Virus record (IMG/VR): IMGVR_UViG_3300034177_000075
Coordinates: 1 to 51,672 of that record
DNA length: 51,672 nucleotides
From: a virus
Direction: 5' to 3' (one strand)
Shown here: piece after piece, positions 1 through 51,672 of the stretch
Layout of the letters: each line of letters starts with the position of its first letter
How positions within the stretch are numbered: the stretch's first letter is position 1
The notes under the pieces: generated by a model
Seen by the model: the letters and a program-made list of their open reading frames with translations, nothing else
What the model was told of the DNA's origin: nothing
Database searches by the model: none
Made by a program: the position numbers and the translations under genes

Positions 1-470
1 TCGGCGGCGGCGTCCCGGGCGGCCTCGGCGGCGGACCGGGCGGCGGCCCGGGCGGCCTCGGCGGCGGCGGCCCGGGCGGCCTCGGCGGCGTCCCGGGCGG
101 CGGCCCGTAGGTCCTCGCGGCCCGTCTCCAGATACTTACGCACTACCGCGGGCGCGTCCCATAGATGGATGACTTGGAGCGCGCACCATCGCGCAAACTC
201 GCGCAGTAGCGTCGTCGCGTCGATCCTCTTCGCGATCCGACGCCGCCGCGCTACCAGCTTGTCGCCCTGCTCCTCTACCATGTCTTCGATGTCCACCAGG
301 CACAGCGTGGACCCGGGTGCATACCTCAGGGCGTCAAACGGATGGAGCGAAGCGTGCAACCCGCTGGCGCATATCGCCACCGGGCCCTCGTGCACCAGCC
401 ATACGCCGTCCGCGGGAATCGGCCGGCCATCACGCAGCCTCTCGCCTACGAAGTGATGAGCTCTCGTCAC
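1..470 (-). CDS. Ala-rich DUF7666-like protein, 5' part (cut by the window edge)
   Basis: About 156 codons of a gene that runs off the left edge; the remainder is at 51455-51672. The GTG at 470-468 is chosen because AGGAG lies 5 nt upstream and because it overlaps the upstream stop as GTGA. The first ~95 residues look like the phage/bacterial family DUF7666 (ADGVWLVHEGP, then CASGLHAS, then PFDALRYAPG); its function is unknown. From about residue 118 the protein becomes a low-complexity Ala/Arg/Glu/Asp tract (AARDAAEAARAAA type), probably one long helix. The GC-rich repeat is the likely reason assembly stopped here. The family match is from memory of the motif, not a search. Confidence 0.8.
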   Translation of the reverse strand, partial: MTRAHHFVGERLRDGRPIPADGVWLVHEGPVAICASGLHASLHPFDALRYAPGSTLCLVDIEDMVEEQGDKLVARRRRIAKRIDATTLLREFARWCALQVIHLWDAPAVVRKYLETGREDLRAAARDAAEAARAAAAEAARAAARSAAEAARDAAA

Positions 471-664
471 AGCCACTCCTCGGCCCAGACCAGGGCCTCC
501 TCGCCGTCGCCGAAGACCTGATACTCGCGGCTCTCCTGGCCGTCGACGTCCCGGACGTACCGCGAGACGCGGAAGCCCTCGGGCGTCGGGTAGACGATCG
601 ACTCGCCGAAGTCCGAGATTAGGATGAACCCGGCGCGCAGCGGGACGACGCGGAGCGTGCTCAT
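467..664 (-). CDS. 65-aa hypothetical protein
   Basis: Small soluble protein (starts MSTLRVVPL, ends ALVWAEEWL) rich in acidic and aromatic residues; no recognised domain. Start ATG at 664 has a strong AGGAGGT about 8 nt upstream. Its start overlaps the stop of the preceding leftward gene as ATGA and its stop overlaps the GTG of the DUF7666-like gene, so it lies inside a translationally coupled leftward operon. Function not recognised. Confidence 0.75.
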   Translation of the reverse strand: MSTLRVVPLRAGFILISDFGESIVYPTPEGFRVSRYVRDVDGQESREYQVFGDGEEALVWAEEWL

Positions 665-846
665 GAGCGGACCTCCTCTTGTTGTACGGCTGCCGTCAAC
701 TCGCGGACCCACGCCTCGGCGTTGCCGCGCTGAACCGAGACGTTGAGCTTGCCGAACGACTTGCGCTGCGGCCGCCTGGACCGCGCCGCCTTGGCGGCGA
801 AGCGGGTGCCGAACTTGCGCCGCGCCCTCTTCCCGGTGGCGTTCAA
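661..846 (-). CDS. 61-aa basic hypothetical protein (TTG start)
   Basis: Lys/Arg-rich first half (KRARRKFG, RSRRPQRKS) followed by a neutral C-terminus (AWVRELTAAV). The only sensible start is TTG at 846, which overlaps the previous stop as TTGA, the same arrangement seen at several better supported genes here (10140, 11406, 18539, 19141). The ribosome site is weak (GGTG). The basic N-terminus would suit nucleic-acid binding, but that is inference only. Confidence 0.5.
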   Translation of the reverse strand: MNATGKRARRKFGTRFAAKAARSRRPQRKSFGKLNVSVQRGNAEAWVRELTAAVQQEEVRS

Positions 847-1013
847 TGGAGCACCACGATGACGTCGGGGTGGAGCGACTTTTCGGCGGAATCCAACATC
901 ACGGGAATACCGCCATCCTCGTCGTTCAGCTTGTGGAGTACGATCCCCTCGCGGCCCGTCAAGGCCGTTACGAATGGCGCACCCGCTTTCAAATACTTGA
1001 TCTTGAATTTCAT
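843..1013 (-). CDS. 56-aa hypothetical protein
   Basis: Reads MKFKIKYLKAGAPFVTALTG at the N-terminus and ends VIVVLH; compact, probably beta-rich. ATG at 1013 is preceded by GAGGAAAGC, a good ribosome site, and overlaps the previous gene's stop as ATGA. Its stop overlaps the TTG of the next leftward gene. No family recognised. The base composition is less GC-rich than in the genes to its left, like the neighbouring control region. Confidence 0.7.
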   Translation of the reverse strand: MKFKIKYLKAGAPFVTALTGREGIVLHKLNDEDGGIPVMLDSAEKSLHPDVIVVLH

Positions 1014-1153
1014 GCTTTCCTCTTTTTATTGCCTGACTTGTGGCGCACCCAGTAGCGAATCCGACTCCAGAACTTTGGAGGCAAACACGGGTCTCCAAAC
1101 TCCTCTGCTCGAAAGGAGATCAGGTAATGCGCCTCGGCTTCGGCTCTGTTCAC
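1010..1153 (-). CDS. 47-aa hypothetical protein, first gene of the leftward unit
   Basis: Reads with EAHYLISFRAEEFGDP in the N-terminal half and a basic tail KSGNKKRKA. I chose GTG at 1153 because it lies 6 nt after a candidate -10 box (1165-1160), which fits a leaderless mRNA. The frame stays open upstream to a TTG at 1249, which would add 32 residues (AT-rich codons, no ribosome site), so the start is uncertain. Function not recognised. Confidence 0.5.
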   Translation of the reverse strand: MNRAEAEAHYLISFRAEEFGDPCLPPKFWSRIRYWVRHKSGNKKRKA

Positions 1154-1159
1154 GGTCCA

Positions 1160-1188
1160 AAGATAAACCTTTTGCCTGCAAAAAGCAA
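1160..1188 (-). promoter_or_regulatory. Leftward sigma70-type promoter
   Basis: On the minus strand: -35 TTGCTT (1188-1183), 17-nt spacer, -10 TATCTT (1165-1160). The predicted start of transcription falls about at the GTG at 1153. It shares its -10 sequence with the rightward promoter at 1268-1296. Confidence 0.5.
1170..1183. promoter_or_regulatory. Palindromic operator candidate in the leftward promoter
   Basis: TTTTGCCTGCAAAA is a 14-bp dyad (TTTTGC, 2-bp centre, GCAAAA) lying between the -10 and -35 boxes of the leftward promoter. A repressor bound here would block that promoter. No second copy was found near the rightward promoter. Confidence 0.35.
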
Positions 1189-1267
1189 GGAGTATTTCAA
1201 AGTTTATTTTAGCCTTTAGGTTCAACGACTTGCGGGGTTTATGCGGCAAACAAAGGAGTTACGGCCC
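1189..1267. other. AT-rich divergent intergenic region
   Basis: Space between the leftward and rightward promoters, clearly more AT-rich than the surrounding genes. It contains an AAAGGAGTT tract (1252-1260) but no start codon that would use it. I see no gene here beyond the possible N-terminal extension of the leftward gene at 1010-1153. Confidence 0.6.
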
Positions 1268-1296
1268 TTGACGGATCGAGGGTCAGGGTTTATCTT
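1268..1296 (+). promoter_or_regulatory. Rightward sigma70-type promoter
   Basis: -35 TTGACG (1268-1273), exact 17-nt spacer, -10 TATCTT (1291-1296). Transcription would start near 1303, leaving a short leader with GGGAGG before the ATG at 1314. It is placed to drive the long rightward gene series. Confidence 0.65.
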
Positions 1297-1313
1297 GTGT
1301 GTGGGAGGACGCG

Positions 1314-1637
1314 ATGACAAGCAATGCGATCTCGACCGGGGCGGCGGGCGGCAGGAGCCGGCAGGAACAGGCGACCCTGCCTGCCGCCGCGGCCGAGACC
1401 GTAATGCTCCCTGGTGTCTGTTGCACGCGCTGCGCGGACCCCAACCGCCGCGCCCTGGACGGCTCGTTCCTCGCGCCGGTCGGCGGCCCTCACGGCCACT
1501 GCTCGGACTGCGGGCGGCCGCTCTACATCGGGGGCTCACGGGACGCAAGCCGCGCGTGCAGCCCGTGCTTCCAGCGCGCGCTCGAGATGATGGCCCGCGC
1601 GTACGCGCGCGAGCGCGCGAAGGGCGGCACGCGGTGA
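1314..1637 (+). CDS. 107-aa zinc-ribbon protein
   Basis: Low-complexity first 35 residues are followed by a Cys-rich module: CCTRC, CSDCG and ACSPCF, enough ligands for one or two structural zinc sites. Start ATG 1314 has GGGAGGACGC directly upstream; a GTG at 1299 in frame is less likely because it precedes the ribosome site. It is the first gene of the rightward unit and overlaps the next as GTGA. Role unknown; small zinc proteins in phage early regions often bind host factors or DNA. Confidence 0.7.
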   Translation: MTSNAISTGAAGGRSRQEQATLPAAAAETVMLPGVCCTRCADPNRRALDGSFLAPVGGPHGHCSDCGRPLYIGGSRDASRACSPCFQRALEMMARAYARERAKGGTR

Positions 1638-2008
1638 GGACGACGGTCTTAACGGGTCTGCTGGTCGCGCTGGCGGTCTCCGCCGCGGCAGGTGCGCGGC
1701 GGCCGGCGCCGCGCGAGACCGACCCGGTCCCGCCGTGGGTCGCGACGGCGGCCGCGCCCGGCCCCTGGTTCTACGCCGCGGAGTTCACCCCCGCCTGGTT
1801 CACGGGCGAGCCCGAAGGCATCCTGTTCGTCGACAGTCACGAGGCATTCGACTACATCGCGGTCCGCAGCGGCGAGGCCACGCGGTTCGAGTTCGTCCGA
1901 CGCGAGTACGGCTACTATGGGTACGCCGTCCTGCTGCTCGCCGGGTCGCCCGTCGCGGTCTCCGTTCCGTTCTGGGTCCCGCCTCTCTCAGAAGAGGGCG
2001 AGCCATAA
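1634..2008 (+). CDS. 124-aa exported protein with signal peptide
   Basis: GTG at 1634 overlaps the previous stop. The N-terminus is a classic signal peptide (two Arg residues, hydrophobic core VLTGLLVALAVSAAAG, small residues before ARRP). The mature part is aromatic-rich (PWFYAAEFTPAWF, REYGYYGYAVLL) and ends in a Pro/Glu tail. No domain recognised. Likely secreted or periplasmic. Confidence 0.65.
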   Translation: MRTTVLTGLLVALAVSAAAGARRPAPRETDPVPPWVATAAAPGPWFYAAEFTPAWFTGEPEGILFVDSHEAFDYIAVRSGEATRFEFVRREYGYYGYAVLLLAGSPVAVSVPFWVPPLSEEGEP

Positions 2009-2024
2009 CTCTAAGGAGGACGAC

Positions 2025-2327
2025 ATGAGCGTGCGTGTAGACTTCGTACAGCGGGAAAACGGACCGGCGCGGCTGGTATGCGAAGCCGAGATCGTCTTCG
2101 AGGGCGACGCAGCGTTAGAGGGGCTGAAGCTCGTCGGGTTCTCCCTCTGGACGAGCGTCGAGGGCGAGGTCTACGTGAGCTTCCCCTCGCGAGCGTTCGG
2201 GCAGAACACCGATCGCCGGTTCTTCGACTACCTGCGGCCGACGGACAGCTCCTCGTCCGCCGCCACCAAACGGCTCAAGGCCGCGATCCTCGAGGCGTAC
2301 CGCGCGAAGCAGGAGCGGGCCAAATGA
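2025..2327 (+). CDS. 100-aa SpoVG-like small phage protein
   Basis: Strong ribosome site (AAGGAGGACGAC) before ATG 2025. The centre reads GFSLWTSVEGEVYVSFPSRA, followed by a FDYLRP motif, a pattern I associate with a common small phage early protein that resembles SpoVG-type beta folds; this is a weak recollection and not a firm family call. The C-terminus is a basic amphipathic helix. Overlaps the next gene as ATGA. Confidence 0.65.
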   Translation: MSVRVDFVQRENGPARLVCEAEIVFEGDAALEGLKLVGFSLWTSVEGEVYVSFPSRAFGQNTDRRFFDYLRPTDSSSSAATKRLKAAILEAYRAKQERAK

Positions 2328-2425
2328 CGACGTGCTTCGAGGACGGCTGCCGGCATGGCGTCTTCTGCCTGTGCCCCGAGCAGTGCCAACCGCCGGAAAG
2401 AGACGAAGAGGAGGAGTCATGCTGA
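2324..2425 (+). CDS. 33-aa Cys/His-rich peptide
   Basis: Reads with CFEDGCRHGVFCLCPEQC and an acidic tail. Six cysteines and one histidine in 33 residues suggest metal binding. ATG 2324 overlaps the preceding stop (ATGA) and its end overlaps the next start, which supports it as a real coupled gene despite its size. Confidence 0.55.
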   Translation: MTTCFEDGCRHGVFCLCPEQCQPPERDEEEESC

Positions 2426-2682
2426 ACGGGCTTCCTGAGCCGGCCGTGAGCTACGACAAGGCGCGCGACCTGCGCGACCGCGCGTGCTCGCTCATGCACC
2501 GCGCGGTCGTCGCGGGACTGCCGACGATCGCCGCCGACGCCGCGAAGACGTGCGCCCACTTCGCGCGCCTCGCCCGGGTGCTCGAGCCGCTCGACGACGA
2601 CCTCGCGCTGCTCGCGCGCATCGTCGCGGCGCAGACGTTGCCGCCCGCCGAGGAGGCCGTCGGCTTCGAGATCGTTCGATGA
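2419..2682 (+). CDS. 87-aa helical hypothetical protein
   Basis: ATG 2419 is preceded by GAGGAGGAG. The protein is Ala/Leu/Arg rich and predicted all-helical (RDLRDRACSLMHRAVVAGL, then AKTCAHFARLARVLEPL). No family recognised. It overlaps the previous gene by 7 nt and the next by 4 nt. Confidence 0.65.
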   Translation: MLNGLPEPAVSYDKARDLRDRACSLMHRAVVAGLPTIAADAAKTCAHFARLARVLEPLDDDLALLARIVAAQTLPPAEEAVGFEIVR

Positions 2683-2951
2683 GGAGGACGCTCGATCAGC
2701 GCTTCGGCCGTCGCCTCAAGGTTGACGACCGCTTCGAACACGATAGCATGATCGCGGTCGTCGAGCGTGTCAACGACTGCGCCGCGTACGTGCGGCTCCA
2801 CGGCGGCACCCGGCACGTCGAGATCCCGGAGCGCGAGTCGTTCGTCCGCGGCCGCGGCCTCGTCGTCAAGCCGGCGCGCGCCTTCGACGCCGCCGAGGTG
2901 TCCGCGCTCATCGCGGTGTCCGCACGCTCGATCGTGGAACTTCTGCCTTGA
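2679..2951 (+). CDS. 90-aa hypothetical protein
   Basis: ATG 2679 overlaps the preceding stop. Basic N-terminus (MRRTLDQRFGRRLKV), beta-rich middle (IAVVERV, AAYVRLHGGT, VEIPERESFV) and a helical end. No domain recognised. The gene ends just before the promoter at 2963. Confidence 0.65.
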   Translation: MRRTLDQRFGRRLKVDDRFEHDSMIAVVERVNDCAAYVRLHGGTRHVEIPERESFVRGRGLVVKPARAFDAAEVSALIAVSARSIVELLP

Positions 2952-2962
2952 ACTGGTAAGCG

Positions 2963-2991
2963 TTGACCGTTTTCAAAAAGGAGAGTAAACT
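2963..2991 (+). promoter_or_regulatory. Promoter for the first lipoprotein gene, possibly leaderless
   Basis: -35 TTGACC (2963-2968), 17-nt A-rich spacer containing AAAAAGGAG, -10 TAAACT (2986-2991). Only 6 nt separate the -10 from ATG 2998, so transcription would begin at the start codon. The AAGGAG in the spacer is about 14 nt from the ATG, too far for a normal ribosome site. Confidence 0.6.
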
Positions 2992-2997
2992 AGGCCC

Positions 2998-3969
2998 ATG
3001 AAAAAACTGCTGGCCATGTTCCTGTCCCTGGTGTTCCTGTCCGGCTGCGCGTGGCTGCTAGACCAGATACCGCAGCCGCCCGTACCCAGTCCGACCCCGA
3101 GCCCCGTACCCAGTCCGACCCCGAGCCCCGGGCCGACGCCGGAGCCGAGTCCCAGCCCGACGCCGTGCGCGCCCCCGGACCTCGAGACCAACACCTGCCT
3201 CGCCCCCGGCGCCTCGGGGGCGCCACGCGACGGCCGGCGCGTCGCCGAGGTCGACGCCGCGCAACGCGCGGTGCAAACGCGTTACCCCGGGCGCTTCGGC
3301 CCCAGCCCGCGCGGCGACGCGAGCTTCAGAATCAACGACCCGCTGACGGGCCTGCCGCTGCCACAAGACGATCCGGCGCTCTGGTATCTGGATGCCGTGA
3401 TCGCCGAGCTACAAGCCGGCGGCCTGTGCGCCAGGCGCGAGGGCGAGGAGATCGCGGTTGCCGATCCCGAGTCCGGGGCCTACGAGAATTACGCGGCCGT
3501 CATTCAGAACCTGGGACCGCGCACCAGCTACGGCGCCGGCATGTACCGCGCGTGGTGTCGCGTCGTCGCGCCGTCGCCGCCTCCCGTAGCATCCTGCCCC
3601 CTCGAGGCCCCGGCGGTCGCCAAGTTCCGGCTCCACGTCTCGTCGGCGTCAACATTCCCCCGGGGTCGCCGCGTCGACGCCACGCCGGTGGCCGCCGGCG
3701 AGGCGTGGTGCGCCAGCCAGGGATTCCTGGACCCCGACGGCAGCGGCCAGGGATGGTGCCCGTACGGCGCCGAGGGCGGGGCCCAGGAACTGGCGTGCCA
3801 GGCTCGAGAGGGCCCCTACCGCTGGTCGCAGCGCGAAACTACGGTATGGCTTGACTTGCCTGCCGACGATGACAACGTGCTTCAGGCGTGGATCGCAGCC
3901 AACTACTCGGGCACCGTACGCGTTTGCGCCGCGACCGGCGCATGCTCCGAGGTCGATGTCCGGCCATGA
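2998..3969 (+). CDS. Phage lipoprotein with Pro/Ser/Thr linker (lipoprotein 1)
   Basis: 323 residues. Signal peptide MKKLLAMFLSLVFLSGC with lipobox LSGC, so lipid-anchored at Cys17. Residues ~25-58 are a Pro/Ser/Thr/Glu linker encoded partly by a 24-bp tandem repeat (3082-3129). A central domain (YLDAVIAELQAGGLCARREG, then EEIAVADPES and a CRV end) matches lipoprotein 2 at 15622. The C-terminal part has paired cysteines (EAWCASQG, GWCPYG, ELACQ, VCAATGACSEV), suggesting disulfides outside the cytoplasm. A role at the infected-cell surface, such as blocking superinfection, is inference. Confidence 0.8.
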   Translation: MKKLLAMFLSLVFLSGCAWLLDQIPQPPVPSPTPSPVPSPTPSPGPTPEPSPSPTPCAPPDLETNTCLAPGASGAPRDGRRVAEVDAAQRAVQTRYPGRFGPSPRGDASFRINDPLTGLPLPQDDPALWYLDAVIAELQAGGLCARREGEEIAVADPESGAYENYAAVIQNLGPRTSYGAGMYRAWCRVVAPSPPPVASCPLEAPAVAKFRLHVSSASTFPRGRRVDATPVAAGEAWCASQGFLDPDGSGQGWCPYGAEGGAQELACQAREGPYRWSQRETTVWLDLPADDDNVLQAWIAANYSGTVRVCAATGACSEVDVRP

Positions 3970-4172
3970 CCAACGGCAAGGGGCTCTTCGACGATCGCGT
4001 CCGTGCGATTATCCGCTCCGAGTGCTCGCGCATCGACCTCGCACTGAGGATCGTCAAGGCCGAAGACGAGATCAATAAGATTCGCGCTGACGAGCCGGAG
4101 CCGAGGGCATGCAACGGTTCCGACGCAGACCTCGGGTGTGAATGCGGCGGGACGCATGGGACGGGGCGATGA
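3966..4172 (+). CDS. 68-aa hypothetical protein
   Basis: ATG 3966 overlaps the lipoprotein stop. Helical, charged N-terminal two thirds (FDDRVRAIIRSECSRIDLAL) and a small Cys/His tail (CNGSDADLGCECGGTH) that may bind metal. It ends overlapping the first copy of the duplicated start segment at 4163. Confidence 0.6.
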   Translation: MTNGKGLFDDRVRAIIRSECSRIDLALRIVKAEDEINKIRADEPEPRACNGSDADLGCECGGTHGTGR

Positions 4173-4248
4173 AGCTAGAGGAGATCAGGGCCGAGGCGGA
4201 AGCGCTGCTCGTGGGATCAGAAGCCCACGAGCCTCTAAAGGCCATGAC
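4163..4248 (+). repeat. 86-bp direct repeat, copy 1
   Basis: Copy 1 of a segment repeated at 4754-4839 with 83 of 86 positions identical. Each copy contains a ribosome-proximal GGGGCG, an ATG and the first ~27 codons of a MKLEEIRA protein. The copies flank the hexapeptide-repeat gene. Confidence 0.9.
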
Positions 4249-4285
4249 GCAACGACTGGAGGAGGCATGCGATGAGTGCGAATAA
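4169..4285 (+). CDS. 38-aa MKLEEIRA protein (short paralogue)
   Basis: Starts MKLEEIRAEAEALLVGSEA and ends soon after in an acidic Cys-containing tail. Its first ~27 residues are nearly identical to those of the gene at 4760. ATG overlaps the previous stop as ATGA; its 3' end overlaps the hexapeptide-repeat gene by 14 nt. It looks like the truncated product of a segmental duplication. Confidence 0.55.
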   Translation: MKLEEIRAEAEALLVGSEAHEPLKAMTQRLEEACDECE

Positions 4286-4763
4286 CCAGACGTTCGATTT
4301 CGGTACGGGGCTGGTCCCAGCATCTCGCCACCACAACGGCGGCGGGTGGGTGGCCGATTCCGCGCAGGTGGCGGCCACTGCCTACGTTGGGCCGGAGGCG
4401 CAGGTCTTTGGCGAGGCGCGGGTCTCCGGTGAGGCGCGGGTCTTCGGCAAGGCGTGGGTCTCCGGCGAGGCGTTGGTCTCCGGTGAGGCGTGGGTCTTCG
4501 GCGAGGCGTGGGTCTTCGGCGAGGCGTTGGTCTCCGGCGAGGCGCGGGTCTTCGGCGAGGCGTGGGTCTACGGCAAGGCGCGGGTCTCCGGCAAGGCGCG
4601 GGTCTTCGGCGAGGCGTGGGTCTCCGGCAAGGCGCGGGTCTCCGGCAAGGCGCGGATCTTCGGCCGGGCGCAGGTCTTCGGCGAGGCGCGGGTCGGCGGC
4701 GAGGCGCAGGTCTTCGGCAAGGCGTGGGTCTCCGGCGAGGCGCGCTACGAGGAGGGGCGATGA
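4272..4763 (+). CDS. Hexapeptide-repeat (left-handed beta-helix) protein
   Basis: 163 residues. After a ~45-residue lead the protein is more than 18 consecutive six-residue turns of the type VFGEAR, VSGEAR, VSGKAR, encoded by an 18-bp DNA period. This is the left-handed parallel beta-helix pattern seen in YdcK-like and acyltransferase-like proteins, usually polymerising or trimeric; no catalytic addition is visible. ATG 4272 has GGAGGAGGC upstream. Stop overlaps the next ATG. The near-perfect DNA repeat suggests expansion and contraction by slippage. Confidence 0.8.
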   Translation: MSANNQTFDFGTGLVPASRHHNGGGWVADSAQVAATAYVGPEAQVFGEARVSGEARVFGKAWVSGEALVSGEAWVFGEAWVFGEALVSGEARVFGEAWVYGKARVSGKARVFGEAWVSGKARVSGKARIFGRAQVFGEARVGGEAQVFGKAWVSGEARYEEGR

Positions 4764-4839
4764 AGCTAGAGGAGATCAGGGCCGCGGCGGAAGCGCTGCT
4801 CGTGGGATCAGAAGCCCACGAGCCTCTAGAAGCCATGAC
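4754..4839 (+). repeat. 86-bp direct repeat, copy 2
   Basis: Second copy of the segment at 4163-4248; three substitutions separate them. Recombination between the copies would excise the hexapeptide-repeat gene and leave a single intact MKLEEIRA gene. Confidence 0.9.
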
Positions 4840-5236
4840 AAGACAGGTCTGTATGTTATGCCGGGCGACGTGGCCATGTAGTGCTATTAGTCAGGCACGC
4901 CGGGTCCTCGCCCTCGTAGCGGTCGCGGAGGCAGCACAGGCTCATAGTGCAACCATGAGCGATCCGCAAGCGCGCCTAGCCGGGGCGAGGGAGATGCGTG
5001 AGAGAGTGGCATTGGCGGTACAGAACGGTGCGGGAGAGGCTTTCGGTATCTCACGACCATTCTGGAACCGGAGAGAATGTGTCCGTGATATCCGCGCGAT
5101 GCCCGACGCACCGGAGACGAAGGAGGGGCATGCGATGGCACCGACGCCGGGCTCGGCGGCGGAAGCGGAAGCGGAAGCGGAGGCAGAGGGCGACGATGAT
5201 GGCGGCGGAGGCTCTATGCCGGTGAAGCGTGGCTAA
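4760..5236 (+). CDS. 158-aa MKLEEIRA protein (long paralogue)
   Basis: Begins with the same ~27 residues as the 38-aa gene at 4169, then diverges: a CMLCRATWPC cysteine cluster, a helical middle containing AREMRERVALAVQNGAGEAF, and a low-complexity AEAEAEAEAEG tail encoded by GGAAGC-type triplets. ATG 4760 overlaps the previous stop. Function not recognised. Confidence 0.65.
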   Translation: MKLEEIRAAAEALLVGSEAHEPLEAMTRQVCMLCRATWPCSAISQARRVLALVAVAEAAQAHSATMSDPQARLAGAREMRERVALAVQNGAGEAFGISRPFWNRRECVRDIRAMPDAPETKEGHAMAPTPGSAAEAEAEAEAEGDDDGGGGSMPVKRG

Positions 5237-5591
5237 CGGTCCAATCGAGGCGTCGTGCCGAGCCTGGCTGAGGGAGAACATGCCCCTGGAACTGCGCGAC
5301 GACGGAGAGCCGCACTTCTCACACGTCTTACTCCTTACCGCCTTCGTCCTCAAACACTGCCGTGAGGGTAAGAGGGATATGCGGGAGCGGGCGGCCGAGT
5401 ATGTGGCTACTCACTATCCTGTCTATCACACCGGGAGAAGTTCGTTCGGGTGGATTATGGAGAAGAGCGGCCAGCCGCAAGATGGCGGAAAGGTCCAAGA
5501 GACCTATGCCAAGGCGATTCGCGCTCTGCCCGACGAGCCGGAGGAGAAACTAAAGGTATCTGCCGCGGTGATCGCGCGGATGGCCGAATGA
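5229..5591 (+). CDS. 120-aa hypothetical protein upstream of the polymerase
   Basis: GTG 5229 overlaps the previous gene by 8 nt. Helical protein with a HFSHVLLLTAFVLKHC segment and a conserved-looking YHTGRSSFGWIMEKSG stretch. The stop overlaps the ATG of the fused polymerase gene, so the two are probably translated in step. No family recognised. Confidence 0.65.
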   Translation: MANGPIEASCRAWLRENMPLELRDDGEPHFSHVLLLTAFVLKHCREGKRDMRERAAEYVATHYPVYHTGRSSFGWIMEKSGQPQDGGKVQETYAKAIRALPDEPEEKLKVSAAVIARMAE

Positions 5592-8500
5592 GTCGAGGCC
5601 CTCAACAGGCGGGCCTCTTCGGCGACGCCGAGGAGTGGGAAGACGACTGGCGAGGGATGCCGGAGTTCATCCAGGAAGACCTCGCGCCCGCGACATCGAT
5701 CACCGTCGAGTTCGACGACGGCCCGCTTTACGTCCACTTCGAGGACCGTGCGGTCAAACTCGGGTTCGAGCGCAAGCTCTCAGCCGCGCTCGCGGCGCGC
5801 CGTCTAGAGTTCGCCGACGGCGCGGCGACGCCCGCGCGTCTCGGCCGCGAGTGGTTCTCGACGATCGCCGGCCAAGACATACCGGAGGGCAATCCCGATC
5901 GACGCCGGACGCAGTCGATCTGGTACCCGGAAGCCGAGATCGGGCACTACGCGAATAAGCTCTATGTAACCGACGCCCCGGTAAATCCTCGTTATCCCGT
6001 CTACATCATCTCGAAGGGCCGATGGGAGTCTCGCCTAACGTCGAAGGCTCTGGAGGAGCTACAAGTCCCGTATAGAATCGTAGTAGAGCCCCAGGAGCGG
6101 GACGCCTACGCGGCAGTCATTGATCCCGAGAAGATTCTAGTGCTTCCGTTCTCGAATCTCGGACAGGGATCAATCCCCGCGCGGAACTGGGTTTGGGAGC
6201 ATTCTATCTCCACGGGAGCGCAGCGGCATTGGATTCTTGACGACAATATCGGGGGATTCTACCGGCTAAACCGCAATCTAAAGACCCCGGTTGGCTCAGG
6301 TGCGATTTTCCGCGCGTCGGAAGATATGGTAGACCGCTACGAAAATGTCGCCATCTCCGGGTTCCACTACTTCATGTTCGCGTTCCACTACTTCATGTTC
6401 GCGTCACGCAAGACTAAGCTCCCCCCCTTTACGCTAAACTCTCGGATCTACTCGTGCATCCTAATCCGAAACGACATCCCGCATAGGTGGCGGGGCCGGT
6501 ACAACGAGGATACGGACCTCTCGATACGCGCGTTGAAGGACGGGTGGTGTACTATCCTCTTCTCTGCATTCTTGGCCGGAAAAAAGCAGACCATGACGAT
6601 GCGTGGCGGCAATACGGACGAGCTTTATGCAGGAACTGAGCAGGGGCCCACGGAGGAAGACGGCCGATGGAAAATGGCCGAGTCCTTGCGGCTCCAGCAC
6701 CCCGATATCGTTGCGGTCGCGCGGAAGTGGGGGCGGTGGCAACACCAGGTCGACTACTCGGGATTCAGGCGAAACCGTCTGCGGCTTCGCCCCGGCGTCA
6801 CAATCCTCGAGGGGGTCGATAACTTCGGGATGAGGCTCGTTATCCGTGAGGCTCCGACCCCCCCTACTCCTGCTCCGGCTCCGCATATCGAGGTCTTTCA
6901 TACGCCTGTTGGCGCGATCCCGACGATTCAGGCCGGGATGTTCGCCGCGCCGTCAACGGCGTGGCGGGCGCCCGAGCCTCCGGACCTCCGAGATTGCCGG
7001 GAGCTGGCGTTCGACCTCGAGACCACGGGACTAGACTGGCGGGGCGTCGATCGCCCGTGCGGCGTCGCCATCTACCCCCGCGGCGGCGTCCCGATCTACC
7101 TCCCCTTCGGCCACCGTGGCGGCGACAACCTGGACGAGCGGCGGGTCAAGGACTGGTGCCTGACGCAGCTCCGCGGCCGTCGCCTCTGGGGCGCGAACAT
7201 CAAGTTCGACGCCCACATGTTCCGCGAGTGGACGGGCGTCGACCTCGAGGATCTCGGCTGCCGGCTCTCCGACGTCCAGCACCGCGCGGCGCTACTCGAC
7301 GACCACCGACAGCACTTCGGCCTCGATGTCCTGGGCCGCGATATCCTGGGCGTCGGCAAGCTCCAGGGAGTTGATCTCTCCCGCGGCGCCGCCGTCCACC
7401 CGTCATCCGCCGTCGGCCCGTACGCGGAGCGCGACGTCGAACTGACCCTGCGGCTCGCCGACGTCTTCGAGCCGCAGATCGCAGCCCAGGGCCTCGGCGC
7501 CGTGGCGGACCTCGAGGACGACATCATCTTCCCCGTCCTGGAGATGGAACGCAACGGCGCGCCCCTCGACGTCGAGAAGCTCGAGCGGTGGCTCCGCGAG
7601 GCCGAGGCCGAGCGCCAGGCGACGCTCTGGGATGTCTACCGCGAGACCGGGATGCGCGTCGACCCCGACCGGCCGGATGAACTCGCGGCACTGTGGCGTA
7701 AGCTCGGGCTCCCGGAGCCGCCGACGACGGCGACGGGACGCCCGAGCTTCACAGGCGCCGTACTCAAAGCCGCCAGCCACCCGATCGTCGACAAGCTACT
7801 CCACGCCGCGCACCTCGCGGACCTCGCGATCAAGTTCCTGATCCCGTACTCCAAGCGCCGCGTCGGCGACCTCCTGACGTTCCAGCTCGAGCAGCTCCGG
7901 GGCGAGAAGGGGGGAACGGTGAGCGGCCGGTTCTCGGCCCACAGCGAGAACATCCAGCAGGTCCTCAGCGCCGAGAAACAGCGTGCCGAGTACGGCGACC
8001 GCTACCTGGTGCGCGAGCTGTTCGTCCCGCGATCCGGCGTCCTCGTCGCCGCGGACGCGCGGCAGATCCAGTTGCGGATCCTCGCCCACTACGCGGAGAG
8101 CCCGCGGCTACTCGCCGCCTACGCCGCGGACCCGCTGACGGACTTTCACGCCGAGGTCGGGAAGATGCTAGAGCCGTTCGTCCCAGGATTCCCGCGGAAG
8201 CGCCTCAAGATCACGAACTTCACCCGGATCTTCGGCGGCGGCCGCGGCAAGATCGCGTCGCAGACGGGGATGTCCGTCGAGGAAACGGAGACGTTCCTCG
8301 TCGCCTACGATCGCGCGTTCCCCGAGGGCCGGGCGTTCCTCGAGCGCGCGTCGCGCGCGGCAAAAACCCGGGGCTATGTCCGGACATTCCTTGGCCGCCG
8401 CCAGCGGTACCCCGATTGTCCGAAGCACGGAAAGGGGCAGCGCGGTCCGTGCCCGACGTGCCCGCGCCTCCACAAGGCGGCCAATGACGTGATTCAGGGC

Positions 8501-8725
8501 ACGGAGGCCGACGTCGTGAAACGCAAGCTCGTGGAGCTTCACCGCCAGCGCCACGAGCTGGGGCTGACTCTCCGTATGGTCGTACACGACGAGGTCGTCG
8601 GCGATGTCGCGGACGCCGAGGCCGCGGCGCGCGTCGCCGACGTCCTCGACGAACAGACGACGACGCTACGGGTACCGATCCTGTGGTCGGCCAAGACGGG
8701 CGCCAATTGGGCGGTTTGCGCTTGA
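5588..8725 (+). CDS. TAGT-family glycosyltransferase fused to family A DNA polymerase
   Basis: 1045 residues in one open frame; ATG 5588 overlaps the previous stop. Residues 1-130: the domain that usually precedes TAGT proteins (GMPEFIQEDL, SIWYPEAEIGHYA). About 136-418: TET-associated glycosyltransferase (YPVYIISKGRWESRL, GQGSIPARNW, DDN near 217, YNEDTD near 305), a family predicted to put sugar on oxidised pyrimidines in DNA. About 421-435: Pro-rich linker. About 474-615: 3'-5' exonuclease with all motifs (DLETTG, NIKFD, YAERD). About 640-1045: polymerase with motif A DARQIQLR, motif B KITNFTRIFG and motif C VHDEV. Motif A carries Gln where Pol I has Glu710, and motif B Phe where Pol I has Tyr766. 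A Cys-rich insert (CPKHGKGQRGPCPTC) lies between B and C. A 7-residue tandem duplication sits in the TAGT part. Confidence 0.9.
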   Translation: MSRGPQQAGLFGDAEEWEDDWRGMPEFIQEDLAPATSITVEFDDGPLYVHFEDRAVKLGFERKLSAALAARRLEFADGAATPARLGREWFSTIAGQDIPEGNPDRRRTQSIWYPEAEIGHYANKLYVTDAPVNPRYPVYIISKGRWESRLTSKALEELQVPYRIVVEPQERDAYAAVIDPEKILVLPFSNLGQGSIPARNWVWEHSISTGAQRHWILDDNIGGFYRLNRNLKTPVGSGAIFRASEDMVDRYENVAISGFHYFMFAFHYFMFASRKTKLPPFTLNSRIYSCILIRNDIPHRWRGRYNEDTDLSIRALKDGWCTILFSAFLAGKKQTMTMRGGNTDELYAGTEQGPTEEDGRWKMAESLRLQHPDIVAVARKWGRWQHQVDYSGFRRNRLRLRPGVTILEGVDNFGMRLVIREAPTPPTPAPAPHIEVFHTPVGAIPTIQAGMFAAPSTAWRAPEPPDLRDCRELAFDLETTGLDWRGVDRPCGVAIYPRGGVPIYLPFGHRGGDNLDERRVKDWCLTQLRGRRLWGANIKFDAHMFREWTGVDLEDLGCRLSDVQHRAALLDDHRQHFGLDVLGRDILGVGKLQGVDLSRGAAVHPSSAVGPYAERDVELTLRLADVFEPQIAAQGLGAVADLEDDIIFPVLEMERNGAPLDVEKLERWLREAEAERQATLWDVYRETGMRVDPDRPDELAALWRKLGLPEPPTTATGRPSFTGAVLKAASHPIVDKLLHAAHLADLAIKFLIPYSKRRVGDLLTFQLEQLRGEKGGTVSGRFSAHSENIQQVLSAEKQRAEYGDRYLVRELFVPRSGVLVAADARQIQLRILAHYAESPRLLAAYAADPLTDFHAEVGKMLEPFVPGFPRKRLKITNFTRIFGGGRGKIASQTGMSVEETETFLVAYDRAFPEGRAFLERASRAAKTRGYVRTFLGRRQRYPDCPKHGKGQRGPCPTCPRLHKAANDVIQGTEADVVKRKLVELHRQRHELGLTLRMVVHDEVVGDVADAEAAARVADVLDEQTTTLRVPILWSAKTGANWAVCA
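6361..6402 (+). repeat. Perfect 21-bp tandem duplication inside the TAGT domain
   Basis: Two identical 21-bp units (6361-6381, 6382-6402) give FHYFMFA twice. Family members, as I recall them, have one such segment, so this is a recent in-frame insertion. Confidence 0.9.
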
Positions 8726-8750
8726 CACGTATTTAAAAAGGAGTTACAAT
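8722..8750 (+). promoter_or_regulatory. Promoter after the polymerase gene
   Basis: -35 TTGACA (8722-8727), 17-nt A-rich spacer, -10 TACAAT (8745-8750). The -10 overlaps the ATG at 8749; a second in-frame ATG at 8758 lies exactly 7 nt after it. The same bases also form a normal ribosome site (AAGGAG, 5 nt before ATG 8749), so promoter and translation signals coincide. Confidence 0.6.
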
Positions 8751-8964
8751 GCTCCCAATGTTGATCCTGATCGGGCCGCAACCGGACCTCCCCCCTGGCC
8801 GCGTCTGGCGCTGCGCCGTCTGCCGGACGCGCGTCAAGGAGGGGACGATCCACACCTCGGATGTCCCAACACCGCATCAGGCGATCGACGCCCTCCTGTC
8901 GCCGATCGTCCTCGATCCGGCCACCGACCCCTGGCGCGGCCGCCCGCTATGGGCGCGCGCGTGA
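8749..8964 (+). CDS. 71-aa small CxxC protein
   Basis: Reads with WRCAVCRTRVKEGTIHTSD, a possible zinc knuckle, in an otherwise Pro-rich small protein. ATG 8749 has AAGGAG 5 nt upstream; if the overlapping promoter is used, translation would have to start at ATG 8758. Overlaps the next gene as GTGA. Function unknown. Confidence 0.6.
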   Translation: MLPMLILIGPQPDLPPGRVWRCAVCRTRVKEGTIHTSDVPTPHQAIDALLSPIVLDPATDPWRGRPLWARA

Positions 8965-9338
8965 CCGAGGCGAAGCTCAAGCGCGCGTTCGTCACTCAGG
9001 CGCGCCGGCGATTCCCCGCCGCGGTCATCTTTCGCCACGAGGACATCCGGACTTCGGGCATCCCCGACCTGTCGTTTACGTGGCGCGGGCTCACGACGTG
9101 GATTGAGTTCAAGGCCGGCCCCCGGCCGAAGTTCGCCGGCGTCCAGGCCTACACCTGCGCTAGACTCGCTCGGGAGGGCCGTTGCTGGGTCGTCGTCTGG
9201 GACGATGGTGGAACCTACGTGTACCGGCCGCGGATCCTCAACTGCGATATCGTCATCGACCCTATGGCGGGCACCGACAAACCCCACGCACATGACCTCG
9301 TGCTCGACCTGCTCGAGGCCGAAAGGAAAAAGCCGTGA
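8961..9338 (+). CDS. VRR-NUC family nuclease
   Basis: 125 residues, the usual size of stand-alone phage VRR-NUC proteins. The PD-(D/E)XK core is visible: RHEDIRTSGIPDLSF supplies the Asp and WIEFKAG the Glu-x-Lys pair. GTG 8961 overlaps the previous stop and matches where relatives begin (TEAKLKRAF); an ATG at 8949 is possible. In phages such enzymes process branched DNA during replication or recombination. It sits between the polymerase and a second PD-(D/E)XK nuclease. Confidence 0.85.
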   Translation: MTEAKLKRAFVTQARRRFPAAVIFRHEDIRTSGIPDLSFTWRGLTTWIEFKAGPRPKFAGVQAYTCARLAREGRCWVVVWDDGGTYVYRPRILNCDIVIDPMAGTDKPHAHDLVLDLLEAERKKP

Positions 9339-9517
9339 GATCCCAAAGGCGTATTTACCTGGGGGCGCACGTCACGCGCGCGGTCAAACGCGCGCTCGTC
9401 GCCGTGGCGCGCAATCGCAAGACGTCCGTCAGCGCCCTAACGTCGAGCATCATCGAGTCCGACCTCGGGATCAAGGCGCATGTCGAAGGCCAGGCCACCA
9501 AGCGGGCTGCCAGATGA
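9335..9517 (+). CDS. 60-aa ribbon-helix-helix-like protein
   Basis: GTG 9335 overlaps the previous stop. Pattern RRIYLGAHVTRAVKRALVAV then TSVSALTSSIIESDL fits one beta strand followed by two helices, as in Arc/CopG DNA-binding proteins. The C-terminal tail is basic. A small regulator is plausible; the call rests on pattern only. Confidence 0.55.
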   Translation: MRSQRRIYLGAHVTRAVKRALVAVARNRKTSVSALTSSIIESDLGIKAHVEGQATKRAAR

Positions 9518-10143
9518 GCGAGCCGCGGCGCGGCAAGCCGTACGTCTACGTGACCTGGTTGAGCGCACTCCTCGCGGGCAGCGACCGCTGCTGGTGGCGC
9601 ACGTGGTACCAGGCGATCCACAAATACGCGAAGCTCCCGGAAGATCCGGAACGGGCGGCGTTCCTCGCCGAGTGGACGAAGACCCACGATGCAATGACCG
9701 AGACCCGGGCCGCAGGACTGCGAGCTGAGGGCTGGGCCATCAAGGTCGAAGACGAGGCGGCGTTCAAGATCCGCGGCGCGGGCGGCGACCTCGCGGGCAA
9801 GCCCGACATCGTGGCCATGAAGGGCAATGACGTCTTGGTCATCGACTGCAAGTCGGGTAGGCGCCGGCTCAGCGACCACGAGCAGGTGCGAATCTACATC
9901 TTCGCGCTACGCCTGCTCGGCCGCGGCGCCGTCCGCGGTGAGGTCCAGTACCGCGACGGCCGCGAGGCCGTCAGCTACGAGACCGCCGACGGCGAACGCG
10001 TCGCCGCGGCGATGCGCGCGGTAACCAATCCCGAGCAGACGTTCAAGCCCGCGCCGTCGGCTTACGAGTGCGGCCGCTGCCAGATCGCGGCGTGCACCGC
10101 GCGGCACCGCGCCGCCGAAGTCGATTCCGGAGGGGCCTTTTGA
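9514..10143 (+). CDS. Cas4/RecB-like PD-(D/E)XK nuclease
   Basis: 209 residues. Nuclease core: AGKPDIVAMKGNDVLVIDCK (Asp in PDIV, Asp-x-Lys in DCK) followed by the QVRIYIFAL helix typical of RecB-type exonucleases. A C-terminal CGRCQIAAC cluster resembles the Fe-S or zinc site of Cas4. ATG 9514 overlaps the preceding stop. Such proteins act as single-strand exonucleases in phage recombination. No frame anomalies. Confidence 0.8.
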   Translation: MSEPRRGKPYVYVTWLSALLAGSDRCWWRTWYQAIHKYAKLPEDPERAAFLAEWTKTHDAMTETRAAGLRAEGWAIKVEDEAAFKIRGAGGDLAGKPDIVAMKGNDVLVIDCKSGRRRLSDHEQVRIYIFALRLLGRGAVRGEVQYRDGREAVSYETADGERVAAAMRAVTNPEQTFKPAPSAYECGRCQIAACTARHRAAEVDSGGAF

Positions 10144-10373
10144 GCGGCCTGGACAACTTCGCTGCCGCCTACCCGACGCGCAGCGGCCCCGTCTGCGCGT
10201 CATGCGCGTTGCGCCGCGACCGCCCCGATATGTGGGCCGAGATCGTAGCCGGCCGCGCGCAGGCTGTTCCCCATTCGTTCCGACTTATCGCCGACTACCT
10301 GCGTACGCACGGCATCAATATTCGTTACAGCCAGTTGCGGGATCACTTCGCAGACCATGAGGGGAAGAGATGA
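10140..10373 (+). CDS. 77-aa hypothetical protein with TTG start
   Basis: TTG 10140 overlaps the nuclease stop as TTGA and has GGAGGGG well placed upstream, making it a convincing UUG start. Contains CASCALRRDRPDMWAEI and a C-terminal YLRTHGINIRYSQLRDHF segment that looks like a helix-turn-helix specificity helix. Function not recognised; a small DNA-binding role is possible. Confidence 0.65.
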   Translation: MSGLDNFAAAYPTRSGPVCASCALRRDRPDMWAEIVAGRAQAVPHSFRLIADYLRTHGINIRYSQLRDHFADHEGKR

Positions 10374-11161
10374 GCCTCGACAACTACGTCGCGACACATT
10401 CGTTCCAACCAAAGCCCTGCCGCGTCTGTAGCACCACGTTTACTCCCCCACGGAATCCGGGGCAGCTCTCGACGGGCGACAATCATGAGACGCTGTGCCC
10501 CAGCTGTCGCCGCGCCGTCAAGGACGCGACGCTCAATCTCGATCTGCCCTCGGAAGGACCGGTGCTTCACGACGGCCCGGGGGCGCCTATGCGCCAGGTC
10601 GTCTTCGACCTCGAGACCTGGGGCCTCGACCGCGGCTGGGGCGTCACGCTAGTCGCCGCGTTCCTGATCCACGGCGGCGCCGAGGGGCCGAAGCGCATCA
10701 CGATCAAGCATCGAGATTCCACGGCCTGGAAGAGCGGCAAGCGCTCGGACGACCGCGAGATCGCGGAGGAGACGTTCCGGGTCCTAAGCGGCTGCCATAT
10801 TGCCTATGCGCACAACGGCGACCGCTTCGACTTCAAATGGCTGCGCACCGTGGCGCTCAAGTACGGATTTCAGATGCCGCGCCTCAAGCTCGTCGATCCT
10901 TGCGCTATCGCGTGGAAGCGCTACCTCCTCGGCCGCAACTCGCTCGAGGCCGTCGCCGACTTCCTCGGCCTCTCCGAACAGGGCAAGGTCAAGATGCATA
11001 TCTCGCCCGACGTGTGGCGCGGCGCGCTCATGGACGACGACGATGCATGCTGGTCGCAGCTCGTACAGCGATGCATCACCGACGTCGACCTCCTCAACGA
11101 GGTCGCGGCTAGGGTTACCGGCGACGTCGGGATGGTGGACTTCCAAGGCTCCTGGCGGTGA
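10370..11161 (+). CDS. DEDD-type 3'-5' exonuclease with N-terminal zinc ribbon
   Basis: 263 residues. N-terminal zinc ribbon (CRVCST at ~18, CPSCRR at ~43). Then an RNase H-fold exonuclease: VVFDLETWGLDRG (motif I), AYAHNGDRFDFKWL (motif II) and CITDVDLLNEV (motif III), with GRNSLEAVADFLGL between, as in the predicted 3'-5' exonuclease family. ATG 10370 overlaps the prior stop after GGGGAAGAG. It may supply proofreading or DNA-end processing in addition to the polymerase's own exonuclease. Confidence 0.8.
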   Translation: MSLDNYVATHSFQPKPCRVCSTTFTPPRNPGQLSTGDNHETLCPSCRRAVKDATLNLDLPSEGPVLHDGPGAPMRQVVFDLETWGLDRGWGVTLVAAFLIHGGAEGPKRITIKHRDSTAWKSGKRSDDREIAEETFRVLSGCHIAYAHNGDRFDFKWLRTVALKYGFQMPRLKLVDPCAIAWKRYLLGRNSLEAVADFLGLSEQGKVKMHISPDVWRGALMDDDDACWSQLVQRCITDVDLLNEVAARVTGDVGMVDFQGSWR

Positions 11162-11409
11162 AGATCCCGCGGCACATCAAGGTCCGACACCGGCGGTTCA
11201 AGCGCCACTTCGGGAAGCAACAGGGGCGACGCGTGTGGGTGGACCTCCGGCGGGAGAACGTCCTACAGACGCTGCTCCACGAGGTCCTGCACGCGCGACA
11301 TCCTAAGTGGTCGGAGAATCACGTGCTCCGCGAGGAGTACGGACGCTGGCGCCGTATCTCGGACCGCGACCTCGTGCGGCTCGCGCGGTTGCTTGGAAAG
11401 ATCCGTTGA
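11158..11409 (+). CDS. 83-aa HExxH-motif protein
   Basis: GTG 11158 overlaps the previous stop. Very basic N-terminus, then LQTLLHEVLHARHPKWSE, which carries HEVLH, the zinc-protease type HExxH motif found in SprT-like and small phage proteins. A third zinc ligand is not obvious. Could be a minimal metalloprotease or simply a metal-binding protein. Confidence 0.65.
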   Translation: MKIPRHIKVRHRRFKRHFGKQQGRRVWVDLRRENVLQTLLHEVLHARHPKWSENHVLREEYGRWRRISDRDLVRLARLLGKIR

Positions 11410-11759
11410 GAAAGTTCAAGACGGGGGCGACGCGCGACGACGACACGGAGAAGATCGACCCCGAGGGCTTTATCTCGCCGGCCGTGGAGCGTCGATTCTG
11501 CGACTACATGCACGGGCATCGCCGGCAAAAGAACGGCGGCATCCGGACGTCCGACAACTGGCAGAAGGGTATCCCCAAGGACGCCTACATGAAAAGCCTG
11601 CGGCGTCACACCCTTGACCTTCACCTACGACATCGAGGCGCGCCGCCGCTCTACCCCGACGACTCGATCGAGGACTGTCTGTGCGCCATTCGTTTCAACG
11701 CAGACGGCTATCTCTTCGAGCTACTCCGCGAGCTTGACAAGTTAAAAAAGAAAGGGTAA
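11406..11759 (+). CDS. dATP/dGTP diphosphohydrolase N-terminal-type domain protein (DUF5664)
   Basis: 117 residues starting at TTG 11406 (TTGA overlap, GGAAAG upstream). The sequence FKTGATRDDDTEKIDPEGF, SDNWQKGIPKDAYMKSL and CAIRFNADGYLFELLREL matches the phage family DUF5664, named for the N-terminal part of a dATP/dGTP diphosphohydrolase of 2-aminoadenine phages. Only this domain is present, with no MazG-like second half and no PurZ in the window, so enzymatic activity is uncertain. The family is common in phages with ordinary DNA. Confidence 0.75.
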   Translation: MRKFKTGATRDDDTEKIDPEGFISPAVERRFCDYMHGHRRQKNGGIRTSDNWQKGIPKDAYMKSLRRHTLDLHLRHRGAPPLYPDDSIEDCLCAIRFNADGYLFELLRELDKLKKKG

Positions 11760-11762
11760 GAT
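11734..11762 (+). promoter_or_regulatory. Promoter for the helicase gene, possibly leaderless
   Basis: -35 TTGACA (11734-11739), 17-nt A-rich spacer, -10 TAAGAT (11757-11762), then exactly 7 nt to ATG 11770. No well-spaced ribosome site is present. It overlaps the end of the preceding gene. Confidence 0.65.
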
Positions 11763-11769
11763 CCTCTCA

Positions 11770-13482
11770 ATGGCTCTTCCGGGGCCCCCTGCCACGCCGA
11801 CCACCGCACCTTCCCCGCTCGGCGGGGGACGGCCTCCTCTCTACCGCCATCAACAGGAGGACGCGGCGCGCATGGCCGTCGCCACGGAGGCCGGGTGCGG
11901 CCGCCTACTCCCGCGGTGCTTCGCCAACTGGAGCGAGACCCGCACGGGCAAGACGCGGACCGCAATCGAGGCGGCGCAGCTGCTCTTCGAGCGCGGGGAA
12001 ATCGACCGCGTGATCGTCGTCGCGCCGGCGAGCGTCCGCGACGGCGTGTGGTTCGACCCCGATCCGGACGTCGGGCAGCTCGCGCGCTACCTGCGGGTCC
12101 CCGCCCTAGTGACGCGCTTCCACGCGCGCAAGGCGACTTGGGGCCGCGGCAGCGTCTCGCGCGCCCTTCGCTGGTTCATTACAAATTACGAATTCGCGCG
12201 CGTCCCCGCGCGGCTCGCCGTACTACTCCAGATCGCGGACGAGCGCACGATTCTGGTCCTCGACGAGGCGCACGCCGTGAAGAACCACCGCGCCGCGCAA
12301 ACCAAAGCCGTAGCCAAGCTCCGCGCCAGATGCGGCTGGATCTGGGAGCTAACGGCGACGCCGACGACCGACGACGGCATCGGCGACCTCTACTCTCAAG
12401 CCGCGATCCTCGACCGCCGCATCATCGGCGCCAAGAACTGGTGGGAGTATCGCGCCCGCTACGCGCTTCTCGGCGGCTTCAAGGGCAAAGAGATCGTCGG
12501 CTGGCGCCACGCGCTCAAGCCCGGCTGCTGCGACCGCCCGGCCACCAGTGCCGTTCACGGCCCGGGCGCGCAGGCCGATGAAGTCCGCATCGCGCTCGCG
12601 CCCTATGTCGTGCGGCGGCTCAAGGCCGGGTGCTTGGACCTGCCGCCCAAGCTGGACCCCGTGACGCTCACCGTAGCACTCGGCAAGGACTCGTGGGCGC
12701 TCTACCGGCAGATGCGCGACGACGCCGTCGCCTGGCTCGACGCCAACGCCAGTGCCTCGGCGGCCGTCGCCGGGGCCCGCGTCATGCGCCTGGGCCAGAT
12801 TACGAGCGGCCACGTCGGCGGCGTCAAGGCGTTGCTCCCCTGCGACTGCGGCGAGTTCGGGGGCGACTGCCCGCGCTGTGGCGGCACCGGGGGCATCGAG
12901 GAACACGCGGCGCCCCGTGATGTCGGGCGCGAGAAAATCGACTTCCTGCTCGAGTGGCTCGCCACGACGTGGCGCGAGGAGCCGGACGCCAAGATCATCA
13001 TCTGGAGCCGCTGGCGCCGCGAGGTCGAACGCGCGTATGACGAATTGCGGCTCCAGACGGGAACTCGGGGCCTTGAGGTGCGACGAGATCGCATAGGCCG
13101 CCTATGGGGCGGCCAGCCGGCGGACGAGCGCACCGCGGCGCTGCGCCTGCTCCACCCGCAGACGGCGCCCCCCGGGCCCGCGGTCGTCATCGGCCATCCG
13201 CGCGTCGGCGGCGCCGGTCTCGACTTCGCCGCCGCGTCCTGGGTGCTCCGGCTGTCGAGTGACCACAACCTCGCGGACCGCATCCAAAGCGACGACCGCC
13301 CTCACGGCCCGGGGCAACAGCGCTCGATCTGGTACGGCGACGTCATCGCCACGGGACCCAACGGCGAATACACGGTAGACCGTACAATCCTGTTGTCGCT
13401 TCGCCGCAATCTGCGCGGCGCCACGTGGACGGCCGCGGCGTGGTCACATGCACTGAAGGAGGAAAGAGATGGCGAAGGGTAA
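11770..13482 (+). CDS. SNF2/SF2-type helicase
   Basis: 570 residues. Q-region YRHQQEDAARMA, Walker A in WSETRTGKTRTAIE, DEAH box in LVLDEAHAVKNH, motif III LTATPTTDD, and in the second half motif V/VI (GGAGLDFAAASWVLRL, then RIQSDDRPHGPGQ). A zinc cluster, CDCGEFGGDCPRCGGTGG, is inserted before the second RecA domain at about residue 358. Such helicases in phage replication modules remodel forks or strip proteins from DNA. Start ATG follows the promoter directly. Its last 14 nt overlap the next gene. Confidence 0.85.
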   Translation: MALPGPPATPTTAPSPLGGGRPPLYRHQQEDAARMAVATEAGCGRLLPRCFANWSETRTGKTRTAIEAAQLLFERGEIDRVIVVAPASVRDGVWFDPDPDVGQLARYLRVPALVTRFHARKATWGRGSVSRALRWFITNYEFARVPARLAVLLQIADERTILVLDEAHAVKNHRAAQTKAVAKLRARCGWIWELTATPTTDDGIGDLYSQAAILDRRIIGAKNWWEYRARYALLGGFKGKEIVGWRHALKPGCCDRPATSAVHGPGAQADEVRIALAPYVVRRLKAGCLDLPPKLDPVTLTVALGKDSWALYRQMRDDAVAWLDANASASAAVAGARVMRLGQITSGHVGGVKALLPCDCGEFGGDCPRCGGTGGIEEHAAPRDVGREKIDFLLEWLATTWREEPDAKIIIWSRWRREVERAYDELRLQTGTRGLEVRRDRIGRLWGGQPADERTAALRLLHPQTAPPGPAVVIGHPRVGGAGLDFAAASWVLRLSSDHNLADRIQSDDRPHGPGQQRSIWYGDVIATGPNGEYTVDRTILLSLRRNLRGATWTAAAWSHALKEERDGEG

Positions 13483-13966
13483 GTACGCAGGTATCATCGA
13501 TAGGCTTCCGCGGCTCCCGGGGGAGCCGACAGAGCGCCAAGTGCGTATCGACGCCGAAAGAAACTGCCTACTCCGCGACCACGAGTCGGCACCTGACAAG
13601 CTGGCCGGCGAGTACCGGAAGCTCCGACGCCTTAAGGCCGCAGTCGAAGACGCGCTCTCCGCGATCCAGGAGCGCGTCGACGCCGCAGAGGCCGCGACGA
13701 TCGCCGCGTACGAGGCTACGGGCATCGATACCGTCAAGTTCGAGGACGGCGCATCGATCTCGAGTTCACCCCAGCCGTATGCGAAGGTCACGGACCGGGA
13801 CGTCTTCCGCGCCTGGGTCGTCGGCACCGCGTATGCCGCGCAGCTCACGCTCCCGTGGATGACGCTCAACGCCGTGACCAAGGACCTACTGCTCGCCGGA
13901 GAGGCGTTGCCGCCCGGCGTCGAGGTCTATGCCAAGCCCGGGCTCTCGCTCCGGGGCGACCAGTGA
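13469..13966 (+). CDS. 165-aa conserved phage protein of unknown function
   Basis: Strong start: GGAGGAAAGAG before ATG 13469. Reads PRLPGEPTERQVRIDAERN near the N-terminus, a helical middle, and DVFRAWVVGTAYAAQLTLPW near the end. I recognise this as a protein found beside phage recombination or replication genes but know no function. Overlaps the helicase end and the next gene's GTG. Confidence 0.7.
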   Translation: MAKGKYAGIIDRLPRLPGEPTERQVRIDAERNCLLRDHESAPDKLAGEYRKLRRLKAAVEDALSAIQERVDAAEAATIAAYEATGIDTVKFEDGASISSSPQPYAKVTDRDVFRAWVVGTAYAAQLTLPWMTLNAVTKDLLLAGEALPPGVEVYAKPGLSLRGDQ

Positions 13967-14148
13967 TCCTGCACCTCCGCATCTGGTGGCTGTCGGCGCG
14001 CCTGGTCGCGGCCCTTGTCTGGGCCCTGTGCATGACCGCGGCCGAGAAGCAACAGCGGGCCCGCGCCAATCGCGCGCTCGCGCGGACGATCGAACTCGCG
14101 GCCGACGTCGAGGCCCTGGAGCGCGAGGTCCGCGATGAAAGAGCGTAA
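13963..14148 (+). CDS. 61-aa membrane protein with coiled coil
   Basis: GTG 13963 overlaps the previous stop. One transmembrane helix (WWLSARLVAALVWALCMTA, residues ~6-24) followed by a charged helical tail (KQQRARANRAL, DVEALEREVRDE). Single-pass small membrane protein of unknown role. Confidence 0.6.
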   Translation: MILHLRIWWLSARLVAALVWALCMTAAEKQQRARANRALARTIELAADVEALEREVRDERA

Positions 14149-14485
14149 GCGCGAGGTCTGGATCGCACCGGGCCAGGATCGCACCGCACTCAACACCGGG
14201 GTCCTCGCCGTCCTGCGGTTCGCCGATCGTCTGTCACGCGGCCGCGACTACGCGGCCGGCAGCGTGCTCGACGCCATCCGCAAGGCCGAGAACCGGGACG
14301 CCGCCGCCGAGGCCGTGGCCCGCGCGTGGGGGAGATTGGGGCCTTCCCTCAGTACGCTCGGCAAATGGCGCCGCGCGCTTGACGCGCGGTGGCCCGACTT
14401 GGGACTCGCAATCTTAGCGCTCGCGGCGCAGGCGGCCGCCGCGGCGCCGTACAAACCCGCCGCCGAAAAGAAAGAGGGCGCATGA
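14135..14485 (+). CDS. 116-aa hypothetical protein
   Basis: ATG 14135 overlaps the end of the membrane-protein gene by 14 nt, with GAGG upstream. Helical; contains DYAAGSVLDAIRKAENRDAA and an Ala-rich C-terminal helix. No domain recognised. Stop overlaps the next ATG. Confidence 0.65.
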   Translation: MKERKREVWIAPGQDRTALNTGVLAVLRFADRLSRGRDYAAGSVLDAIRKAENRDAAAEAVARAWGRLGPSLSTLGKWRRALDARWPDLGLAILALAAQAAAAAPYKPAAEKKEGA

Positions 14486-14667
14486 GCGTAATCGTCGAGC
14501 AGTTGAGGGACGAGCAGAAGCGGCTCAATGCCGATTTGGCCGCTATATCCAAAAGCCTGAAGACCGTAGAGCGCGCCCTCGAGGGGCTCGCCGACACGAC
14601 CCCGACCAAGAAGCGCGGGCGGCCGCGCAAGCCGAAGCCGACGGCCGAGCCGTCGGTCGAGCAGTAA
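14482..14667 (+). CDS. 61-aa coiled-coil protein with AT-hook-like tail
   Basis: Residues 1-40 are a heptad-rich helix (VEQLRDEQKRLNADLAAI, then SLKTVERAL). The tail KKRGRPRKPKP contains the RGRP core of an AT-hook, so minor-groove DNA binding is plausible. ATG overlaps the previous stop. Confidence 0.65.
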   Translation: MSVIVEQLRDEQKRLNADLAAISKSLKTVERALEGLADTTPTKKRGRPRKPKPTAEPSVEQ

Positions 14668-14691
14668 ACCTAGAAACGAAAGCGAGAACCG

Positions 14692-15447
14692 ATGAGCGAG
14701 AAAGAAAGCAAGGCCGTGATCAAGACGCCGGCGGCCGGCGCCCTGGCGCTGCCCGACTTCGTCGACAAGGCGGACAACCGCGGCGCCGAGAACGTCCAGG
14801 CGACGGACATCCGGCTGCCGCGCCTGTGCATGGCGCAGAAGGCGAGCCCCGAGATCGAAGACGGGAACGCCAAGCGTATCGACGGCCTCAAGTTCGGCGA
14901 CATGTTCTCCAACATGTTCCAGACGAACTTCGGGCGCGGCCCCGTCGAGATCGTGGTGGTGCGCCGTGAGGCGCCGCGCGCTATCGAGTTCTGGCCGATG
15001 GATAGCAAGGCCGGAAAGGGCATCAAGGACCGTGACGTCCCATACTTCGGCGTCCGCAACCCCAAGAACGACCCGCGTACGCAGTTCGGTGCCAACGGTG
15101 AGAAGCCGACGGCGACGGCGCTCCATGAGTACGTGGCCTTCATCCACGAGACGCGGGAGCCGATCCTCCTGTCGTTCAAGACCGAGAGCATCAGTCAGGC
15201 GGTGCAGCTCGACACGCTCCGCGCGTTCCGCGGCGGCCCCTACTTCGCGACAACCGCCCTGCTCCGCACGGTCCAGAAGACGAACGACAAGGGCACATAC
15301 TTCGTGTTCACCGTCCAGCCCGGTAAGAAGATCGACCAGGAGACGTTCAACTACGCGGGTGAGGTCTTCGAGTCGCTCAAGGGCAAGACCGTGAGCGTCG
15401 AGGACATCGAGGCCGAGCGCGAGCCCGGCCAGGACGACGAGCTATAA
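14692..15447 (+). CDS. 251-aa conserved phage replication-region protein
   Basis: Pattern TDIRLPRLCMAQKASPEIED, then GLKFGDMFSNMFQTNFG and an ILLSFKTESISQAVQLDTL segment, with an acidic C-terminus (EREPGQDDEL). This is a widespread phage protein encoded among replication genes; the acidic tail and beta-rich body recall single-strand DNA-binding proteins, but that is inference. ATG 14692 follows a purine-rich AAAGCGAGAACC. Confidence 0.7.
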   Translation: MSEKESKAVIKTPAAGALALPDFVDKADNRGAENVQATDIRLPRLCMAQKASPEIEDGNAKRIDGLKFGDMFSNMFQTNFGRGPVEIVVVRREAPRAIEFWPMDSKAGKGIKDRDVPYFGVRNPKNDPRTQFGANGEKPTATALHEYVAFIHETREPILLSFKTESISQAVQLDTLRAFRGGPYFATTALLRTVQKTNDKGTYFVFTVQPGKKIDQETFNYAGEVFESLKGKTVSVEDIEAEREPGQDDEL

Positions 15448-15481
15448 CAGCTTCCCGTGATCGACCTCTGCGCTTAGACCG

Positions 15482-15625
15482 ATGACTCGTGATACCTTCC
15501 GGGTCGCACCCGGCCGAGAAGATCGGGAGCACGTCGACGCGGCGACCAAAGGCCGAAACGGCGGCCAGGTGCGGGATTCCAGTCGCCGTCCGCGGGTTGT
15601 GCCCGCGCCGAGGAGGCCGAGATGA
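15482..15625 (+). CDS. 47-aa Arg-rich hypothetical peptide
   Basis: Fills the gap before lipoprotein 2 and its stop overlaps that gene's ATG, the usual arrangement here. Very basic C-terminus (SSRRPRVVPAPRRPR). No ribosome site is visible before the ATG, so this is tentative. Confidence 0.35.
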   Translation: MTRDTFRVAPGREDREHVDAATKGRNGGQVRDSSRRPRVVPAPRRPR

Positions 15626-16119
15626 GCCGAGACACCGCCGACTTCGTATTCTGGCTAAGCTTCACGCTCCTAGTAGGTTGGCTACTCGTCGGCTGCGAGC
15701 GCGTGGTGTACGTCGAGCGCCCGACGCCGACGGCTGTTGCCTCGCCAACGCCTGTTGCGCCGCCCGCGCAACGATGCGCGTCGGTGCCCCGCGCGCAGGG
15801 CGACTGCTACCGCACCGAGGAGGACGCCCACCTCGCGGCCGTCGAGGCCGCCCACGACGCGTCCTCAAGCCTCGTCTACAAGGGCGAGATCCAGGGCGGC
15901 GCCGCGTACCTCGTGGCCGTCATGGTGCACCTGCGCGACGCCGGGCTGTGCGCCGGCGTCTTTGAGAACGAGGAGGTCGCGGTCTGGGCGCCGGGCGCCG
16001 AGACGTCGGAGAACTGGGACTTGATCGCCGAACCCGGCGACGGCCGGCTGTTGCCGCGGCGCGGCCCAGGGGCCCACGAATGGACGTGCAGGCCGCCTAC
16101 GACGGAGAGTGGGTCGTGA
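15622..16119 (+). CDS. Phage lipoprotein 2
   Basis: 165 residues. N-terminal hydrophobic segment WLSFTLLVGWLLVGC with lipobox LVGC (Cys25), then a Pro/Thr linker (RPTPTAVASPTPVAPP). The mature domain contains AYLVAVMVHLRDAGLCAGV, EEVAVWAPGAETSENW and a CRP end, clearly the same module as in lipoprotein 1 at 2998. ATG overlaps the previous frame's stop; GAGGAGGCCGAG precedes it. Likely outer surface of the inner or outer membrane. Confidence 0.8.
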   Translation: MSRDTADFVFWLSFTLLVGWLLVGCERVVYVERPTPTAVASPTPVAPPAQRCASVPRAQGDCYRTEEDAHLAAVEAAHDASSSLVYKGEIQGGAAYLVAVMVHLRDAGLCAGVFENEEVAVWAPGAETSENWDLIAEPGDGRLLPRRGPGAHEWTCRPPTTESGS

Positions 16120-16313
16120 CGATCTACCTCATCGAGAAAGATGAATACGAAGACAGGTATATCGACTCGGCGTGGACGACGCTCGAGGCTGCGCGTCAGA
16201 GCCTAGAGTCCGAGAGCTACAAGCCGTACGGCAGTCCTGAATGGGAGGCGTGGCGGAAAGGGCCGGGTGACTCGTATCCCGCACGCATCTTTTCAGTGGC
16301 GCTCAATTCATGA
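16116..16313 (+). CDS. 65-aa hypothetical protein
   Basis: GTG 16116 overlaps the lipoprotein stop and has GGAGAG upstream; an in-frame ATG at 16080 would extend it by 12 residues into the lipoprotein gene. Reads VTIYLIEKDEYEDRYIDSAW and ends in a mixed charged segment. No family recognised. Confidence 0.65.
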   Translation: MTIYLIEKDEYEDRYIDSAWTTLEAARQSLESESYKPYGSPEWEAWRKGPGDSYPARIFSVALNS

Positions 16314-16681
16314 GCGAGCGCCAGTATCAAACGCTCCGCTGGGCGCCGTCGGATGCTCCGCAGTTCGTATTCCCGGGCCGCGGCCTTGACGAAGCCCAAA
16401 CTCTAACGGCGGATACTGAGCGTATGTTCGCCCAAGTCGCAGTCTGCGCCGAGGCCGCGAGCGCGTGTCCGGCCGGAGTTCGCGTCCGAGGCTGCATGTA
16501 CGACGGCATGCGTTCCATGGACGTCCTGGACTGGCGCGCCGGCGCCGGCTACTCGGAGTCCTTCGGTCACGAGTCGGTCCACCTGGCGCGCTATCTGACC
16601 ACCGGAGACCCGGACCTCAACCACTTTGGCCCCTGGTGGGCCAACGGCAAATCATGTCAATCAGGACTGGAGGACGCGTGA
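16310..16681 (+). CDS. 123-aa hypothetical protein
   Basis: ATG 16310 overlaps the prior stop. Soluble, with six scattered cysteines or aromatic clusters (VRGCMYDGMRSMDVLDW) and a HESVHLARYL segment. No family recognised. It precedes the third lipoprotein with a GTGA overlap. Confidence 0.6.
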   Translation: MSERQYQTLRWAPSDAPQFVFPGRGLDEAQTLTADTERMFAQVAVCAEAASACPAGVRVRGCMYDGMRSMDVLDWRAGAGYSESFGHESVHLARYLTTGDPDLNHFGPWWANGKSCQSGLEDA

Positions 16682-17670
16682 ATCTCAAGAAGCTGGCCCT
16701 GGGGCTGACGCTCGCCCTGGGGATCGTGTCGTGTAGCAAGGACGAGACGCCCACGGTGAGCGGGTCGACGCCCGCGGAGCCGGCGGTTTCGGCAACGCCG
16801 AAGCCCGAGCCGGTGACGAACCCAACCCCGACCCCCGGCGGGCCGAACGGCGGGATCCAGGCGGTCGTCACGCTCACCGGCGCGACGGCGCGGATCGACT
16901 TCACGGGGAACGGGACAACTCTCGTCGGCCTCGCGTGCTACACGCCGCCCGGGAATGGCCTGGGGCGGCTGCTGGCCTCGACGACGGGGCTGGAGTCCCC
17001 GCTGATTATCAAAGACATCCTCGCCAACGAGCGTTGCGGCCAGACCTTCGTAGTGCAGTGCGACGCGTGGGCCGGAAGGCCGACGGCGCCCGCCAACGGC
17101 GACTTTCATGGAGACGAGTTCCTGGGCGCCAACGGTCCGCCCTGGCCGAGTGTCAGCACCGCGCCTTGCGCGGAGCCGTCGCCGGAGCCGTCGCCCTCTC
17201 CGAGTCCCAGCCCCTCGCCCTCTCCGAGTCCCAGCCCCTCGCCCTCTCCGAGTCCCAGTCCCTCGCCCTCTCCGAGTCCCAGCCCCTCGCCCTCTCCGAG
17301 TCCCAGCCCCAGCCCGACGCCACCTCCTCCGAGCTGTGAGTCTCTGACCCTCGAACACCTGATTGGCCCGGGTCCTCAGTGCGTGGTCCTCAGCGGCGGC
17401 CAGGACAGCGAGTGCGGGCAGGTGGCTCAGGCGTTTGACTCACCCGCCGGATCACTGGCGAACCAGGCCTACGACGGCCAGGAGGACCAGCTCACGCACG
17501 ACTTCGAGTGGACCCAGAGCGCGCTCTTCGCCTTCGTGGTGGATGCGAACGAATGCCAGGGCCAGCCCAAGGCGGTGCGCGTCGCCAAGAACGTGGTCGC
17601 CGGCCAGCCGGTGCCCTTCGCCGCGGACGACGTCGACGGGCTGTCCGTGTCCTACTGCGTCTGCCGATGA
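16678..17670 (+). CDS. Phage lipoprotein 3 with long Ser-Pro linker
   Basis: 330 residues. Signal peptide VNLKKLALGLTLALGIVSC with lipobox IVSC (Cys19). An N-terminal domain (~60-155) holds CYTPPG, ERCGQTFVVQCDAW and a GDEFLGANG stretch. Residues ~165-220 are nearly pure Ser-Pro repeats coded by a 24-bp tandem array. The C-terminal domain (~225-330) has paired cysteines (QCVVLSGGQDSECGQ, YCVCR). GTG overlaps the prior stop. The layout, lipid anchor plus rigid spacer plus globular head, suggests display away from the membrane. Confidence 0.8.
   Translation: MNLKKLALGLTLALGIVSCSKDETPTVSGSTPAEPAVSATPKPEPVTNPTPTPGGPNGGIQAVVTLTGATARIDFTGNGTTLVGLACYTPPGNGLGRLLASTTGLESPLIIKDILANERCGQTFVVQCDAWAGRPTAPANGDFHGDEFLGANGPPWPSVSTAPCAEPSPEPSPSPSPSPSPSPSPSPSPSPSPSPSPSPSPSPSPSPSPSPSPTPPPPSCESLTLEHLIGPGPQCVVLSGGQDSECGQVAQAFDSPAGSLANQAYDGQEDQLTHDFEWTQSALFAFVVDANECQGQPKAVRVAKNVVAGQPVPFAADDVDGLSVSYCVCR
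17191..17310 (+). repeat. 24-bp tandem repeat, five units
   Basis: Five consecutive 24-bp units encode Ser-Pro octads of lipoprotein 3; unit 3 differs by one base. A two-unit 24-bp array encoding a similar linker is in lipoprotein 1 (3082-3129). Confidence 0.9.
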
Positions 17671-17789
17671 GGCGCGACGTCAAGGACTTCGCCGCCGGTC
17701 TCGCGCTCGGCGCCGTCGCCGTGATCGCCGCCGCGCGCTTCCTGCGGTGGCTTCGCGGCGAAAGGGAAATCCGTTGGCCCTGGAGGTGA
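17667..17789 (+). CDS. 40-aa single-pass membrane peptide
   Basis: ATG 17667 overlaps the lipoprotein stop. One hydrophobic helix (FAAGLALGAVAVIAAARFL) flanked by basic residues. Unknown role. Confidence 0.6.
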   Translation: MRRDVKDFAAGLALGAVAVIAAARFLRWLRGEREIRWPWR

Positions 17790-17793
17790 CGTC

Positions 17794-18090
17794 ATGAAGA
17801 TAGCCTTGTCCGCCGCGGAACTCGCGGGCCACACGCGGCCTCGCGGCTACGCCGGCGGCCTCTTGGTAAAGGTGTACGAACCAAGCCCCCCGCACGGCGT
17901 CGCGCTCGTAGCGCGGCCCAGCAGCGGCCGCTTCGTCGAGATCCCGCTGCGGCGGCCGCGCCTGCTGTTCTCGGGGTTCGTCAAGCGATCGACGCCGCTC
18001 CGCGAGTACCTGTGGCTGCCCAAGGTGGGGACGCGGCGAATCCTCGCCGTCGGCTGCGAGGGCCGCGCGCTCGCCGTGCACGTTGCGTGA
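17794..18090 (+). CDS. 98-aa hypothetical protein
   Basis: GGAGGTGACGTC precedes ATG 17794, a strong start. Mixed beta protein (ALVARPSSGRFVEIPL, then RRILAVGCEGRALAV). No family recognised. Its end overlaps the start of the decayed methyltransferase. Confidence 0.65.
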   Translation: MKIALSAAELAGHTRPRGYAGGLLVKVYEPSPPHGVALVARPSSGRFVEIPLRRPRLLFSGFVKRSTPLREYLWLPKVGTRRILAVGCEGRALAVHVA

Positions 18091-18370
18091 GCTTCGAGCT
18101 CCGGCAGGGCAACGTCCTCGACGTGTTGCCGACGCTCGAGCCCGGGAGCGTCTAGACGTGCGTCACGAGCCCGCCAGACTGGGGCCTCCGCGCTACGGCT
18201 CCGAGGGACAGATCGGGCTCAAGCGCACGCCCGAGGAATACGTCTCCAGGCCGGTCGAGGTCTTCCGCGAGGTGCGGCGCGTGCTGCGAGACGACGGTAC
18301 CGTTTTTCTTAATCTTGGAGATTCCATCGCCGGCCCGCTGTTCGCCACGGAAAAGACTAAAAATGCCTGA
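18087..18370 (+). pseudogene. Decayed DNA methyltransferase (DpnIIB/CcrM-like) remnant
   Basis: GTG 18087 opens MSFELRQGNVLDVLPTLEPG, the start of phage N4/N6 methyltransferases of the type ending motif IV in SPPYW. Codon 23 is TAG (18153-18155) where Gln is expected, motif IV reads SPPDW, and a 1-nt deletion just after shifts the frame, which then continues GQIGLKRTPEEYV, FREVRRVLRDDGTVFLNL and GDSIAG. The gene stops at 18370, so the rest of the enzyme is lost. It cannot be active. Confidence 0.8.
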
Positions 18371-18542
18371 GATCCCGCCCCCAGCACAAAAGGGCCGCCG
18401 TGTCAAGTTCTCGTCGCTGAAGATCGGCGGGCGCCTGTGGTTCAACGGCGTGCCGTGCCGCAAGCTCGCGGACGCCCTGGCGTCCGAGGTCTGGACAGGG
18501 AGACTCTTGACGATGAACCCGAAAGATGAGGTGACGGCTTGA
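18363..18542 (+). CDS. 59-aa hypothetical protein
   Basis: Starts at ATG 18363 inside the end of the methyltransferase remnant. Basic; contains GRRVKFSSLKIGGRLWFNG. Ribosome site is weak (GGAAAAG). Stop overlaps the TTG of the next gene. Function unknown; it may itself be a product of the deletion that removed the methyltransferase. Confidence 0.45.
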   Translation: MPEIPPPAQKGRRVKFSSLKIGGRLWFNGVPCRKLADALASEVWTGRLLTMNPKDEVTA

Positions 18543-19144
18543 CCGCCGCGAAGATCCTGAAGCTGCTGCGCCAGCGGCACGCCGGAGAATACTTCATCGG
18601 CGAGGCGAAGACCGGGAGCAGCTGGGGTCGATCTCGCGGCCGCGGCGAGCGCCTGGACGGCTGGGCGCTACGCAACACGTGGTCGCCACTGACGACCTGC
18701 GGCTACGAGATCAAGATCAGTCGCTCGGACTTCCGCGGCGACCACAAGTGGCGTGATTACCTGCCCTATTGCCACCAGTTCTACTTCGTGGCCCCCGCGC
18801 GGCTCCTCGACAAGCGGGAGATCCCGACAGAAGCCGGCTTGCTGTGGGCGCATCCCAATAGGTTGACGGCCGTCAAAGCGGCGCCACGGCGCGAACCCGC
18901 GGCCGCAGACCTGGTGTCGATCATGAGCTACGCGCTGATGAGCCGCAGCCGCGCGGTGCGCAACATGCACGAGGCCAACGCCGAGGCGCATGACGCCTGG
19001 CGCGCGTGGCTGGTCGGCGAGATCCGGGACGGCCATATCGGGCACCTCGTGAGCGCCAAGCTGCGCGAGCGCCTTGATCGCCTATACGTCTTGGAGCACC
19101 GTGAGGTGTGGCGAGACGCTGATCGTCAGGGGGGTACTGATTGA
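18539..19144 (+). CDS. MmcB-like PD-(D/E)XK DNA repair protein
   Basis: 201 residues. TTG 18539 overlaps the previous stop and has GAGGTGA 8 nt upstream. Core motif GYEIKISRSDFRGDHKW, then YCHQFYFVAPARLLDKREIP and TEAGLLWAHP, is typical of the MmcB family, a restriction-endonuclease fold linked to DNA repair. An N-terminal helical region and C-terminal helices (VRNMHEANAEAHDAW) flank it. Exact substrate unknown. Confidence 0.75.
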   Translation: MTAAKILKLLRQRHAGEYFIGEAKTGSSWGRSRGRGERLDGWALRNTWSPLTTCGYEIKISRSDFRGDHKWRDYLPYCHQFYFVAPARLLDKREIPTEAGLLWAHPNRLTAVKAAPRREPAAADLVSIMSYALMSRSRAVRNMHEANAEAHDAWRAWLVGEIRDGHIGHLVSAKLRERLDRLYVLEHREVWRDADRQGGTD

Positions 19145-21267
19145 AGATCAACCTCGAGCGGCGGTGGCACGCCTGGCGCGTCGTCGACGGCAAGAAGCCG
19201 CCGGTGGGCGACGACGGGCGACCCCTGGCGGCGTGGAACGACGAACAACAGCAGCTTACTAGGGCCGACGCCGAGGCCAGGGCCCGCGGCTTCGCCGCCG
19301 CGACCTGGAAATACGGCGTCGACTTCGGCATCGGCGTCGTCGCCGGGCGCGGCCGCTCGTTCGTCGACCTCGACCACTGCCGGGACCCGCAGACGGGCGC
19401 CCTCGACCCCCGGGCCGCCGCCGTCGTCGCGAGCTTCACCGGCGCCCGAGTCGAGGTCTCGCCCTCGGGCGCCGGCCTACATATCTTCTTCGCCGCCGAC
19501 GAGCCGCCGCTCGAGCTGAACTTCGCGGCCTCGGCGACGCTCCAGCGGCAGAAGCTCGCGGGCTTCTGCACGATCACAGACCGCGAGGCCTCTGGCGACT
19601 CGGACGCCGACGGCGCGTCGGCGCTGCTGTTCTGGGCCGGCGACGACCAGGCGCGCGGGAACGGCAAGGCCGCGCCCCTCGCCGAGATCATCCGCGAGGG
19701 CGGGCGCAACCGCTCGCTCTTCCAGGAGGCCGCGGCGCTCCGCGGCCGCAACTACGATGAGCCCCAGATCCTCGCCGCGCTCGAGGCCCTGAACTCCCGC
19801 TGCGACCCGCCGTTGCCGCCCGATGAGGTGCGCCAGATCGCGAGGTCGGCCTCGCGCTACGACGCCGCGGAGCAGACGTTCGCGCCCGACCAGCTCCGCG
19901 CCGCCATCCACTTCGCGGAGACGCGGGGGGACCGCTGGCGATACGACCACCGGCAGGGCCGATGGCTCCTCTGGGACGGCGTCCGCTGGGCGCCGGACCG
20001 CAGCGAACGGATCGTCCGCGACGTCGCGGACATGGTGCTCGAACGCATCGCCGCCGCCGTCGCCGTCGGCCAGAAGGCCGGCAAGATCGCGTCGCTCACC
20101 GGGCGCTCGGCGCTCCTCGGCGTCCGCGACATCGCGCGGACGCGCGAACCCGTCGCCGATGCCGGCGACGGCTGGGACGCCGATCCCTGGCTCCTCGGCG
20201 TCCCGAACGGCGTCGTCGACCTCCGCACCGGCGAACTGCGCGCCGGCCGCGCGGAAGACCGGATCACGATGCAGACGCGCTACGCCTACGACCCGGCGGC
20301 CACGGCACCCCTATGGGAGGCGACGCTCGCAAGCACGTTCGTGACCGACCCCGAGATCGTACCCTACATCCAACGTGCCCTCGGCTACTCGCTGACCGGC
20401 GACTGCCGACATGAGGTATTCTTCCTCGCGACGTCGCCGCTCGACGCCGCGGAGCCGGGCCGCGAGGGCAAGGGCACGATCATCAACACCGTGGCCAAGG
20501 TGCTCGCCGACTACGCTGATGATCTGGGATTCCACTCCCTGGAGGCCAAGAAGCACGGCGAAAGCGAGACGAGCCCCGACCTCGCGAAACTCGTGCGCAA
20601 GCGCTTCGTCACCGCGAGCGAGACCGCGGGCGGGCGCTTCAACGAGGCGCGCATCAAGCGCATGACCGGCCGCGACCCGATCACGGCGCGATTCCTCTAC
20701 CAAAACGAGTTCGCCTTCATCCCGGAGTTCAAGCTCTGGCTGTCCGTCAACCGGCCGCCGAGAGTCACCGATGACGGCTTCTGGTCCAGGCCCCACCGCA
20801 TCCCGTTCCGCACGAGCTTCCGCGGCCGCGAGGACACGACGCTCAAGGACCGCCTGCTCGACGAAGGCCCCGGAATCCTGGCCTGGCTCGTCCGCGGCGC
20901 CCTCGCCTGGCGAGACGCGGGATTCCGCCTCGAGCCCCCGCCTTCGGTGGTCGCCGCGGTCCTAGAGTATCGCTTGAGCCAAGCGCCGCTAAGTGAATTT
21001 TACGCGGCGCGATGCGTCATCCCGGACGCAAATTCTGCGGGGGTGTGGACCCCCACCGCGGACCTCCGCGAAGCCTATATCAAGTGGTGCGAGGCCGAGC
21101 GCATCCGCTTCCCGCTCGGGACCAAGCAATTCGCCTTGGAACTCGCCAAACGGTTCCCCCAGCATCAGGAGGCCGTGGGGTCCCGACGTAGGGGCTTCAG
21201 AGATATAGGATTAGCTACCCTCAATGGGGTACGTGAACCGGGGGAAGACGATGCTTTGCCGTTCTGA
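19141..21267 (+). CDS. Prim-pol primase fused to D5-type replicative helicase
   Basis: 708 residues; TTG 19141 overlaps the prior stop with AGGGGGG upstream. Residues 1-190: bifunctional primase-polymerase domain (SFVDLDHC, VEVSPSGAGLHIFF). About 180-240: PriCT-type helical linker (GGRNRSLFQEAAALRG). About 265 onward: phage/plasmid primase P4-type D5 helicase with DPWLLGVPNGVVDLRTG; the nucleotide-binding loop is GREGKGTIINTV, lacking the usual GNGKS wording, with FVTASETAGG downstream. A C-terminal winged-helix region (TADLREAYIKWCEAERI) ends it. Makes primers and unwinds DNA at the fork. Confidence 0.85.
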   Translation: MKINLERRWHAWRVVDGKKPPVGDDGRPLAAWNDEQQQLTRADAEARARGFAAATWKYGVDFGIGVVAGRGRSFVDLDHCRDPQTGALDPRAAAVVASFTGARVEVSPSGAGLHIFFAADEPPLELNFAASATLQRQKLAGFCTITDREASGDSDADGASALLFWAGDDQARGNGKAAPLAEIIREGGRNRSLFQEAAALRGRNYDEPQILAALEALNSRCDPPLPPDEVRQIARSASRYDAAEQTFAPDQLRAAIHFAETRGDRWRYDHRQGRWLLWDGVRWAPDRSERIVRDVADMVLERIAAAVAVGQKAGKIASLTGRSALLGVRDIARTREPVADAGDGWDADPWLLGVPNGVVDLRTGELRAGRAEDRITMQTRYAYDPAATAPLWEATLASTFVTDPEIVPYIQRALGYSLTGDCRHEVFFLATSPLDAAEPGREGKGTIINTVAKVLADYADDLGFHSLEAKKHGESETSPDLAKLVRKRFVTASETAGGRFNEARIKRMTGRDPITARFLYQNEFAFIPEFKLWLSVNRPPRVTDDGFWSRPHRIPFRTSFRGREDTTLKDRLLDEGPGILAWLVRGALAWRDAGFRLEPPPSVVAAVLEYRLSQAPLSEFYAARCVIPDANSAGVWTPTADLREAYIKWCEAERIRFPLGTKQFALELAKRFPQHQEAVGSRRRGFRDIGLATLNGVREPGEDDALPF

Positions 21268-21402
21268 CCGCCGCATTCGTGGAACGGATAGAGCGCGAAA
21301 TCAGGGAAGTAACCATATACGCGCGTATAGAGAAAGATACGGTAAAACACGTCCCATCCGTTCCACGCGTGGTGCGCAAGATTTACCGGAAAGGAATATT
21401 CC
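21268..21402. other. Palindrome-rich intergenic region, candidate origin or control site
   Basis: The only sizeable gap between the replication and packaging genes, and relatively AT-rich. It holds a 12-bp inverted repeat CGTGGAACGGAT (21278-21289) / ATCCGTTCCACG (21356-21367), a 14-bp perfect palindrome TATACGCGCGTATA (21316-21329), and AAGGAATATTCCTT (21391-21404) next to the TTG start of the next gene. No clear promoter. Confidence 0.6.
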
Positions 21403-21888
21403 TTGAATAAGGGATTTACGCACGATGATCTGAACGGCGTTCGCTGCTCGGCGACAACGCGGTGCGGCCCCCGCGCGGGGCTCCGCTGTGGACAGTTCTG
21501 CGAGGTCGGCGCGACGGTCTGCCGTTGGCACGGCGGCGCGTCGCCACTCGCCAAGGAGGCGCAGCGCCGGCGCCTCGAGAGCCTGGTCGAAGACGCGATC
21601 GAGACGCTCCGGGATACGATGCTCCACAGTAAGAAGCCTGCGGTCCGCGCAGCGGCCGCGCGGCACGTCCTGGATCGCGCGGGCTACGGCCCGAGCCAGA
21701 CGGTGACGGTGGCGCCCGGGTCGCCGCTGCGCGAGCTACCGCCGGCCGAGGTGCTCAAGCGGCTGGACGCCGCTCGAGCCGCGATGCTGGTGGCCCCGCA
21801 GGCGCCCGTGGGCGCCCCTGGGGAGAGCGAGGGCGGCTCCGCCGCCGCCGCAGCCGGGCCGCGGCCCAAAACGCCCCAGGGCGAATAG
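21403..21888 (+). CDS. Putative terminase small subunit
   Basis: 161 residues from TTG 21403, with AAAGGA upstream inside a palindrome. N-terminal cysteine/histidine motif (CSATTRCGPRAGLRCGQF then CRWHGG), followed by helices ending VRAAAARHVLDRAGYGPSQT, wording common in phage small terminases, and a low-complexity tail. Position at the head of the packaging genes fits. DNA recognition at the packaging site would be its job; the call is moderate. Confidence 0.6.
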   Translation: MNKGFTHDDLNGVRCSATTRCGPRAGLRCGQFCEVGATVCRWHGGASPLAKEAQRRRLESLVEDAIETLRDTMLHSKKPAVRAAAARHVLDRAGYGPSQTVTVAPGSPLRELPPAEVLKRLDAARAAMLVAPQAPVGAPGESEGGSAAAAAGPRPKTPQGE

Positions 21889-21895
21889 GAGACCC

Positions 21896-21925
21896 TTGAC
21901 AGCGATTGGCGTATGGGCGTATTCT
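21896..21925 (+). promoter_or_regulatory. Sigma70-type promoter before the protease gene
   Basis: -35 TTGACA (21896-21901), 18-nt spacer, -10 TATTCT (21920-21925). Transcription would start near 21932 and leave a short leader with TGGAGG before GTG 21947. Could serve the packaging and lysis genes. Confidence 0.6.
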
Positions 21926-21946
21926 TGCCTCTATGGAGGCCGAATC

Positions 21947-22492
21947 GTGACCCTGGTATTGCTCTCCCTGCTCGCGGCGCCGCTGCCGGCGCCGGTCGTG
22001 ATCTTCGCGGCCGACGGCTCGGGCTGGGGGCAGGCCTGCGTCGTCGGCGTCGACGAGGCGATCACGGCGAAGCACGTCATCGACGCCGTGCCTGAGGCGC
22101 AACTGCGATGGCGTGAGGCGCTCGGCACGCGCGAGGGCGCCGTGACCGTGATCTCTCGCGAGAAGGACCGCGACCTCGCGCGCGTGCGCCTCGAGGGCGC
22201 GGGCGGCCTGCTACCGATCGGCCGGACGTCCGCGCGAACGCCCGAGCCGGGCGAGGACCTCCGGATCTCTGGTGTCGCGGGGCCGCGTCGCCGCCTCGTG
22301 ATCTACGGACGGTTCCTGTGGACGGATGACGCGGGCGATCTGATGATCGACGCCTTGACCTTCGGCGGCCTCAGCGGCGCGTGCGTCGTCGACGCCGAGG
22401 GCCGTGTCCTCGGCGTCGTCGGCGGCGCGCAGACGAATCCGAGCCAGCCGTGGCGTCGCGCGATCGCATTCGCAATCCAGGTTCGGAAATGA
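21947..22492 (+). CDS. Secreted trypsin-like serine protease
   Basis: 181 residues; GTG 21947 chosen because TGGAGG lies 8 nt upstream and the N-terminus is then a signal peptide (MTLVLLSLLAAPLPAP). Chymotrypsin-fold triad visible: His in AITAKHVID, Asp in KDRDLARVRL, Ser in GGLSGACVV followed by GRVLGVVGG. Resembles DegP/trypsin_2 domains without a PDZ. An exported protease beside packaging genes is unusual; it may act on the host envelope. Confidence 0.75.
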   Translation: MTLVLLSLLAAPLPAPVVIFAADGSGWGQACVVGVDEAITAKHVIDAVPEAQLRWREALGTREGAVTVISREKDRDLARVRLEGAGGLLPIGRTSARTPEPGEDLRISGVAGPRRRLVIYGRFLWTDDAGDLMIDALTFGGLSGACVVDAEGRVLGVVGGAQTNPSQPWRRAIAFAIQVRK

Positions 22493-22731
22493 CTTTCATC
22501 GCACCGCGGCGTATCGCGCCGCAACGCGCCGCAGCGCGCCGCCACGCAACGCAACGTCCGTACCCGTTCACAATCGAGGTCGACAACCGCAGTGAACGGC
22601 CTGGTTCTAACGACGCCGAGACCGTAGCCGAGGCGATCGCGCGACTCGACGCCGCGCTCGCGCGCTACGGGCTCAAGCGCTCGGACGTCCGGCCCGAGGT
22701 CGCGGAGCGGTTGCGGAGGAGGGATTCGTGA
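22489..22731 (+). CDS. 80-aa hypothetical protein
   Basis: ATG 22489 overlaps the protease stop. N-terminus is Arg/Ala-rich low complexity (RRIAPQRAAARRHATQR); the rest is a helical segment (DAETVAEAIARLDAALARYG). Function not recognised. Confidence 0.55.
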   Translation: MTFIAPRRIAPQRAAARRHATQRPYPFTIEVDNRSERPGSNDAETVAEAIARLDAALARYGLKRSDVRPEVAERLRRRDS

Positions 22732-22901
22732 CGATAGAGGAGCTAGTCGTGTTCGTGCGCGAGTGCGCCGCGGGACGGCAGGTTACGAACGCTGAGGCAC
22801 GCGTCGTGCTGAGCCGAGGGCTATGTGCTGACGGATACGAGACGCATACGCCGACACGGTACCTAGTTTTGACGATCGACCTCGAGCAGGTGTCGCAATG
22901 A
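22728..22901 (+). CDS. 57-aa hypothetical protein
   Basis: GTG 22728 overlaps the previous stop and its own stop overlaps the next ATG. Reads VTIEELVVFVRECAAGRQVT, then a YETHTPTRYLVLTIDL segment. No family recognised, but the tight coupling on both sides supports it. Confidence 0.6.
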   Translation: MTIEELVVFVRECAAGRQVTNAEARVVLSRGLCADGYETHTPTRYLVLTIDLEQVSQ

Positions 22902-23281
22902 AGGTCGAACTCCTGCGCGTCGCCGTGCTCCCCGAGGGTGCATTCGGCGTCCTCAAGGTCGACGGCCGGCCCGTGGCCCTGGCCCTCGAGCGCACATATA
23001 AGAATCTCGAGGTCAAGATTCCGGCGGGATCCTGGCGCTGCGTGCCGACCGTGTATCACAAAGGCCGCTACCCGACGTGGGAGATCCTGGTGCCGGGACA
23101 CTCGCGGCTGCTGTTCCATCGCGGCAATTGGGAGACGGATCTCGACGGCTGCATCGCGGTCGCGCGCTCTTTCGAGGGCACGTGGGTAAGTGGCAGCCGC
23201 GGATTCGAGGCGTTCGAGCGCGCGGCGATGCCGGACGGCGAGCGTCGCGAGTTCATGTTGGAAGTCCGAGATGCGGGGTAG
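22898..23281 (+). CDS. DUF5675 family protein
   Basis: 127 residues, full length. Contains GAFGVLKVDGRPVALALER, KIPAGSWRC and SRLLFHRGNWETDLDGCI with the conserved HxGN and GC residues of DUF5675, a family common in phage lysis regions with no established enzyme activity, sometimes likened to L,D-transpeptidase folds. ATG 22898 overlaps the prior stop. Its last 10 nt are also the first 10 nt of tRNA-Met. Confidence 0.8.
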   Translation: MKVELLRVAVLPEGAFGVLKVDGRPVALALERTYKNLEVKIPAGSWRCVPTVYHKGRYPTWEILVPGHSRLLFHRGNWETDLDGCIAVARSFEGTWVSGSRGFEAFERAAMPDGERREFMLEVRDAG

Positions 23282-23348
23282 CGCAGCATGGTAGCGCGCC
23301 TGGCTCATAACCAGGAGGTCGCCGGTTCGAGTCCGGCCCCCGCGTCCA
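23272..23348 (+). tRNA. tRNA-Met (CAT)
   Basis: Full cloverleaf with encoded CCA: acceptor TGCGGGG/CCCCGCG with a U-G first pair, D-stem GCGC/GCGC, anticodon stem CCTGG/CCAGG around CTCATAA, T-arm GCCGG-TTCGAGT-CCGGC. The anticodon stem lacks the three G-C pairs of initiators, so elongator type; a lysidine-modified tRNA-Ile cannot be excluded. It overlaps a stop codon at its 5' end and contains the start of the next protein gene. Confidence 0.9.
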
Positions 23349-23449
23349 ATCCGTGTTCCGCGTGCGGCTGGCCGATGCGTTATATCGGCCACTGCAAGCT
23401 GATCTGTTTTCGCTGTGGCCTGCTCCTCGGCTGTTCGGAGGGAACATGA
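23288..23449 (+). CDS. Zinc-ribbon protein whose start lies inside tRNA-Met
   Basis: 53 residues. The conserved part CSACGWPM, then GHCKLICFRCG and a further Cys, is a familiar phage zinc ribbon. The only in-frame start before it is ATG 23288, within the tRNA D-arm, so the first ~20 residues (MVARLAHNQEVAGSSPAPAS) are read from tRNA sequence. Its stop overlaps the next ATG (ATGA). Transcripts processed to tRNA would lose this start. Confidence 0.6.
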   Translation: MVARLAHNQEVAGSSPAPASNPCSACGWPMRYIGHCKLICFRCGLLLGCSEGT

Positions 23450-23670
23450 CTTGGTACCGCATCCACGCCGGTCTCGCGCCGCGGCCGAAGCCGTGGATGA
23501 ACGCCGCGTGTGCGCGTCAATGTGGTGAGCCACGGAAGGCAGGTAGCGTTTTCTGCACCAAGCATGACGCGGAGTCGGCGTCCAAGATCGGCGCCGCGCT
23601 GGACGGCTATCGGGATGTCACGCGCGCGGATCCGACGGTAGTCCGTACGTTTTCAAAGGAGCCAGAATGA
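23446..23670 (+). CDS. 74-aa zinc-binding phage protein
   Basis: Good ribosome site (GGAGGGAAC) before ATG 23446. Contains CARQCGEPRKAGSVFCTKH, a compact Cys/His metal site seen in small phage proteins. The C-terminus is polar. Function unknown. Confidence 0.65.
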   Translation: MTWYRIHAGLAPRPKPWMNAACARQCGEPRKAGSVFCTKHDAESASKIGAALDGYRDVTRADPTVVRTFSKEPE

Positions 23671-23801
23671 ACGTCAAGAAAGTCGGGTTCTTCCTCAAGC
23701 TCGCGTGGAACTTCTTCCTCGCCGGCAAGACCGTCAAGATCGGGGGCAAGCCGGTCACGCTACCGCCGCTCCAGAAGTCGGACGTTGAGATCAAATCGTG
23801 A
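23667..23801 (+). CDS. 44-aa amphipathic peptide
   Basis: AAAGGAG precedes ATG 23667. N-terminal half MNVKKVGFFLKLAWNFFLAG is a basic, aromatic amphipathic or membrane-inserting helix; the rest is soluble. Position among lysis-type genes suggests a membrane-active role, which is inference. Confidence 0.6.
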   Translation: MNVKKVGFFLKLAWNFFLAGKTVKIGGKPVTLPPLQKSDVEIKS

Positions 23802-23986
23802 GGCGCTGGCGGATCGAGTCGGACGGTACGCCGGCGGGGACGCGGGTTTACGACGCCGAGGGTCGGGACGCAGTTCATGAGCGCGACGTGGACGCTCGAA
23901 AGCCGCGGTCAGTTGTTGGCGCGCCTGACGCTCACGACGATCACGGCCGCTGCGGAATCGAGGTAACGTCGTTGGAATCGAGGTAG
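23798..23986 (+). CDS. 62-aa protein with a pair of compensating frameshifts
   Basis: GTG 23798 overlaps the previous stop. N-terminus RRWRIESDGTPAGTRVYDAE fits a known small phage protein. After about residue 26 the expected continuation (SATWTLESRGQLLARLTLT) is found in the +1 frame, from 23877, and near 23957 the original frame resumes as IEVTSLESR. The open frame therefore encodes a scrambled middle of ~28 residues. Real double indel or sequencing errors. Confidence 0.6.
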   Translation: MRRWRIESDGTPAGTRVYDAEGRDAVHERDVDARKPRSVVGAPDAHDDHGRCGIEVTSLESR

Positions 23987-23988
23987 CG

Positions 23989-24669
23989 GTGAAACATTGG
24001 CTCAGCGCCAGGGAACATTGGCTCAGCGCCAGGGAACATTGGCTCAGCGCCAGGGAATCTGTGCACTGCCCCGTCCTCCTCCCCGCGGACGTGATCCTCA
24101 CGCGAAGTGACACGTTCCTCGGCAAGGCGATCCGCCTCGCGACGCGCCGGCTCGGCGACGCCGTGGTCTACAACCACTCGGGGATTGTGACGCAGTCGGG
24201 GCTCGTCCCCGGGCCCTACGCGGACGCCGTTGACAGTGGCGCGTGCATGACCGAGGCGCTGTGGCGCGTCCGCTACGGCGCGGTCTGGCGGTTCTACGGT
24301 CCGCCCGCGGGGCCCAAGCGGCCCGAGGTCGCGATCTGGAGGCCGTTCTCCCTGGACTCGCCGACGCGGAGCCGCATCGCGGCGCACGCCGAGGCGCGCG
24401 TCGGCCAGCGGTACGCGTGGTGGCGCCTAAGCGCGCACCTCGCGGACAGCGCTCTCTCATGGCTCGCGTTTGGCCACGACGTTAGGCTGTTCCGCCGCGT
24501 CAACGTCACGGACCGCCCCATCTGCTCGTGGCTCGTCGCCGAAGCATTCTCGGCCGAGGGCCTCGACTTTGGCGTTCCCGCGGCGTCGGCTGACCCCGAT
24601 GACATCGCGGACTACGTGGAGACTCACCCGCTAAAGTACGCGTTGGTCTTCGAGGGGCGGATCGCGTGA
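23989..24669 (+). CDS. Permuted papain-like amidase (YiiX/C92 type), candidate lysis enzyme
   Basis: 226 residues. GTG 23989 has GAGG 5 nt upstream. Residues 3-23 are three HWLSARE repeats. The domain then starts ADVILTRSDTFLGKAIRLAT, with catalytic His in NHSGIVTQSG and catalytic Cys in RPICSWLVAEAF, the order of permuted NlpC/P60 enzymes. These cleave amide bonds in peptidoglycan or lipids. Closest candidate for an endolysin in this window, beside holin-like genes. A GTG at 24058 could start the domain without the repeats. Confidence 0.7.
   Translation: MKHWLSAREHWLSAREHWLSARESVHCPVLLPADVILTRSDTFLGKAIRLATRRLGDAVVYNHSGIVTQSGLVPGPYADAVDSGACMTEALWRVRYGAVWRFYGPPAGPKRPEVAIWRPFSLDSPTRSRIAAHAEARVGQRYAWWRLSAHLADSALSWLAFGHDVRLFRRVNVTDRPICSWLVAEAFSAEGLDFGVPAASADPDDIADYVETHPLKYALVFEGRIA
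23993..24055 (+). repeat. 21-bp tandem repeat, three perfect units
   Basis: Three identical 21-bp units in frame at the very start of the amidase gene, each coding HWLSARE. Each unit also contains CCAGGGAA. Confidence 0.9.
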
Positions 24670-25106
24670 TCCGCCGCGCGTGGTTCGAGTTCTGGAATTG
24701 GTGGTTTTTCCACGTGAAGCTGCCCACGGCCTACTGGTTCGAGCGCGGCAGGTACGCGTTATTCTTGGACGTTCGAGTCGCGCGCGACGCCGCGGCGGCT
24801 CGTGGCGCGCGGTTCGGCCGCGGGTGGCTGCCGTGCGTCGACGTCGGGCCCGGGTGGTTGCAGCTCGTCGAGCGCCTCGAGGCCGACCTCTTCCGCGTCG
24901 GCTGGGACGGCGAGCGCCACCAGATCAAGGAGAAGTACGGGGCGTTGCGGTTCTACTGTTCCGGAGACGGCGGCCTCGCGCTATGGCGCGTCATCATCCT
25001 CGCGGAGCGCGAAAGCGAGCGGACTTGCGAGTCGTGCGCCGCGCCGGGTCGGACGCGCGGCCGCGCCTGGCAGCGGACGCTGTGCGACGCGTGCGAGGGG
25101 AAATGA
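24666..25106 (+). CDS. 146-aa phage protein with zinc finger and IKEKYGALRFY motif
   Basis: GTG 24666 overlaps the amidase stop. N-terminal aromatic segment (FEFWNWWFFHVKLPTAYWF) may contact membrane. The centre has HQIKEKYGALRFYCSG, a signature of a common but uncharacterised phage protein, followed by CESCAAPG and CDACEG zinc ligands. Function unknown. Confidence 0.7.
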   Translation: MIRRAWFEFWNWWFFHVKLPTAYWFERGRYALFLDVRVARDAAAARGARFGRGWLPCVDVGPGWLQLVERLEADLFRVGWDGERHQIKEKYGALRFYCSGDGGLALWRVIILAERESERTCESCAAPGRTRGRAWQRTLCDACEGK

Positions 25107-25327
25107 CCACGATGAAGCGCCGCCGGCTCACGGTGCGGCTCTCGCCGGCCGGGAATCGCGAGGCGCTTGAGGGCGCGGTCGAGACCGCGGTGCGTCTCGC
25201 CATCCGGCGCACGTGGAAGCTCCGCGGCGATCGGGGGCCGGACGACGGCACCATCGAGATAATCGCGCGATACGCGTGTTCGGCGCTGTGGGAGGTCCTC
25301 GAGGGCCGCGGGGTCGAGGTAGTTTGA
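25103..25327 (+). CDS. 74-aa hypothetical protein
   Basis: ATG 25103 overlaps the previous stop; another ATG lies three codons on. Basic N-terminus (MKRRRLTVRLSPAG), then a long helix (AVETAVRLAIRRTWK) and ALWEVLEGRG. No family recognised. Confidence 0.6.
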   Translation: MTTMKRRRLTVRLSPAGNREALEGAVETAVRLAIRRTWKLRGDRGPDDGTIEIIARYACSALWEVLEGRGVEVV

Positions 25328-25575
25328 TGGGCGACAAGGTCTGCTGCGAGCACTGCGCGACGACGACCGAGGCCGTGGCGGACCTCCGCGTCGGCGTCGC
25401 TGAGATCAGCGCGGGGCAGCGCTGGCAGTCGGAGTCCCTCGCGCGGATCGAGGAGGGCATGGTGACGCGCCACGAGTTCCGACCGGTTCGCGCCGTCGCC
25501 TTCGGGCTCGTCGCGGCCATTTTGCTCGCCGTCGTCGGCTGGGCGGGCGCCGCGCTATTGAGGGTCCCCCGATGA
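25327..25575 (+). CDS. 82-aa membrane protein, XhlA/holin-like
   Basis: ATG 25327 shares a base with the preceding stop (TGATG). N-terminal CCEHC cluster and coiled coil (VADLRVGVAEI, ESLARIEEGM) followed by one C-terminal transmembrane helix (VAFGLVAAILLAVVGWAGAA). This layout matches hemolysin XhlA-type lysis accessory proteins. Confidence 0.65.
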   Translation: MGDKVCCEHCATTTEAVADLRVGVAEISAGQRWQSESLARIEEGMVTRHEFRPVRAVAFGLVAAILLAVVGWAGAALLRVPR

Positions 25576-25817
25576 TCGACAAGCTCTGGGCGTTCCTGAT
25601 CGCCCTCAATGACAAGGCGTTCCGCACCGCGGTGCTCCTCGCGCTGCTCGGTATGGGCTACGCGCAGTGGTCGACGTGGAAGGCCGTCAAGGCCGTAGGC
25701 GCGGATCGCGCGATCGAGGCGCGCGTCGTCGCCGTTGAGAAGGAGCAGGCGGTCACGGCTGTACGCATTGCGTCGCTCGAGGCGCAGGTCAAGAAGCTCT
25801 GGGAGCGGCGACGGTGA
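25572..25817 (+). CDS. 81-aa membrane protein with coiled coil, holin or spanin-like
   Basis: ATG 25572 overlaps the previous stop. Transmembrane segment TAVLLALLGMGYAQWSTW (residues ~19-36) and a C-terminal coiled coil (VVAVEKEQAVTAVRIASLEA, ending KLWERRR). Paired with the previous gene it makes a plausible lysis cassette next to the amidase. Confidence 0.65.
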   Translation: MIDKLWAFLIALNDKAFRTAVLLALLGMGYAQWSTWKAVKAVGADRAIEARVVAVEKEQAVTAVRIASLEAQVKKLWERRR

Positions 25818-25933
25818 AAGCGGCGGCGGCGGTGAAGAAGGACTGCGTCTACTGCGAGACCTGCGGCTGCTGCATTACGTGCAACGGCTGCGAGCACGGC
25901 GGCTGTCGATGTTGCTGCGAGAAGTGCAAGTGA
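25814..25933 (+). CDS. 39-aa protein with 12 cysteines
   Basis: GTG 25814 overlaps the previous stop as GTGA (an alternative GTG is at 25832). The core CVYCETCGCCITCNGCEHGG continues with CRCCCEKC: 12 Cys in 39 residues, mostly CxxC and CC pairs, like a metallothionein or multi-zinc peptide. Its stop overlaps the GTG proposed for large terminase. No family recognised. Confidence 0.65.
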   Translation: MKAAAAVKKDCVYCETCGCCITCNGCEHGGCRCCCEKCK

Positions 25934-27432
25934 TTTGCGGGGACGTGGTGTCAACGGAAGCACGGGAGGCTGTGGCCCTCCAGGAGCCGGGTTCGAGTCC
26001 CGCCGCTCCCTATGCTGCGCGTATCGACGAGGTCGAGGCCCTCGAGGCCGAGGTCGCGCGGCGATCGCTACGGTACTTCGTGCGCCTCACGTGGCCGATC
26101 GTCGAGCCGTCGGCGCCGCTCGTCTGGAACTGGCATCTCGACGTCATCTGCGATCGCCTCGAGGCCGTGACACGCGGCGACGTCAGGAACTTGATCCTGA
26201 ACGTTCCGCCCGGGTGCATGAAGAGCCTCCTCGTCTCCGTGTTCTGGCCCGCTTGGGAGTGGGCGACGGATCCCGCCAAGCGCTACCTCTGCGCGTCGTA
26301 CGGCCAGCATCTGTCGACCCGTGACAACCTCAAGGTCCGCGACATCGTGACGTCCCCCTGGTATCGGCAGCATTTTGGCGTCCGACTACGCGGCGATCAG
26401 AACGCGAAGATGCGGTTTGACACCTCGGACGGCGGGTGGCGGATTGGGACGTCGATCGGCGGCCCTGGTACCGGCGAGCATCCGCACCGGAAGATCGTGG
26501 ATGATCCGCACTCGGAGAGCCAGGCGCGGTCGGATGCCGAGCGCGAGGAGTCGCTACGATGGGTTGACGGCACGCTGTCGACGCGCGGAGTCGCCCTCGA
26601 CGCGGCGACGATCCTCGTGATGCAGCGGTTCCACCAGAAGGACATGACCGCACACTTCCTCGAGCGTGGCGGTTTCGAGCACGTAATATTCCCCATGAGG
26701 TTCGAGCTCGAGCGCGCGGATTTACGGGATCGCCGCAAGATCGCGGGCTCGTTGCTGTGGCCCGCGCTATTCCCCGAGGAAAAGGTCAAGGCGCTCGAGT
26801 TGCGGCTCGGCCAGTACGGTGTCGCGGGACAGCTCCAGCAGCGGCCGGCGCCGGCCGGGGGCGGCCTCTTCAAGCGCGCGTGGTTCGTCGTCGTCGACCG
26901 CGTGCCAGAGGGCAACCCCCGGCGCCGCGTCCGCGCCTGGGATGTCGCGGCCACGGAGGGCGCGGGTTGCCGTACGGCCGGCGTCCGGATCGCGGACTTC
27001 GGGGACAAGGCGAGCCCCCGGTTCTTGATCGAGAACGTCGAAAAGGGACAGTGGGGGCCCGCGGAGGTCGATCGGCGGATCGCGGAAGCCGCGGCTAGCG
27101 ACGGCCGTGAGTGCGCGATCCGGGAAGAGCAGGAAGGAGGGAGCGCGGGGAAGAGCGTAATCGTTGCACGGGCCCGGGCCCTCGCCGGCTACGACTACCG
27201 CGCGATGCCCGCGACGGGCAGCAAGGAGGTCCGCGCCAACGCGCTGCGTGCCCAGGCCGAGGCCGGGAATGTCGGGCTGTTGCGTTCCGGGTGGAACGCC
27301 GAATTCTTGGACGAGGCCGAGATATTTCCGAACGGCACGTACCTGGACCAGATCGACGGCGCGGCGCACGCGATGAACGACTTGGTAACGGGGCCGCGTG
27401 CGGTGGGCGTCCGCGAGGTGAGGTGGGGATGA
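25930..27432 (+). CDS. terL: Terminase large subunit
   Basis: 500 residues from GTG 25930, which overlaps the stop of the Cys-rich gene. ATPase: Walker A NVPPGCMKSLLVSVFW (~residue 94), Walker B KIVDDPH (~190), and the coupling segment TLSTRGVALDAATILVMQRF. Nuclease: RAWDVAATEGAG (~336), CAIREEQEGGSAGKS (~395) and an acidic C-terminal IDGAAHAMNDL. Family terminase_6-like. The codons for residues 4-28 are also tRNA-His; homology proper begins around EVARRSLRYFVRLTWP, so the true start could be later, but no better start codon exists after the tRNA. Confidence 0.9.
   Translation: MICGDVVSTEAREAVALQEPGSSPAAPYAARIDEVEALEAEVARRSLRYFVRLTWPIVEPSAPLVWNWHLDVICDRLEAVTRGDVRNLILNVPPGCMKSLLVSVFWPAWEWATDPAKRYLCASYGQHLSTRDNLKVRDIVTSPWYRQHFGVRLRGDQNAKMRFDTSDGGWRIGTSIGGPGTGEHPHRKIVDDPHSESQARSDAEREESLRWVDGTLSTRGVALDAATILVMQRFHQKDMTAHFLERGGFEHVIFPMRFELERADLRDRRKIAGSLLWPALFPEEKVKALELRLGQYGVAGQLQQRPAPAGGGLFKRAWFVVVDRVPEGNPRRRVRAWDVAATEGAGCRTAGVRIADFGDKASPRFLIENVEKGQWGPAEVDRRIAEAAASDGRECAIREEQEGGSAGKSVIVARARALAGYDYRAMPATGSKEVRANALRAQAEAGNVGLLRSGWNAEFLDEAEIFPNGTYLDQIDGAAHAMNDLVTGPRAVGVREVRWG
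25939..26011 (+). tRNA. tRNA-His (GTG), nested in the terminase 5' end
   Basis: Acceptor GGGGACG/CGCTCCC (one A-C mismatch, one G-U), D-stem GTGT/GCAC, anticodon stem GGAGG/CCTCC around CTGTGGC, T-arm CCGGG-TTCGAGT-CCCGC (last pair mismatched). No encoded CCA and no G at -1, so it needs host maturation. Its imperfections make it less certain than tRNA-Met. Confidence 0.65.
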
Positions 27433-27593
27433 TTCCTCGGCGCTGGTGGACGGACCCGCTGGTTGCCGCGCCATTCGCGCGGCTCGAGATCCGGCGCGCG
27501 CCGCGCGTGGAGGACCTTCGCAGGTGGTACGTTGGAGAGGGTTGGATCGTACCCGAATCGGGTATGATCCAACCCAATGAGGGTACGCCATGA
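27429..27593 (+). CDS. 54-aa hypothetical protein
   Basis: ATG 27429 overlaps the terminase stop. Trp/Arg-rich (MIPRRWWTDPL, LRRWYVGEGWIV). Its 3' end contains a 16-bp inverted repeat. Stop overlaps the next ATG. Unknown function. Confidence 0.6.
   Translation: MIPRRWWTDPLVAAPFARLEIRRAPRVEDLRRWYVGEGWIVPESGMIQPNEGTP
27539..27575 (+). other. Strong stem-loop at the end of the 54-aa gene
   Basis: 16-bp stem with one G-U type mismatch position (GGGTTGGATCGTACCC against GGGTATGATCCAACCC) and a 5-nt loop. No U-run follows, so it is not a standard terminator; it may act as mRNA processing or attenuation site before the adsorption genes, or as a binding palindrome. Confidence 0.6.
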
Positions 27594-27784
27594 AGATCGG
27601 CGACGGCCTGCTCCTTGGTACGCCGGGCGCCGGCGCGTTCGGCGCCGTGATCGCCGTGTACCCCGACCGCGTCGTCTGCCTGTTCCCGGATGTCCGGCAG
27701 GTGCCGTGCGTAATCGCGACGCTCTATCCGGAGTACGCGGCGGCGCTCAAGGCGCCGCTCGCCGGCCTCGAGGTGTGCACGTGA
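27590..27784 (+). CDS. 64-aa hypothetical protein
   Basis: ATG 27590 overlaps the prior stop. Compact beta protein (AFGAVIAVYPDRVVCLFPDV). No family recognised. Overlaps the next gene as GTGA. Confidence 0.6.
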   Translation: MKIGDGLLLGTPGAGAFGAVIAVYPDRVVCLFPDVRQVPCVIATLYPEYAAALKAPLAGLEVCT

Positions 27785-28503
27785 TCTTCCCGCTGCAGGG
27801 GTCGCTCGGGCCGCTCGGCCAGAAGTTCGGCGCCGCCGCGGCGCAGAACCAGGACCTCATCGACCTCGTCGACGCGTTCTGGAAACTGGACGAGGCGTCC
27901 GGCTCGCGAGTAGACAGCGGCCCCAACGGCCTGACGCTGACCGACACGGGGTCGGTGGGCAGCGGCGCCGGGCACGTCTACCCGACGGCCGCGCTCTTCA
28001 CGGGGTCGACGGCGCAGAAGCTCGGGCACGCCGACGACGCGGCGCTCCAGGGGTTCGCTACCAGCTACACGTGGGCGGCGTGGCTCAAGCCGACGTCGAC
28101 TGGGACGTTCCAGGCCATCATGAGCAAGGAGACTCCGGAGGAGTACGATATTTATGTTGATCACAACGGAGGGTCGCCGCGGCTGCGTGTAGACATGTCC
28201 ACGATCGTGCTCGTCGGTGGCTCCGGGGACCTTGCGTACGGCTCGTGGCACCTCGCGATCGTCTGGAACGACAAGGCGGCCGGCGTGACGCATCTCCAAG
28301 TCGACAACGGGACCGTCTACGACTCCACCGTCCACGGTTCCGTCGCGAGCGGTACCGCGCCGTTCGCAATCGGGAGGCTCGCGACCTCAGTAGCCTTCGC
28401 CGCGTCGGGGCTCTACGGCCCGGAGATGAAGTTCCACGACGTGCTAGACGCTTCGCAGCGGCCCCGGCTCTGGAACGCCGGCGCCGGACTTCCACTGTAC
28501 TAA
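27781..28503 (+). CDS. LamG/concanavalin-like lectin-domain structural protein
   Basis: 240 residues; GTG 27781 overlaps the previous stop. After ~30 residues the LamG-type fold begins: FWKLDEASGSRVDSGPNG, YTWAAWLKPTSTG, LAYGSWHLAIVWNDKA and a final FHDVLDASQRPRLW. Such domains bind sugars on phage tail fibres or decorate capsids. Shares the LDEASG motif with the C-terminal domain of the protein at 32339. Confidence 0.75.
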   Translation: MIFPLQGSLGPLGQKFGAAAAQNQDLIDLVDAFWKLDEASGSRVDSGPNGLTLTDTGSVGSGAGHVYPTAALFTGSTAQKLGHADDAALQGFATSYTWAAWLKPTSTGTFQAIMSKETPEEYDIYVDHNGGSPRLRVDMSTIVLVGGSGDLAYGSWHLAIVWNDKAAGVTHLQVDNGTVYDSTVHGSVASGTAPFAIGRLATSVAFAASGLYGPEMKFHDVLDASQRPRLWNAGAGLPLY

Positions 28504-28511
28504 GGGAGGAC

Positions 28512-28784
28512 ATGATGGCCCAGCCCTCGTCGTATATCGGACGTCTCCGTACGGAACTCCGGGAGCTGCTCGATGCCTGGGAGCAGGTCAAGGCGCGGCT
28601 CGACGAGCACGACGCCCTCGGCGGCGCCGCGTTCCTAGCCCCGTACTTCCTGGACGCGCAGGGGCAGCCGCGGACGGACCTCGACGTCGCGGCCGCCGAC
28701 GTCGACGCCGCGGTGGCGGTTCTCAAAGCGGTTCACGCCGCGGTGACGCAGCACGGACCGTCGCTGTACAAGCTGCGGGGGTAG
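28512..28784 (+). CDS. 90-aa conserved phage structural-region protein
   Basis: GGGAGGAC precedes ATG 28512 (a second ATG follows immediately). Helical: SYIGRLRTELRELLDAWEQV, then LGGAAFLAPYFLD and LDVAAADVDAAVAVLKAV. I recognise it as a small protein often encoded beside phage tail-fibre genes, of unknown function. Confidence 0.65.
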   Translation: MMAQPSSYIGRLRTELRELLDAWEQVKARLDEHDALGGAAFLAPYFLDAQGQPRTDLDVAAADVDAAVAVLKAVHAAVTQHGPSLYKLRG

Positions 28785-28787
28785 GTC

Positions 28788-30488
28788 ATGAGCTGGGAGC
28801 AGATCTCGAACGCGATCGACTTCTACTTTTTCTACGTGGAGTCGAAGCTCGGGAAGACCGGGCTCACCGTGACGGTCGACGTGTTCCGAGCCGGTTCCCT
28901 GATCGTGACCGGCGCCTCGGCCGTGGAGGTCGGCGACGGGCTCTACCGCTACACGCTTGCCACGGGATCGGTCACCGTTGAGGGCGAATACGCGGCCGTC
29001 GCAAAGACGAGCACGAGTTCTGTGGACCAACAGTGGATCCCCGCGCTCTGGATCGTTGGCCGCGGCGGGATCGAGCGGCTCGACGTCAACGTCGGGACGA
29101 TCGGCGACCTGGTAGAGCATCGCTACGGGACGCATACGGCGCAGCGGTCCGTCCACCTGTATGTGGCGCCGAACACGGGCAATGACACGACGGGCGACGG
29201 CTCGCGCGCTCTCCCCTACGCGACGGTGACGAAGGCGCTCTCCGTGCTCACGACCTCGAACCGGCACGCCGTAATCTTCCTCATCGCGGACTCGACGTCG
29301 GGGGCGACGACGCTGACGGAGGCCGTGACGATCAACAAGCCGTACGTGTTCATCAAGGGCCCGGGGCGCGACTTCATCTGGACGCGGACGGGGAACGGCC
29401 CGACGATCACGGTATCGTCGGATGGCGTGTCGCTGTCCGGTTTCCAGCTCGAGTCCCCGGGCATCGCGCCGACGAGCCGCGGCGTCAGCGCCACGGACGT
29501 CGACTTCCTGCTCGTCCACCGCGTGTGGTTCAACGCGACGTCCGGCGACGGCGTCCGGATCCTGCGCGGCGACAACTGCCGCATCTATGACTGCGACTTC
29601 CAGGGCACGGGGAGCGCGGCTGCGGCCGACGCGATTTCCCTGGAGGGCACCGCGGGGACCGCGAGCTACAACGAGATCGTGGAGTCCCGATTCTCGCTCG
29701 CCCAGGGGGATGCGGTACACCTCACGGCCGCGACGTTCACGAAGATCGAGCGCTGCACGTTCCAGGGGAGTACCGAGTTCGGAGTTAACGTCAGCGGCGC
29801 GGCCAACACCGATACGCTGCTCATCGACAATCGCTGGGGGTCGAACACGCTCGGCAACCTCAGCGACACCGGGACGCGGACGATCGACCAGAACAACGAC
29901 GCCTACACGGAGCAGGACACGTGGACGGCCGCCAAGGCGGCATTCGTAGACGCCGCGATCAGCAGCCGCTCGACGCTCACGGCGCAGCAAGCCGAGGATG
30001 AGATCCTTGGCGCAGTAGTACCCGGCGCCTACGTCGCGGGCACCGCGGGATTCGCGCTCGGCCGTATCGGTACCGCGGAATTCGAAGTCGTGTCGCCCGT
30101 GGCGCTCGACGGCACGCTGACGCTCGTCCAGGGCGACGACTACGACGCGGATGAGGGACGGCAACTGGACTTCACGGAGACCGCGGCCTCGGCTTGGCCG
30201 GTGCTCACGGACGCGACGGTCAAGTTGACAATCCGGAGCCTCGCGGATTCCCTGATCTTCACGGCTACCGGATCCGTCATCACGGCCACGGGGTCTTCCA
30301 AGAAGGTCCGCTTCGAGCTGACCGCAGCGCAGACGCTGCTCCTGGCGGTGACGAACAACCCTGGATCCGCAACGCCGACGTCGCGATACAAGTACGACGT
30401 CGAGGCCACTCTCGCGGGCTTGAGCGCGAGGATCGCGACGCTCGCATTTGGCGCGGTTACGGTGCAGCAGCATCAAACCCGCCCGTAG
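28788..30488 (+). CDS. Beta-helix tail spike or adsorption protein with BppU-like C-terminus
   Basis: 566 residues. N-terminal beta domain (VTVDVFRAGSLIVTG, DGLYRYTLATG). Residues ~120-340 show parallel right-handed beta-helix wording: GSRALPYATVTKAL, NKPYVFIKGPGRDF, FQLESPGI, VWFNATSGDGVRIL, NCRIYDCDFQGTGS and IERCTFQGS. The C-terminal ~140 residues (VQGDDYDADEGRQLDF, VKLTIRSLADSLIF) resemble upper baseplate protein BppU. Likely host recognition or polysaccharide binding; no catalytic residues can be named. Confidence 0.75.
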   Translation: MSWEQISNAIDFYFFYVESKLGKTGLTVTVDVFRAGSLIVTGASAVEVGDGLYRYTLATGSVTVEGEYAAVAKTSTSSVDQQWIPALWIVGRGGIERLDVNVGTIGDLVEHRYGTHTAQRSVHLYVAPNTGNDTTGDGSRALPYATVTKALSVLTTSNRHAVIFLIADSTSGATTLTEAVTINKPYVFIKGPGRDFIWTRTGNGPTITVSSDGVSLSGFQLESPGIAPTSRGVSATDVDFLLVHRVWFNATSGDGVRILRGDNCRIYDCDFQGTGSAAAADAISLEGTAGTASYNEIVESRFSLAQGDAVHLTAATFTKIERCTFQGSTEFGVNVSGAANTDTLLIDNRWGSNTLGNLSDTGTRTIDQNNDAYTEQDTWTAAKAAFVDAAISSRSTLTAQQAEDEILGAVVPGAYVAGTAGFALGRIGTAEFEVVSPVALDGTLTLVQGDDYDADEGRQLDFTETAASAWPVLTDATVKLTIRSLADSLIFTATGSVITATGSSKKVRFELTAAQTLLLAVTNNPGSATPTSRYKYDVEATLAGLSARIATLAFGAVTVQQHQTRP

Positions 30489-30500
30489 GAGGGTAGAGAC

Positions 30501-32084
30501 ATGCCGAAGGGACCCGATCCATCCGCGCCGCGGCGGGAGTACCTCGCGCGCGTGAGCCAGTGGGAGAGGTGCCGGGATTCATACGCGGGCGAGGACGCGG
30601 TCAAGGCGCGCGGCACGGCGTACCTGCCGCCGCTCGACAGCCATGAGCGGGATCCGCGGCTCTACGCCGCGTACCTCAAGCGTGCGCTGTTCTACAACGC
30701 GTTCGGCCGCACCGTTGACGGCCTGGCCGGCGCGATTCTCCAGCAGCCGCCGCGGCTCAAGCTGCCGAGCATCGTCGAGGATGACGCACGCGACGTGACG
30801 CTCACTGACGTGCCGTTCGAGGCCCTGGCGCGCGACGTCCTACGCGATGTCCTGATGGTCGGCCGCGTCGGCATCCTGATCGAGATGTCGGAGCAACGTC
30901 CCTATTGGTGCGTCTACGACGCCGAGGCGATCATCAACTGGCGCACCGAGATGGTAGGCGGCGACCAGATATTGACGCGCGTCGTACTCTCGGAGCGGGA
31001 GGAGGAGCAGGACGTCGACAACCCGTTCGCCACCAAGTTCGTTGATCAGATCCGGGTCCTCGAGCTGATGGCCGGCGTCTACCAGGTAACGCGCTACCGC
31101 AAGACGGACGGCAAGTGGCTGGCGATCGACGAGGTGCCGCTCGTGCCGAGTGCGCGCGGGACACCTCTGGACTACATCCCATTCGCGTTCGTCGGCGCGG
31201 CGGCGTCGTCGCCGTGCCCGGAGAAGCCGCCGCTACTCGACCTCGTGAGCGTCAACCTCTCGCACTACCGGACGTCTGCGGACCTCGAGCACGGGCGGCA
31301 TTATCTCGCGATCCCGATGCTCGTCATCATCGGCCAGCAGCTCGGCGATCAGACGGGCGGCAAGGGCCCCGTGGAAGTAGGTAGCGGCGTCGCGCTCTCG
31401 CTCGAGGTCGGCGGCGACGCCAAGATTATCTCGGCGTCCTTGGAACTGGCCGCCCTGGAACGCGCGGATGCCGACAAGCGGCGCATGATGGCGACGCTCG
31501 GCGCGCGGCTGCTCGAGGAGCAGGCGTCGACCGCGGAGACGGCGACGGCGGTTTCGATGCGGCACGCCGGCGAGCACGCGACGTTGCGGACCATCGCGGA
31601 GACCGTAGAGAAGATCCTCGAGCAGTGCTGGCGCTGGCACTCGCGATGGGCGGGCGTCCCCGAGGGCGCCGAGGTCGCGGTCGAGCTGAACAAGAACTTC
31701 TTCGCCGCGCCGATGGCGCCGGACGAATTGCGGTCGCTCGTTCAGGCGTTCCAGGCCGGCGCCTTCGGCTTTGACACGCTGTACGCGAATCTTCAGCGCG
31801 GCCAGATCGCGCGGCCGGGTATCACCGCGGAGCAGGAGAGGGCGACGATTCGCGATGAGGACCCGGGACTCGACGTCGAGCCCGGGGACGAGCCGGCGGC
31901 GGGACCTGGGATGATGGCGGGCGACTTCGTCATACAGGACGAGGGCCCCTACAAGATGGTGCGCCGCAAGGGGAAGTTCGTGGTCATCAAGGCGGACACC
32001 GGAGAAGTCGTCAAGTCACACGACACTAAGGACATGGCGATGAAGCACCTCGCGGCGCTTCACGCGAACGTGAAGGACTATTGA
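30501..32084 (+). CDS. Portal protein (DUF4055-type) with C-terminal add-on domain
   Basis: 527 residues; GGAGGG precedes ATG 30501. Body matches phage portals of the DUF4055 type: RVSQWERCRDSYAGEDAVKA, YLKRALFYNAFGRTVDGL, DVLRDVLMVGRVGILIEM. The last ~60 residues (YKMVRRKGKFVVIKADTGEV, then AMKHLAALHANVKDY) are a separate small domain seen at the ends of some phage head proteins. Forms the dodecameric DNA channel at the capsid vertex. Confidence 0.8.
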   Translation: MPKGPDPSAPRREYLARVSQWERCRDSYAGEDAVKARGTAYLPPLDSHERDPRLYAAYLKRALFYNAFGRTVDGLAGAILQQPPRLKLPSIVEDDARDVTLTDVPFEALARDVLRDVLMVGRVGILIEMSEQRPYWCVYDAEAIINWRTEMVGGDQILTRVVLSEREEEQDVDNPFATKFVDQIRVLELMAGVYQVTRYRKTDGKWLAIDEVPLVPSARGTPLDYIPFAFVGAAASSPCPEKPPLLDLVSVNLSHYRTSADLEHGRHYLAIPMLVIIGQQLGDQTGGKGPVEVGSGVALSLEVGGDAKIISASLELAALERADADKRRMMATLGARLLEEQASTAETATAVSMRHAGEHATLRTIAETVEKILEQCWRWHSRWAGVPEGAEVAVELNKNFFAAPMAPDELRSLVQAFQAGAFGFDTLYANLQRGQIARPGITAEQERATIRDEDPGLDVEPGDEPAAGPGMMAGDFVIQDEGPYKMVRRKGKFVVIKADTGEVVKSHDTKDMAMKHLAALHANVKDY

Positions 32085-32230
32085 TGGACCCTCAGCAGAA
32101 CGTGTTGATGCTGTTCGCGGTCCTCTTGCGGATCGAGACCGCGATCCTGTTGTCGGCTGCGGCGTCGAGCGCCGTGGCCGTTGCCGTGCTCCTCGGCGCG
32201 TGGGCGGTCTCGCGCGCGGCGAGAAAGTAG
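32084..32230 (+). CDS. 48-aa membrane peptide
   Basis: ATG 32084 shares a base with the portal stop (TGATG). Two hydrophobic stretches (VLMLFAVLLRIETAILLSAA and SSAVAVAVLLGAW) could be one or two membrane helices. Small holin-like peptide in the head-gene region; role unknown. Confidence 0.6.
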   Translation: MDPQQNVLMLFAVLLRIETAILLSAAASSAVAVAVLLGAWAVSRAARK

Positions 32231-32242
32231 ACGCCATGGCCG

Positions 32243-32333
32243 TACGTGGCCCCCGAGCATTTCAGCGGGCAGCCCGGGGGATGAGCGCCGCAGACGGTCG
32301 AGTCCCCGCTCGGCCGGGTTTGGGGGCCACGTA
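32243..32333. ncRNA. Candidate structured RNA element before the PseG-like gene
   Basis: The gap holds a perfect 12-bp closing helix TACGTGGCCCCC (32243-32254) / GGGGGCCACGTA (32322-32333) enclosing ~67 nt that can form further helices (CGAGC with GCTCG, GGGGGA with TCCCC). The 3' strand runs into AGGG just 5 nt before ATG 32339, so folding could control translation. Could also be an untranslated DNA site. Confidence 0.45.
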
Positions 32334-32338
32334 GGGCT

Positions 32339-34633
32339 ATGGCGCACACTCCGAAGTACAGCGTGATCTTGCAAGCTGACTCGTCGGCGGCCGGCAACGT
32401 CAACCGCGCGATGTGGGCGTCGTTCTTGGCGCGGCGACTAGACAGCCGCGGCTACAAGGTGGCGCTCCAGATCACGGGCGATCCTGGGCGTATCTGGGCT
32501 GAGGCCTACGGGATGTTCCCGCTGTTCCTGCCCGCGGGCGAGCCCCCCGAGAACTGCGAGGTCCTGTTCCGCCTGTTCGCGCCTGGGCAGTGGCCGGCGC
32601 GCCCCGGGACGCCGCCGCACGCGCCGCACGTGATCGACTTCGCGTTCAATCCGTCAGGCGCCTCGGGGGATGCAGACCATATCCTCGCGTTGTACGCCGA
32701 CACCATGCCGGCCACGATACTCCCGCGGTTGATCACGGACCACATCCTCGCGCCGATCCCTGAAGAAGTCTACGTGATTCGGCGCGATCGCGTCCTTCGG
32801 CAAATCGTGGTGTTCCTCGGTACCGACCCCAATAACCGTACCGCCGGACTCCTGACGGCTCTCGCCGAGCAGTTCCCGAAGATCGAGGGTACGGCGTCTT
32901 CGACCCAGGACCAGAACATCACGTCACACGCTGTCGCGCTGCCGCCGCCAAGCTCGGCGCCCGGGACGATCATCGGCGAGCTGATCGTGGTGATCGCGGG
33001 ATTCGACGGCAACCCCACGGTGACGTGGCCGGCCGGTTGGACGCAGTTCTTCGGCGGGAACAACGGCGGGGCCGTGCGGCTGGCCGCGGCGTACCGCGTG
33101 GCGGACGGCACGGAGCAGGAGCGGATCAGCGTCACGACGAGCGCGGGATTGCGTTCTAGCCATGTTGCATACCGCATCTCGGGAGCCGCGGCCGCGCCGA
33201 CGGCATCGGCGTCGGCGACAGGCTCGAGTACGGCGCCGAATCCGGCGTCGTTCACGCCCGCGGGCGGCGCGAAGTCCTACCTCTGGCTCGCTGCCGAGGC
33301 GCACGGCGGAAACGAGGTCCCGGTCACCGTCTACCCGTCCGGCTACGTTCGCGGCGTCTCGGCGGCCAATAATGGCGGGAACGTCGCGGCGACGTCGCGG
33401 GGTATCAAGGCCGCGACGGAGGACCCGGGGGCGTTCACGCTATCGTCATCGAATGCCTGGGTCGCCGCGACGTTCGCGATTGCACCGGCCGCGATCTACA
33501 CGTCGAAGGCTGTTGTCCTTCCCGACAACTCGCTTAGCGGCCCGGATATCTCACACAACCCGCGGTTCTGGGAGGAGATGCGAACGGCGGATGTCGTGGT
33601 ATGCTCTCCCGGGGCGCCACACCAGGTCGCCGGCGCCCTCGGAGTCCCCGCCGTCATCGTGTCGAATACCGCGCAGGAGGACGCGCGAATGGTGAGCGCG
33701 GCCGAGACCGGGCAGGAGCACCTATTCTACCTCGGGCTCATCACGTCGCTGACCGACGAGTTCATCCGCGACCAGGTGCACGAGGTCCTGCTGCCGGTAC
33801 CGGCCGCGGACGCGATGCGCCGCGTCATGGGCGTCGCCGGCCGCGTCGTGGTGTCCTCGGATAGATCGCGGGCCATTAGCTCGTGGCTCTCGCGCTACTT
33901 CATCGGCGCCGGGCGGAATGACCCCTTCAACGTCCAGGGGTTCTCGACCGTCCTGCCCGACGAGATGCCGCCGGACCGCGTGCCGTTCCCGGCGTCGATC
34001 GCGGGCATCCGCGCGTACTGGCGGCTGGATGAGGCGTCGGGCGCGCGGCTCAACGTCATCTCGGGCTCGGTGTTCGGAGACCTCGCGGAGACTGGGACCG
34101 TGGGCCAGGAGCCGATGGGCGTCAAGTACCAGGCGGCGACGGTCGTCGCCACGGGGCCGGGGTCGAACTACCTGGAGAGCGACGCGGAACTGTTGCTGAC
34201 GTCGACGCGGACGGTAGCCCTGTGGTTCAGGGTCAGCGCCGTCGGCGGGTTCTCGGTGATCTTCCTCTCCGCGGCGGGGTCGTCCGACCCCTTCGAGTTG
34301 AAGCTGCTGTCCTCGGGGAGGTTCAACCTCAGCGTCGCCGGCGGCGCGGACGACACGGGCGCCGCGGTAATCTCGGCGAGCACCTTCTACCATCTGGTCG
34401 TGGACTACGACGCCGCGACGGGGGACAGCCGGCTCTTCGTCGACGGCGCGCTCGACGTCACCATCCCGGGGGTGTCACACGCGGACGCCACGCTGCGCGC
34501 GCTGCGCTTCGGCGCGCAGGGTACCGGCGGCGCGACGTTCACCTTCGACGAGGCCGGGGTCTGGGACCGGCTGCTGACGGACCAGGAGCGCGCGGACCTG
34601 CTCACGAAGTTCTACCCGTTCATGCAGGCGTAG
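32339..34633 (+). CDS. PseG-like sugar-nucleotide enzyme split by an inserted beta domain, with C-terminal LamG domain
   Basis: 764 residues. About 1-180: first half of a PseG-type GT-B fold (VILQADSSAAGNVNRAMWAS, ILPRLITDHIL, VVFLGTDPNNRTAGLLTAL). About 181-390: inserted phage beta-sandwich (ELIVVIAGFDGNPTVTWPAG, ADGTEQERISVTTS, DPGAFTLSSSNAWVAATF). About 391-530: second PseG half (MRTADVVVCSPGAPHQ, VAGALGVPAVIVSNT). About 555-764: LamG lectin domain (YWRLDEASGARLN, RTVALWFRVS). PseG hydrolyses UDP-linked pseudaminic acid precursors; here it is probably adapted to bind or modify surface sugars on the virion. Weak ribosome site (GTAGGG). Confidence 0.7.
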   Translation: MAHTPKYSVILQADSSAAGNVNRAMWASFLARRLDSRGYKVALQITGDPGRIWAEAYGMFPLFLPAGEPPENCEVLFRLFAPGQWPARPGTPPHAPHVIDFAFNPSGASGDADHILALYADTMPATILPRLITDHILAPIPEEVYVIRRDRVLRQIVVFLGTDPNNRTAGLLTALAEQFPKIEGTASSTQDQNITSHAVALPPPSSAPGTIIGELIVVIAGFDGNPTVTWPAGWTQFFGGNNGGAVRLAAAYRVADGTEQERISVTTSAGLRSSHVAYRISGAAAAPTASASATGSSTAPNPASFTPAGGAKSYLWLAAEAHGGNEVPVTVYPSGYVRGVSAANNGGNVAATSRGIKAATEDPGAFTLSSSNAWVAATFAIAPAAIYTSKAVVLPDNSLSGPDISHNPRFWEEMRTADVVVCSPGAPHQVAGALGVPAVIVSNTAQEDARMVSAAETGQEHLFYLGLITSLTDEFIRDQVHEVLLPVPAADAMRRVMGVAGRVVVSSDRSRAISSWLSRYFIGAGRNDPFNVQGFSTVLPDEMPPDRVPFPASIAGIRAYWRLDEASGARLNVISGSVFGDLAETGTVGQEPMGVKYQAATVVATGPGSNYLESDAELLLTSTRTVALWFRVSAVGGFSVIFLSAAGSSDPFELKLLSSGRFNLSVAGGADDTGAAVISASTFYHLVVDYDAATGDSRLFVDGALDVTIPGVSHADATLRALRFGAQGTGGATFTFDEAGVWDRLLTDQERADLLTKFYPFMQA

Positions 34634-34900
34634 ATGGCACGCCGGCCTGAAGCCTATCGCAGGATCCACGCCGCCGCCGACGCCGCGGAGGCGCGGTTCC
34701 GGCGCGCGTTCGCGCGAGCGGCCGCCCGCGCCCGCGCGAGGCTGAGGCTCGAGGCCCTCGCCGCGGTGATCGCCCGCGGCGGCGGCGACACGTCGGGCCT
34801 CGACAAGGGCCTCGGCGAGGTATTCAAGCCACTCGGCGAGATCCTGCACGACGCCTATATGCGCGGCGGCCGCGAGGGCGCGCGGGTGATCAATGGCTAG
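34634..34900 (+). CDS. 88-aa hypothetical head-region protein
   Basis: ATG 34634 immediately follows the previous TAG. Arg/Ala-rich helix (RFRRAFARAAARARARLRL), then a Gly-rich hinge and GEILHDAYMRGGREGARVI. In related phages a similar short helical protein precedes or is part of the minor head protein. Overlaps the next gene by 8 nt. Confidence 0.6.
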   Translation: MARRPEAYRRIHAAADAAEARFRRAFARAAARARARLRLEALAAVIARGGGDTSGLDKGLGEVFKPLGEILHDAYMRGGREGARVING

Positions 34901-35477
34901 CCTGCCGACACCCGGCCGCGCGGGGTTCCGCTTCGACGGCAACAATCCCGCGGCCGCGCGCGCAGCCGAGCAGCGCGGCGCGCTTCTCGTCGTCGGCCTG
35001 ACGCGGCAGCAGCGGGACACCGTCCGCGGGATCGTTGTGCGCTCGATCCGCGACGGCATCCCGCCGCTCGAGGCCGCGCGCCTGATCCGCTCCGTCGTCG
35101 GCCTGGATCCGCGGCGCGCCCAGGCCGTCGCGAATTACCGCGCGGAACTCGTCGAGCAGGGGGCCGCGAACGTCTCGGCGCTCGTCGACCGTTACGCGGC
35201 TCGCCAGTTGCGGCAACGCGCGGACGTGATCGCGCGTACCGAGATCCTCGAGGCGCTCAACGATGGCGCTCTCGAGTCCTGGAGGCAGGCCCGCGAGGAC
35301 GGATTCCTGGGCGGGAATGCCGCCAAGGAGTGGATCGTGACTCGCGATGAGAAGTTGGACGACGAATGCGCGGCGCTCGACGGCGAGGTCGTACCCCTAG
35401 ACGCGCAGTTCTCGGCGGGCGTCGACGGTCCGCCGCTTCACCCGCAATGCCGATGTGCCGTAGCCCCAGTAGTTTAG
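34893..35477 (+). CDS. Minor head protein (Mu gpF-like head morphogenesis)
   Basis: 194 residues. Helical N-terminal half (GIPPLEAARLIRSVVGL) then the conserved block RADVIARTEILEALNDGALE, WIVTRDEKLDDEC and the terminal LHPQCRCAVAPVV, the signature of phage head morphogenesis proteins of the Mu gpF/SPP1 gp7 type. ATG 34893 overlaps the previous gene. Helps build or eject from the capsid. Confidence 0.8.
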   Translation: MASLPTPGRAGFRFDGNNPAAARAAEQRGALLVVGLTRQQRDTVRGIVVRSIRDGIPPLEAARLIRSVVGLDPRRAQAVANYRAELVEQGAANVSALVDRYAARQLRQRADVIARTEILEALNDGALESWRQAREDGFLGGNAAKEWIVTRDEKLDDECAALDGEVVPLDAQFSAGVDGPPLHPQCRCAVAPVV

Positions 35478-35483
35478 CGGGGC

Positions 35484-35511
35484 TTGACACGGCGAGCGAA
35501 AAGCGTATACT
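35484..35511 (+). promoter_or_regulatory. Promoter before the scaffold and capsid genes
   Basis: -35 TTGACA (35484-35489), 16-nt spacer, -10 TATACT (35506-35511), the best -10 in the window. A ~10-nt leader with AGGAGG then leads to ATG 35528. Well placed to boost scaffold and major capsid expression. Confidence 0.75.
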
Positions 35512-35527
35512 TGCTATAGGAGGTCGG

Positions 35528-36361
35528 ATGGCGAAAGCGACGATCAAGGCGTTGACCGAGGTCCCGGAGGCGCTCCGCGCCGAGTACAAGTTCGACGATC
35601 ACGCGCAAGTGTTCGTCCTCAACGTAGAGGGCGACCTCCCGGGGACCGCGAAGGCCGCGGACCTCGCGGCCGCGAACTCGAAGATCGTGGAGTTCCGCGA
35701 CAACAATCGGCGGCTCATGGCCGCGCTCGGCGCCGAGACGATCGACGGCGCGACCCAGCGCGCGGAGGCGCTCAAGGGATTCGACCCCAAGAAGTTCGAG
35801 GGCGTCGACCCCGAGGAGTTCCGGGCACTCAAGGCCAAGGCCGCGAAGCTCAAGGACAAGGGGGTCGACGACCCCGACCAGATCGACGCGCGGTTCAAGG
35901 CCATGCTGGACGCCGCGATCAAGCCGGTAAACGACAAGCTCGCGTCCACCGAGGCCGACCTCTCGGCGGCGCGGAAAAAGGCCGATGAGGGGATCTTCCG
36001 GAATTCGGTTCAGGCGCCATTCTTGAAGGCCGGGGGCAAGGCCGACGCGGTCGACTTCGTGATGCTCCGCGCCGCGGAGAAGTTCACGGTCGTCGGCGGC
36101 ACGATCAAAGCGCGGCCTGACGCGTTCAGCGCCGACAAGCCGGGCGAGCCCCTGGGGCTCGACGAGTGGCTGTCCGGGTTCCAGAAGACGAGCGCCTTCG
36201 CGTTCGAGCCCAGCAAGGGTGCGGGTACCACCCCCGGTAACGGGAGCGGCGGCGCAGCGATCCGACAGGGTGCGCGGGTTCTGACGAACCCCACGGCTCA
36301 GGATCTCGGGAAGTACGCAAAGGAAATCGCTAAGGGCGAGGTCGTCATCGCCAATTCGTAA
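35528..36361 (+). CDS. Scaffolding protein (phage GP20-like)
   Basis: 277 residues; AGGAGG 5 nt before ATG 35528. N-terminal EVPEALRAEYKFDDHAQVF, then long charged helices (AANSKIVEFRDNNRRLMAAL, LKAKAAKLKDKGVDD) and a C-terminal segment AAIRQGARVLTNPTAQDLG. The length, charge and position just before the coat gene are those of phage minor structural GP20/scaffold proteins, which template capsid assembly. Confidence 0.75.
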   Translation: MAKATIKALTEVPEALRAEYKFDDHAQVFVLNVEGDLPGTAKAADLAAANSKIVEFRDNNRRLMAALGAETIDGATQRAEALKGFDPKKFEGVDPEEFRALKAKAAKLKDKGVDDPDQIDARFKAMLDAAIKPVNDKLASTEADLSAARKKADEGIFRNSVQAPFLKAGGKADAVDFVMLRAAEKFTVVGGTIKARPDAFSADKPGEPLGLDEWLSGFQKTSAFAFEPSKGAGTTPGNGSGGAAIRQGARVLTNPTAQDLGKYAKEIAKGEVVIANS

Positions 36362-36500
36362 CGTTTTCAAGGGGCTCGCAGCAGCGGGTCCCAATGAGAA
36401 TGGCCGGAAGAAGCCGCAAAGTCGCAGCCGGCTCGGGTCGGCAGCAGGGCCCTCGGGGGCTCCAACAAAAATAAGCCGTTCTTCTTGAAGGAGTTTCTAG
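36362..36500. other. Structured leader before the major capsid gene
   Basis: 139 nt without a gene. Potential helices: GGGTCC (36386-36391) with GGGCCC (36448-36453), and around 36402 GGCCGG with CCGGCT enclosing a purine-rich loop. It ends in GAAGGAG before ATG 36501. Probably an mRNA leader that shapes or protects the capsid message; no U-run for a terminator. Confidence 0.45.
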
Positions 36501-37640
36501 ATGGCCGGAGCACTCGTCACCACCAACATTCTCCAGACGCTCGTCGCCATGGGGCTCAACGCCCTGCGAGAGCAGATCGTCCTCACCAAGCTCGTCAATC
36601 GCAACTACGAGGGTTTGATCGTCGGCTCCTCGCGCGGTTCCACCGTCAACGTCTCGGTCCCCGCCGCGGTCGCGACGCGAACCGTGGCCCCCGACGTCGT
36701 GCCGCCCGCGGTTACCGCGGTGACGCCCACGAGCGTCGCCGTCACGCTCTCCGAGTGGGAGGAGGCGCCCTTCGCGATCGACGACAAGGGCCTCGCCCAG
36801 GTCGCGGCCGGGATCATCCCGATGCAGGCGAGCGAGGCCATCAAGGCCCTGGCCAACGGGATCGACAACTTCCTGTGGGGCAAGTACAAGAAGTTCTACG
36901 GCTACGCCGGAGTCGCGGGCACCGTGCCGTTCGCCACCGACCTCTCCGAGTACCTCGACGCCCGCAAGGCCGCGAACGACCAGCTCATGCCCAGGGACCC
37001 CCGGTACATGCTGATCGACACCGACGCCGAGGCCAACGCGCTCGGTCTCCGTGCGTTCCAGGATGCGAGCTTCGGCGGCGGCGCCGATGTGATCGTCAAC
37101 GGCCAGATCGGCCGGAAGCTGGGCGCCCTCTGGGCCATGACCCAGAACGTGCCGACGCACACGGCGGGGACCTGGAATGACACCGGGACGACCACGGGCA
37201 CGAACGCCGCGGGCCAGGCGACGGTCAACCTCACGGGCGGCACCGGGTCGCTGCTCGTCGGCGACATCATCACGTTCTCGGGTGCCGACACCCAGACGTA
37301 CGTGGTGTTGACGGCCACGGGTACGGCGCCGACCACGGCCATTACCGTGAGCCCCAACCTCGTGACCGCGAAGTCCTCGACCGAGACGGTGACCAACAAG
37401 GCGACCCACAAGGTCAACCTCCTGATCCACCGCGACGCGATCGCGTTCGCGATGGCGCCGCTCAACGACGCGGCCGGCATCTCGGGTGTCCTGGCGCCGG
37501 TGACGGCGGTCGACGAGGAGTCGGGCTTGAGCCTGCGCCTCGAGGTCACGCGGCAGCACAAGCAGCTCCAGTGGAGCTTCGACGCGCTATATGGCGCGTC
37601 GGTGATCCGCCCCGAGCTGGGCGTCCGTCTCGCCGGGTAG
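36501..37640 (+). CDS. Major capsid protein (P22 coat-like)
   Basis: 379 residues with GAAGGAG 7 nt before the ATG. Begins MAGALVTTNILQTLVAMGLN, and the blocks VNVSVPAAVATRTVAPDVVP, ANGIDNFLWGKYKKFYGYAG and VTRQHKQLQWSFDALYGASV match the P22 coat (gene 5-like) family. Residues ~225-290 (TAGTWNDTGTTTGTNAAG to TGTAPTTAITVSPNL) are a Thr/Gly-rich insertion domain. Forms the HK97-fold shell. Confidence 0.85.
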   Translation: MAGALVTTNILQTLVAMGLNALREQIVLTKLVNRNYEGLIVGSSRGSTVNVSVPAAVATRTVAPDVVPPAVTAVTPTSVAVTLSEWEEAPFAIDDKGLAQVAAGIIPMQASEAIKALANGIDNFLWGKYKKFYGYAGVAGTVPFATDLSEYLDARKAANDQLMPRDPRYMLIDTDAEANALGLRAFQDASFGGGADVIVNGQIGRKLGALWAMTQNVPTHTAGTWNDTGTTTGTNAAGQATVNLTGGTGSLLVGDIITFSGADTQTYVVLTATGTAPTTAITVSPNLVTAKSSTETVTNKATHKVNLLIHRDAIAFAMAPLNDAAGISGVLAPVTAVDEESGLSLRLEVTRQHKQLQWSFDALYGASVIRPELGVRLAG

Positions 37641-37654
37641 TTCCATAACTGACG

Positions 37655-37684
37655 CGCGGGGGCGGCCTTCGGGCCGCTCCCGCG
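37655..37684 (+). other. Hairpin with UUCG loop after the capsid gene
   Basis: 13-bp stem CGCGGGGGCGGCC/GGCCGCTCCCGCG (one G-U) closed by TTCG. Very stable, with no T-run, so likely an mRNA 3'-stabiliser or weak terminator that keeps capsid message abundant relative to downstream genes. Confidence 0.75.
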
Positions 37685-37703
37685 ACACAGAAAGGAAACG
37701 CAC

Positions 37704-38420
37704 ATGGACCCTCGTCTCTACCCCTCGGGCCGCGACTTCGCGAAGACCGCGGCAATCGACTTCAGCAAGTTCGCGCGCGTCGCCGGCCGCACGCTCATCA
37801 AGGCCGGGAGCTACGGCTCCAAGCTCGCGTGCCCCTCCGATTCCGGGCAGTCGCAGGTCAGCATGCACACGCGGCAGGCCGGGACGTCGTTCACCTACCA
37901 GTCGTTCCGCAGCCTCGGACTCGCGGGCGCCGGCGCGGCCGGTGTCGTCGGCGACCACTTCACCCTGGACTTGCACTCCGGCGGTACCACGGCTTCGGCG
38001 CACACGACGGAACAGCACCTCAACCTGGAGACGGGCTCCACGCTGTCGGCCGGCGGCGCGGCCGCGGTCGCGGACGGCGCGTGCTCGTGGATGAAGCTCT
38101 ACGGCAACTCGGCGGTCCCCGCCTCGGGGTCGAAGCTCTGCGTCCTCTGGCTCGACAGCCAGCTCGGCGCCGGCGGCGCGGTCCAGGGCACGGAGTACGT
38201 GCTCTTCATCACGGCTGGTGGTAGTGTGCCGCGCGCGGCCATCGGGTTCAAGACGACGTCCGGGGGCTGGACGGCGCTCGCGCGGTTCGAGGACTCGGGA
38301 TCGCCCCCGGTCGCGGCCGCGGTGCAGGCGGCGAAGTTCGGAGGCAACTCGACGGGCTCCATCCAGTTCGAGGTCGGGAGCACGATCGTCTACGTGCCCT
38401 ACTTCGACGCCCTAAGCTAA
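37704..38420 (+). CDS. 238-aa putative capsid decoration or head protein
   Basis: AAAGGAAACGC precedes ATG 37704. N-terminal MDPRLYPSGRDFAKTAAIDF, then a beta-rich Gly/Ser/Thr body (TYQSFRSLGLAGAGAAG, LNLETGSTLSAGGAAAVA) ending VGSTIVYVPYFDALS. Flanked by strong hairpins on both sides like a highly expressed structural gene. Not recognised at family level; decoration protein is inference from position. Confidence 0.65.
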   Translation: MDPRLYPSGRDFAKTAAIDFSKFARVAGRTLIKAGSYGSKLACPSDSGQSQVSMHTRQAGTSFTYQSFRSLGLAGAGAAGVVGDHFTLDLHSGGTTASAHTTEQHLNLETGSTLSAGGAAAVADGACSWMKLYGNSAVPASGSKLCVLWLDSQLGAGGAVQGTEYVLFITAGGSVPRAAIGFKTTSGGWTALARFEDSGSPPVAAAVQAAKFGGNSTGSIQFEVGSTIVYVPYFDALS

Positions 38421-38430
38421 ACCCTTTCTC

Positions 38431-38462
38431 GCGGGGCGGCCGCCGCGTGGCCGCCGCCCCGC
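38431..38462 (+). other. Intergenic hairpin
   Basis: 10-bp perfect stem GCGGGGCGGC/GCCGCCCCGC with an inner 3-bp extension and GCGT loop, between the decoration-type gene and the next. No T-run. Similar in role to the hairpin at 37655. Confidence 0.7.
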
Positions 38463-38479
38463 CTTCAGAGGAGAAGTGA

Positions 38480-38794
38480 ATGCTGCTCGACGTCGCCGAA
38501 CGCCTGCTCCTGCTGGACGTTTTGTCTCGCGCGTCGGGGAATCTCGCGACGCTGCGGGTCGTGCGCGACCTTCAGCACGACGTCGGGTTCACCGATGACG
38601 AGAACCAGGCCCTCGCGTTCCAGTATGAGGGGTCGGTCGTCCGCTGGAAGTCCGACGCGGCGCAGTCGCGGGAATTCAAGATCAGTCGCTCCGCGCGCGA
38701 CATCGTGCTCGCCGCGATCAAGAAGTTGGACCGCGACGAGGCGCTGACCTTGGCGCATCTCGCGGTGTTCGAGAAGCTCGAGGAGGAGAAGTAG
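38480..38794 (+). CDS. 104-aa conserved phage protein
   Basis: AGAGGAGAAGTGA precedes ATG 38480. Reads LLDVAERLLLLDVLSRASGN, RVVRDLQHDVGFTDDENQAL and a C-terminal helix KKLDRDEALTLAHLAVFEKL. This pattern recurs in phages between capsid and neck genes without known function. Confidence 0.65.
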   Translation: MLLDVAERLLLLDVLSRASGNLATLRVVRDLQHDVGFTDDENQALAFQYEGSVVRWKSDAAQSREFKISRSARDIVLAAIKKLDRDEALTLAHLAVFEKLEEEK

Positions 38795-39220
38795 ATGGCC
38801 GAGATCCAGCCCAACCGTAAGATCGGGCTCCTGCCCGCCTATACGATCGCGGCGTCGGGGACCACGGTGTCCCAAGAGGTGCCGGTACCCCGAGACGGCC
38901 ACGTGCTCTCGCTCGAGGCCAAGTTCCTCTACGGCGCCGGCGGCACCTCGGCGAAAGCCTATGTGCAGACGAGCCTCGATGGCGGGGCCTCGTGGTTCGA
39001 CATTGCGTCGTTCGCGTTCGCGACGACGGCGGCGAACAAGGTGAGTGCCGTCAACCGCTCGATCGCCCCGGCGTCCCAGGCGTTCACGCCCACGGACGGG
39101 ACGCTGACGGACAACACGATCATCCAGGGTGTTCTGGGCGACCGCGCGCGCGTCAAACTCATCGTCGTCGGCACGTACACGGGGGCGTCGAGCGTCGAGC
39201 TGGTGGGAGTATTCGACTGA
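38795..39220 (+). CDS. 141-aa structural protein, beta-rich
   Basis: ATG 38795 directly follows the preceding TAG. Reads as a beta-sandwich (ASGTTVSQEVPVPRDGHVLS, GTSAKAYVQTSLDGGASWFD, LVGVFD). Similar proteins with DGGASW motifs occur among phage head-tail genes. Possible minor capsid or connector component. Confidence 0.6.
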   Translation: MAEIQPNRKIGLLPAYTIAASGTTVSQEVPVPRDGHVLSLEAKFLYGAGGTSAKAYVQTSLDGGASWFDIASFAFATTAANKVSAVNRSIAPASQAFTPTDGTLTDNTIIQGVLGDRARVKLIVVGTYTGASSVELVGVFD

Positions 39221-39738
39221 TGGCCGTCCCGGTCCTCGTCGCCACGTCCGGCGCCTCGAACGCGAATTCGTATTGCACTGTGGCCGAGGCCACGACATAC
39301 CACGAATCGCACTTGTACAGTACGGATTGGACATCGGCGTCCACGGACACCAAGACCATAGCGCTGATCCACGCGACGCGCGAGATAGAAGCGCGCTTCG
39401 AATGGGTGTCGTTCCCGACGTCCCAGGACCAGGCGCTCCAGTGGCCGCGGTCCTCGATCCTCAAGCGCGGCGGCATCGACTATTACGACAATGACGTGGT
39501 GCCGCCCGAGATCAAGAACGCCGTGTCAGAGTACGCGCGGCAGCTTATCGCCGGCAACCGCTCGGCAGACTACGACGTCGAGACCAAGGGCTTGCGCTCG
39601 CTCATCGCGGGTCCCATCTCCCTGGAGTTCAAGGACTCGGCGACGGCGCGGCCGGTGCCCGACGCCGTGCTCGCGCTGATCCCCTCGTGGTGGGGGTGGC
39701 TCGCCAATCGCGGGATGCGGCCGCTGCTGAGGGCCTGA
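39220..39738 (+). CDS. Head-tail connector (DnaT-like/gp6-type adaptor)
   Basis: 172 residues; ATG 39220 shares a base with the preceding stop. N-terminal NSYCTVAEATTYHESHLY, then KTIALIHATREIEARFEWVS and a C-terminal region with LIPSWWGWLANRG. This is the common phage DnaT-like ssDNA-binding/adaptor family, in practice a head-tail connector. Confidence 0.75.
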   Translation: MAVPVLVATSGASNANSYCTVAEATTYHESHLYSTDWTSASTDTKTIALIHATREIEARFEWVSFPTSQDQALQWPRSSILKRGGIDYYDNDVVPPEIKNAVSEYARQLIAGNRSADYDVETKGLRSLIAGPISLEFKDSATARPVPDAVLALIPSWWGWLANRGMRPLLRA

Positions 39739-39739
39739 C

Positions 39740-40135
39740 ATGGCTGGCTTTGCCGATATCGTACGCGCCGGAGTCGCCGTCGCGGACTCCGTTACCGCGA
39801 CGCTCCAGGCGCCGGTAGAGCACCATGCATGGATCTCGGAGAACCGCAAGGGTGAGCCCGAGTTCGCGGCGCTCATCGTTCGTCAGGCGATCGTCGAGCG
39901 CAAGCAGCGGCTTATCCGGGCCGCTGACGGCCGCGTCATCTCCGTGAACACGAAGCTGACGTTCCCGCGGCTTATCGAGGCGAATGGCGCGGCGGATCGC
40001 CGGGAACCGATTGATCCGCGGGACAAGTTCGTGCTCCCCGATGGCACGACGGGCCCGGTGCTCAACGTCGAGGGCATCGTCGACCCCGATACGCTGACGG
40101 GCGCCCCTTACCTTTTTGAGGTCTGGTTGGGCTGA
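39740..40135 (+). CDS. Head closure-like protein
   Basis: 131 residues, placed between connector and neck proteins as head-closure genes usually are. Beta-rich (VEHHAWISENRKGEPEFAAL, DGRVISVNTKLTFPRLIE, DGTTGPVLNVEGIVDPDT). Call rests on size, order and beta content. Confidence 0.6.
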   Translation: MAGFADIVRAGVAVADSVTATLQAPVEHHAWISENRKGEPEFAALIVRQAIVERKQRLIRAADGRVISVNTKLTFPRLIEANGAADRREPIDPRDKFVLPDGTTGPVLNVEGIVDPDTLTGAPYLFEVWLG

Positions 40136-40512
40136 TGGCACTCGAGGGCGTGGAACAGATGGCGCTGCGCCTACAAGAGATCCTGGCACGTGCGAAGAAG
40201 GAGCTCGAGGTCGCCGTCTACCAGGAGGCGCTAGTCGTCCAGCGGCTCTCGATGCAATTGACGCCGGTCCTGACCGGGGCACTTCGTGCCAGCCACGAGA
40301 CGAAGCGCCCGGAGTGGCGCGGCGGCTCGCTCGTCGTCGATATCGTCGTCGGCGGCCCCGCGGCGCCCTACGCGCTCTACGTCCATGAGAACCTCGACGC
40401 CTACCACAAGGTGGGGCAGGCCAAGTTTCTGGAGTCCGCGGTGCTCGCCTATCAACCGGAATTCGCGACGAACGTCGGGAAGCGCCTCGGCGACAAATGG
40501 GGGTCGCTCTGA
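40135..40512 (+). CDS. HK97 gp10-like neck protein
   Basis: 125 residues; ATG 40135 shares a base with the previous stop. Pattern LTPVLTGALRASHETKRPEW, then VVGGPAAPYALYVHENLDAY and AKFLESAV is the HK97 gp10 family (tail completion). Confidence 0.8.
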   Translation: MALEGVEQMALRLQEILARAKKELEVAVYQEALVVQRLSMQLTPVLTGALRASHETKRPEWRGGSLVVDIVVGGPAAPYALYVHENLDAYHKVGQAKFLESAVLAYQPEFATNVGKRLGDKWGSL

Positions 40513-40907
40513 TGGCGCTCACCGTGGACGAGGTCGCGGACTTCCTCGAGGGCGTCGCCGGCGTCACCTACGAGGTACGCGTCGGCAAGATGCCGGAGGA
40601 CCCCGATAGCGTGATCGTCGTCCGCGACTACGCGGGCCGCGCAGACCTCGGGTTCGGCGTCGACGGCGTTCAGCATGAGACGGTGGGGATCCAGATCCGG
40701 GCCCGCGGCGGCGCGCGGGATTACGACGGCCCGAGGTCGCAGATCGAACTCGCGTATCGCGCGCTCGCCGGCGTCCAAGGCGAAGCGTTAGGTGGTACCG
40801 AATACTTGATCTGCCGCCCGCAGTCGGCGCCGTTCGAGCTGGAGACGGATGAGCAGGACCGCACGGTCTTCGCCGTGTCGTTCCTCTGCGAAAAGGAGCC
40901 CTCATGA
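40512..40907 (+). CDS. Tail terminator-like protein
   Basis: 131 residues; ATG 40512 shares a base with the prior stop. Contains DSVIVVRDYAGRADLGFGVD, VGIQIRARGGARDYDGPRSQ and TVFAVSFLCEKEPS, the layout of phage minor capsid/tail terminator proteins that cap the tail tube. AAAAGGAG for the next gene lies within its end. Confidence 0.7.
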   Translation: MALTVDEVADFLEGVAGVTYEVRVGKMPEDPDSVIVVRDYAGRADLGFGVDGVQHETVGIQIRARGGARDYDGPRSQIELAYRALAGVQGEALGGTEYLICRPQSAPFELETDEQDRTVFAVSFLCEKEPS

Positions 40908-41059
40908 GCCAGGAACTTGTGGCACCCGACGGCCGGCCCGCGGTTGACCGCTGTCCGGAATGTGGGTCGCAGAAGCTCGAGACGTCCAACGGGTTCGGCG
41001 GCTGGCGGATCGTGACGTGCGGGCGCTGTCATCGCGTCGTCAAGGAAGGACGGGATTGA
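40904..41059 (+). CDS. 51-aa zinc-ribbon protein in the tail region
   Basis: ATG 40904 overlaps the previous stop with AAAAGGAGCC upstream. Two CxxC knuckles (CPECGS and CGRCHR) form a zinc ribbon. Unknown role; small zinc ribbons are uncommon between tail genes. Confidence 0.65.
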   Translation: MSQELVAPDGRPAVDRCPECGSQKLETSNGFGGWRIVTCGRCHRVVKEGRD

Positions 41060-41236
41060 ATGGCGCTCTACCAGGTACTGACGGTCGGGCTATACCAGCG
41101 GGAATCAGGGCGCCCGGGCGATGGCCCGATCGTGCCGCGGTACCCTGGCGACATCGTCGAGGTCTCGGACGCGGCGGCGCCGAGGTTCGTAGACGCGGGG
41201 ATCATCGAGCCGCTCGAGGAAGAGGGTGACCTGTGA
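41060..41236 (+). CDS. 58-aa hypothetical tail-region protein
   Basis: ATG 41060 directly follows the preceding TGA. Reads QVLTVGLYQRESGRPGDGPI, then PGDIVEVSDAAAPRFVDAGI, ending in acidic residues. Similar short proteins precede tail-tube genes. Overlaps the next as GTGA. Confidence 0.6.
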   Translation: MALYQVLTVGLYQRESGRPGDGPIVPRYPGDIVEVSDAAAPRFVDAGIIEPLEEEGDL

Positions 41237-41997
41237 GCAAGTTCGGGCCGGCTAGCGCATTCGTACTCGTGAGCGGCAATAACCTGACGCCGCACTCGTA
41301 CACCATGGATGAGGTCCATGAGCAGATCCTCGAGGAGACGCACAGCCTCGGCGACTCCTGGGAGGAGAGCCTCCCCGTGGGTATCGGCCGCGTCACGTTC
41401 GAGCTCGCCGGAGGTCTCTACGATGATTCCGCCCTCGGCCCCGACGAGACGTTCAAGGTCGGGACGTCGCCGCTGACGCCCGCGTCAACCGTCCAGTTGC
41501 TCGCCATCGGCTTCGAGGCCGCGACCCCGGGAAAGAACTGTCGGCTCTACAATGGCACCTACGCCGGGACCTACAAGCGGATGTCGGCGCGCGACGGCCT
41601 GACCAAGGCGCACGCGCTCCATACGATCACCGGCGCCGCCCTGGACGCCAAGGTCCTACACGGCCACGGCACGGCCGAGACCGCGGCGTCCGGGAACACC
41701 GAGGGCGCGGATTCCGTGAACAACGGCGGCTCGTCCGCGGGCGGCGGCACCGCGGACCTGCACGTCACGGCGCTGACTCTCGGCGGCTACACGGACGTCA
41801 CGATCAAGGTCCGGGACTCTTCTGACGACATCACGTACGGCGACTTCGCGACGTTCGCGAACGTCTCGGCCGCCGGGGCCAGCGAGCGCGTCACCGTCGC
41901 GGGCACCGTCGAGCAGCACGCCGCCGTATCTTGGCTCTTCAACGGAGCTGGCGCCGGGCAGAGCATCAACTTCTTCGTTGCCCTGTCGCGAGGCTGA
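41233..41997 (+). CDS. Tail-tube protein 1
   Basis: 254 residues; GTG 41233 overlaps the prior stop. The N-terminal ~140 residues hold the tail-tube block ILEETHSLGDSWEESLPVGI, ELAGGLYDDSALGP and a DAKVLHGHG end. Residues ~150-254 add a Gly/Ser-rich hinge and a beta domain (DLHVTALTLGGYTDVTIKVR) that may project from the tail. Paralogous to the shorter protein at 42176. Confidence 0.75.
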   Translation: MSKFGPASAFVLVSGNNLTPHSYTMDEVHEQILEETHSLGDSWEESLPVGIGRVTFELAGGLYDDSALGPDETFKVGTSPLTPASTVQLLAIGFEAATPGKNCRLYNGTYAGTYKRMSARDGLTKAHALHTITGAALDAKVLHGHGTAETAASGNTEGADSVNNGGSSAGGGTADLHVTALTLGGYTDVTIKVRDSSDDITYGDFATFANVSAAGASERVTVAGTVEQHAAVSWLFNGAGAGQSINFFVALSRG

Positions 41998-41998
41998 C

Positions 41999-42172
41999 GT
42001 GGATGACGCGGCGCGAGCAGAGCAGGCGAGGCAGGCCGTGCGGGTAGTCGAGAGGTTTGCGTACCGCGCCGTCGCGGACGCGGTGGAAGACGGGGAAGTC
42101 CGGGAGGCGCGCAAGGTCCTGCGCCTCGCCGTCGGGCTCAGACGCATGTTGGACCGCTGGAAAAAGGAGTAG
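41999..42172 (+). CDS. 57-aa helical hypothetical protein
   Basis: GTG 41999 with GAGG upstream. Highly charged helix (DDAARAEQARQAVRVVERFA, VREARKVLRLAVGLRRML). Lies between two tail-tube paralogues. Function not recognised. Confidence 0.55.
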   Translation: MDDAARAEQARQAVRVVERFAYRAVADAVEDGEVREARKVLRLAVGLRRMLDRWKKE

Positions 42173-42175
42173 AAC

Positions 42176-42601
42176 ATGGCGAAGGCGACGCCTGCGGGCA
42201 CGATTATCGAATACGACGAAGTGGGAGGCACGCCCACCGACATCACGCAGTATGTCCAGACCATCAACGACGTCGACGTCGAGAGCATCATCGAGGAGAC
42301 GCACAGCTTCGGCGACTCCTGGGAAGAGAGCCTGCCGATCGGCGTCGGCCGGATCGGCGACATCGAGATCGGTGGCCTCTACGACGACGCGGCGACCGTG
42401 GGCCCCGACGCGCTGTTCCGCGGCCGCGTCCCCGAGTCGCCGTCGACGGCGACCAGGACGCTCAAGATCACGTGGAAGTCGAGCCGCGCGACGGTGTTCG
42501 AGACCTACCTGATCTCGTACCGGCGTACGGCCGACCGCAACGCGCTGACGCGCTGGATGGCGAGGCTCAGGCCCACGGCAGGCGTCGCCGCCGACGTGTA
42601 A
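42176..42601 (+). CDS. Tail-tube protein 2 (paralogue)
   Basis: 141 residues. Shares IIEETHSFGDSWEESLPIGV and IEIGGLYDDAATVGP with the protein at 41233, including near-identical DNA over the motif, but lacks the C-terminal decoration domain. AAAAAGGAG precedes ATG 42176. One of the two is the main tube subunit; the compact form here is the typical size. Confidence 0.75.
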   Translation: MAKATPAGTIIEYDEVGGTPTDITQYVQTINDVDVESIIEETHSFGDSWEESLPIGVGRIGDIEIGGLYDDAATVGPDALFRGRVPESPSTATRTLKITWKSSRATVFETYLISYRRTADRNALTRWMARLRPTAGVAADV

Positions 42602-42627
42602 CGTACCTGACCACGGCGCCCTGGCTG

Positions 42628-42651
42628 CGCCCCGGGAATCCGCCCGGGGCG
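42628..42651 (+). other. Hairpin after tail-tube protein 2
   Basis: 9-bp stem CGCCCCGGG/CCCGGGGCG with 6-nt loop in the gap 42602-42681, again after a highly expressed structural gene. No T-run. Confidence 0.65.
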
Positions 42652-42681
42652 TCCGCCGGTCGCCCATCGAAAGGAGCCGTC

Positions 42682-43086
42682 ATGTTCGCATCGAAGACCA
42701 CGAAGGCCGTCGAAGTGGGGCAGAACTCCGTCATCGTCCGCAAGCTCTCGGCGACGCAGCTCGAGCGCGCGACGGACGCGCGGCAAGTCAAAGTCCAGGA
42801 GGGCATGGTCCGCATGGGCGCCGAGCTGATCCGGACGTTCACGAGCGATCCGGAGGCCAAGGCGAAGGCCGCGGCGAACCCGAACGCGCGCTACGAGGCG
42901 TATGACCGCGCCACGGTGCTCGGCCTCGGGATCCTCTTGTGGTCGGGGCCGGACGTCGCGGGCAAGCCGACCGCTGAGACGATCGACGACCTCGATGAGG
43001 AGGCCGCGGACCTGATCCACCGCGCGATCATCGATCTGTCGGCGCCGCCGGCGAAGGTCGTGGAGGAGCAGGCAAAAAACGACTGA
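42682..43086 (+). CDS. Tail assembly chaperone, short form (gpG-like)
   Basis: 134 residues; AAAGGAGCC before ATG 42682. Reads VVKV-type core IVRKLSATQLERATDARQVK, AYDRATVLGLGILLWSG and a helical end just before the slippery site. Order, size and the frameshift site identify it as the gpG-type chaperone that coats the tape measure. Confidence 0.75.
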   Translation: MFASKTTKAVEVGQNSVIVRKLSATQLERATDARQVKVQEGMVRMGAELIRTFTSDPEAKAKAAANPNARYEAYDRATVLGLGILLWSGPDVAGKPTAETIDDLDEEAADLIHRAIIDLSAPPAKVVEEQAKND

Positions 43087-43409
43087 GGGCCCTCCACCGG
43101 CTGCTCGACGACGAGGAGCCGACGGAGGACCCGGACGTTAGGAGGCGGTTCATGATCGCCGTGGTCGCCAAGGAGTTCGGGGTGTTGCCGACGCAGGCGG
43201 CGCGGGACCTCGACCGCGACCCGGACCGCCTGTCGTTCGAGTGTGTGTCGCTCCTCCGCTACGCCGAGGCCAAGAACGCGTACGACCGCGCGAGCATCGA
43301 GGGCCGAGACGCCGAGTACATGACGAAGTTCCGGAGGGCTTTTCCCCTGGTGAGTGACGTCGAGGCCAACGAGTTCGCGATCCTGCAAGAGAAGCGGAAG
43401 GCCAAGTAG
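42682..43409 (+). CDS. Tail assembly chaperone, long form by -1 frameshift (gpGT-like)
   Basis: Read join(42682..43080, 43080..43409): 242 residues. A -1 slip on A_AAA_AAC at 43074-43080, four codons or fewer before the short-form stop, continues as RLRALHRLLDDEEPTEDPDV, then MIAVVAKEFGVLPTQAARDL and SFECVSLLRYAEAKNAYDRA, ending EKRKAK. The T-domain frame also has an ATG at 43152, so an independent product cannot be excluded. Confidence 0.8.
43074..43080 (+). other. Slippery heptamer A_AAA_AAC
   Basis: Canonical -1 frameshift heptamer, in the right reading phase (GCA AAA AAC), 3 nt before the zero-frame stop. The GC-rich stretch just downstream could fold as the stimulator. Confidence 0.85.
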
Positions 43410-46070
43410 ATGGCGACGATCAACGCCGGCGACATCTTCGCGACGCTGAAGCTTAAGGACGAGATGACTGGCGCCGCAGCCGGCATCGCGGGGAAGCTCG
43501 CTCCGATAGCCGCGGCGCTCGGCGTTGTCGCCGCTGCCGCGGGCATTGCGCACAAGGCGCTGATGGCCCAGGCCGAAGCCGAGGGCGGCGTCAACAAACT
43601 CAACCTTGCGCTCGCGAATCAGGGGAGGTTCAGCGAGGCGGCGTCTCAGGAGCTTCAGGGGTTCGCTAACCAAATGCAGCGGACGACCGTGTTCTCGGAC
43701 GACGCGGTAATCGCCGTCGAGGCGCTCCTCGCGTCGTTCGGATTGAGTACGGACCAGATCCAGAGTGCCACGCGAGCCGCGGCAGACTTCGCGGCCGCGA
43801 CCGGGACCGATCTCACGACTGCCGCTAATCTGCTGGGCAAGGCGTACGCGGGGAATACCGCAGCGCTCTCCCGATACGGAATCGTTGTCAGCGAGGAGAT
43901 CCCAAAGGGCGAACGGTTCTCGGCCGTGATGGAACAGCTCAATGCGCGGTTCGGCGGTCAGGCAGAGGCCCAGATTGCGACGTACGCGGGGCAACTCAAG
44001 GTTTTCGAGAATGCCGTGGACGATGCCTGGGAAGCGCTCGGCAAACTCCTCGGTACTGTCGGCGACTTCGGGTCCGGCGGCGGCCCCATGTCAGGGGCGA
44101 TTGACCTAGTACGACGGTTCTCGGAGTTCCTCGGCGAGGATGTGGTGATCGCTCTTTCCGAGGTGCGGGCCAAGTTCGCGGAATTCATCGGCGGGATATT
44201 CGACCTGAACGCGAAGCTTGCGGACACGCTTGCCAAAGGCGCGGCGTTCGTCGGCGCGGACGAAATGGCCAAACGGCTACGCGAGCAGGGGGCCCTAGCC
44301 AAGCTCTCGGCCGAAGATCAGCGTAAGCTCGCAACGGAGATACGCCTTGCGGGAGACATGGCTTCCGCGGCGTCCGGGAAGCATCAGCAGGTTACCAATA
44401 GCCTCAAGCCCTTCAAGCCCGTAGCGGAAGCCGCGGCGAAGGCCGCGGCCGAATACGCCAAGAAGCTCAAGGAACTACGGGATCGGCTCTCGGGCGCAGC
44501 GGTTCTCTCCGAGATCAAGATGTTCAACGAGGCCGTGGCCGGGCAGGGCGTTACCGCTGCGATCCTGGCCCGGGCCCGCGCGCTCGCCGCGGAGGCGACT
44601 CAGGCGGGTGTCGTGGCCGATGGAATTGCGGGGGCGCTTCAGGTACTGGCGAATGCTCCGCGACCGGAGATCGTGGGCGGCGAGAGTCTAGCGACGTCGC
44701 TCAGTGCCGGGACTCTCGCGGCCGCCGAGTATAGAGCGATGCTCAAAGCGGCGATCGCGGATAACGACGAATTCGAGAAGAGTCAGCGCGAGGCCGCTGA
44801 GGCGGGGGATGAGCACCGGGAAAGCATTGCAAGACTCCAGGAGAAGCTTGGAGCAATGGGGGGCCTGGTTCAGGGGCTCAGCGGCACCTTCGAGGCGATG
44901 GGAGGCAGCGCCCGCTCCACGGCGGGGCAAATCATGGGCCTCGCCGGGCAGGGGATCGGTAACTTGTCGCAGGGGATCGAGAACTTCGGGCGCCGCGGGG
45001 AACCCGTGCTTCAGCGCGCGGCCGCCGCGGCTACGCAGTTCGCGTCCACGATCCGGAGCGCCGGGCAGCAGGGGACCGCGGCCGGCGCCGCTATCAGCGG
45101 CGCCATGGGCGGCGCCTCGGCGGGCGCGATGTTCGGCCCCATCGGCATCGGCGTCGGCGCCGTCGCGGGGGCCATCGGCGGGCTCATCGCGAGGTCGGCG
45201 CGGCTGCGCGCCGAGGCCAACCGCCTCCGCAAGTCGTTCGTCGAGGCCGCGGGCGGCGCCGACGCGCTGCGGATCCGCGCCGCCGAGGCCGGGGTCTCCC
45301 TGGATCGCCTCGCGGCCGCGCGCGACCCTACGGCGGCGCAGCGCGCGATCGACGAGATCCGCAAGGCGATCGAGACCCAGGACGAGGCGTGGAAGAAGGT
45401 CAACGAGGCGATGGACCGCTACGGGATCAGCATCGAGCAGATGGGCCCGAAGTTCCGCCAGCAGGAACTCGACAAGCAGGCGATCGGGCTCATCGAGGAC
45501 TACAAGCTGCTGACCGCCGCGGGCGCCGAGTGGGAGACCGTTATCGCGGCCATGGCTCCGGCGATGAACGCCTACGTGCTGACGGCGCTCGCCGCGGGCG
45601 CCACGGTCCCCGAGGCGATGCGCGCGCAGATCGAGCGCATGATCCAGATGGGGCTCCTCCTCGACGCCAACGGCAACGCGTTCACGTCCGTGGAACAGGC
45701 AGGGATCACGTTCGCGGAGACGCTATCGGAGAGCCTCGCGCGGCTCATCGCGCGGATCGACGAGCTAGTGAGCGCGATCCTCGGTGTCCAGAACCAGGCC
45801 AGCAAGGGCGTCCGCATCCCCGTCGATATCGGGGAGACGGGGGGCCGCGGGATCCGCGGCGAGGGCGACATGGCGGGCGGCGCCGGGCAGGAGTTCGCCC
45901 ACGGCTCCGGGGGATTTCGCGACTTCGGCGCCGGAACCCCCGCGGTTCTCCACGGCGTGGAGCGCGTACAGACCGCGGCCGAGGCCGGGTCGGTGGTCGC
46001 GCGACTCGACCCGCAGGACATGGACCGTCTCGTGCGCGCGATCCGCGACGCCGTGGTCATGGGCGCCTAA
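43410..46070 (+). CDS. Tail tape measure protein
   Basis: 886 residues; ATG 43410 directly follows the chaperone stop. N-terminal FATLKLKDEMTGAAAGIAGK and hydrophobic Ala segments, long Ala-rich coiled coils (ARALAAEATQAGVVADGIAG), a Gly-rich hydrophobic stretch (AAISGAMGGASAGAMFGPIG, VGAVAGAIGGLIA) that may enter the membrane, and a C-terminal Gly-rich tail. Its length would predict a tail of roughly 130 nm using the usual 1.5 angstrom per residue rule. No lytic domain is evident. Confidence 0.85.
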   Translation: MATINAGDIFATLKLKDEMTGAAAGIAGKLAPIAAALGVVAAAAGIAHKALMAQAEAEGGVNKLNLALANQGRFSEAASQELQGFANQMQRTTVFSDDAVIAVEALLASFGLSTDQIQSATRAAADFAAATGTDLTTAANLLGKAYAGNTAALSRYGIVVSEEIPKGERFSAVMEQLNARFGGQAEAQIATYAGQLKVFENAVDDAWEALGKLLGTVGDFGSGGGPMSGAIDLVRRFSEFLGEDVVIALSEVRAKFAEFIGGIFDLNAKLADTLAKGAAFVGADEMAKRLREQGALAKLSAEDQRKLATEIRLAGDMASAASGKHQQVTNSLKPFKPVAEAAAKAAAEYAKKLKELRDRLSGAAVLSEIKMFNEAVAGQGVTAAILARARALAAEATQAGVVADGIAGALQVLANAPRPEIVGGESLATSLSAGTLAAAEYRAMLKAAIADNDEFEKSQREAAEAGDEHRESIARLQEKLGAMGGLVQGLSGTFEAMGGSARSTAGQIMGLAGQGIGNLSQGIENFGRRGEPVLQRAAAAATQFASTIRSAGQQGTAAGAAISGAMGGASAGAMFGPIGIGVGAVAGAIGGLIARSARLRAEANRLRKSFVEAAGGADALRIRAAEAGVSLDRLAAARDPTAAQRAIDEIRKAIETQDEAWKKVNEAMDRYGISIEQMGPKFRQQELDKQAIGLIEDYKLLTAAGAEWETVIAAMAPAMNAYVLTALAAGATVPEAMRAQIERMIQMGLLLDANGNAFTSVEQAGITFAETLSESLARLIARIDELVSAILGVQNQASKGVRIPVDIGETGGRGIRGEGDMAGGAGQEFAHGSGGFRDFGAGTPAVLHGVERVQTAAEAGSVVARLDPQDMDRLVRAIRDAVVMGA

Positions 46071-48334
46071 TGGGCGTAGTGGCAGACGTTCGTATCGAGA
46101 TAGCATTCCCGACCGACCCGCTGTCCCTGTCGCCAACGGCCTGGTGGAAGGCCGACTCGCTTCTCCCGACCCTCGCGCACGACGATCCGGTGTCGACGTG
46201 GCCGGACTCGAGTGGCAACGGCCGGGACCTCACCGCATCCGGCACGGTGCGGCCGACCTTCAAGAAGGGCACGCTGAGCGGCCGGCCGTCGGTTCACTTC
46301 GACGGCGTCAACGACTCGCTGACGAACACGTCGGCGACGCTGGCAGATGTCTTCGGGACCGACGGCGTCAGCACGGTAGTCGTCGTCTACCGCAAGGACC
46401 AGACGGTAGTCGGTAACGAGTACATCTTCAACGACTCGTCCATCCAGGCGTCGCTGTTCCTCATCGATTCGACGGACGTGATCCGCGCGGGCAATGTCCG
46501 ATCGGGCGGTACTGACTTCGTATCGAAGGCGTCGACGTTCGGGTTCTGGCACCTCGGGATGCGCGGCAAGGACTCGACGACGCTCTATGTCGGGGAGGAC
46601 GATCTCTCGACGGCGTCGCTGGTGTCGACGGTATCGGGCGCCATGACCTTCATGGCGGGTACGCTACGCGTCGGCTCCACCAGCGGCTCCCAGTTCTTCA
46701 CCGGCGACATCGTCGAGATCATCGTCTTCAGCTCGTTCCTGTCGCAGGCGGACCGCCTGAGCCTCGCCGCGTACTTCAACGCCAAGTACCTCCAGTCGTT
46801 CACCGCGAGCGCCAACAGCTTCCAGGACGTCACCGAGGATGTCCTTGCCGCCGACGGCATCCGCTTCCGCTACGGCATGCCCGGGAACTCGCAGCGCGAC
46901 CGCGTAGCGTCGACGGGCGTCCTGAGCTTCGCGCTCATCAACTCCGAGGCGAACTCCGCTGGGCTCGCCGGCTACTACTCGCCGGGCCACGTGAACCAGC
47001 GCCCCGGCTTCGACTTCGGCGTCGAGGCCCGGGTGAAGATCACGTACGGCGGAACCGACTACTACAAGTTCCGTGGCGTCATCGACGAGATCGTGCCGAC
47101 GCCCGGCAAGGCGGGGCGCGTCACGCGCGTTACGTGCGTCGACTGGATGGACGAGGCCGCGCGCGCGAAGCTCCGCGGCATCGCGGTGCAGATCGATCAG
47201 CGGGCGGACCAGGTATTCTCCACGATTCTCGCCGGCGTCTCCAAGCAGCCGGCGGCGACGTCCATCGACACGGACAGCGACGTCTTCCCCGTCGCGCTCG
47301 ACAACACGCGGGACGAGAGCGGCACCGTGCTCGGCGAGTTCCAGAAGCTTGCGTCGTCGGAACTGGGCTACATCTACGTCAGGGGCGACACGACGCAGGG
47401 GGGCACCCTGGTATTCGAGGGCCGAAGCGCGAGAGGTACGGACCTGGTAAACGACGCCGACTTCGGCGATTCCACGCTGTGGGAGATGGCGTCGGGGCGC
47501 CGCCGGAGCGACATCGCGAACTTGGTCAAGGTCGTGCTCAGGCCGCGTCGGATCGACACGACGGCGGCGACGGTACTCGCGTCGATCATCTCGGCGACCA
47601 ACCCGCTATTCCTCGCCCGGAACGCCGTCTACCCGTCGTTCATCATCGCGTACCGCGACCCCGAGCAGCTGGCGATTAGGGCCGGCGGCACCGAGATGGC
47701 ATCTCCCGTGGCGACAACGGACTACACCTTCAACTCCCTGGCCGACGGCACGGGCACTGATCTGACGGCGCAGCTTTCAGTAACCGCGACGTTCGGCGGC
47801 AACTCCGTAGTCGTCGACGCGCTCAACAACGGGCCACAGGACGGCTGGCTGACGAAACTCCAGGTTCGGGGCAAGGGCGTGTACTCCTACGAACCCGTGA
47901 CGATCATCGCGGAGGACGAGGCCAGCCAGACCCGCTATGGTGAGAACACGTTCGCGTTCGAGATGCCGTATCAGGGGAATATCGCGGTCGGACTCGAGGC
48001 CGCGGCGTATTTGCTGGCGCGCGGCAAGGACCCGCTGACGCAGGTAGACCAGATGCTCTTCTTGGCCAACAACTCGGACGCTCTCATGACTCAGGCGCTC
48101 GTCCGCGAGATCAGCGACCGAATCGGACTCGCCGAGACGACGACGGGGATCGACAATGACGACGAGCCCAAGGGGTTCTTCATCAACGCGGTCGAGTTCG
48201 ACATCCGGGAGCAAATGATCCGCTGCGCGTGGATCCTGATTCCCACGGACCGGGAGTCCTATTGGATCCTGGAAAGCGCCGGGTTCTCGGAGCTAGACGC
48301 GACCACGCGGCCCGCGTTCGGGATCTTCACATAA
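46070..48334 (+). CDS. Tail-tip hub protein with N-terminal LamG-like domain
   Basis: 754 residues; ATG 46070 shares a base with the preceding TAA. Residues ~15-235 are a concanavalin-like domain (PTAWWKADSLLPTLAHDDPV, WPDSSGNGRDLTASGTV, GDIVEIIVFSSFLSQADR). The rest resembles a Dit/Tal hub: FDFGVEARVKITYGGTDYYK, VTRVTCVDWMDEAARAKLRG and VEFDIREQMIRCAWIL. The lectin-like module is probably for receptor binding at the tail tip. Confidence 0.7.
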   Translation: MGVVADVRIEIAFPTDPLSLSPTAWWKADSLLPTLAHDDPVSTWPDSSGNGRDLTASGTVRPTFKKGTLSGRPSVHFDGVNDSLTNTSATLADVFGTDGVSTVVVVYRKDQTVVGNEYIFNDSSIQASLFLIDSTDVIRAGNVRSGGTDFVSKASTFGFWHLGMRGKDSTTLYVGEDDLSTASLVSTVSGAMTFMAGTLRVGSTSGSQFFTGDIVEIIVFSSFLSQADRLSLAAYFNAKYLQSFTASANSFQDVTEDVLAADGIRFRYGMPGNSQRDRVASTGVLSFALINSEANSAGLAGYYSPGHVNQRPGFDFGVEARVKITYGGTDYYKFRGVIDEIVPTPGKAGRVTRVTCVDWMDEAARAKLRGIAVQIDQRADQVFSTILAGVSKQPAATSIDTDSDVFPVALDNTRDESGTVLGEFQKLASSELGYIYVRGDTTQGGTLVFEGRSARGTDLVNDADFGDSTLWEMASGRRRSDIANLVKVVLRPRRIDTTAATVLASIISATNPLFLARNAVYPSFIIAYRDPEQLAIRAGGTEMASPVATTDYTFNSLADGTGTDLTAQLSVTATFGGNSVVVDALNNGPQDGWLTKLQVRGKGVYSYEPVTIIAEDEASQTRYGENTFAFEMPYQGNIAVGLEAAAYLLARGKDPLTQVDQMLFLANNSDALMTQALVREISDRIGLAETTTGIDNDDEPKGFFINAVEFDIREQMIRCAWILIPTDRESYWILESAGFSELDATTRPAFGIFT

Positions 48335-48344
48335 GGAGAACAAG

Positions 48345-48959
48345 ATGGCCTGGACGACGCCGCGCACGTGGGTGCCCCTCGAGACGGTGACGGCGGCGAT
48401 GCTCAACGAGCAGATCCGCGACAATGAGGGCGTGCTCAAGACGTACATCGACGACGACGGCTCGCATCGCACGCTGCTCCAGGGCTTCGCGTTCAGCGCC
48501 GGCCAGGGCAACGCCGGCGGCGGCGGCGACACGCAGCTCACGAGTTACGACGTGACGATTCCCGCGGCTTACCTGAGCCAGCCCGGGGATACCCTGATCG
48601 TCGAGGGCACGTTCGCGCAGTCGGCGACGAGCGAGGCGAAGACGATCAAGCTGAAGGTCGGCGGCGGAACGCTGCGGACGATCTTCACGGCGACGACCGG
48701 TGGCACAACCATCGTAATAACTTTCCGCCTCGTTATCACTCGCCGCACGTCGACGACGGGGGTCATGGCGGGGTTCGTCGGCTACGCCGCGCACAACGGC
48801 GCGCCGACCTGGCAGCTCATCAACGCTACGACGGGCACCGTGGCCTGGGGCAGCTCGCAGACGCTCGCGATCTTCGCCTCGGGCGCGACGGCTACCAGCC
48901 TCTTCCTGACGGATTACTACGTGCGCAGCGGCCGCGGCCTCAACGGCGTGACCGTCTAG
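48345..48959 (+). CDS. Minor tail or fibre protein
   Basis: 204 residues with AAGGAGAACAAG before ATG 48345. N-terminal TTPRTWVPLETVTAAMLNEQ and IRDNEGVLKTYI is the usual start of small phage tail-fibre proteins; the rest is a Gly/Thr-rich beta domain (VTIPAAYLSQPGDTLIVEGT). Distal tail location likely. Confidence 0.7.
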   Translation: MAWTTPRTWVPLETVTAAMLNEQIRDNEGVLKTYIDDDGSHRTLLQGFAFSAGQGNAGGGGDTQLTSYDVTIPAAYLSQPGDTLIVEGTFAQSATSEAKTIKLKVGGGTLRTIFTATTGGTTIVITFRLVITRRTSTTGVMAGFVGYAAHNGAPTWQLINATTGTVAWGSSQTLAIFASGATATSLFLTDYYVRSGRGLNGVTV

Positions 48960-49177
48960 TGGCCGCCGCCGAGATCAGAGTCTACGTCGACGGCCTGCAG
49001 GCTCTCGAGGCGCGGCTGCGCCGCGAAATGGCGGCGCTCCTCCGGCGCCAGGCGATGCGCGAGGGCGCGGACGCCGCGCGAGCGCTCCGCGCGGCCGCCG
49101 ATGCGTTCCTACTCGGGCCAGTAGACCAGCAGGACGTAGGCATACCAGACGGCGGCGGCGAGCAGGATCAAGGCTAG
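48959..49177 (+). CDS. 72-aa protein at the end of the rightward unit
   Basis: GTG 48959 shares a base with the preceding stop. Helical Arg/Ala-rich N-terminal 50 residues (LQALEARLRREMAALLRRQA); the last ~22 residues lie over the convergent minus-strand membrane peptide and look arbitrary. Unknown function. Confidence 0.5.
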   Translation: MAAAEIRVYVDGLQALEARLRREMAALLRRQAMREGADAARALRAAADAFLLGPVDQQDVGIPDGGGEQDQG

Positions 49178-49201
49178 GTTCTGGACGTCGCGTCGGCTCA
49201 T
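49109..49201 (-). CDS. 30-aa membrane peptide, last gene of the leftward unit
   Basis: MSRRDVQNLALILLAAAVWY followed by AYVLLVYWPE: one transmembrane helix with basic N-terminus. ATG 49201 overlaps the previous leftward stop as ATGA. It overlaps the 3' end of the rightward gene by 69 nt, tail to tail. No terminator is visible. Confidence 0.55.
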   Translation of the reverse strand: MSRRDVQNLALILLAAAVWYAYVLLVYWPE

Positions 49202-49680
49202 CGGCGGGCCTCCCGATAGGCGTCGACGCCGCGGCCCCAGGAGATAACCCTGGCCTCTATCCGGCGGCGGACGCCGAACTGTACGGCGTCGTCATGCATG
49301 GCCGACGACCCGAGGTAGACGTCGAGCTGGTGGCCGGCTACGAGGTTCCCCGTGTCCTCGACGACCACGCGGCGGTGGCCGTTCAACTCCAAGATCGTAC
49401 CGATTGGGAATACCGCGGGGTCCGCCGCGACGGTAACCAGGGCACGGGGCCTGGTGCCGGCCCGGGTCAGGCCGTGGCCGCCGACGTCGGGGCTCGATCG
49501 CCCGGTGCAGATCGAGCACGAGCAGTAAGAAGTCAACCACACGCGGTTGACTTGGCTGCGGTCAACCGCCCGAGGTTGACGCGCCGGCGCCGGCAGCTCG
49601 TCCTCGACCCGCGCGTCGCGCGCGACCCACCCCAGGGCGACGCCGACGAGGAGCATGGTAGGCCACGTGGGGGGCCTCAC
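49198..49680 (-). CDS. Membrane-anchored 3D/DPBB-domain protein (putative lytic cell-wall enzyme)
   Basis: 160 residues. GTG 49680 overlaps the upstream stop; ATG 49656 is an alternative. N-terminal anchor (MLLVGVALGWVARDA). The domain reads WLTSYCSCSICTG, ALVTVAADPAVFPIGTILEL and VVVEDTGNLVAGHQLDVYLG, the 3D (Asp-Asp-Asp) double-psi barrel related to MltA and YuiC lytic transglycosylases. May cut glycan strands during entry or lysis. Confidence 0.75.
   Translation of the reverse strand: MRPPTWPTMLLVGVALGWVARDARVEDELPAPARQPRAVDRSQVNRVWLTSYCSCSICTGRSSPDVGGHGLTRAGTRPRALVTVAADPAVFPIGTILELNGHRRVVVEDTGNLVAGHQLDVYLGSSAMHDDAVQFGVRRRIEARVISWGRGVDAYREARR
49532..49580. repeat. Two tandem 20-bp dyads GTCAACC-N6-GGTTGAC
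   Basis: Perfect dyads at 49532-49551 and 49561-49580, 29 bp apart, inside the 3D-domain gene. Identical 7-bp arms and 6-bp spacers, different spacer sequence: the form of a double operator or protein binding site. Confidence 0.75.
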
Positions 49681-49841
49681 TGGCCGAGGTACTCGCGAAC
49701 GTGATGGTCCAGATATGCGTAGATGCGGACTAGGGGATGGAGGCCCATGAGCGATTCCTCTTTGTACGCCGCGTCGAGGACCAAGCCCGTCAACTTGTCC
49801 CAGATCAAGCTCCGAGCGTCGAGCAGCGCATCGAGCGTCAT
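49677..49841 (-). CDS. 54-aa hypothetical protein
   Basis: ATG 49841 with AAAGGAA upstream; overlaps both neighbours by 4 nt. Helical (MTLDALLDARSLIWDKLTGL, VRIYAYLDHHVREYL). No family recognised. Confidence 0.6.
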   Translation of the reverse strand: MTLDALLDARSLIWDKLTGLVLDAAYKEESLMGLHPLVRIYAYLDHHVREYLGQ

Positions 49842-50014
49842 AGCCCAAATTCCTTTCGGACCCGCTCCTCGCAGCGCGGGCAGATACCGTGCGTCTCCTG
49901 GCCGGCGAACCGCGGTTCGCACGGCGTGAATCCCATTTCCGCGTGGCAGTAGGCGCAGACGCGGGTCATCGCGGGGTAGGGCAAGAGCGGCAACGCGAGG
50001 GCGCGGGCGTTCAT
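49838..50014 (-). CDS. 58-aa double zinc-knuckle protein
   Basis: ATG 50014 overlaps the upstream stop. Two CxxC pairs, CAYCHAEMGF and ICPRCEERVRKEFG, form a zinc ribbon of a type common in phages (THGICPRC). Function unknown. Confidence 0.65.
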   Translation of the reverse strand: MNARALALPLLPYPAMTRVCAYCHAEMGFTPCEPRFAGQETHGICPRCEERVRKEFGL

Positions 50015-50178
50015 CGCGTCCCCCGGTACGCGGCTGCAAGTTCTTGCCGCCATGCGGCGTACTCCTCGCCGGCCGCGAGCGCCTCGGCCTCGGAGTCGTA
50101 CCACGCCGTAAGGTGCGGTCCGACGGCGGCGCGGAAGCGCCCCGGCGGGTCCTCGACTACCCTGACCTGCGGTGTCAT
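50011..50178 (-). CDS. 55-aa hypothetical protein
   Basis: ATG 50178 has CAGGAGGGCC upstream, a strong ribosome site. Reads VRVVEDPPGRFRAAVGPHLT, then a helix DSEAEALAAGEEYAAWRQEL. The layout is that of small DUF-type host-modulation proteins; not recognised. Confidence 0.6.
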   Translation of the reverse strand: MTPQVRVVEDPPGRFRAAVGPHLTAWYDSEAEALAAGEEYAAWRQELAAAYRGTR

Positions 50179-50522
50179 CGGCCCTCCTGTTTGACGGTGA
50201 TCCGACCGCCGCGGACCTCGCAATACCAGGATCCGCGGAGCATCGCGCCGAAGCCGTTCTGTGCATCGACCCGGAACCGAGCATCCCATCCGTCTGGCCG
50301 CTTCGCCAGTTCCGTCTGTTCGCGCACGAAGGACGCGGTTTTCGGAGTCCGCAAGGAGCGCAGGATCTGCCCCTGGCAATCGGCAATCACCTTGTCCGTT
50401 TCCGCGGCCAACTTTCGTTGTGCGCCCCTCGCGGCTACCGCCCCCTGGTGCTCCTCCGGCCCGAACATCCACCAGCCGATCAGGACCGTCATCAAGCCCA
50501 GCAACGTCATTCTCTTTTTCAT
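50175..50522 (-). CDS. 115-aa membrane-anchored or exported protein
   Basis: ATG 50522 with TAGGAGGACGC upstream. N-terminal hydrophobic helix MKKRMTLLGLMTVLIGWWMF, then a domain reading ILRSLRTPKTASFVREQT, RFRVDAQNGFGAMLRGSWYC, similar in wording to small periplasmic proteins with a conserved SPSTAKFP-like motif. Likely extracytoplasmic. Confidence 0.65.
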   Translation of the reverse strand: MKKRMTLLGLMTVLIGWWMFGPEEHQGAVAARGAQRKLAAETDKVIADCQGQILRSLRTPKTASFVREQTELAKRPDGWDARFRVDAQNGFGAMLRGSWYCEVRGGRITVKQEGR

Positions 50523-50628
50523 CGCGTCCTCCTACCTCTCGTATAACGCAAGCCGCGTACCGGCCGCAAGTCGTTTGTTTCCAACGCCGTCCGCGGCCGA
50601 TGTCCAGAACCAGGCCGCGGGTGTCCGA
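50523..50628. other. Intergenic gap in the leftward unit
   Basis: 106 nt between two leftward genes; holds the candidate promoter at 50540-50569. Otherwise nothing recognised. Confidence 0.6.
50540..50569 (-). promoter_or_regulatory. Candidate leftward internal promoter
   Basis: On the minus strand: TTGCGG (50569-50564), 18-nt spacer, TATACG (50545-50540), followed by GGAGGA and ATG 50522. Moderate match; would drive the last six leftward genes. Confidence 0.4.
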
Positions 50629-51174
50629 TCATCGGTCGAAGCCCGTCCGATCGTCGGCCCCCGGGATTAGGAACCGCGCGAGCGCGCGGCGAACGACCCG
50701 CCGGCCGTCCAGGAACGTCACGGGGATCGCGTAATCGCCGGCCGCGAACCAGCGGGTCCACGTCCAGCGGCGCTGCGGCGCGTACGGCTCGGCGCACGCC
50801 GCGGCCTCGGCGTCGCTGCCGTCGCTCGCGACCACGAGCTGGTCGCGGCACGCCTCGGCGTCGCGGCGCTCCCGGAGCCAGTCCTCCCACGGCGGGCAGT
50901 CGGACTCCTGGCCCGATATCGTGCCGTCAGGCCACTCGACGCGCGCCCACTGGCACCAGGTCGCGGCGTCGACGTCGCCCTCGATCGTGGCCACGATCGT
51001 TACCCTGGCCGCGGGAACCTCGGCGAGCCCGAGCTGCCCGGCGAAGATCCGGCCGTTGGGCTCCACGCGGTAATGGCTACGTGGCCGCGCCTCGACCGCC
51101 ATCGCGAGTAGGAGGGTGGCGAGGGCGGCGCCACTCGTTCCCACGAGTCTCCCCCTTCTTTCGTAACTGGTCAT
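50629..51174 (-). CDS. 181-aa secreted protein
   Basis: ATG 51174 has GGAGG upstream and overlaps the prior stop. Signal peptide (LVGTSGAALATLLLAMAVEA). The mature part has cysteines in WCQWARVEWPDGT, SDCPPWEDW and AEACRDQ that can pair, and a FAAGDYAIPVTFLDGRRVVR end. Resembles small phage secreted proteins with an Ig-like fold; not recognised. Confidence 0.65.
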   Translation of the reverse strand: MTSYERRGRLVGTSGAALATLLLAMAVEARPRSHYRVEPNGRIFAGQLGLAEVPAARVTIVATIEGDVDAATWCQWARVEWPDGTISGQESDCPPWEDWLRERRDAEACRDQLVVASDGSDAEAAACAEPYAPQRRWTWTRWFAAGDYAIPVTFLDGRRVVRRALARFLIPGADDRTGFDR

Positions 51175-51458
51175 TCGTCCTCCATGGGTTCGCAGCCGCC
51201 GCCGCAGCAGGCGTCCCTGAGTTCTACGTCGGGGTTGTCCTTCCCGACCCAGACCACGACGTCGACGGCGCGAACGCCGCCCGCGCATCCCAGGCGATCG
51301 ACGAGCTCCGTGAACGCCTCCTTTACGTCGCTCGCCCAACACGAGTAGAACCCTGGAGACGGCATGATGCGCTCGGTTTGAGGCCACAGGACGCGCGCAT
51401 AACCCGGCCTCGTTAGGGTTACGGCGCCATCAGGTGGCGCGCCGCATCGGCATCTCAT
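51171..51458 (-). CDS. 95-aa Cys-rich hypothetical protein
   Basis: ATG 51458 overlaps the stop of the Ala-rich DUF7666-like gene as ATGA. Starts MRCRCGAP and ends ACCGGGCEPMEDE; the middle (AVDVVVWVGKDNPDVEL) is beta-like. Possible metal binding at both ends. No family recognised. Confidence 0.6.
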   Translation of the reverse strand: MRCRCGAPPDGAVTLTRPGYARVLWPQTERIMPSPGFYSCWASDVKEAFTELVDRLGCAGGVRAVDVVVWVGKDNPDVELRDACCGGGCEPMEDE

Positions 51459-51672
51459 TGGATGAACGCGGCGTCGACCATCCCCGCGAATTTCGCGCGC
51501 TGAGCGGCTTTGGCAGCGGACCGGGCGGCGGCCCGGGCGGCCTCGGCGGCGTCCCGGGCGGCGGTCCAGGCGGCCTCGGCGGCGGCGTCCCGGGCGGCCT
51601 CGGCGGCGGACCAGGCGGCGTCCCAGGTGGTGACCCGCGCGGCGGCCCGGGCGGCCTCGGTGGCGGTCCAGG
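51455..51672 (-). CDS. Ala-rich DUF7666-like protein, 3' part (cut by the window edge)
   Basis: The C-terminal ~72 codons of the gene begun at 470. Same Ala/Arg tract (EAARDAAAEAAWTAARDAAE) and a distinct end AAQRAKFAGMVDAAFIQ, the position where relatives have a conserved terminus. Coding phase shows the window ends do not abut: direct joining leaves the halves out of frame. Confidence 0.8.
   Translation of the reverse strand, partial: WTATEAARAAARVTTWDAAWSAAEAARDAAAEAAWTAARDAAEAARAAARSAAKAAQRAKFAGMVDAAFIQ

Follow-up and report, generated by a model that had tools for sequence, protein, structure and literature searches.

Whether phage DNA is modified during or after its replication is a question open even for T4 (PMC13216743). 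The window analysed here, a single metagenomic virus contig of 51,672 nt (IMGVR_UViG_3300034177_000075), holds a gene in which a glycosyltransferase of the TAGT family precedes a family A DNA polymerase. The locus raises the question of whether such a protein could attach sugars to DNA while copying it.

One continuous reading frame encodes the glycosyltransferase and the polymerase

The preliminary description proposed that both enzymes are encoded by one uninterrupted frame and separated by a Pro-rich linker. In the window sequence, positions 5588-8725 were found to be a single open frame from ATG through stop, the codon-position bias crosses the junction in one frame, and the linker was located at about residues 419-455. 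The following features were defined, all on the + strand:

5229..5591, +, upstream ORF of 120 aa with no family match, whose TGA overlaps the ATG at 5588 (ATGA)
5588..8725, +, fused CDS of 1045 aa: N-terminal domain, TAGT glycosyltransferase, linker, 3′-5′ exonuclease and family A DNA polymerase
5606..5620, +, QAGLF, N-terminal putative beta-clamp-binding motif, residues 7-11
5648..5929, +, N-terminal 'WRGMPEF ... TQSIWYP' domain, residues 21-114 (alignment)
5993..6610, +, TAGT glycosyltransferase domain, GT-A-like fold, residues 136-341 (Pfam PF20691, E 3.7e-42)
6239..6247, +, DDN motif, residues 218-220, a DxD-like nucleotide-sugar/metal site by analogy
6361..6404, +, exact 21-bp tandem duplication in the TAGT domain, adding FHYFMFA (7 aa)
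6506..6517, +, EDTD motif, residues 307-310, presumed region of the catalytic acid/base
6611..6841, +, C-terminal conserved region, HPD ... RWQHQVDY, residues 342-418 (alignments)
6842..6952, +, Pro-rich linker, residues 419-455
6929..6943, +, QAGMF, residues 448-452, putative beta-clamp-binding motif directly before the polymerase
6986..7480, +, 3′-5′ exonuclease domain with intact catalytic residues, residues 467-631 (Pfam PF01612, E 2.3e-7)
7577..8713, +, family A DNA polymerase domain, residues 664-1042 (Pfam PF00476, E 6.3e-50)

These profile matches bear out the proposed domain assignment: PF20691 scored 145 bits against a curated cut-off of 27.5 and was covered over its whole length (1-205 of 205), and PF00476 scored 170.6 bits against a cut-off of 34.3. 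PHROG matches were obtained for residues 134-347 (beta-glucosyl-HMC-alpha-glucosyltransferase) and 457-1044 (DNA polymerase). Searching for other proteins with both domains, as had been advised, retrieved five further phage contigs with the identical domain order; an assembly or frame artefact was thereby ruled out, and the TAGT-polymerase fusion in the window is confirmed as real. The ATGA overlap with the upstream ORF suggests that the fused gene may be translated in a coupled manner. The GC3 of the TAGT part is 0.75 versus 0.82-0.94 in the remaining phage, which fits a recent acquisition.

Catalytic motifs are intact in both halves

The first 120 residues of the fused protein belong to the TAGT-type protein itself, since the 'W..MPEF ... 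T.SIWYP' domain that they contain also occurs in standalone TAGT proteins and, in alignment, matches an independent ORF that precedes shorter TAGT genes. The preliminary description placed residues 136-418 in the TAGT family; the Pfam profile supports this for residues 136-341, and residues 342-418 fall outside the profile yet are conserved in other TAGT proteins. A residue check found the DDN and EDTD motifs intact, as had been described, and DDN, E307, D308 and D310 are invariant across 24 aligned TAGT sequences, fused proteins included. In the AlphaFold2 model of the TAGT domain, core pLDDT values were mostly >90. With this model, Foldseek returned viral TAGTs at E 1e-21 and better, together with GT-A enzymes at E 1e-5 with low TM-scores, and the domain is predicted on this basis to adopt a GT-A fold. 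Its PDB fold neighbours include GT25/ColGalT1, which attaches sugar to hydroxylysine in protein; a PDB sequence search found no direct sequence relative of the TAGT. A viral protein of 890 aa, A0A6G6XN95, matches the TAGT half with 48% identity. The FHYFMFA duplication is not present in aligned relatives and forms a low-confidence loop in the model; it counts against the explanation that we prefer below. The contig also holds further perfect tandem repeats.

In the second half, all catalytic residues are present, in agreement with the full set of exonuclease and polymerase motifs reported previously. These comprise the exonuclease motifs DxE, D and YxxxD (D476/E478, D541 and Y612/D616), of which the first reads NFA in the fused relatives L037, L098 and L101, and the polymerase residues D823, K874, F878 and H1000-D1001-E1002 of motifs A, B and C. 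Motif A of the window polymerase (ADARQIQLR) carries Gln in place of the Glu found in most relatives. PDB relatives of the polymerase domain are Taq, Bst and Klenow.

The N-terminal module recurs and is exchanged among related polymerases

Among close relatives of the polymerase, the N-terminal slot was found to be occupied alternatively by either of two DNA-methyltransferase-like domains (MT1 in L097, L099 and L108; MT2 in L265 and L288) or by a ParB-like domain. The methyltransferase-like assignments score under the Pfam cut-offs, and the domains bear SPPYY or SCPPY motifs. A methyltransferase half gave a poor model (pLDDT 42) with which Foldseek still returned class I methyltransferases, lending the assignment weak support. 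The property common to the exchanged domains would be action on DNA. In the polymerase tree, the MT2-bearing L288 is sister to the TAGT-bearing L262 with an SH-aLRT of 99.

To a single origin of the fusion, the two halves responded differently. When the polymerase halves of the window protein and three other TAGT-polymerase proteins were constrained to one clade, this arrangement was rejected (AU p 4.6e-73, for these four sequences and in a test run after the first tree had been seen). The window polymerase half lies on a branch clearly distinct from that of the other three. Since these halves do not form one clade, the union of TAGT and polymerase appears to be repeated, and the fusion probably arose at least twice. 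A single clade of the TAGT halves was not rejected (p 0.51), so one TAGT module may have moved between polymerases. No polymerase of this lineage was found beside a free TAGT at the loci retrieved by TAGT searches, which held fused ones only; simple gene fusion from a TAGT adjoining a free polA was thus not represented by any locus among them. By these comparisons, the polymerase lineage is apparently modular.

Putative clamp-binding motifs flank the glycosyltransferase

Qxx[LM]F peptides, which are short and have the form of beta-clamp-binding motifs, sit in accessible parts of the window protein, namely its terminus (residues 7-11) and its linker (residues 448-452). The N-terminal QAGLF has the counterparts QDNLF (L037), QPALF (L098) and QPNLY (L101) in fused proteins, and Qxx[LM]F also occurs in the standalone TAGTs L010, L012/L013, L014 and L029. 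The linker motif QAGMF is the counterpart of a Qxx[LM]F at the N-terminus in unfused relatives, where it was found in 5 of 22 polymerases versus 0.25 expected, an approximately 20-fold enrichment. Its equivalent in L037 is QAPMF, which together with W..PEPPDL makes up the junction motifs common to the two proteins. Each of the 14 relatives that bear an effector or linker extension encodes a sliding clamp, and none of the 30 compact relatives does. The search for such a gene in the window found none, so clamp tethering would need the host clamp, a point against the explanation preferred here.

Hydroxymethylase searches and the acceptor base

The TAGT family is named after a TET/JBP oxygenase partner. 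The preliminary description found neither this partner nor a nucleotide hydroxymethylase or thymidylate-synthase homologue in the window, a claim that was upheld in part. The PF00303 search matched the controls and three TAGT phages and gave no thymidylate synthase homologue in the window, nor was a hydroxymethylase of this type found in any fused or extended relative tested. The Tet_JBP profile (PF12851) matched neither the window nor the fused and extended relatives, in a search whose control also matched in no genome, so the absence of a TET enzyme is not established. Likewise, 19 metagenomic viruses with a standalone TAGT showed no thymidylate-synthase-type hydroxymethylase and no Tet_JBP match, the Tet_JBP control again matching nowhere. 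Given that the partner was unseen in other TAGT viruses too, albeit with that PF12851 control, it may not be a strict requirement of TAGTs. Because neither a hydroxymethylase nor a Tet_JBP match was obtained, no acceptor base is in sight, which counts against sugar modification of nascent DNA.

Comparison with known systems

The best-known TAGT, the T6 beta-glucosyl-HMC-alpha-glucosyltransferase, attaches sugar to phage DNA (PMC13216743, PMC13390438). This enzyme and its Aeromonas phage Ah1/Aeh1 relatives share with the window protein the whole PF20691 profile, the DDN/EDTD motifs and an MPEF-SIWYP-like N-terminal region, the Ah1 TAGT having 52% identity to it over 213 residues. However, the known TAGTs encountered in this analysis stand alone, with lengths of about 280-520 aa, and a thymidylate-synthase homologue, lacking from the window, is present in those phages of the Straboviridae, Ackermannviridae and Tenacibaculum that were tested. 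Recruitment of a DNA glycosyltransferase to the replisome via the clamp, as proposed here, has a parallel in T4, whose alpha-GT contacts the gp45 clamp in vitro, although this contact does not chiefly account for how glucosylation is patterned in vivo (PMC13216743), which weighs against the proposal. The T4 enzyme differs in its GT-B fold, its non-covalent contact and its dedicated hydroxymethylcytosine pathway, whereas the window enzyme is GT-A-like and lies within the polymerase chain.

On the polymerase side, phage family A enzymes of PHROG 17 (Vibrio phage VpKK5, Salmonella phage SE4) consist of exonuclease and polymerase and align with residues 444-1042 at about 30% identity. PolA2/APEX of Actinobacteria likewise belongs to family A and carries a QxxLF beta-clamp-binding motif, but it is cellular, its exonuclease is inactivated, the motif lies inside this vestigial exonuclease, and it has no modification domain (PMC12926913). 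GP55 of lactococcal phage 1706 resembles the window protein as a four-in-one multi-enzyme replicase chain, but it is a Helicase-primase-PolB protein for which the abstract names no DNA-modifying domain (PMC12205980). Among 50,697 phage records, no entry contains 80% of the fused protein, cultured phages yielded no example of the TAGT-polymerase architecture, and the literature searched, which covered few subscription papers, contained no polymerase fused to a glycosyltransferase or a DNA methyltransferase. Genome contig scans for a host found no fused relative and one unfused polymerase, in a Sulfuricaulis MAG; the structural genes of the window resemble those of proteobacterial siphophages at about 33-35% identity.

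Alternative explanations and a proposed mechanism

That the joined frame means nothing functionally, being an assembly or sequencing artefact or a chain split by proteolysis or internal initiation (e.g. at Met451 in QAGMF), is very improbable. The window is one metagenomic contig with additional tandem repeats and a deviating GC3 in its TAGT part, but the same domain order stands on five other contigs, the junction motifs are conserved in L037, the in-frame codon bias is continuous, and the lower GC3 fits recent acquisition. It is improbable, though less remotely so, that the TAGT module has lost sugar transfer and is retained because it lets the polymerase contact DNA or the clamp, e.g. as a processivity or recruitment domain. 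The exact duplication inside the domain and the lack of a recognised supply of hydroxylated base would agree with this, and the clamp-binding-like peptide that the module brings, like its N-terminal domain, could be of use without catalysis. Against it, the catalytic motifs are invariant in the 24 TAGTs, the duplication falls in a loop, with the core still modelled at high confidence, and the swaps for methyltransferase-like domains point to catalysis as the selected property.

We also consider it unlikely that the substrate of the glycosyltransferase is not polymerised DNA but free modified nucleotides destined for the polymerase, or a protein such as a host factor or the polymerase itself. 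The fold neighbour GT25/ColGalT1 offers a precedent for a protein substrate, and a base hydroxylase was unseen in the window and in most viruses with this type of TAGT; however, the characterised T6 TAGT works on glucosylated DNA, and a DNA substrate best fits both the occurrence of two or more polymerase fusions and the exchange with methyltransferase-like domains.

The 1045-aa protein is therefore, in our judgement, probably a phage replicative polymerase with a covalently tethered glycosyltransferase, so that nascent DNA would be sugar-modified during synthesis. The Qxx[LM]F peptides on both sides of the glycosyltransferase would hold the polymerase on a sliding clamp; while the clamp-held polymerase synthesizes DNA, the tethered GT-A domain would move a sugar from a nucleotide-sugar donor onto a hydroxyl-bearing base of the nascent duplex, and the new phage DNA would be masked ahead of cutting by host restriction or CRISPR nucleases. 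Candidate sources of the hydroxyl are a modified dNTP, an unrecognised oxygenase or a host factor. Modification at the fork, raised in the preliminary description and still something that we infer, has gained strong comparative support, since the union occurs on different polymerase branches, methyltransferase-like domains can stand in for the TAGT module, and motifs resembling clamp-binding ones lie on both sides of it. In a broader reading, whose chances we regard as evenly balanced, these proteins would form a modular, clamp-held lineage of family A replicases with an exchangeable N-terminal slot for DNA modification (holding a glycosyltransferase, either of two methyltransferases or a ParB-like protein), in which modification is built into synthesis and the glycosyltransferase version operates without a known hydroxymethylase.

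A TAGT without alpha- or beta-GT is carried by 288 of 753 phage genomes (PMC13216743), and the fusion argues that many solitary TAGTs act on DNA. With modifier and replicase covalently joined on several polymerase branches, and with modifiers that can be exchanged, the timing of phage DNA modification becomes directly testable using one purified protein, and the arrangement may offer a route to write modified DNA while synthesizing it. These findings suggest that some viruses may chemically mark their own DNA while copying it.

The TAGT-polymerase fusion and its domains

The preliminary description had read positions 5588-8725 as a single uninterrupted frame leading from a TET-associated glycosyltransferase (TAGT) into a family A polymerase, with intact motifs in all parts and a Pro-rich linker, and this reading was borne out. 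The frame is open over 1045 codons, its ATG sharing ATGA with the stop of the upstream ORF, and Pfam assigns residues 136-341 to TAGT (E 3.7e-42, full length of the profile), residues 467-631 to a 3′-5′ exonuclease (E 2.3e-7) and residues 664-1042 to DNA_pol_A (E 6.3e-50). Shorter features of the product are as follows.

Residues 7-11: QAGLF, putative clamp-binding peptide
Residues 21-114: 'WRGMPEF ... TQSIWYP' domain, shared with standalone TAGT proteins, where it likewise lies ahead of TAGT and in some cases is encoded by an upstream ORF of its own
Residues 218-220: DDN motif, TAGT core
Residues 307-310: EDTD motif, TAGT core
Residues 419-455: Pro-rich linker, ahead of the exonuclease
Residues 448-452: QAGMF, putative clamp-binding peptide

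Among 24 aligned TAGT sequences, no variation was found at DDN, E307, D308 or D310, and the exonuclease residues (D476/E478, D541, Y612/D616) and polymerase residues (D823, K874, F878, H1000-D1001-E1002) are all intact. Motif A (residues 820-830; 8045-8077) is QIQLR, against QIE(Y/F)R in the majority of relatives; the Glu of QIELR, present in most family A polymerases, acts as a ribonucleotide steric gate. The AlphaFold2 model of the TAGT core has a pLDDT mostly >90, and a Foldseek search with the TAGT model brought up viral TAGTs as well as GT-A enzymes, the latter at E 1e-5 with low TM-scores. An exact 21-bp duplication (6361-6404), which is missing from relatives, encodes FHYFMFA twice in a low-confidence stretch (263-275) outside the core. 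GC3 is 0.75 in the TAGT half versus 0.89 in the polymerase half (Fisher p 4.5e-9), with 0.82-0.94 in 13 other window genes, as expected if the TAGT half had been acquired later.

Directly upstream of standalone TAGT genes (L192, L198, L199, L203 and similar loci), the MPEF-SIWYP domain was also seen in ORFs of roughly 215-230 aa, behind an N-terminal part that is ParB-like by eye; their product is a possible functional partner of TAGT.

Genome context

The window, an entire IMG/VR virus record of 51,672 bases, comes from a tailed phage that brings replication genes of its own. Besides terminase, portal, major head, tail and tape-measure proteins and PD-(D/E)XK and RNase H-like nucleases, it has the following features.

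1-121 and 51504-51672: terminal repeats of the GGCGGCGGCCCG type, rich in G+C
8234-8314, minus strand: ARAGORN tRNA-Arg inside the polymerase gene, probably a false call
11770-13482: SNF2-type helicase
18086-18367, plus strand: DNA methylase remnant (N6_N4_Mtase, E 7.4e-6)
19141-21267: D5-like primase-helicase

Since its first 30 bases recur at 51576, within the G+C-rich repeat near the end, the window may represent a nearly complete genome; the terminal repeats are likely a repeat region where assembly broke. In the methylase remnant, a stop precedes the SPPxWGLR region in one frame, and RTPEEYV..EVFREVRRVLRDDGTVFLNLGDS, which continues it, is in a second frame; the remnant may mark the loss of a methylase by this phage. 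Near-perfect tandem arrays of in-frame length (18/21/24 bp units) were seen at 4395-4744, 3079-3130, 17191-17310 and 23993-24057, and the genome seems prone to such duplications, the 21-bp one in TAGT included.

Recurrence and exchange of the N-terminal module

The analysis confirms the fusion, its occurrence in other contigs and the exchange of N-terminal modules. A search for other proteins with both domains, as the preliminary description had proposed, found five further contigs, giving six distinct TAGT-Pol contigs with the window. Only one further fusion, L037 (1210 aa; 47.5% identical to the window protein in TAGT and 35.6% in Pol), was among the best 80 loci taken from the TAGT-profile search; L098, L101, L260 and L262 were retrieved with the polymerase half and later the fused clade as queries, and confirmed by Pfam. 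None of 50,697 phage records covers 80% of the fused protein, and no description of this architecture was met in the literature searched, coverage of which was limited. The BFVD entry A0A6G6XN95, an 890-aa viral protein with a TAGT part 48% identical to that of the window, may be another fusion. Exonuclease motif I, intact in the window, is NFA rather than DxE in L037, L098 and L101, where proofreading has probably been lost. Near the fused gene of L037, FkbM-like and MT-A70-like methyltransferase genes (3558-4187 and 8638-9240) were recognised by eye.

In the polymerase-half tree, the window groups with the unfused L091 (95/95), and L037, L098 and L101 make up a clade of their own. A single clade of these four fused polymerase halves was rejected (AU p 4.6e-73, for a group set by architecture and a test run after a first tree), and a wider quick tree separated the window from all five other fusions. 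A single clade of the fused TAGT halves was not rejected (p 0.51). The polymerase has thus acquired a TAGT on two or more occasions, whether the TAGTs were independent or a single TAGT module moved between polymerases.

The N-terminal slot also holds other domains. The domain that replaces TAGT in L097, L099 and L108, members of the other fused clade, carries the motifs DPCAGWGG and SPPYYDTE, gives weak matches to N6_N4_Mtase and PHROG DNA methyltransferases (E 0.013 to 1e-4) and, in a poor structure model, resembles class I methyltransferases in fold. A second methyltransferase-like kind (motif SCPPYGDLE) occurs in L265 and L288, the latter matching N6_N4_Mtase at E 7.6e-6, just under the curated cut-off; this type is 64% identical to a Microcystis phage Mae-JY30 gene annotated ParB/sulfiredoxin and 56% identical to a 'DNA modification methylase' of Erythrobacter phage R6L. 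L284 has a ParB-like N-terminal domain (E 0.023), and the truncated L252 also belongs with the methyltransferase-like or ParB-like relatives of the same polymerase lineage. Because L288 and the TAGT-bearing L262 are sisters (99 SH-aLRT, wider quick tree), modules must have been exchanged on nearly the same polymerase. The common property of the identified N-terminal domains is predicted action on DNA, and it is mainly for this reason that the fused TAGT is thought to modify DNA.

A segment some 50 aa long ('L..KGHRLLTRDGKLFVSNASTLTDDERALIK.HK..LL'), lying between N-terminal module and polymerase, is common to the linkers of L037, L099, L108, L260, L262, L266 and L302 and absent from the window; it has a TubC-type docking-domain likeness (weak Pfam match, L101).

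Proposed clamp link and activity

Both putative peptides have the form Qxx[LM]F, a known beta-clamp-binding peptide lately noted in bacterial PolA2 (PMC12926913). Counterparts of QAGLF were found in fusions (QDNLF in L037, QPALF in L098, QPNLY in L101) and in standalone TAGTs (QQLLF, QVALF, QPALF, QNSLF), and QAGMF lies at the position of the N-terminus of unfused polymerases, where 5 of 22 carry the strict motif (0.25 expected) and 13 a relaxed form (2.1 expected). A phage beta clamp is encoded in 14/14 viruses with a polymerase extended by an N-terminal module or linker and in 0/30 compact relatives, counts drawn from mutually related viruses, so that events are not independent, and partly from fragments. 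From these sequences we infer that the putative peptides would tether the fused polymerase to a clamp; the window contains no beta clamp gene, and the host clamp would serve this phage. T4 alpha-GT, which binds gp45, is a precedent for a clamp-brought glycosyltransferase; the study concerned concludes that the T4 glucosylation pattern is not governed by that contact (PMC13216743).

As to the acceptor, the characterised T6 TAGT transfers glucose onto alpha-glucosyl-5hmC in DNA (PMC13216743). The preliminary description had reported no hydroxymethylase, thymidylate-synthase or TET/JBP homologue in the window. Its statement on thymidylate synthase stood, and none was found in the fused or extended relatives tested either. 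The Tet_JBP profile gave no match, a result of little weight because its control was silent as well. A thymidylate-synthase homologue is carried by the unfused neighbours L090 and L091 and by each of three cultured TAGT phages, and by 0/19 metagenomic viruses with a standalone TAGT. The hydroxyl may be supplied by an unrecognised enzyme, by the host or by an unmodified acceptor group. In the mechanism that we propose, the clamp-held polymerase would extend DNA and the tethered GT-A enzyme would add sugar to a hydroxyl-bearing base in the newly made DNA, and such transfer to nascent DNA is a fairly probable activity of the fused protein.

Follow-up and report, generated by a model that had tools for sequence, protein, structure and literature searches.

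A phage tRNA-Met gene that may host the start of a small zinc-ribbon gene

The window, a 51,672-nt stretch of viral DNA (IMG/VR record IMGVR_UViG_3300034177_000075), contains a complete tRNA-Met gene that is entered from both sides by protein-coding frames. A DUF5675 protein gene ends in its 5′ part, and an ORF for a 53-residue zinc-ribbon protein begins at an ATG in its D-loop. The best reading of the sequence is that this ATG starts the zinc ribbon, and we consider it somewhat probable that it does. A tRNA that hosts a gene start looks, from the comparisons below, like a real and recurrent arrangement and not an annotation slip. The features of the locus are as follows.

22898-23281, + strand: DUF5675 protein gene (ORF list; Pfam PF18925, E 5.9e-12)
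23272-23348, + strand: tRNA-Met, anticodon CAT, with encoded CCA (ARAGORN; Rfam RF00005, 64.3 bits against a gathering score of 29)
23274-23278, + strand: CGGGG of the acceptor stem, candidate Shine-Dalgarno sequence for ATG 23288, with 9 nt from GGGG to the ATG
23288-23449, + strand: 53-aa zinc-ribbon ORF (ORF list), its first 20 codons being tRNA sequence
23446-23670, + strand: next ORF, 74 aa, with a strong GGAGG Shine-Dalgarno sequence (-10.0 kcal/mol)

The tRNA-Met has no non-standard stem pairs, its acceptor stem is closed by a U1-G72 wobble, and its single-strand fold is a complete cloverleaf of -34.5 kcal/mol. The gene is complete and sits amid packaging-side genes, which bears on an explanation as an attachment site. 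The best explanation is that it is a working phage tRNA gene within an operon of closely packed genes. TAG 23279-23281, with which the DUF5675 gene ends, occupies tRNA nucleotides 8-10, so that the overlap is exactly 10 nt, as the initial annotation had it. This TAG is in frame with ATG 23288, which lies 6 nt downstream. Neither the DUF5675 protein nor the 74-aa neighbour, used as queries, retrieved relatives.

ATG 23288 is tRNA nucleotide 17, in the D-loop, and 61 nt of the zinc-ribbon ORF, or about 20 codons, lie inside the tRNA, in agreement with the original description of the locus. Residues 1-20, encoded by the tRNA, are MVARLAHNQEVAGSSPAPAS, and residues 21-53, past the tRNA, are NPCSACGWPMRYIGHCKLICFRCGLLLGCSEGT. 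The claimed overlap at the other end of the ORF was likewise found: the stop TGA 23447-23449 shares the sequence ATGA with ATG 23446 of the next ORF, and ATGA or GTGA overlaps are also the style of the neighbouring genes. There is no in-frame ATG, GTG or TTG between ATG 23288 and the Met codon that follows the first CxxC. The candidate Shine-Dalgarno sequence CGGGG has a duplex energy of -6.3 kcal/mol, compared with -6.1 kcal/mol at the DUF5675 gene's own start and a background with a mean of -3.8 and a 10th percentile of -6.9. It is weak, and an AUG within a stable cloverleaf should initiate poorly. If the zinc ribbon starts here, its initiation is probably coupled to termination of DUF5675 translation 6 nt upstream. 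Further downstream, at 23989-24060, a unit of about 21 nt (acattggctcagcgccaggga) is repeated three times in tandem at the start of a 226-aa ORF, whose N-terminus reads MKHWLSAREHWLSAREHWLSARES.

The segment after the tRNA has the properties of a small zinc-binding domain. Two CxxC knuckles with zinc-ribbon spacing fall within the 32 post-tRNA codons, a motif that occurs in 0.27% of the dinucleotide shuffles that stay open and in 0.10% of open stretches of equal length anywhere in the window. The third-position GC content (GC3) of the post-tRNA segment is coding-like, at 0.74 in the zinc-ribbon frame; the two remaining frames have 0.50 and 0.62. The AlphaFold2 single-sequence model has a three-strand hairpin at residues 21-50, where the pLDDT is about 80, as opposed to about 50 in the tRNA-encoded part; two knuckles on a β hairpin are thus present both in the sequence and in the model. 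Foldseek returned mostly zinc ribbons for this model (TFS4, an RNA polymerase I subunit, NudC, L37ae, and TFIIB), none with E below 0.001, and at this ORF's size such E-values are not significant. The NCBIfam profile of the HVO_2523 zinc finger (NF041914) matches the post-tRNA part at E 0.0004 and 20.3 bits, below its curated cutoff of 60, and the C-terminal zinc ribbon of B12-dependent ribonucleotide reductase gives a weak match at E 0.094, also below cutoff. For a protein of this fold, one would guess by default that it binds nucleic acid.

A search for relatives of the zinc ribbon by tblastn on phages, by a degenerate DNA pattern, by a peptide-pattern scan of IMG/VR, and in the genomes and records with terminase relatives found none with confidence. 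The phage tblastn matches, at E 2-9, were to ribonucleotide reductase, to an endonuclease, and to segments of haloviral Zn-fingers, and were set aside. Two further stretches, L010 and L015, gave matches that ran past the tRNA, yet they are not zinc ribbons. In the examined loci of terminase relatives, which have up to 53% identity, there is neither a tRNA-Met before the terminase nor a zinc ribbon.

For want of a zinc-ribbon relative, other genes in the same placement were looked for. A pattern search for tRNA-Met genes with a D-loop ATG retrieved 19 viral stretches, four of which have an HNH endonuclease gene fused in frame to the tRNA; two more were reached through HNH relatives. The six contigs with intact fusions are L163, L174, L178, L179, L191, and L193. 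A pattern for tRNAs with an ATG in the D-loop had a single match in 385 genomes of one class. The peptide predicted across the tRNA-Met/HNH junction is NQEVAGSSPAPATK...W, and cultured lysogens with such a junction are represented by IMG isolate genomes 2821123053, 2599185236, 2818991461, and 2738541341. In all the fusions except L191, the sole ATG, GTG or TTG codons before the HNH domain lie inside the tRNA, with an ATG at nt 17 in each of the five and a TTG at nt 29 as well in three. L191 has one ATG in the tRNA, at nt 27, and another upstream of it. Only L174 has an alternative near-cognate start, a CTG inside the HNH domain. By these codons, the HNH genes other than that of L191 must start inside the tRNA, barring a near-cognate start. 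The zinc ribbon of the window, like these HNH genes, has no ATG, GTG or TTG between the tRNA and the domain.

Among four fusions that were compared, dN is 0.06-0.26 and dS ranges from 0.68 to saturated, for a dN/dS of about 0.1-0.3; judged by these rates, the HNH part of the four is under purifying selection. In most HNH relatives that lack the tRNA, an ATG lies 5-13 codons ahead of the domain. Mapping the fused state onto the HNH family tree takes five changes, of which well-supported branches force two or more, and no fusion matches the state of its immediate neighbours throughout; according to this tree, the arrangement has been gained or lost more than once. The tRNA-Met of L179 is the last in a run of four tRNAs, which argues that the HNH-fused tRNAs are real tRNA genes. 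In an additional contig, L189, an HNH gene with its own ATG lies close after a tRNA-Pro; this placement and those of the six fusions suggest that the HNH family tends toward the ends of tRNA clusters. TAG is found at tRNA nt 8-10 in five of the six fusions. A long upstream ORF ending there is present in L191 and absent from L163, L174, L178, and L179. It follows that upstream coupling is a feature of the window case and not of the class. The HNH fusions provide independent support, the strongest that we have, for a start in the tRNA.

The alternative that survives best is that an inserted or recombined tRNA has replaced the 5′ end of the zinc-ribbon gene, leaving a gene that is now untranslated and is being lost, with a frame that is open only generically. 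That the N-terminal 20 residues are a generic tRNA translation would fit such a history. So would contig 2582581307 (L181 and L145), in which a tRNA-Met runs into an HNH-like frame that is interrupted about 43 codons past the tRNA, and which indicates that tRNA fusions can decay as well. The zinc ribbon, however, is complete, keeps both of its knuckles and has a stop that overlaps the next start, and the six HNH fusions are intact and have a low dN/dS where it was measured. We regard loss of this kind as unlikely, though it deserves to be kept in mind.

The next alternative concerns what is generic about ORFs that begin in tRNAs. Such tRNAs generically translate to VARLAHNQEVAGSSPA, and the peptide of residues 1-20 was retrieved from dozens of unrelated phage contigs. 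Among 243 distinct tRNAs surveyed in the examined loci, 91 have an ORF that starts within the tRNA and reaches at least 30 codons past it. In such tRNA genes, the frame that reads GSSPA through the T-loop commonly contains a D-loop start and lacks a stop, and it gives rise to well-known spurious peptides. Because these properties are generic, neither the openness of the zinc-ribbon frame nor the GSSPA coincidence carries weight. The proposal that the tRNA supplies the start is still the best explanation and is supported independently by the six HNH fusions elsewhere; the shared GSSPA frame, which had been put forward with it, is in itself no evidence.

Accidental ORFs of this kind are a recognised class of false proteins, collected in AntiFam (PMC9710616), and the zinc-ribbon ORF could be one of them, a translated tRNA followed by a chance open frame with chance cysteines. 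It does lie over a tRNA in a generically open frame, and its N-terminal 20 residues are exactly such a peptide. It speaks for this alternative that the omega repressor of Pseudanabaena phage Pan5 (L132 1014-1304, ON968456.1) has been annotated with a GTG inside a tRNA-Met as its start despite the presence of internal starts; the tRNA itself is absent from the annotation of that record. We rejected Pan5 as a precedent for a start in a tRNA, since it has internal Met codons, among them that of MAAEKRTS directly before the recognisable part; its start is probably mis-set and, judging by the sequence, the real one is probably at the internal MAAEKRTS. The ORF of the window differs from the AntiFam class in that its other 33 residues form a zinc ribbon with no other start. 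A CxxC pair with zinc-ribbon spacing is found in just 0.1-0.3% of comparable open stretches, the predicted hairpin (pLDDT about 80) is confined to the non-tRNA part, and the GC3 and the ATGA overlap are gene-like. A spurious ORF is therefore an improbable explanation.

Still less probable is that an assembly error or indel masks an ordinary start of the zinc ribbon, for example by shifting GTG 23353 out of frame. The window is one viral contig of unknown read depth, and GTG 23353 is one frame off and just before the first Cys, but it has no Shine-Dalgarno sequence (-1.7 kcal/mol), and the same architecture recurs with HNH in several unrelated contigs. Amber readthrough of TAG 23279, giving a DUF5675-tRNA-zinc-ribbon fusion of about 182 residues beside the 127-residue DUF5675 product, would suit the single stop between two ORFs in one frame but is very improbable, since ARAGORN finds no amber-suppressor tRNA in the window, and in the HNH cases L163, L174, L178, and L179 no long ORF from upstream terminates at nt 8-10.

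A second tRNA in the window had been claimed to double as a protein 5′ end. The relevant features are as follows.

25939-26011, + strand: degenerate tRNA-His-like sequence (Rfam, 36.6 bits; four non-standard pairs)
25972-27432, + strand: terminase large subunit (phrog_38, E 8.6e-75)

A tRNA-His is expected to carry a G-1:C73 pair. The tRNA-His-like sequence has C at -1 and U at 73, and no CCA. Given these departures, the low score, and the non-standard pairs, the element is probably decayed. Its 3′ half, read in the frame of the terminase large subunit, gives GSSPAAPYAARIDE. The first standard start past the element is GTG 26080, which is inside the conserved region of the terminase, and the nearest start before it is GTG 25972, the anticodon triplet of the tRNA-His-like sequence. 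From GTG 25972, there are 31 residues before the conserved SLRYF, compared with about 29-34 in the relatives L045, L046, and L048, as counted by eye. Since there is no other plausible nearby start, and since the N-terminal length agrees with that of the relatives, the 3′ half of the element is, from its sequence context, almost certainly translated if the terminase uses a standard start codon. The claim is thus right that the element lies in the terminase frame and could supply its start, but what would supply it is a degenerate tRNA-like sequence. The observation that this element and the tRNA-Met are in the same frame through the T-loop is also correct, as both read GSSPA, but this is a general property of such tRNAs and is not evidence. 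The almost certain translation of half of the element supports the general claim that tRNA sequence can become a protein 5′ end, in this case with tRNA function apparently given up.

Directly before the tRNA-His-like element is a 39-aa cysteine-rich ORF, MKAAAAVKKDCVYCETCGCCITCNGCEHGGCRCCCEKCK (25814-25933), which overlaps the upstream part of the terminase frame. Elsewhere in the window, ARAGORN calls a tRNA-Arg at 8234-8314 on the - strand, inside the DNA polymerase ORF (5450-8725; phrog_17, E 2.5e-84); it lacks Rfam support and is probably a false call. Residues 180-393 of that ORF match phrog_842, labelled beta-glucosyl-HMC-alpha-glucosyltransferase, at E 1.5e-38, which reflects either a domain fusion or a mislabelled family.

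Returning to the reading that ATG 23288 starts the zinc ribbon, we propose that the same RNA segment can meet either of two fates, translation or tRNA maturation. In the first, a ribosome ending DUF5675 translation at U8-A9-G10 would keep the acceptor and D stems unfolded and would be placed beside the D-loop AUG at nt 17. Helped by GGGG in the acceptor stem, a weak candidate Shine-Dalgarno sequence, it could re-initiate there to make a 53-aa protein, consisting of a flexible, tRNA-encoded tail of 20 residues and then a mini zinc ribbon, and the ATGA overlap would then carry translation on into the following gene. In the second, the tRNA would fold first, and a cut by RNase P at 23271/23272 together with 3′ processing would release it; such excision would remove the DUF5675 stop and destroy the zinc-ribbon start. 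Both fates are inferred from the layout of the sequence.

It is tempting to extend this proposal to a wider one, namely that in phages, complete tRNA-Met genes serve time and again as initiation region and N-terminal tail for small proteins encoded downstream, such as HNH nucleases and zinc ribbons, with tRNA maturation and protein synthesis being mutually exclusive and setting each other's level. We offer this wider proposal tentatively, as a possibility that we would not bet on. If the zinc ribbon is translated, one tRNA gene provides a tRNA, the end of one protein gene, and the beginning of another. Such translation would also mean that NQEVAGSSPA-type peptides, which are as a rule dismissed as spurious, can on occasion be true N-termini, and that a pre-tRNA can be the object of competition between its processing and its translation. 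The HNH/tRNA-Met cases offer a directly testable system. A search of the open-access full-text literature turned up no description of such starts embedded in tRNAs.

The arrangement can be compared with several known systems. The closest likeness is with the HNH/tRNA-Met fusions, in which the frame likewise leaves the tRNA-Met at the 3′ end and enters a conserved small gene without a start of its own; the gene there is an HNH nuclease instead of a zinc ribbon, and a long upstream ORF stopping in the tRNA is found only in L191. The zinc ribbon itself shares the layout CxxC ... C..CxxCG ... C with HVO_2523-type zinc fingers and with the zinc ribbon of B12-dependent ribonucleotide reductase, but the phage version is free-standing and starts in a tRNA. 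The archaeal suicidal (SSV-type) integrases carry the att/tRNA sequence inside their gene, which is split on integration (PMC8371274). There, too, a protein includes residues translated from tRNA-derived sequence; that sequence, however, serves a tyrosine recombinase as its att site, whereas the window has a complete tRNA gene before an unrelated small protein, for which profile searches gave no recombinase match. Finally, in Mycobacterium phage PegLeg (NC_021299), genes 102 and 107, an upstream gene shares exactly 10 nt with a tRNA, and such overlaps are annotated twice, with tRNA-Met and with tRNA-Leu. PegLeg differs in having no annotated gene start inside a tRNA, its gene 107 starting 14 nt after tRNA-His. 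The PegLeg overlaps therefore provide a precedent for one half of the finding, the overlap of the DUF5675 gene with the tRNA.

Follow-up and report, generated by a model that had tools for sequence, protein, structure and literature searches.

The gene at 32339..34633 raises the question of whether a protein built like a sugar enzyme, and encoded among the head genes of a phage, still acts as such an enzyme or has been put to another use on the virion. It lies in a 51,672-base record of an uncultivated virus, the whole of which was analysed (hereafter the window), and starts with an ATG that opens a frame of 764 aa with no internal stop. An earlier note on this DNA had described the product as an enzyme resembling PseG (UDP-2,4-diacetamido-2,4,6-trideoxy-beta-L-altropyranose hydrolase; 3HBM/3HBN, TIGR03590; MurG/GT-B superfamily), interrupted by a beta domain, capped by a LamG domain and encoded in the head gene cluster. 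The features concerned are as follows, in window coordinates:

30501..32084, + strand: portal protein, upstream neighbour (phrog_145, E 7e-120)
32339..34633, + strand: gene of the 764-aa protein, an ORF with homologues in viral contigs L003, L005 and L006
32339..32758, + strand: N-terminal GT-B (acceptor-side) Rossmann-like domain, residues ~1-140 (PseG profile alignment; fold of the L005 homologue)
32786..32890, + strand: first part of the C-terminal (nucleotide-side) domain, with strand 1, the GTDPxxR loop and helix 1, residues ~150-184 (aligned to the PseG GGTD loop; strand and helix in the model)
32891..33493, + strand: beta-rich phage display module of the TVTWPAGW family, residues ~185-385 (absent from L005/L006, present in L003 and in at least six other phage architectures)
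33494..33928, + strand: remainder of the C-terminal domain (FWxExRxADVxVxSxG..H..., NTAxED), residues ~386-530 (hhalign to PseG 95%; the L005 equivalent has Z 11.8 to a UDP-glycosyltransferase C-domain)
34004..34588, + strand: LamG/concanavalin-like lectin domain (PF13385 at residues 608-750; kin to the protein at 27577-28503)
34893..35477, + strand: MuF-like head morphogenesis protein, downstream neighbour (PF04233, E 3e-14; phrog_3517)
36501..37640, + strand: P22-type major capsid protein (PF11651; phrog_283, E 8e-65)

The genes run in the order portal, 764-aa protein, MuF-like protein, scaffold and P22-type capsid, which bears out the placement in the head cluster. Pseudomonas phage 73 is one of the isolated phages with the closest portals (~33% identity); judging from these relatives and from its tail genes, the virus is probably a siphovirus. 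The C-terminal LamG domain was likewise recovered as described (Laminin_G_3, E 5e-17, 62.8 bits against a cut-off of 27.6), and it is the sole domain of the 764-aa protein that Pfam recognises. A second LamG protein, encoded upstream in the same cluster (27577-28503), is related to this domain (27% identity, E 4e-7), and a right-handed beta-helix protein (28788-30488, PF13229) lies between terminase and portal. The window also carries tRNA-Met (23272-23348), a possible tRNA-Arg (8234-8314) and tRNA-His (25939-26011); the last falls within the 5' end of the terminase ORF as listed, so the true start of the terminase is probably further downstream. Between the portal and the 764-aa gene is a small ORF (32084-32230) of ~48 aa with a hydrophobic stretch, followed by a hairpin at 32232-32344 (23-nt arms, 91% complementary, -80.5 kcal/mol, z -6.6). 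The start codon of the 764-aa gene and its upstream AGGG sit in the 3' arm, so the hairpin could mask the translation start; no hairpin of this kind stands upstream of the homologous gene in L005 or L003. The 764-aa protein showed neither a signal sequence nor any known virion-anchoring sequence, and PADLOC returned no match that would indicate a defence role.

Among the viral contigs searched, the protein occurs in three lineages only: that of the window, L003 and L005/L006. No further relatives were found in phage, plasmid and genome collections, phage matches at E ~1 having been left out as unreliable. The L005 and L006 homologues (552 aa, 54% identity) come from two other metagenomes, are near-identical to each other, and have the LamG domain and lack the insert. 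The L003 homologue (533 aa, 44% identity) shows the reverse, with the insert present and LamG absent. In L005 the gene stands in the same order as in the window (portal, gene, MuF, scaffold, major capsid protein), and in L003 it stands amid beta-helix, protease and capsid genes. The beta-helix gene near the L003 homologue is pectate-lyase-like, and the phage head gene cluster of that contig also encodes, at 233-1876, a protein whose kinase domain is PI3/PI4-kinase/HipA-like (PF00454, E 4e-11). The capsid gene of the window (36501-37640) has 90% DNA identity to that of L005, whereas the portal and GT-B genes have just 67-69%, a contrast that points to mosaic exchange.

Is the fold truly that of PseG? 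Single-sequence searches with the GT-B part or the insert gave nothing useful in Pfam, NCBIfam, PHROGs, PADLOC or PDB sequences; the PseG model TIGR03590 had no match at E<=10, and NCBIfam held no PseG or other glycosyltransferase match for the window, L005 or L003 proteins. Profiles were more telling. We aligned an insert-free family profile (L005, L003 and the window) to a profile of 14 PseGs, drawn from 3HBM and plasmid-borne homologues. Hhalign matched residues 137-320 to PseG with 93% probability and a score of 57.4, against 26.8 for the best of 200 column shuffles, 12.9 for the reversed profile and 23.2 for the best of 16 other window proteins. The C-half against the PseG C-half gave 95% and a score of 54.9 (100 shuffles, <=22.7), and the global match of the two profiles gave 97%. 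The MurG and WecB profiles reached 55% and 5%, respectively. The claimed kinship with PseG is thus upheld, with the C-half far above shuffles and decoys, and residues 1-184 and 386-530 together appear to make one PseG-like GT-B unit.

Structural comparison was less discriminating. AlphaFold modelled the full 764 aa with a pLDDT of 28, with an insert of beta-rich appearance. The GT-B region of the insert-free L005 protein reached pLDDT 59 and pTM 0.46 in one of five models (33-39 in the others) and is GT-B-like. The composite fold foreseen in the earlier note was not contradicted by prediction, although this insert-free model in its favour is of just medium confidence. The leading matches in both Foldseek and VIA-align were other GT-B enzymes (WecB, UGT, MurG); the absence of PseG there does not count against the relationship, because whole-chain superposition is poor (whole rmsd 10-15 for GT-B enzymes matched over the whole length). 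Over 134 residues, the L005 C-domain superposes on that of a UDP-glycosyltransferase with an rmsd of 3.4. Since receiver domains of the CheY type reach scores close to those of GT-B C-domains, structure by itself is not specific; specificity comes from the profile match. A sceptic might see in these results a generic two-domain Rossmann-like protein without kinship to sugar enzymes, a reading in which the display modules would stand as they are. The receiver-domain matches would suit it, as would the fact that the C-half alone is strong: the N-half by itself gave 10% and a marginal score of 24.1, with shuffles reaching 23.9. We nevertheless think it quite improbable. The C-half match, besides exceeding every decoy, takes in the linker (ALLRPEF / APIPDEV) and reaches the GGTD loop; the weak N-half match falls on PseG residues 2-44, the expected place of the N-terminal motif; and the full-length structural matches, over residues 6-324, are GT-B enzymes.

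The second question is how the beta-rich segment came to interrupt this fold. In the window and L003, ~200 residues separate VVFLGxDPxxR and its helix from the next strand, and in L005/L006 the GT-B part is continuous. The insertion is real, because L005/L006 carry an uninterrupted GT-B part in the same slot and L003 shares the insertion site. The earlier note was right about a domain insertion at a loop, which proves to be natural; its placement of the insert between the two GT-B halves did not hold, as the insert lies inside the second half. It follows strand 1 and helix 1 of the C-terminal nucleotide-binding Rossmann domain, near beta2-alpha2 of PseG, and by the PseG alignment it replaces or comes after beta2 and occupies the place of alpha2. 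Assembly artefacts were considered and rejected for the 3' junction, which is covered by a near-identical fragment of the same virus from another metagenome (L002; 99.97% identity over 33295-39630), and for the empty site, which was recovered from two metagenomes (L005, L006). The 5' junction rests on the window contig and the analogous L003 junction.

The module turns up in six or more further phage protein architectures, in keeping with the claim that it is also seen alone in other phage proteins (L012, L013, L031, L032/L033, L034, L035). It is N-terminal in L031, L013 and L035, lies near the C-terminus in L034, and is internal to the L032/L033 protein of 884 aa. In L012 it forms the C-terminus of a 946-aa protein, encoded near a tape-measure-like gene, that combines it with LamG and matches a virion structural PHROG. 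This spread supports the view that the insert is a reusable, mobile phage display module. The window and L003 inserts are each other's closest relatives (54-55% identity, tree support 87/81), and between these two proteins the insert (54%) is more conserved than the N-terminal GT-B part (37%). Their grouping favours one insertion or a shared transfer. A GT-B tree rooted with PseG has long branches and an uninformative root; the module may have been gained before the window and L003 lineages split and then lost in L005, or may have moved between phages.

Whether the cleft could still work as that of PseG was judged from the residues invariant in all 14 PseGs, which include R6, G14, G16, H17, E239, N255 and Q256. 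His17 (C. jejuni PseG) we take to be the catalytic residue, in view also of this invariance. At its column in the GxGHxxR motif, L005, the window and L003 have R, R and N, respectively, and the phage motif is without any His: the RxDxSxxIGxGHxxR of PseG becomes QxDSSxxxNxNR in the N-terminal domain. There is no His in residues 1-40 of the L005 protein, and the window protein has H3 only, with none in residues 4-40. The nucleotide-binding Glu239 is T, V and S in L005, the window and L003; Gln256 is lost and Arg6 replaced by Gln in all three lineages; and the Asn255-Gln256 pair is not kept. The insert-free proteins show the same losses, so these are independent of the insertion and are a property of the phage family.

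These replacements weaken the 'active enzyme' reading, and the suggestion that the protein stays active as a PseG-type sugar processor is not supported (His17, Glu239, Gln256 and Arg6 are missing in three lineages). The binding device that the earlier note offered as its other option is plausible. That a PseG-type UDP-sugar hydrolase remains active despite the insertion, as a virion-borne sugar-processing device, accordingly strikes us as very unlikely, even if PseG is the best-matching profile, over MurG and WecB, and the GTD loop is retained. Besides the missing residues, Gly14 and Gly16 among them, it has against it the silence of TIGR03590 even at E 10 and the supply of nucleotide sugars, which virions would presumably lack. 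The GT-B part nevertheless has many polar residues that do not vary across the three lineages, which may reflect either a genuine but altered activity or a binding site for a ligand. In the former case, a GT-B enzyme with a rebuilt site would act in the infected cell, glycosylating a virion protein or the surface polysaccharide of the host, and LamG and the insert would direct it to its substrate. Not every member of the diverse GT-B class depends on the PseG His, and active glycosyltransferases are among the structural search matches. Phage genomes can carry glycosyltransferases, which have been proposed to glycosylate the phages' own capsids (PMC11256854). We still regard such an enzyme as rather unlikely, given the lost PseG His, Glu and Gln, the lack of any glycosyltransferase HMM match, the predicted position of the insert in the nucleotide-binding domain near the cleft, and the presence of two domains typical of virion surface proteins.

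Another glycosylation gene lies elsewhere in the window. A 1091-aa frame at 5450-8725 (+ strand) joins a TET-associated glycosyltransferase (TAGT) domain (PF20691, E 4e-42, residues 182-387) to DNA polymerase A (PF00476, residues 710-1088) and a 3'-5' exonuclease. Such a fusion of a DNA-base glycosylation enzyme with the replicative polymerase would be striking and suggests modified DNA. If the phage does glycosylate its own DNA, the 764-aa protein might be imagined as a DNA-modifying GT-B glucosyltransferase (cf. T4 beta-glucosyltransferase) that partners the TAGT domain; its location in the head cluster, its LamG and display module and the lack of a match to DNA glucosyltransferase models leave this with hardly any probability.

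Taking the domain make-up, the insertion, the mobility of the module, the position of the gene and the loss of PseG residues as established, we give about an even chance to a structural or adhesive protein, carried on the virion, in which a PseG-like GT-B fold has been repurposed as a chassis for display modules. A role in virion display or adhesion is suggested because LamG and the insert are used in virion-type phage proteins and the gene holds the portal-MuF position. On the virion, the protein would sit in or close to the head-neck region, as gene position and modules indicate, and would display two modules, the beta-rich one within the C-terminal Rossmann domain and the C-terminal LamG, which may bind surface glycans of cells or of the surroundings. 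Its cleft would no longer hydrolyse UDP-sugars in the manner of PseG; it might merely hold the fold together, or use a rebuilt set of conserved residues to bind a ligand, the candidates being N20, N22, D99, D112-H113, the GTDPxxR loop and H221 (L005 numbering). Across the homologues the insert and LamG each come and go while the chassis is constant, and insert-bearing and insert-free alleles exist at the same genomic place. We therefore suggest, somewhat more tentatively, that a sugar-enzyme fold serves as virion chassis and that its nucleotide-binding domain gains and loses a display module, varying what the virion displays.

Set beside known systems, the protein resembles PseG in the layout of the C-domain, the linker motif and the GTD loop, over ~175 columns. 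It differs from PseG in lacking the catalytic His, the nucleotide Glu and the Asn-Gln pair, in having a domain inside the C-domain and an added LamG, and in being encoded in a head cluster. As the catalytic residues are gone, fold alone should not label such phage genes as sugar enzymes. With MurG, a UDP-GlcNAc transferase, the likeness lies in the ADVVVCxSGA motif region of the C-domain; the match covers 102 columns only, and the phage protein has neither the ribose-binding Glu nor the GGTGGH loop. Swapping of display domains in phage structural proteins is known, mostly at their ends. Tailed phages carry promiscuous virion display domains (Ig-like, LamG, BACON) and shuffle protein fragments (PMC10684548). 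The insert and LamG act as mobile phage modules of this sort, but here one module lies inside an enzyme-type Rossmann domain instead of at the end of structural domains or between them. If the protein is on the virion, it would offer an enzyme fold as chassis, a display module inside a nucleotide-binding domain, and natural insert-free alleles with which to compare it. The architecture is therefore unusual, while its general kind, module shuffling in phage proteins, is already known.
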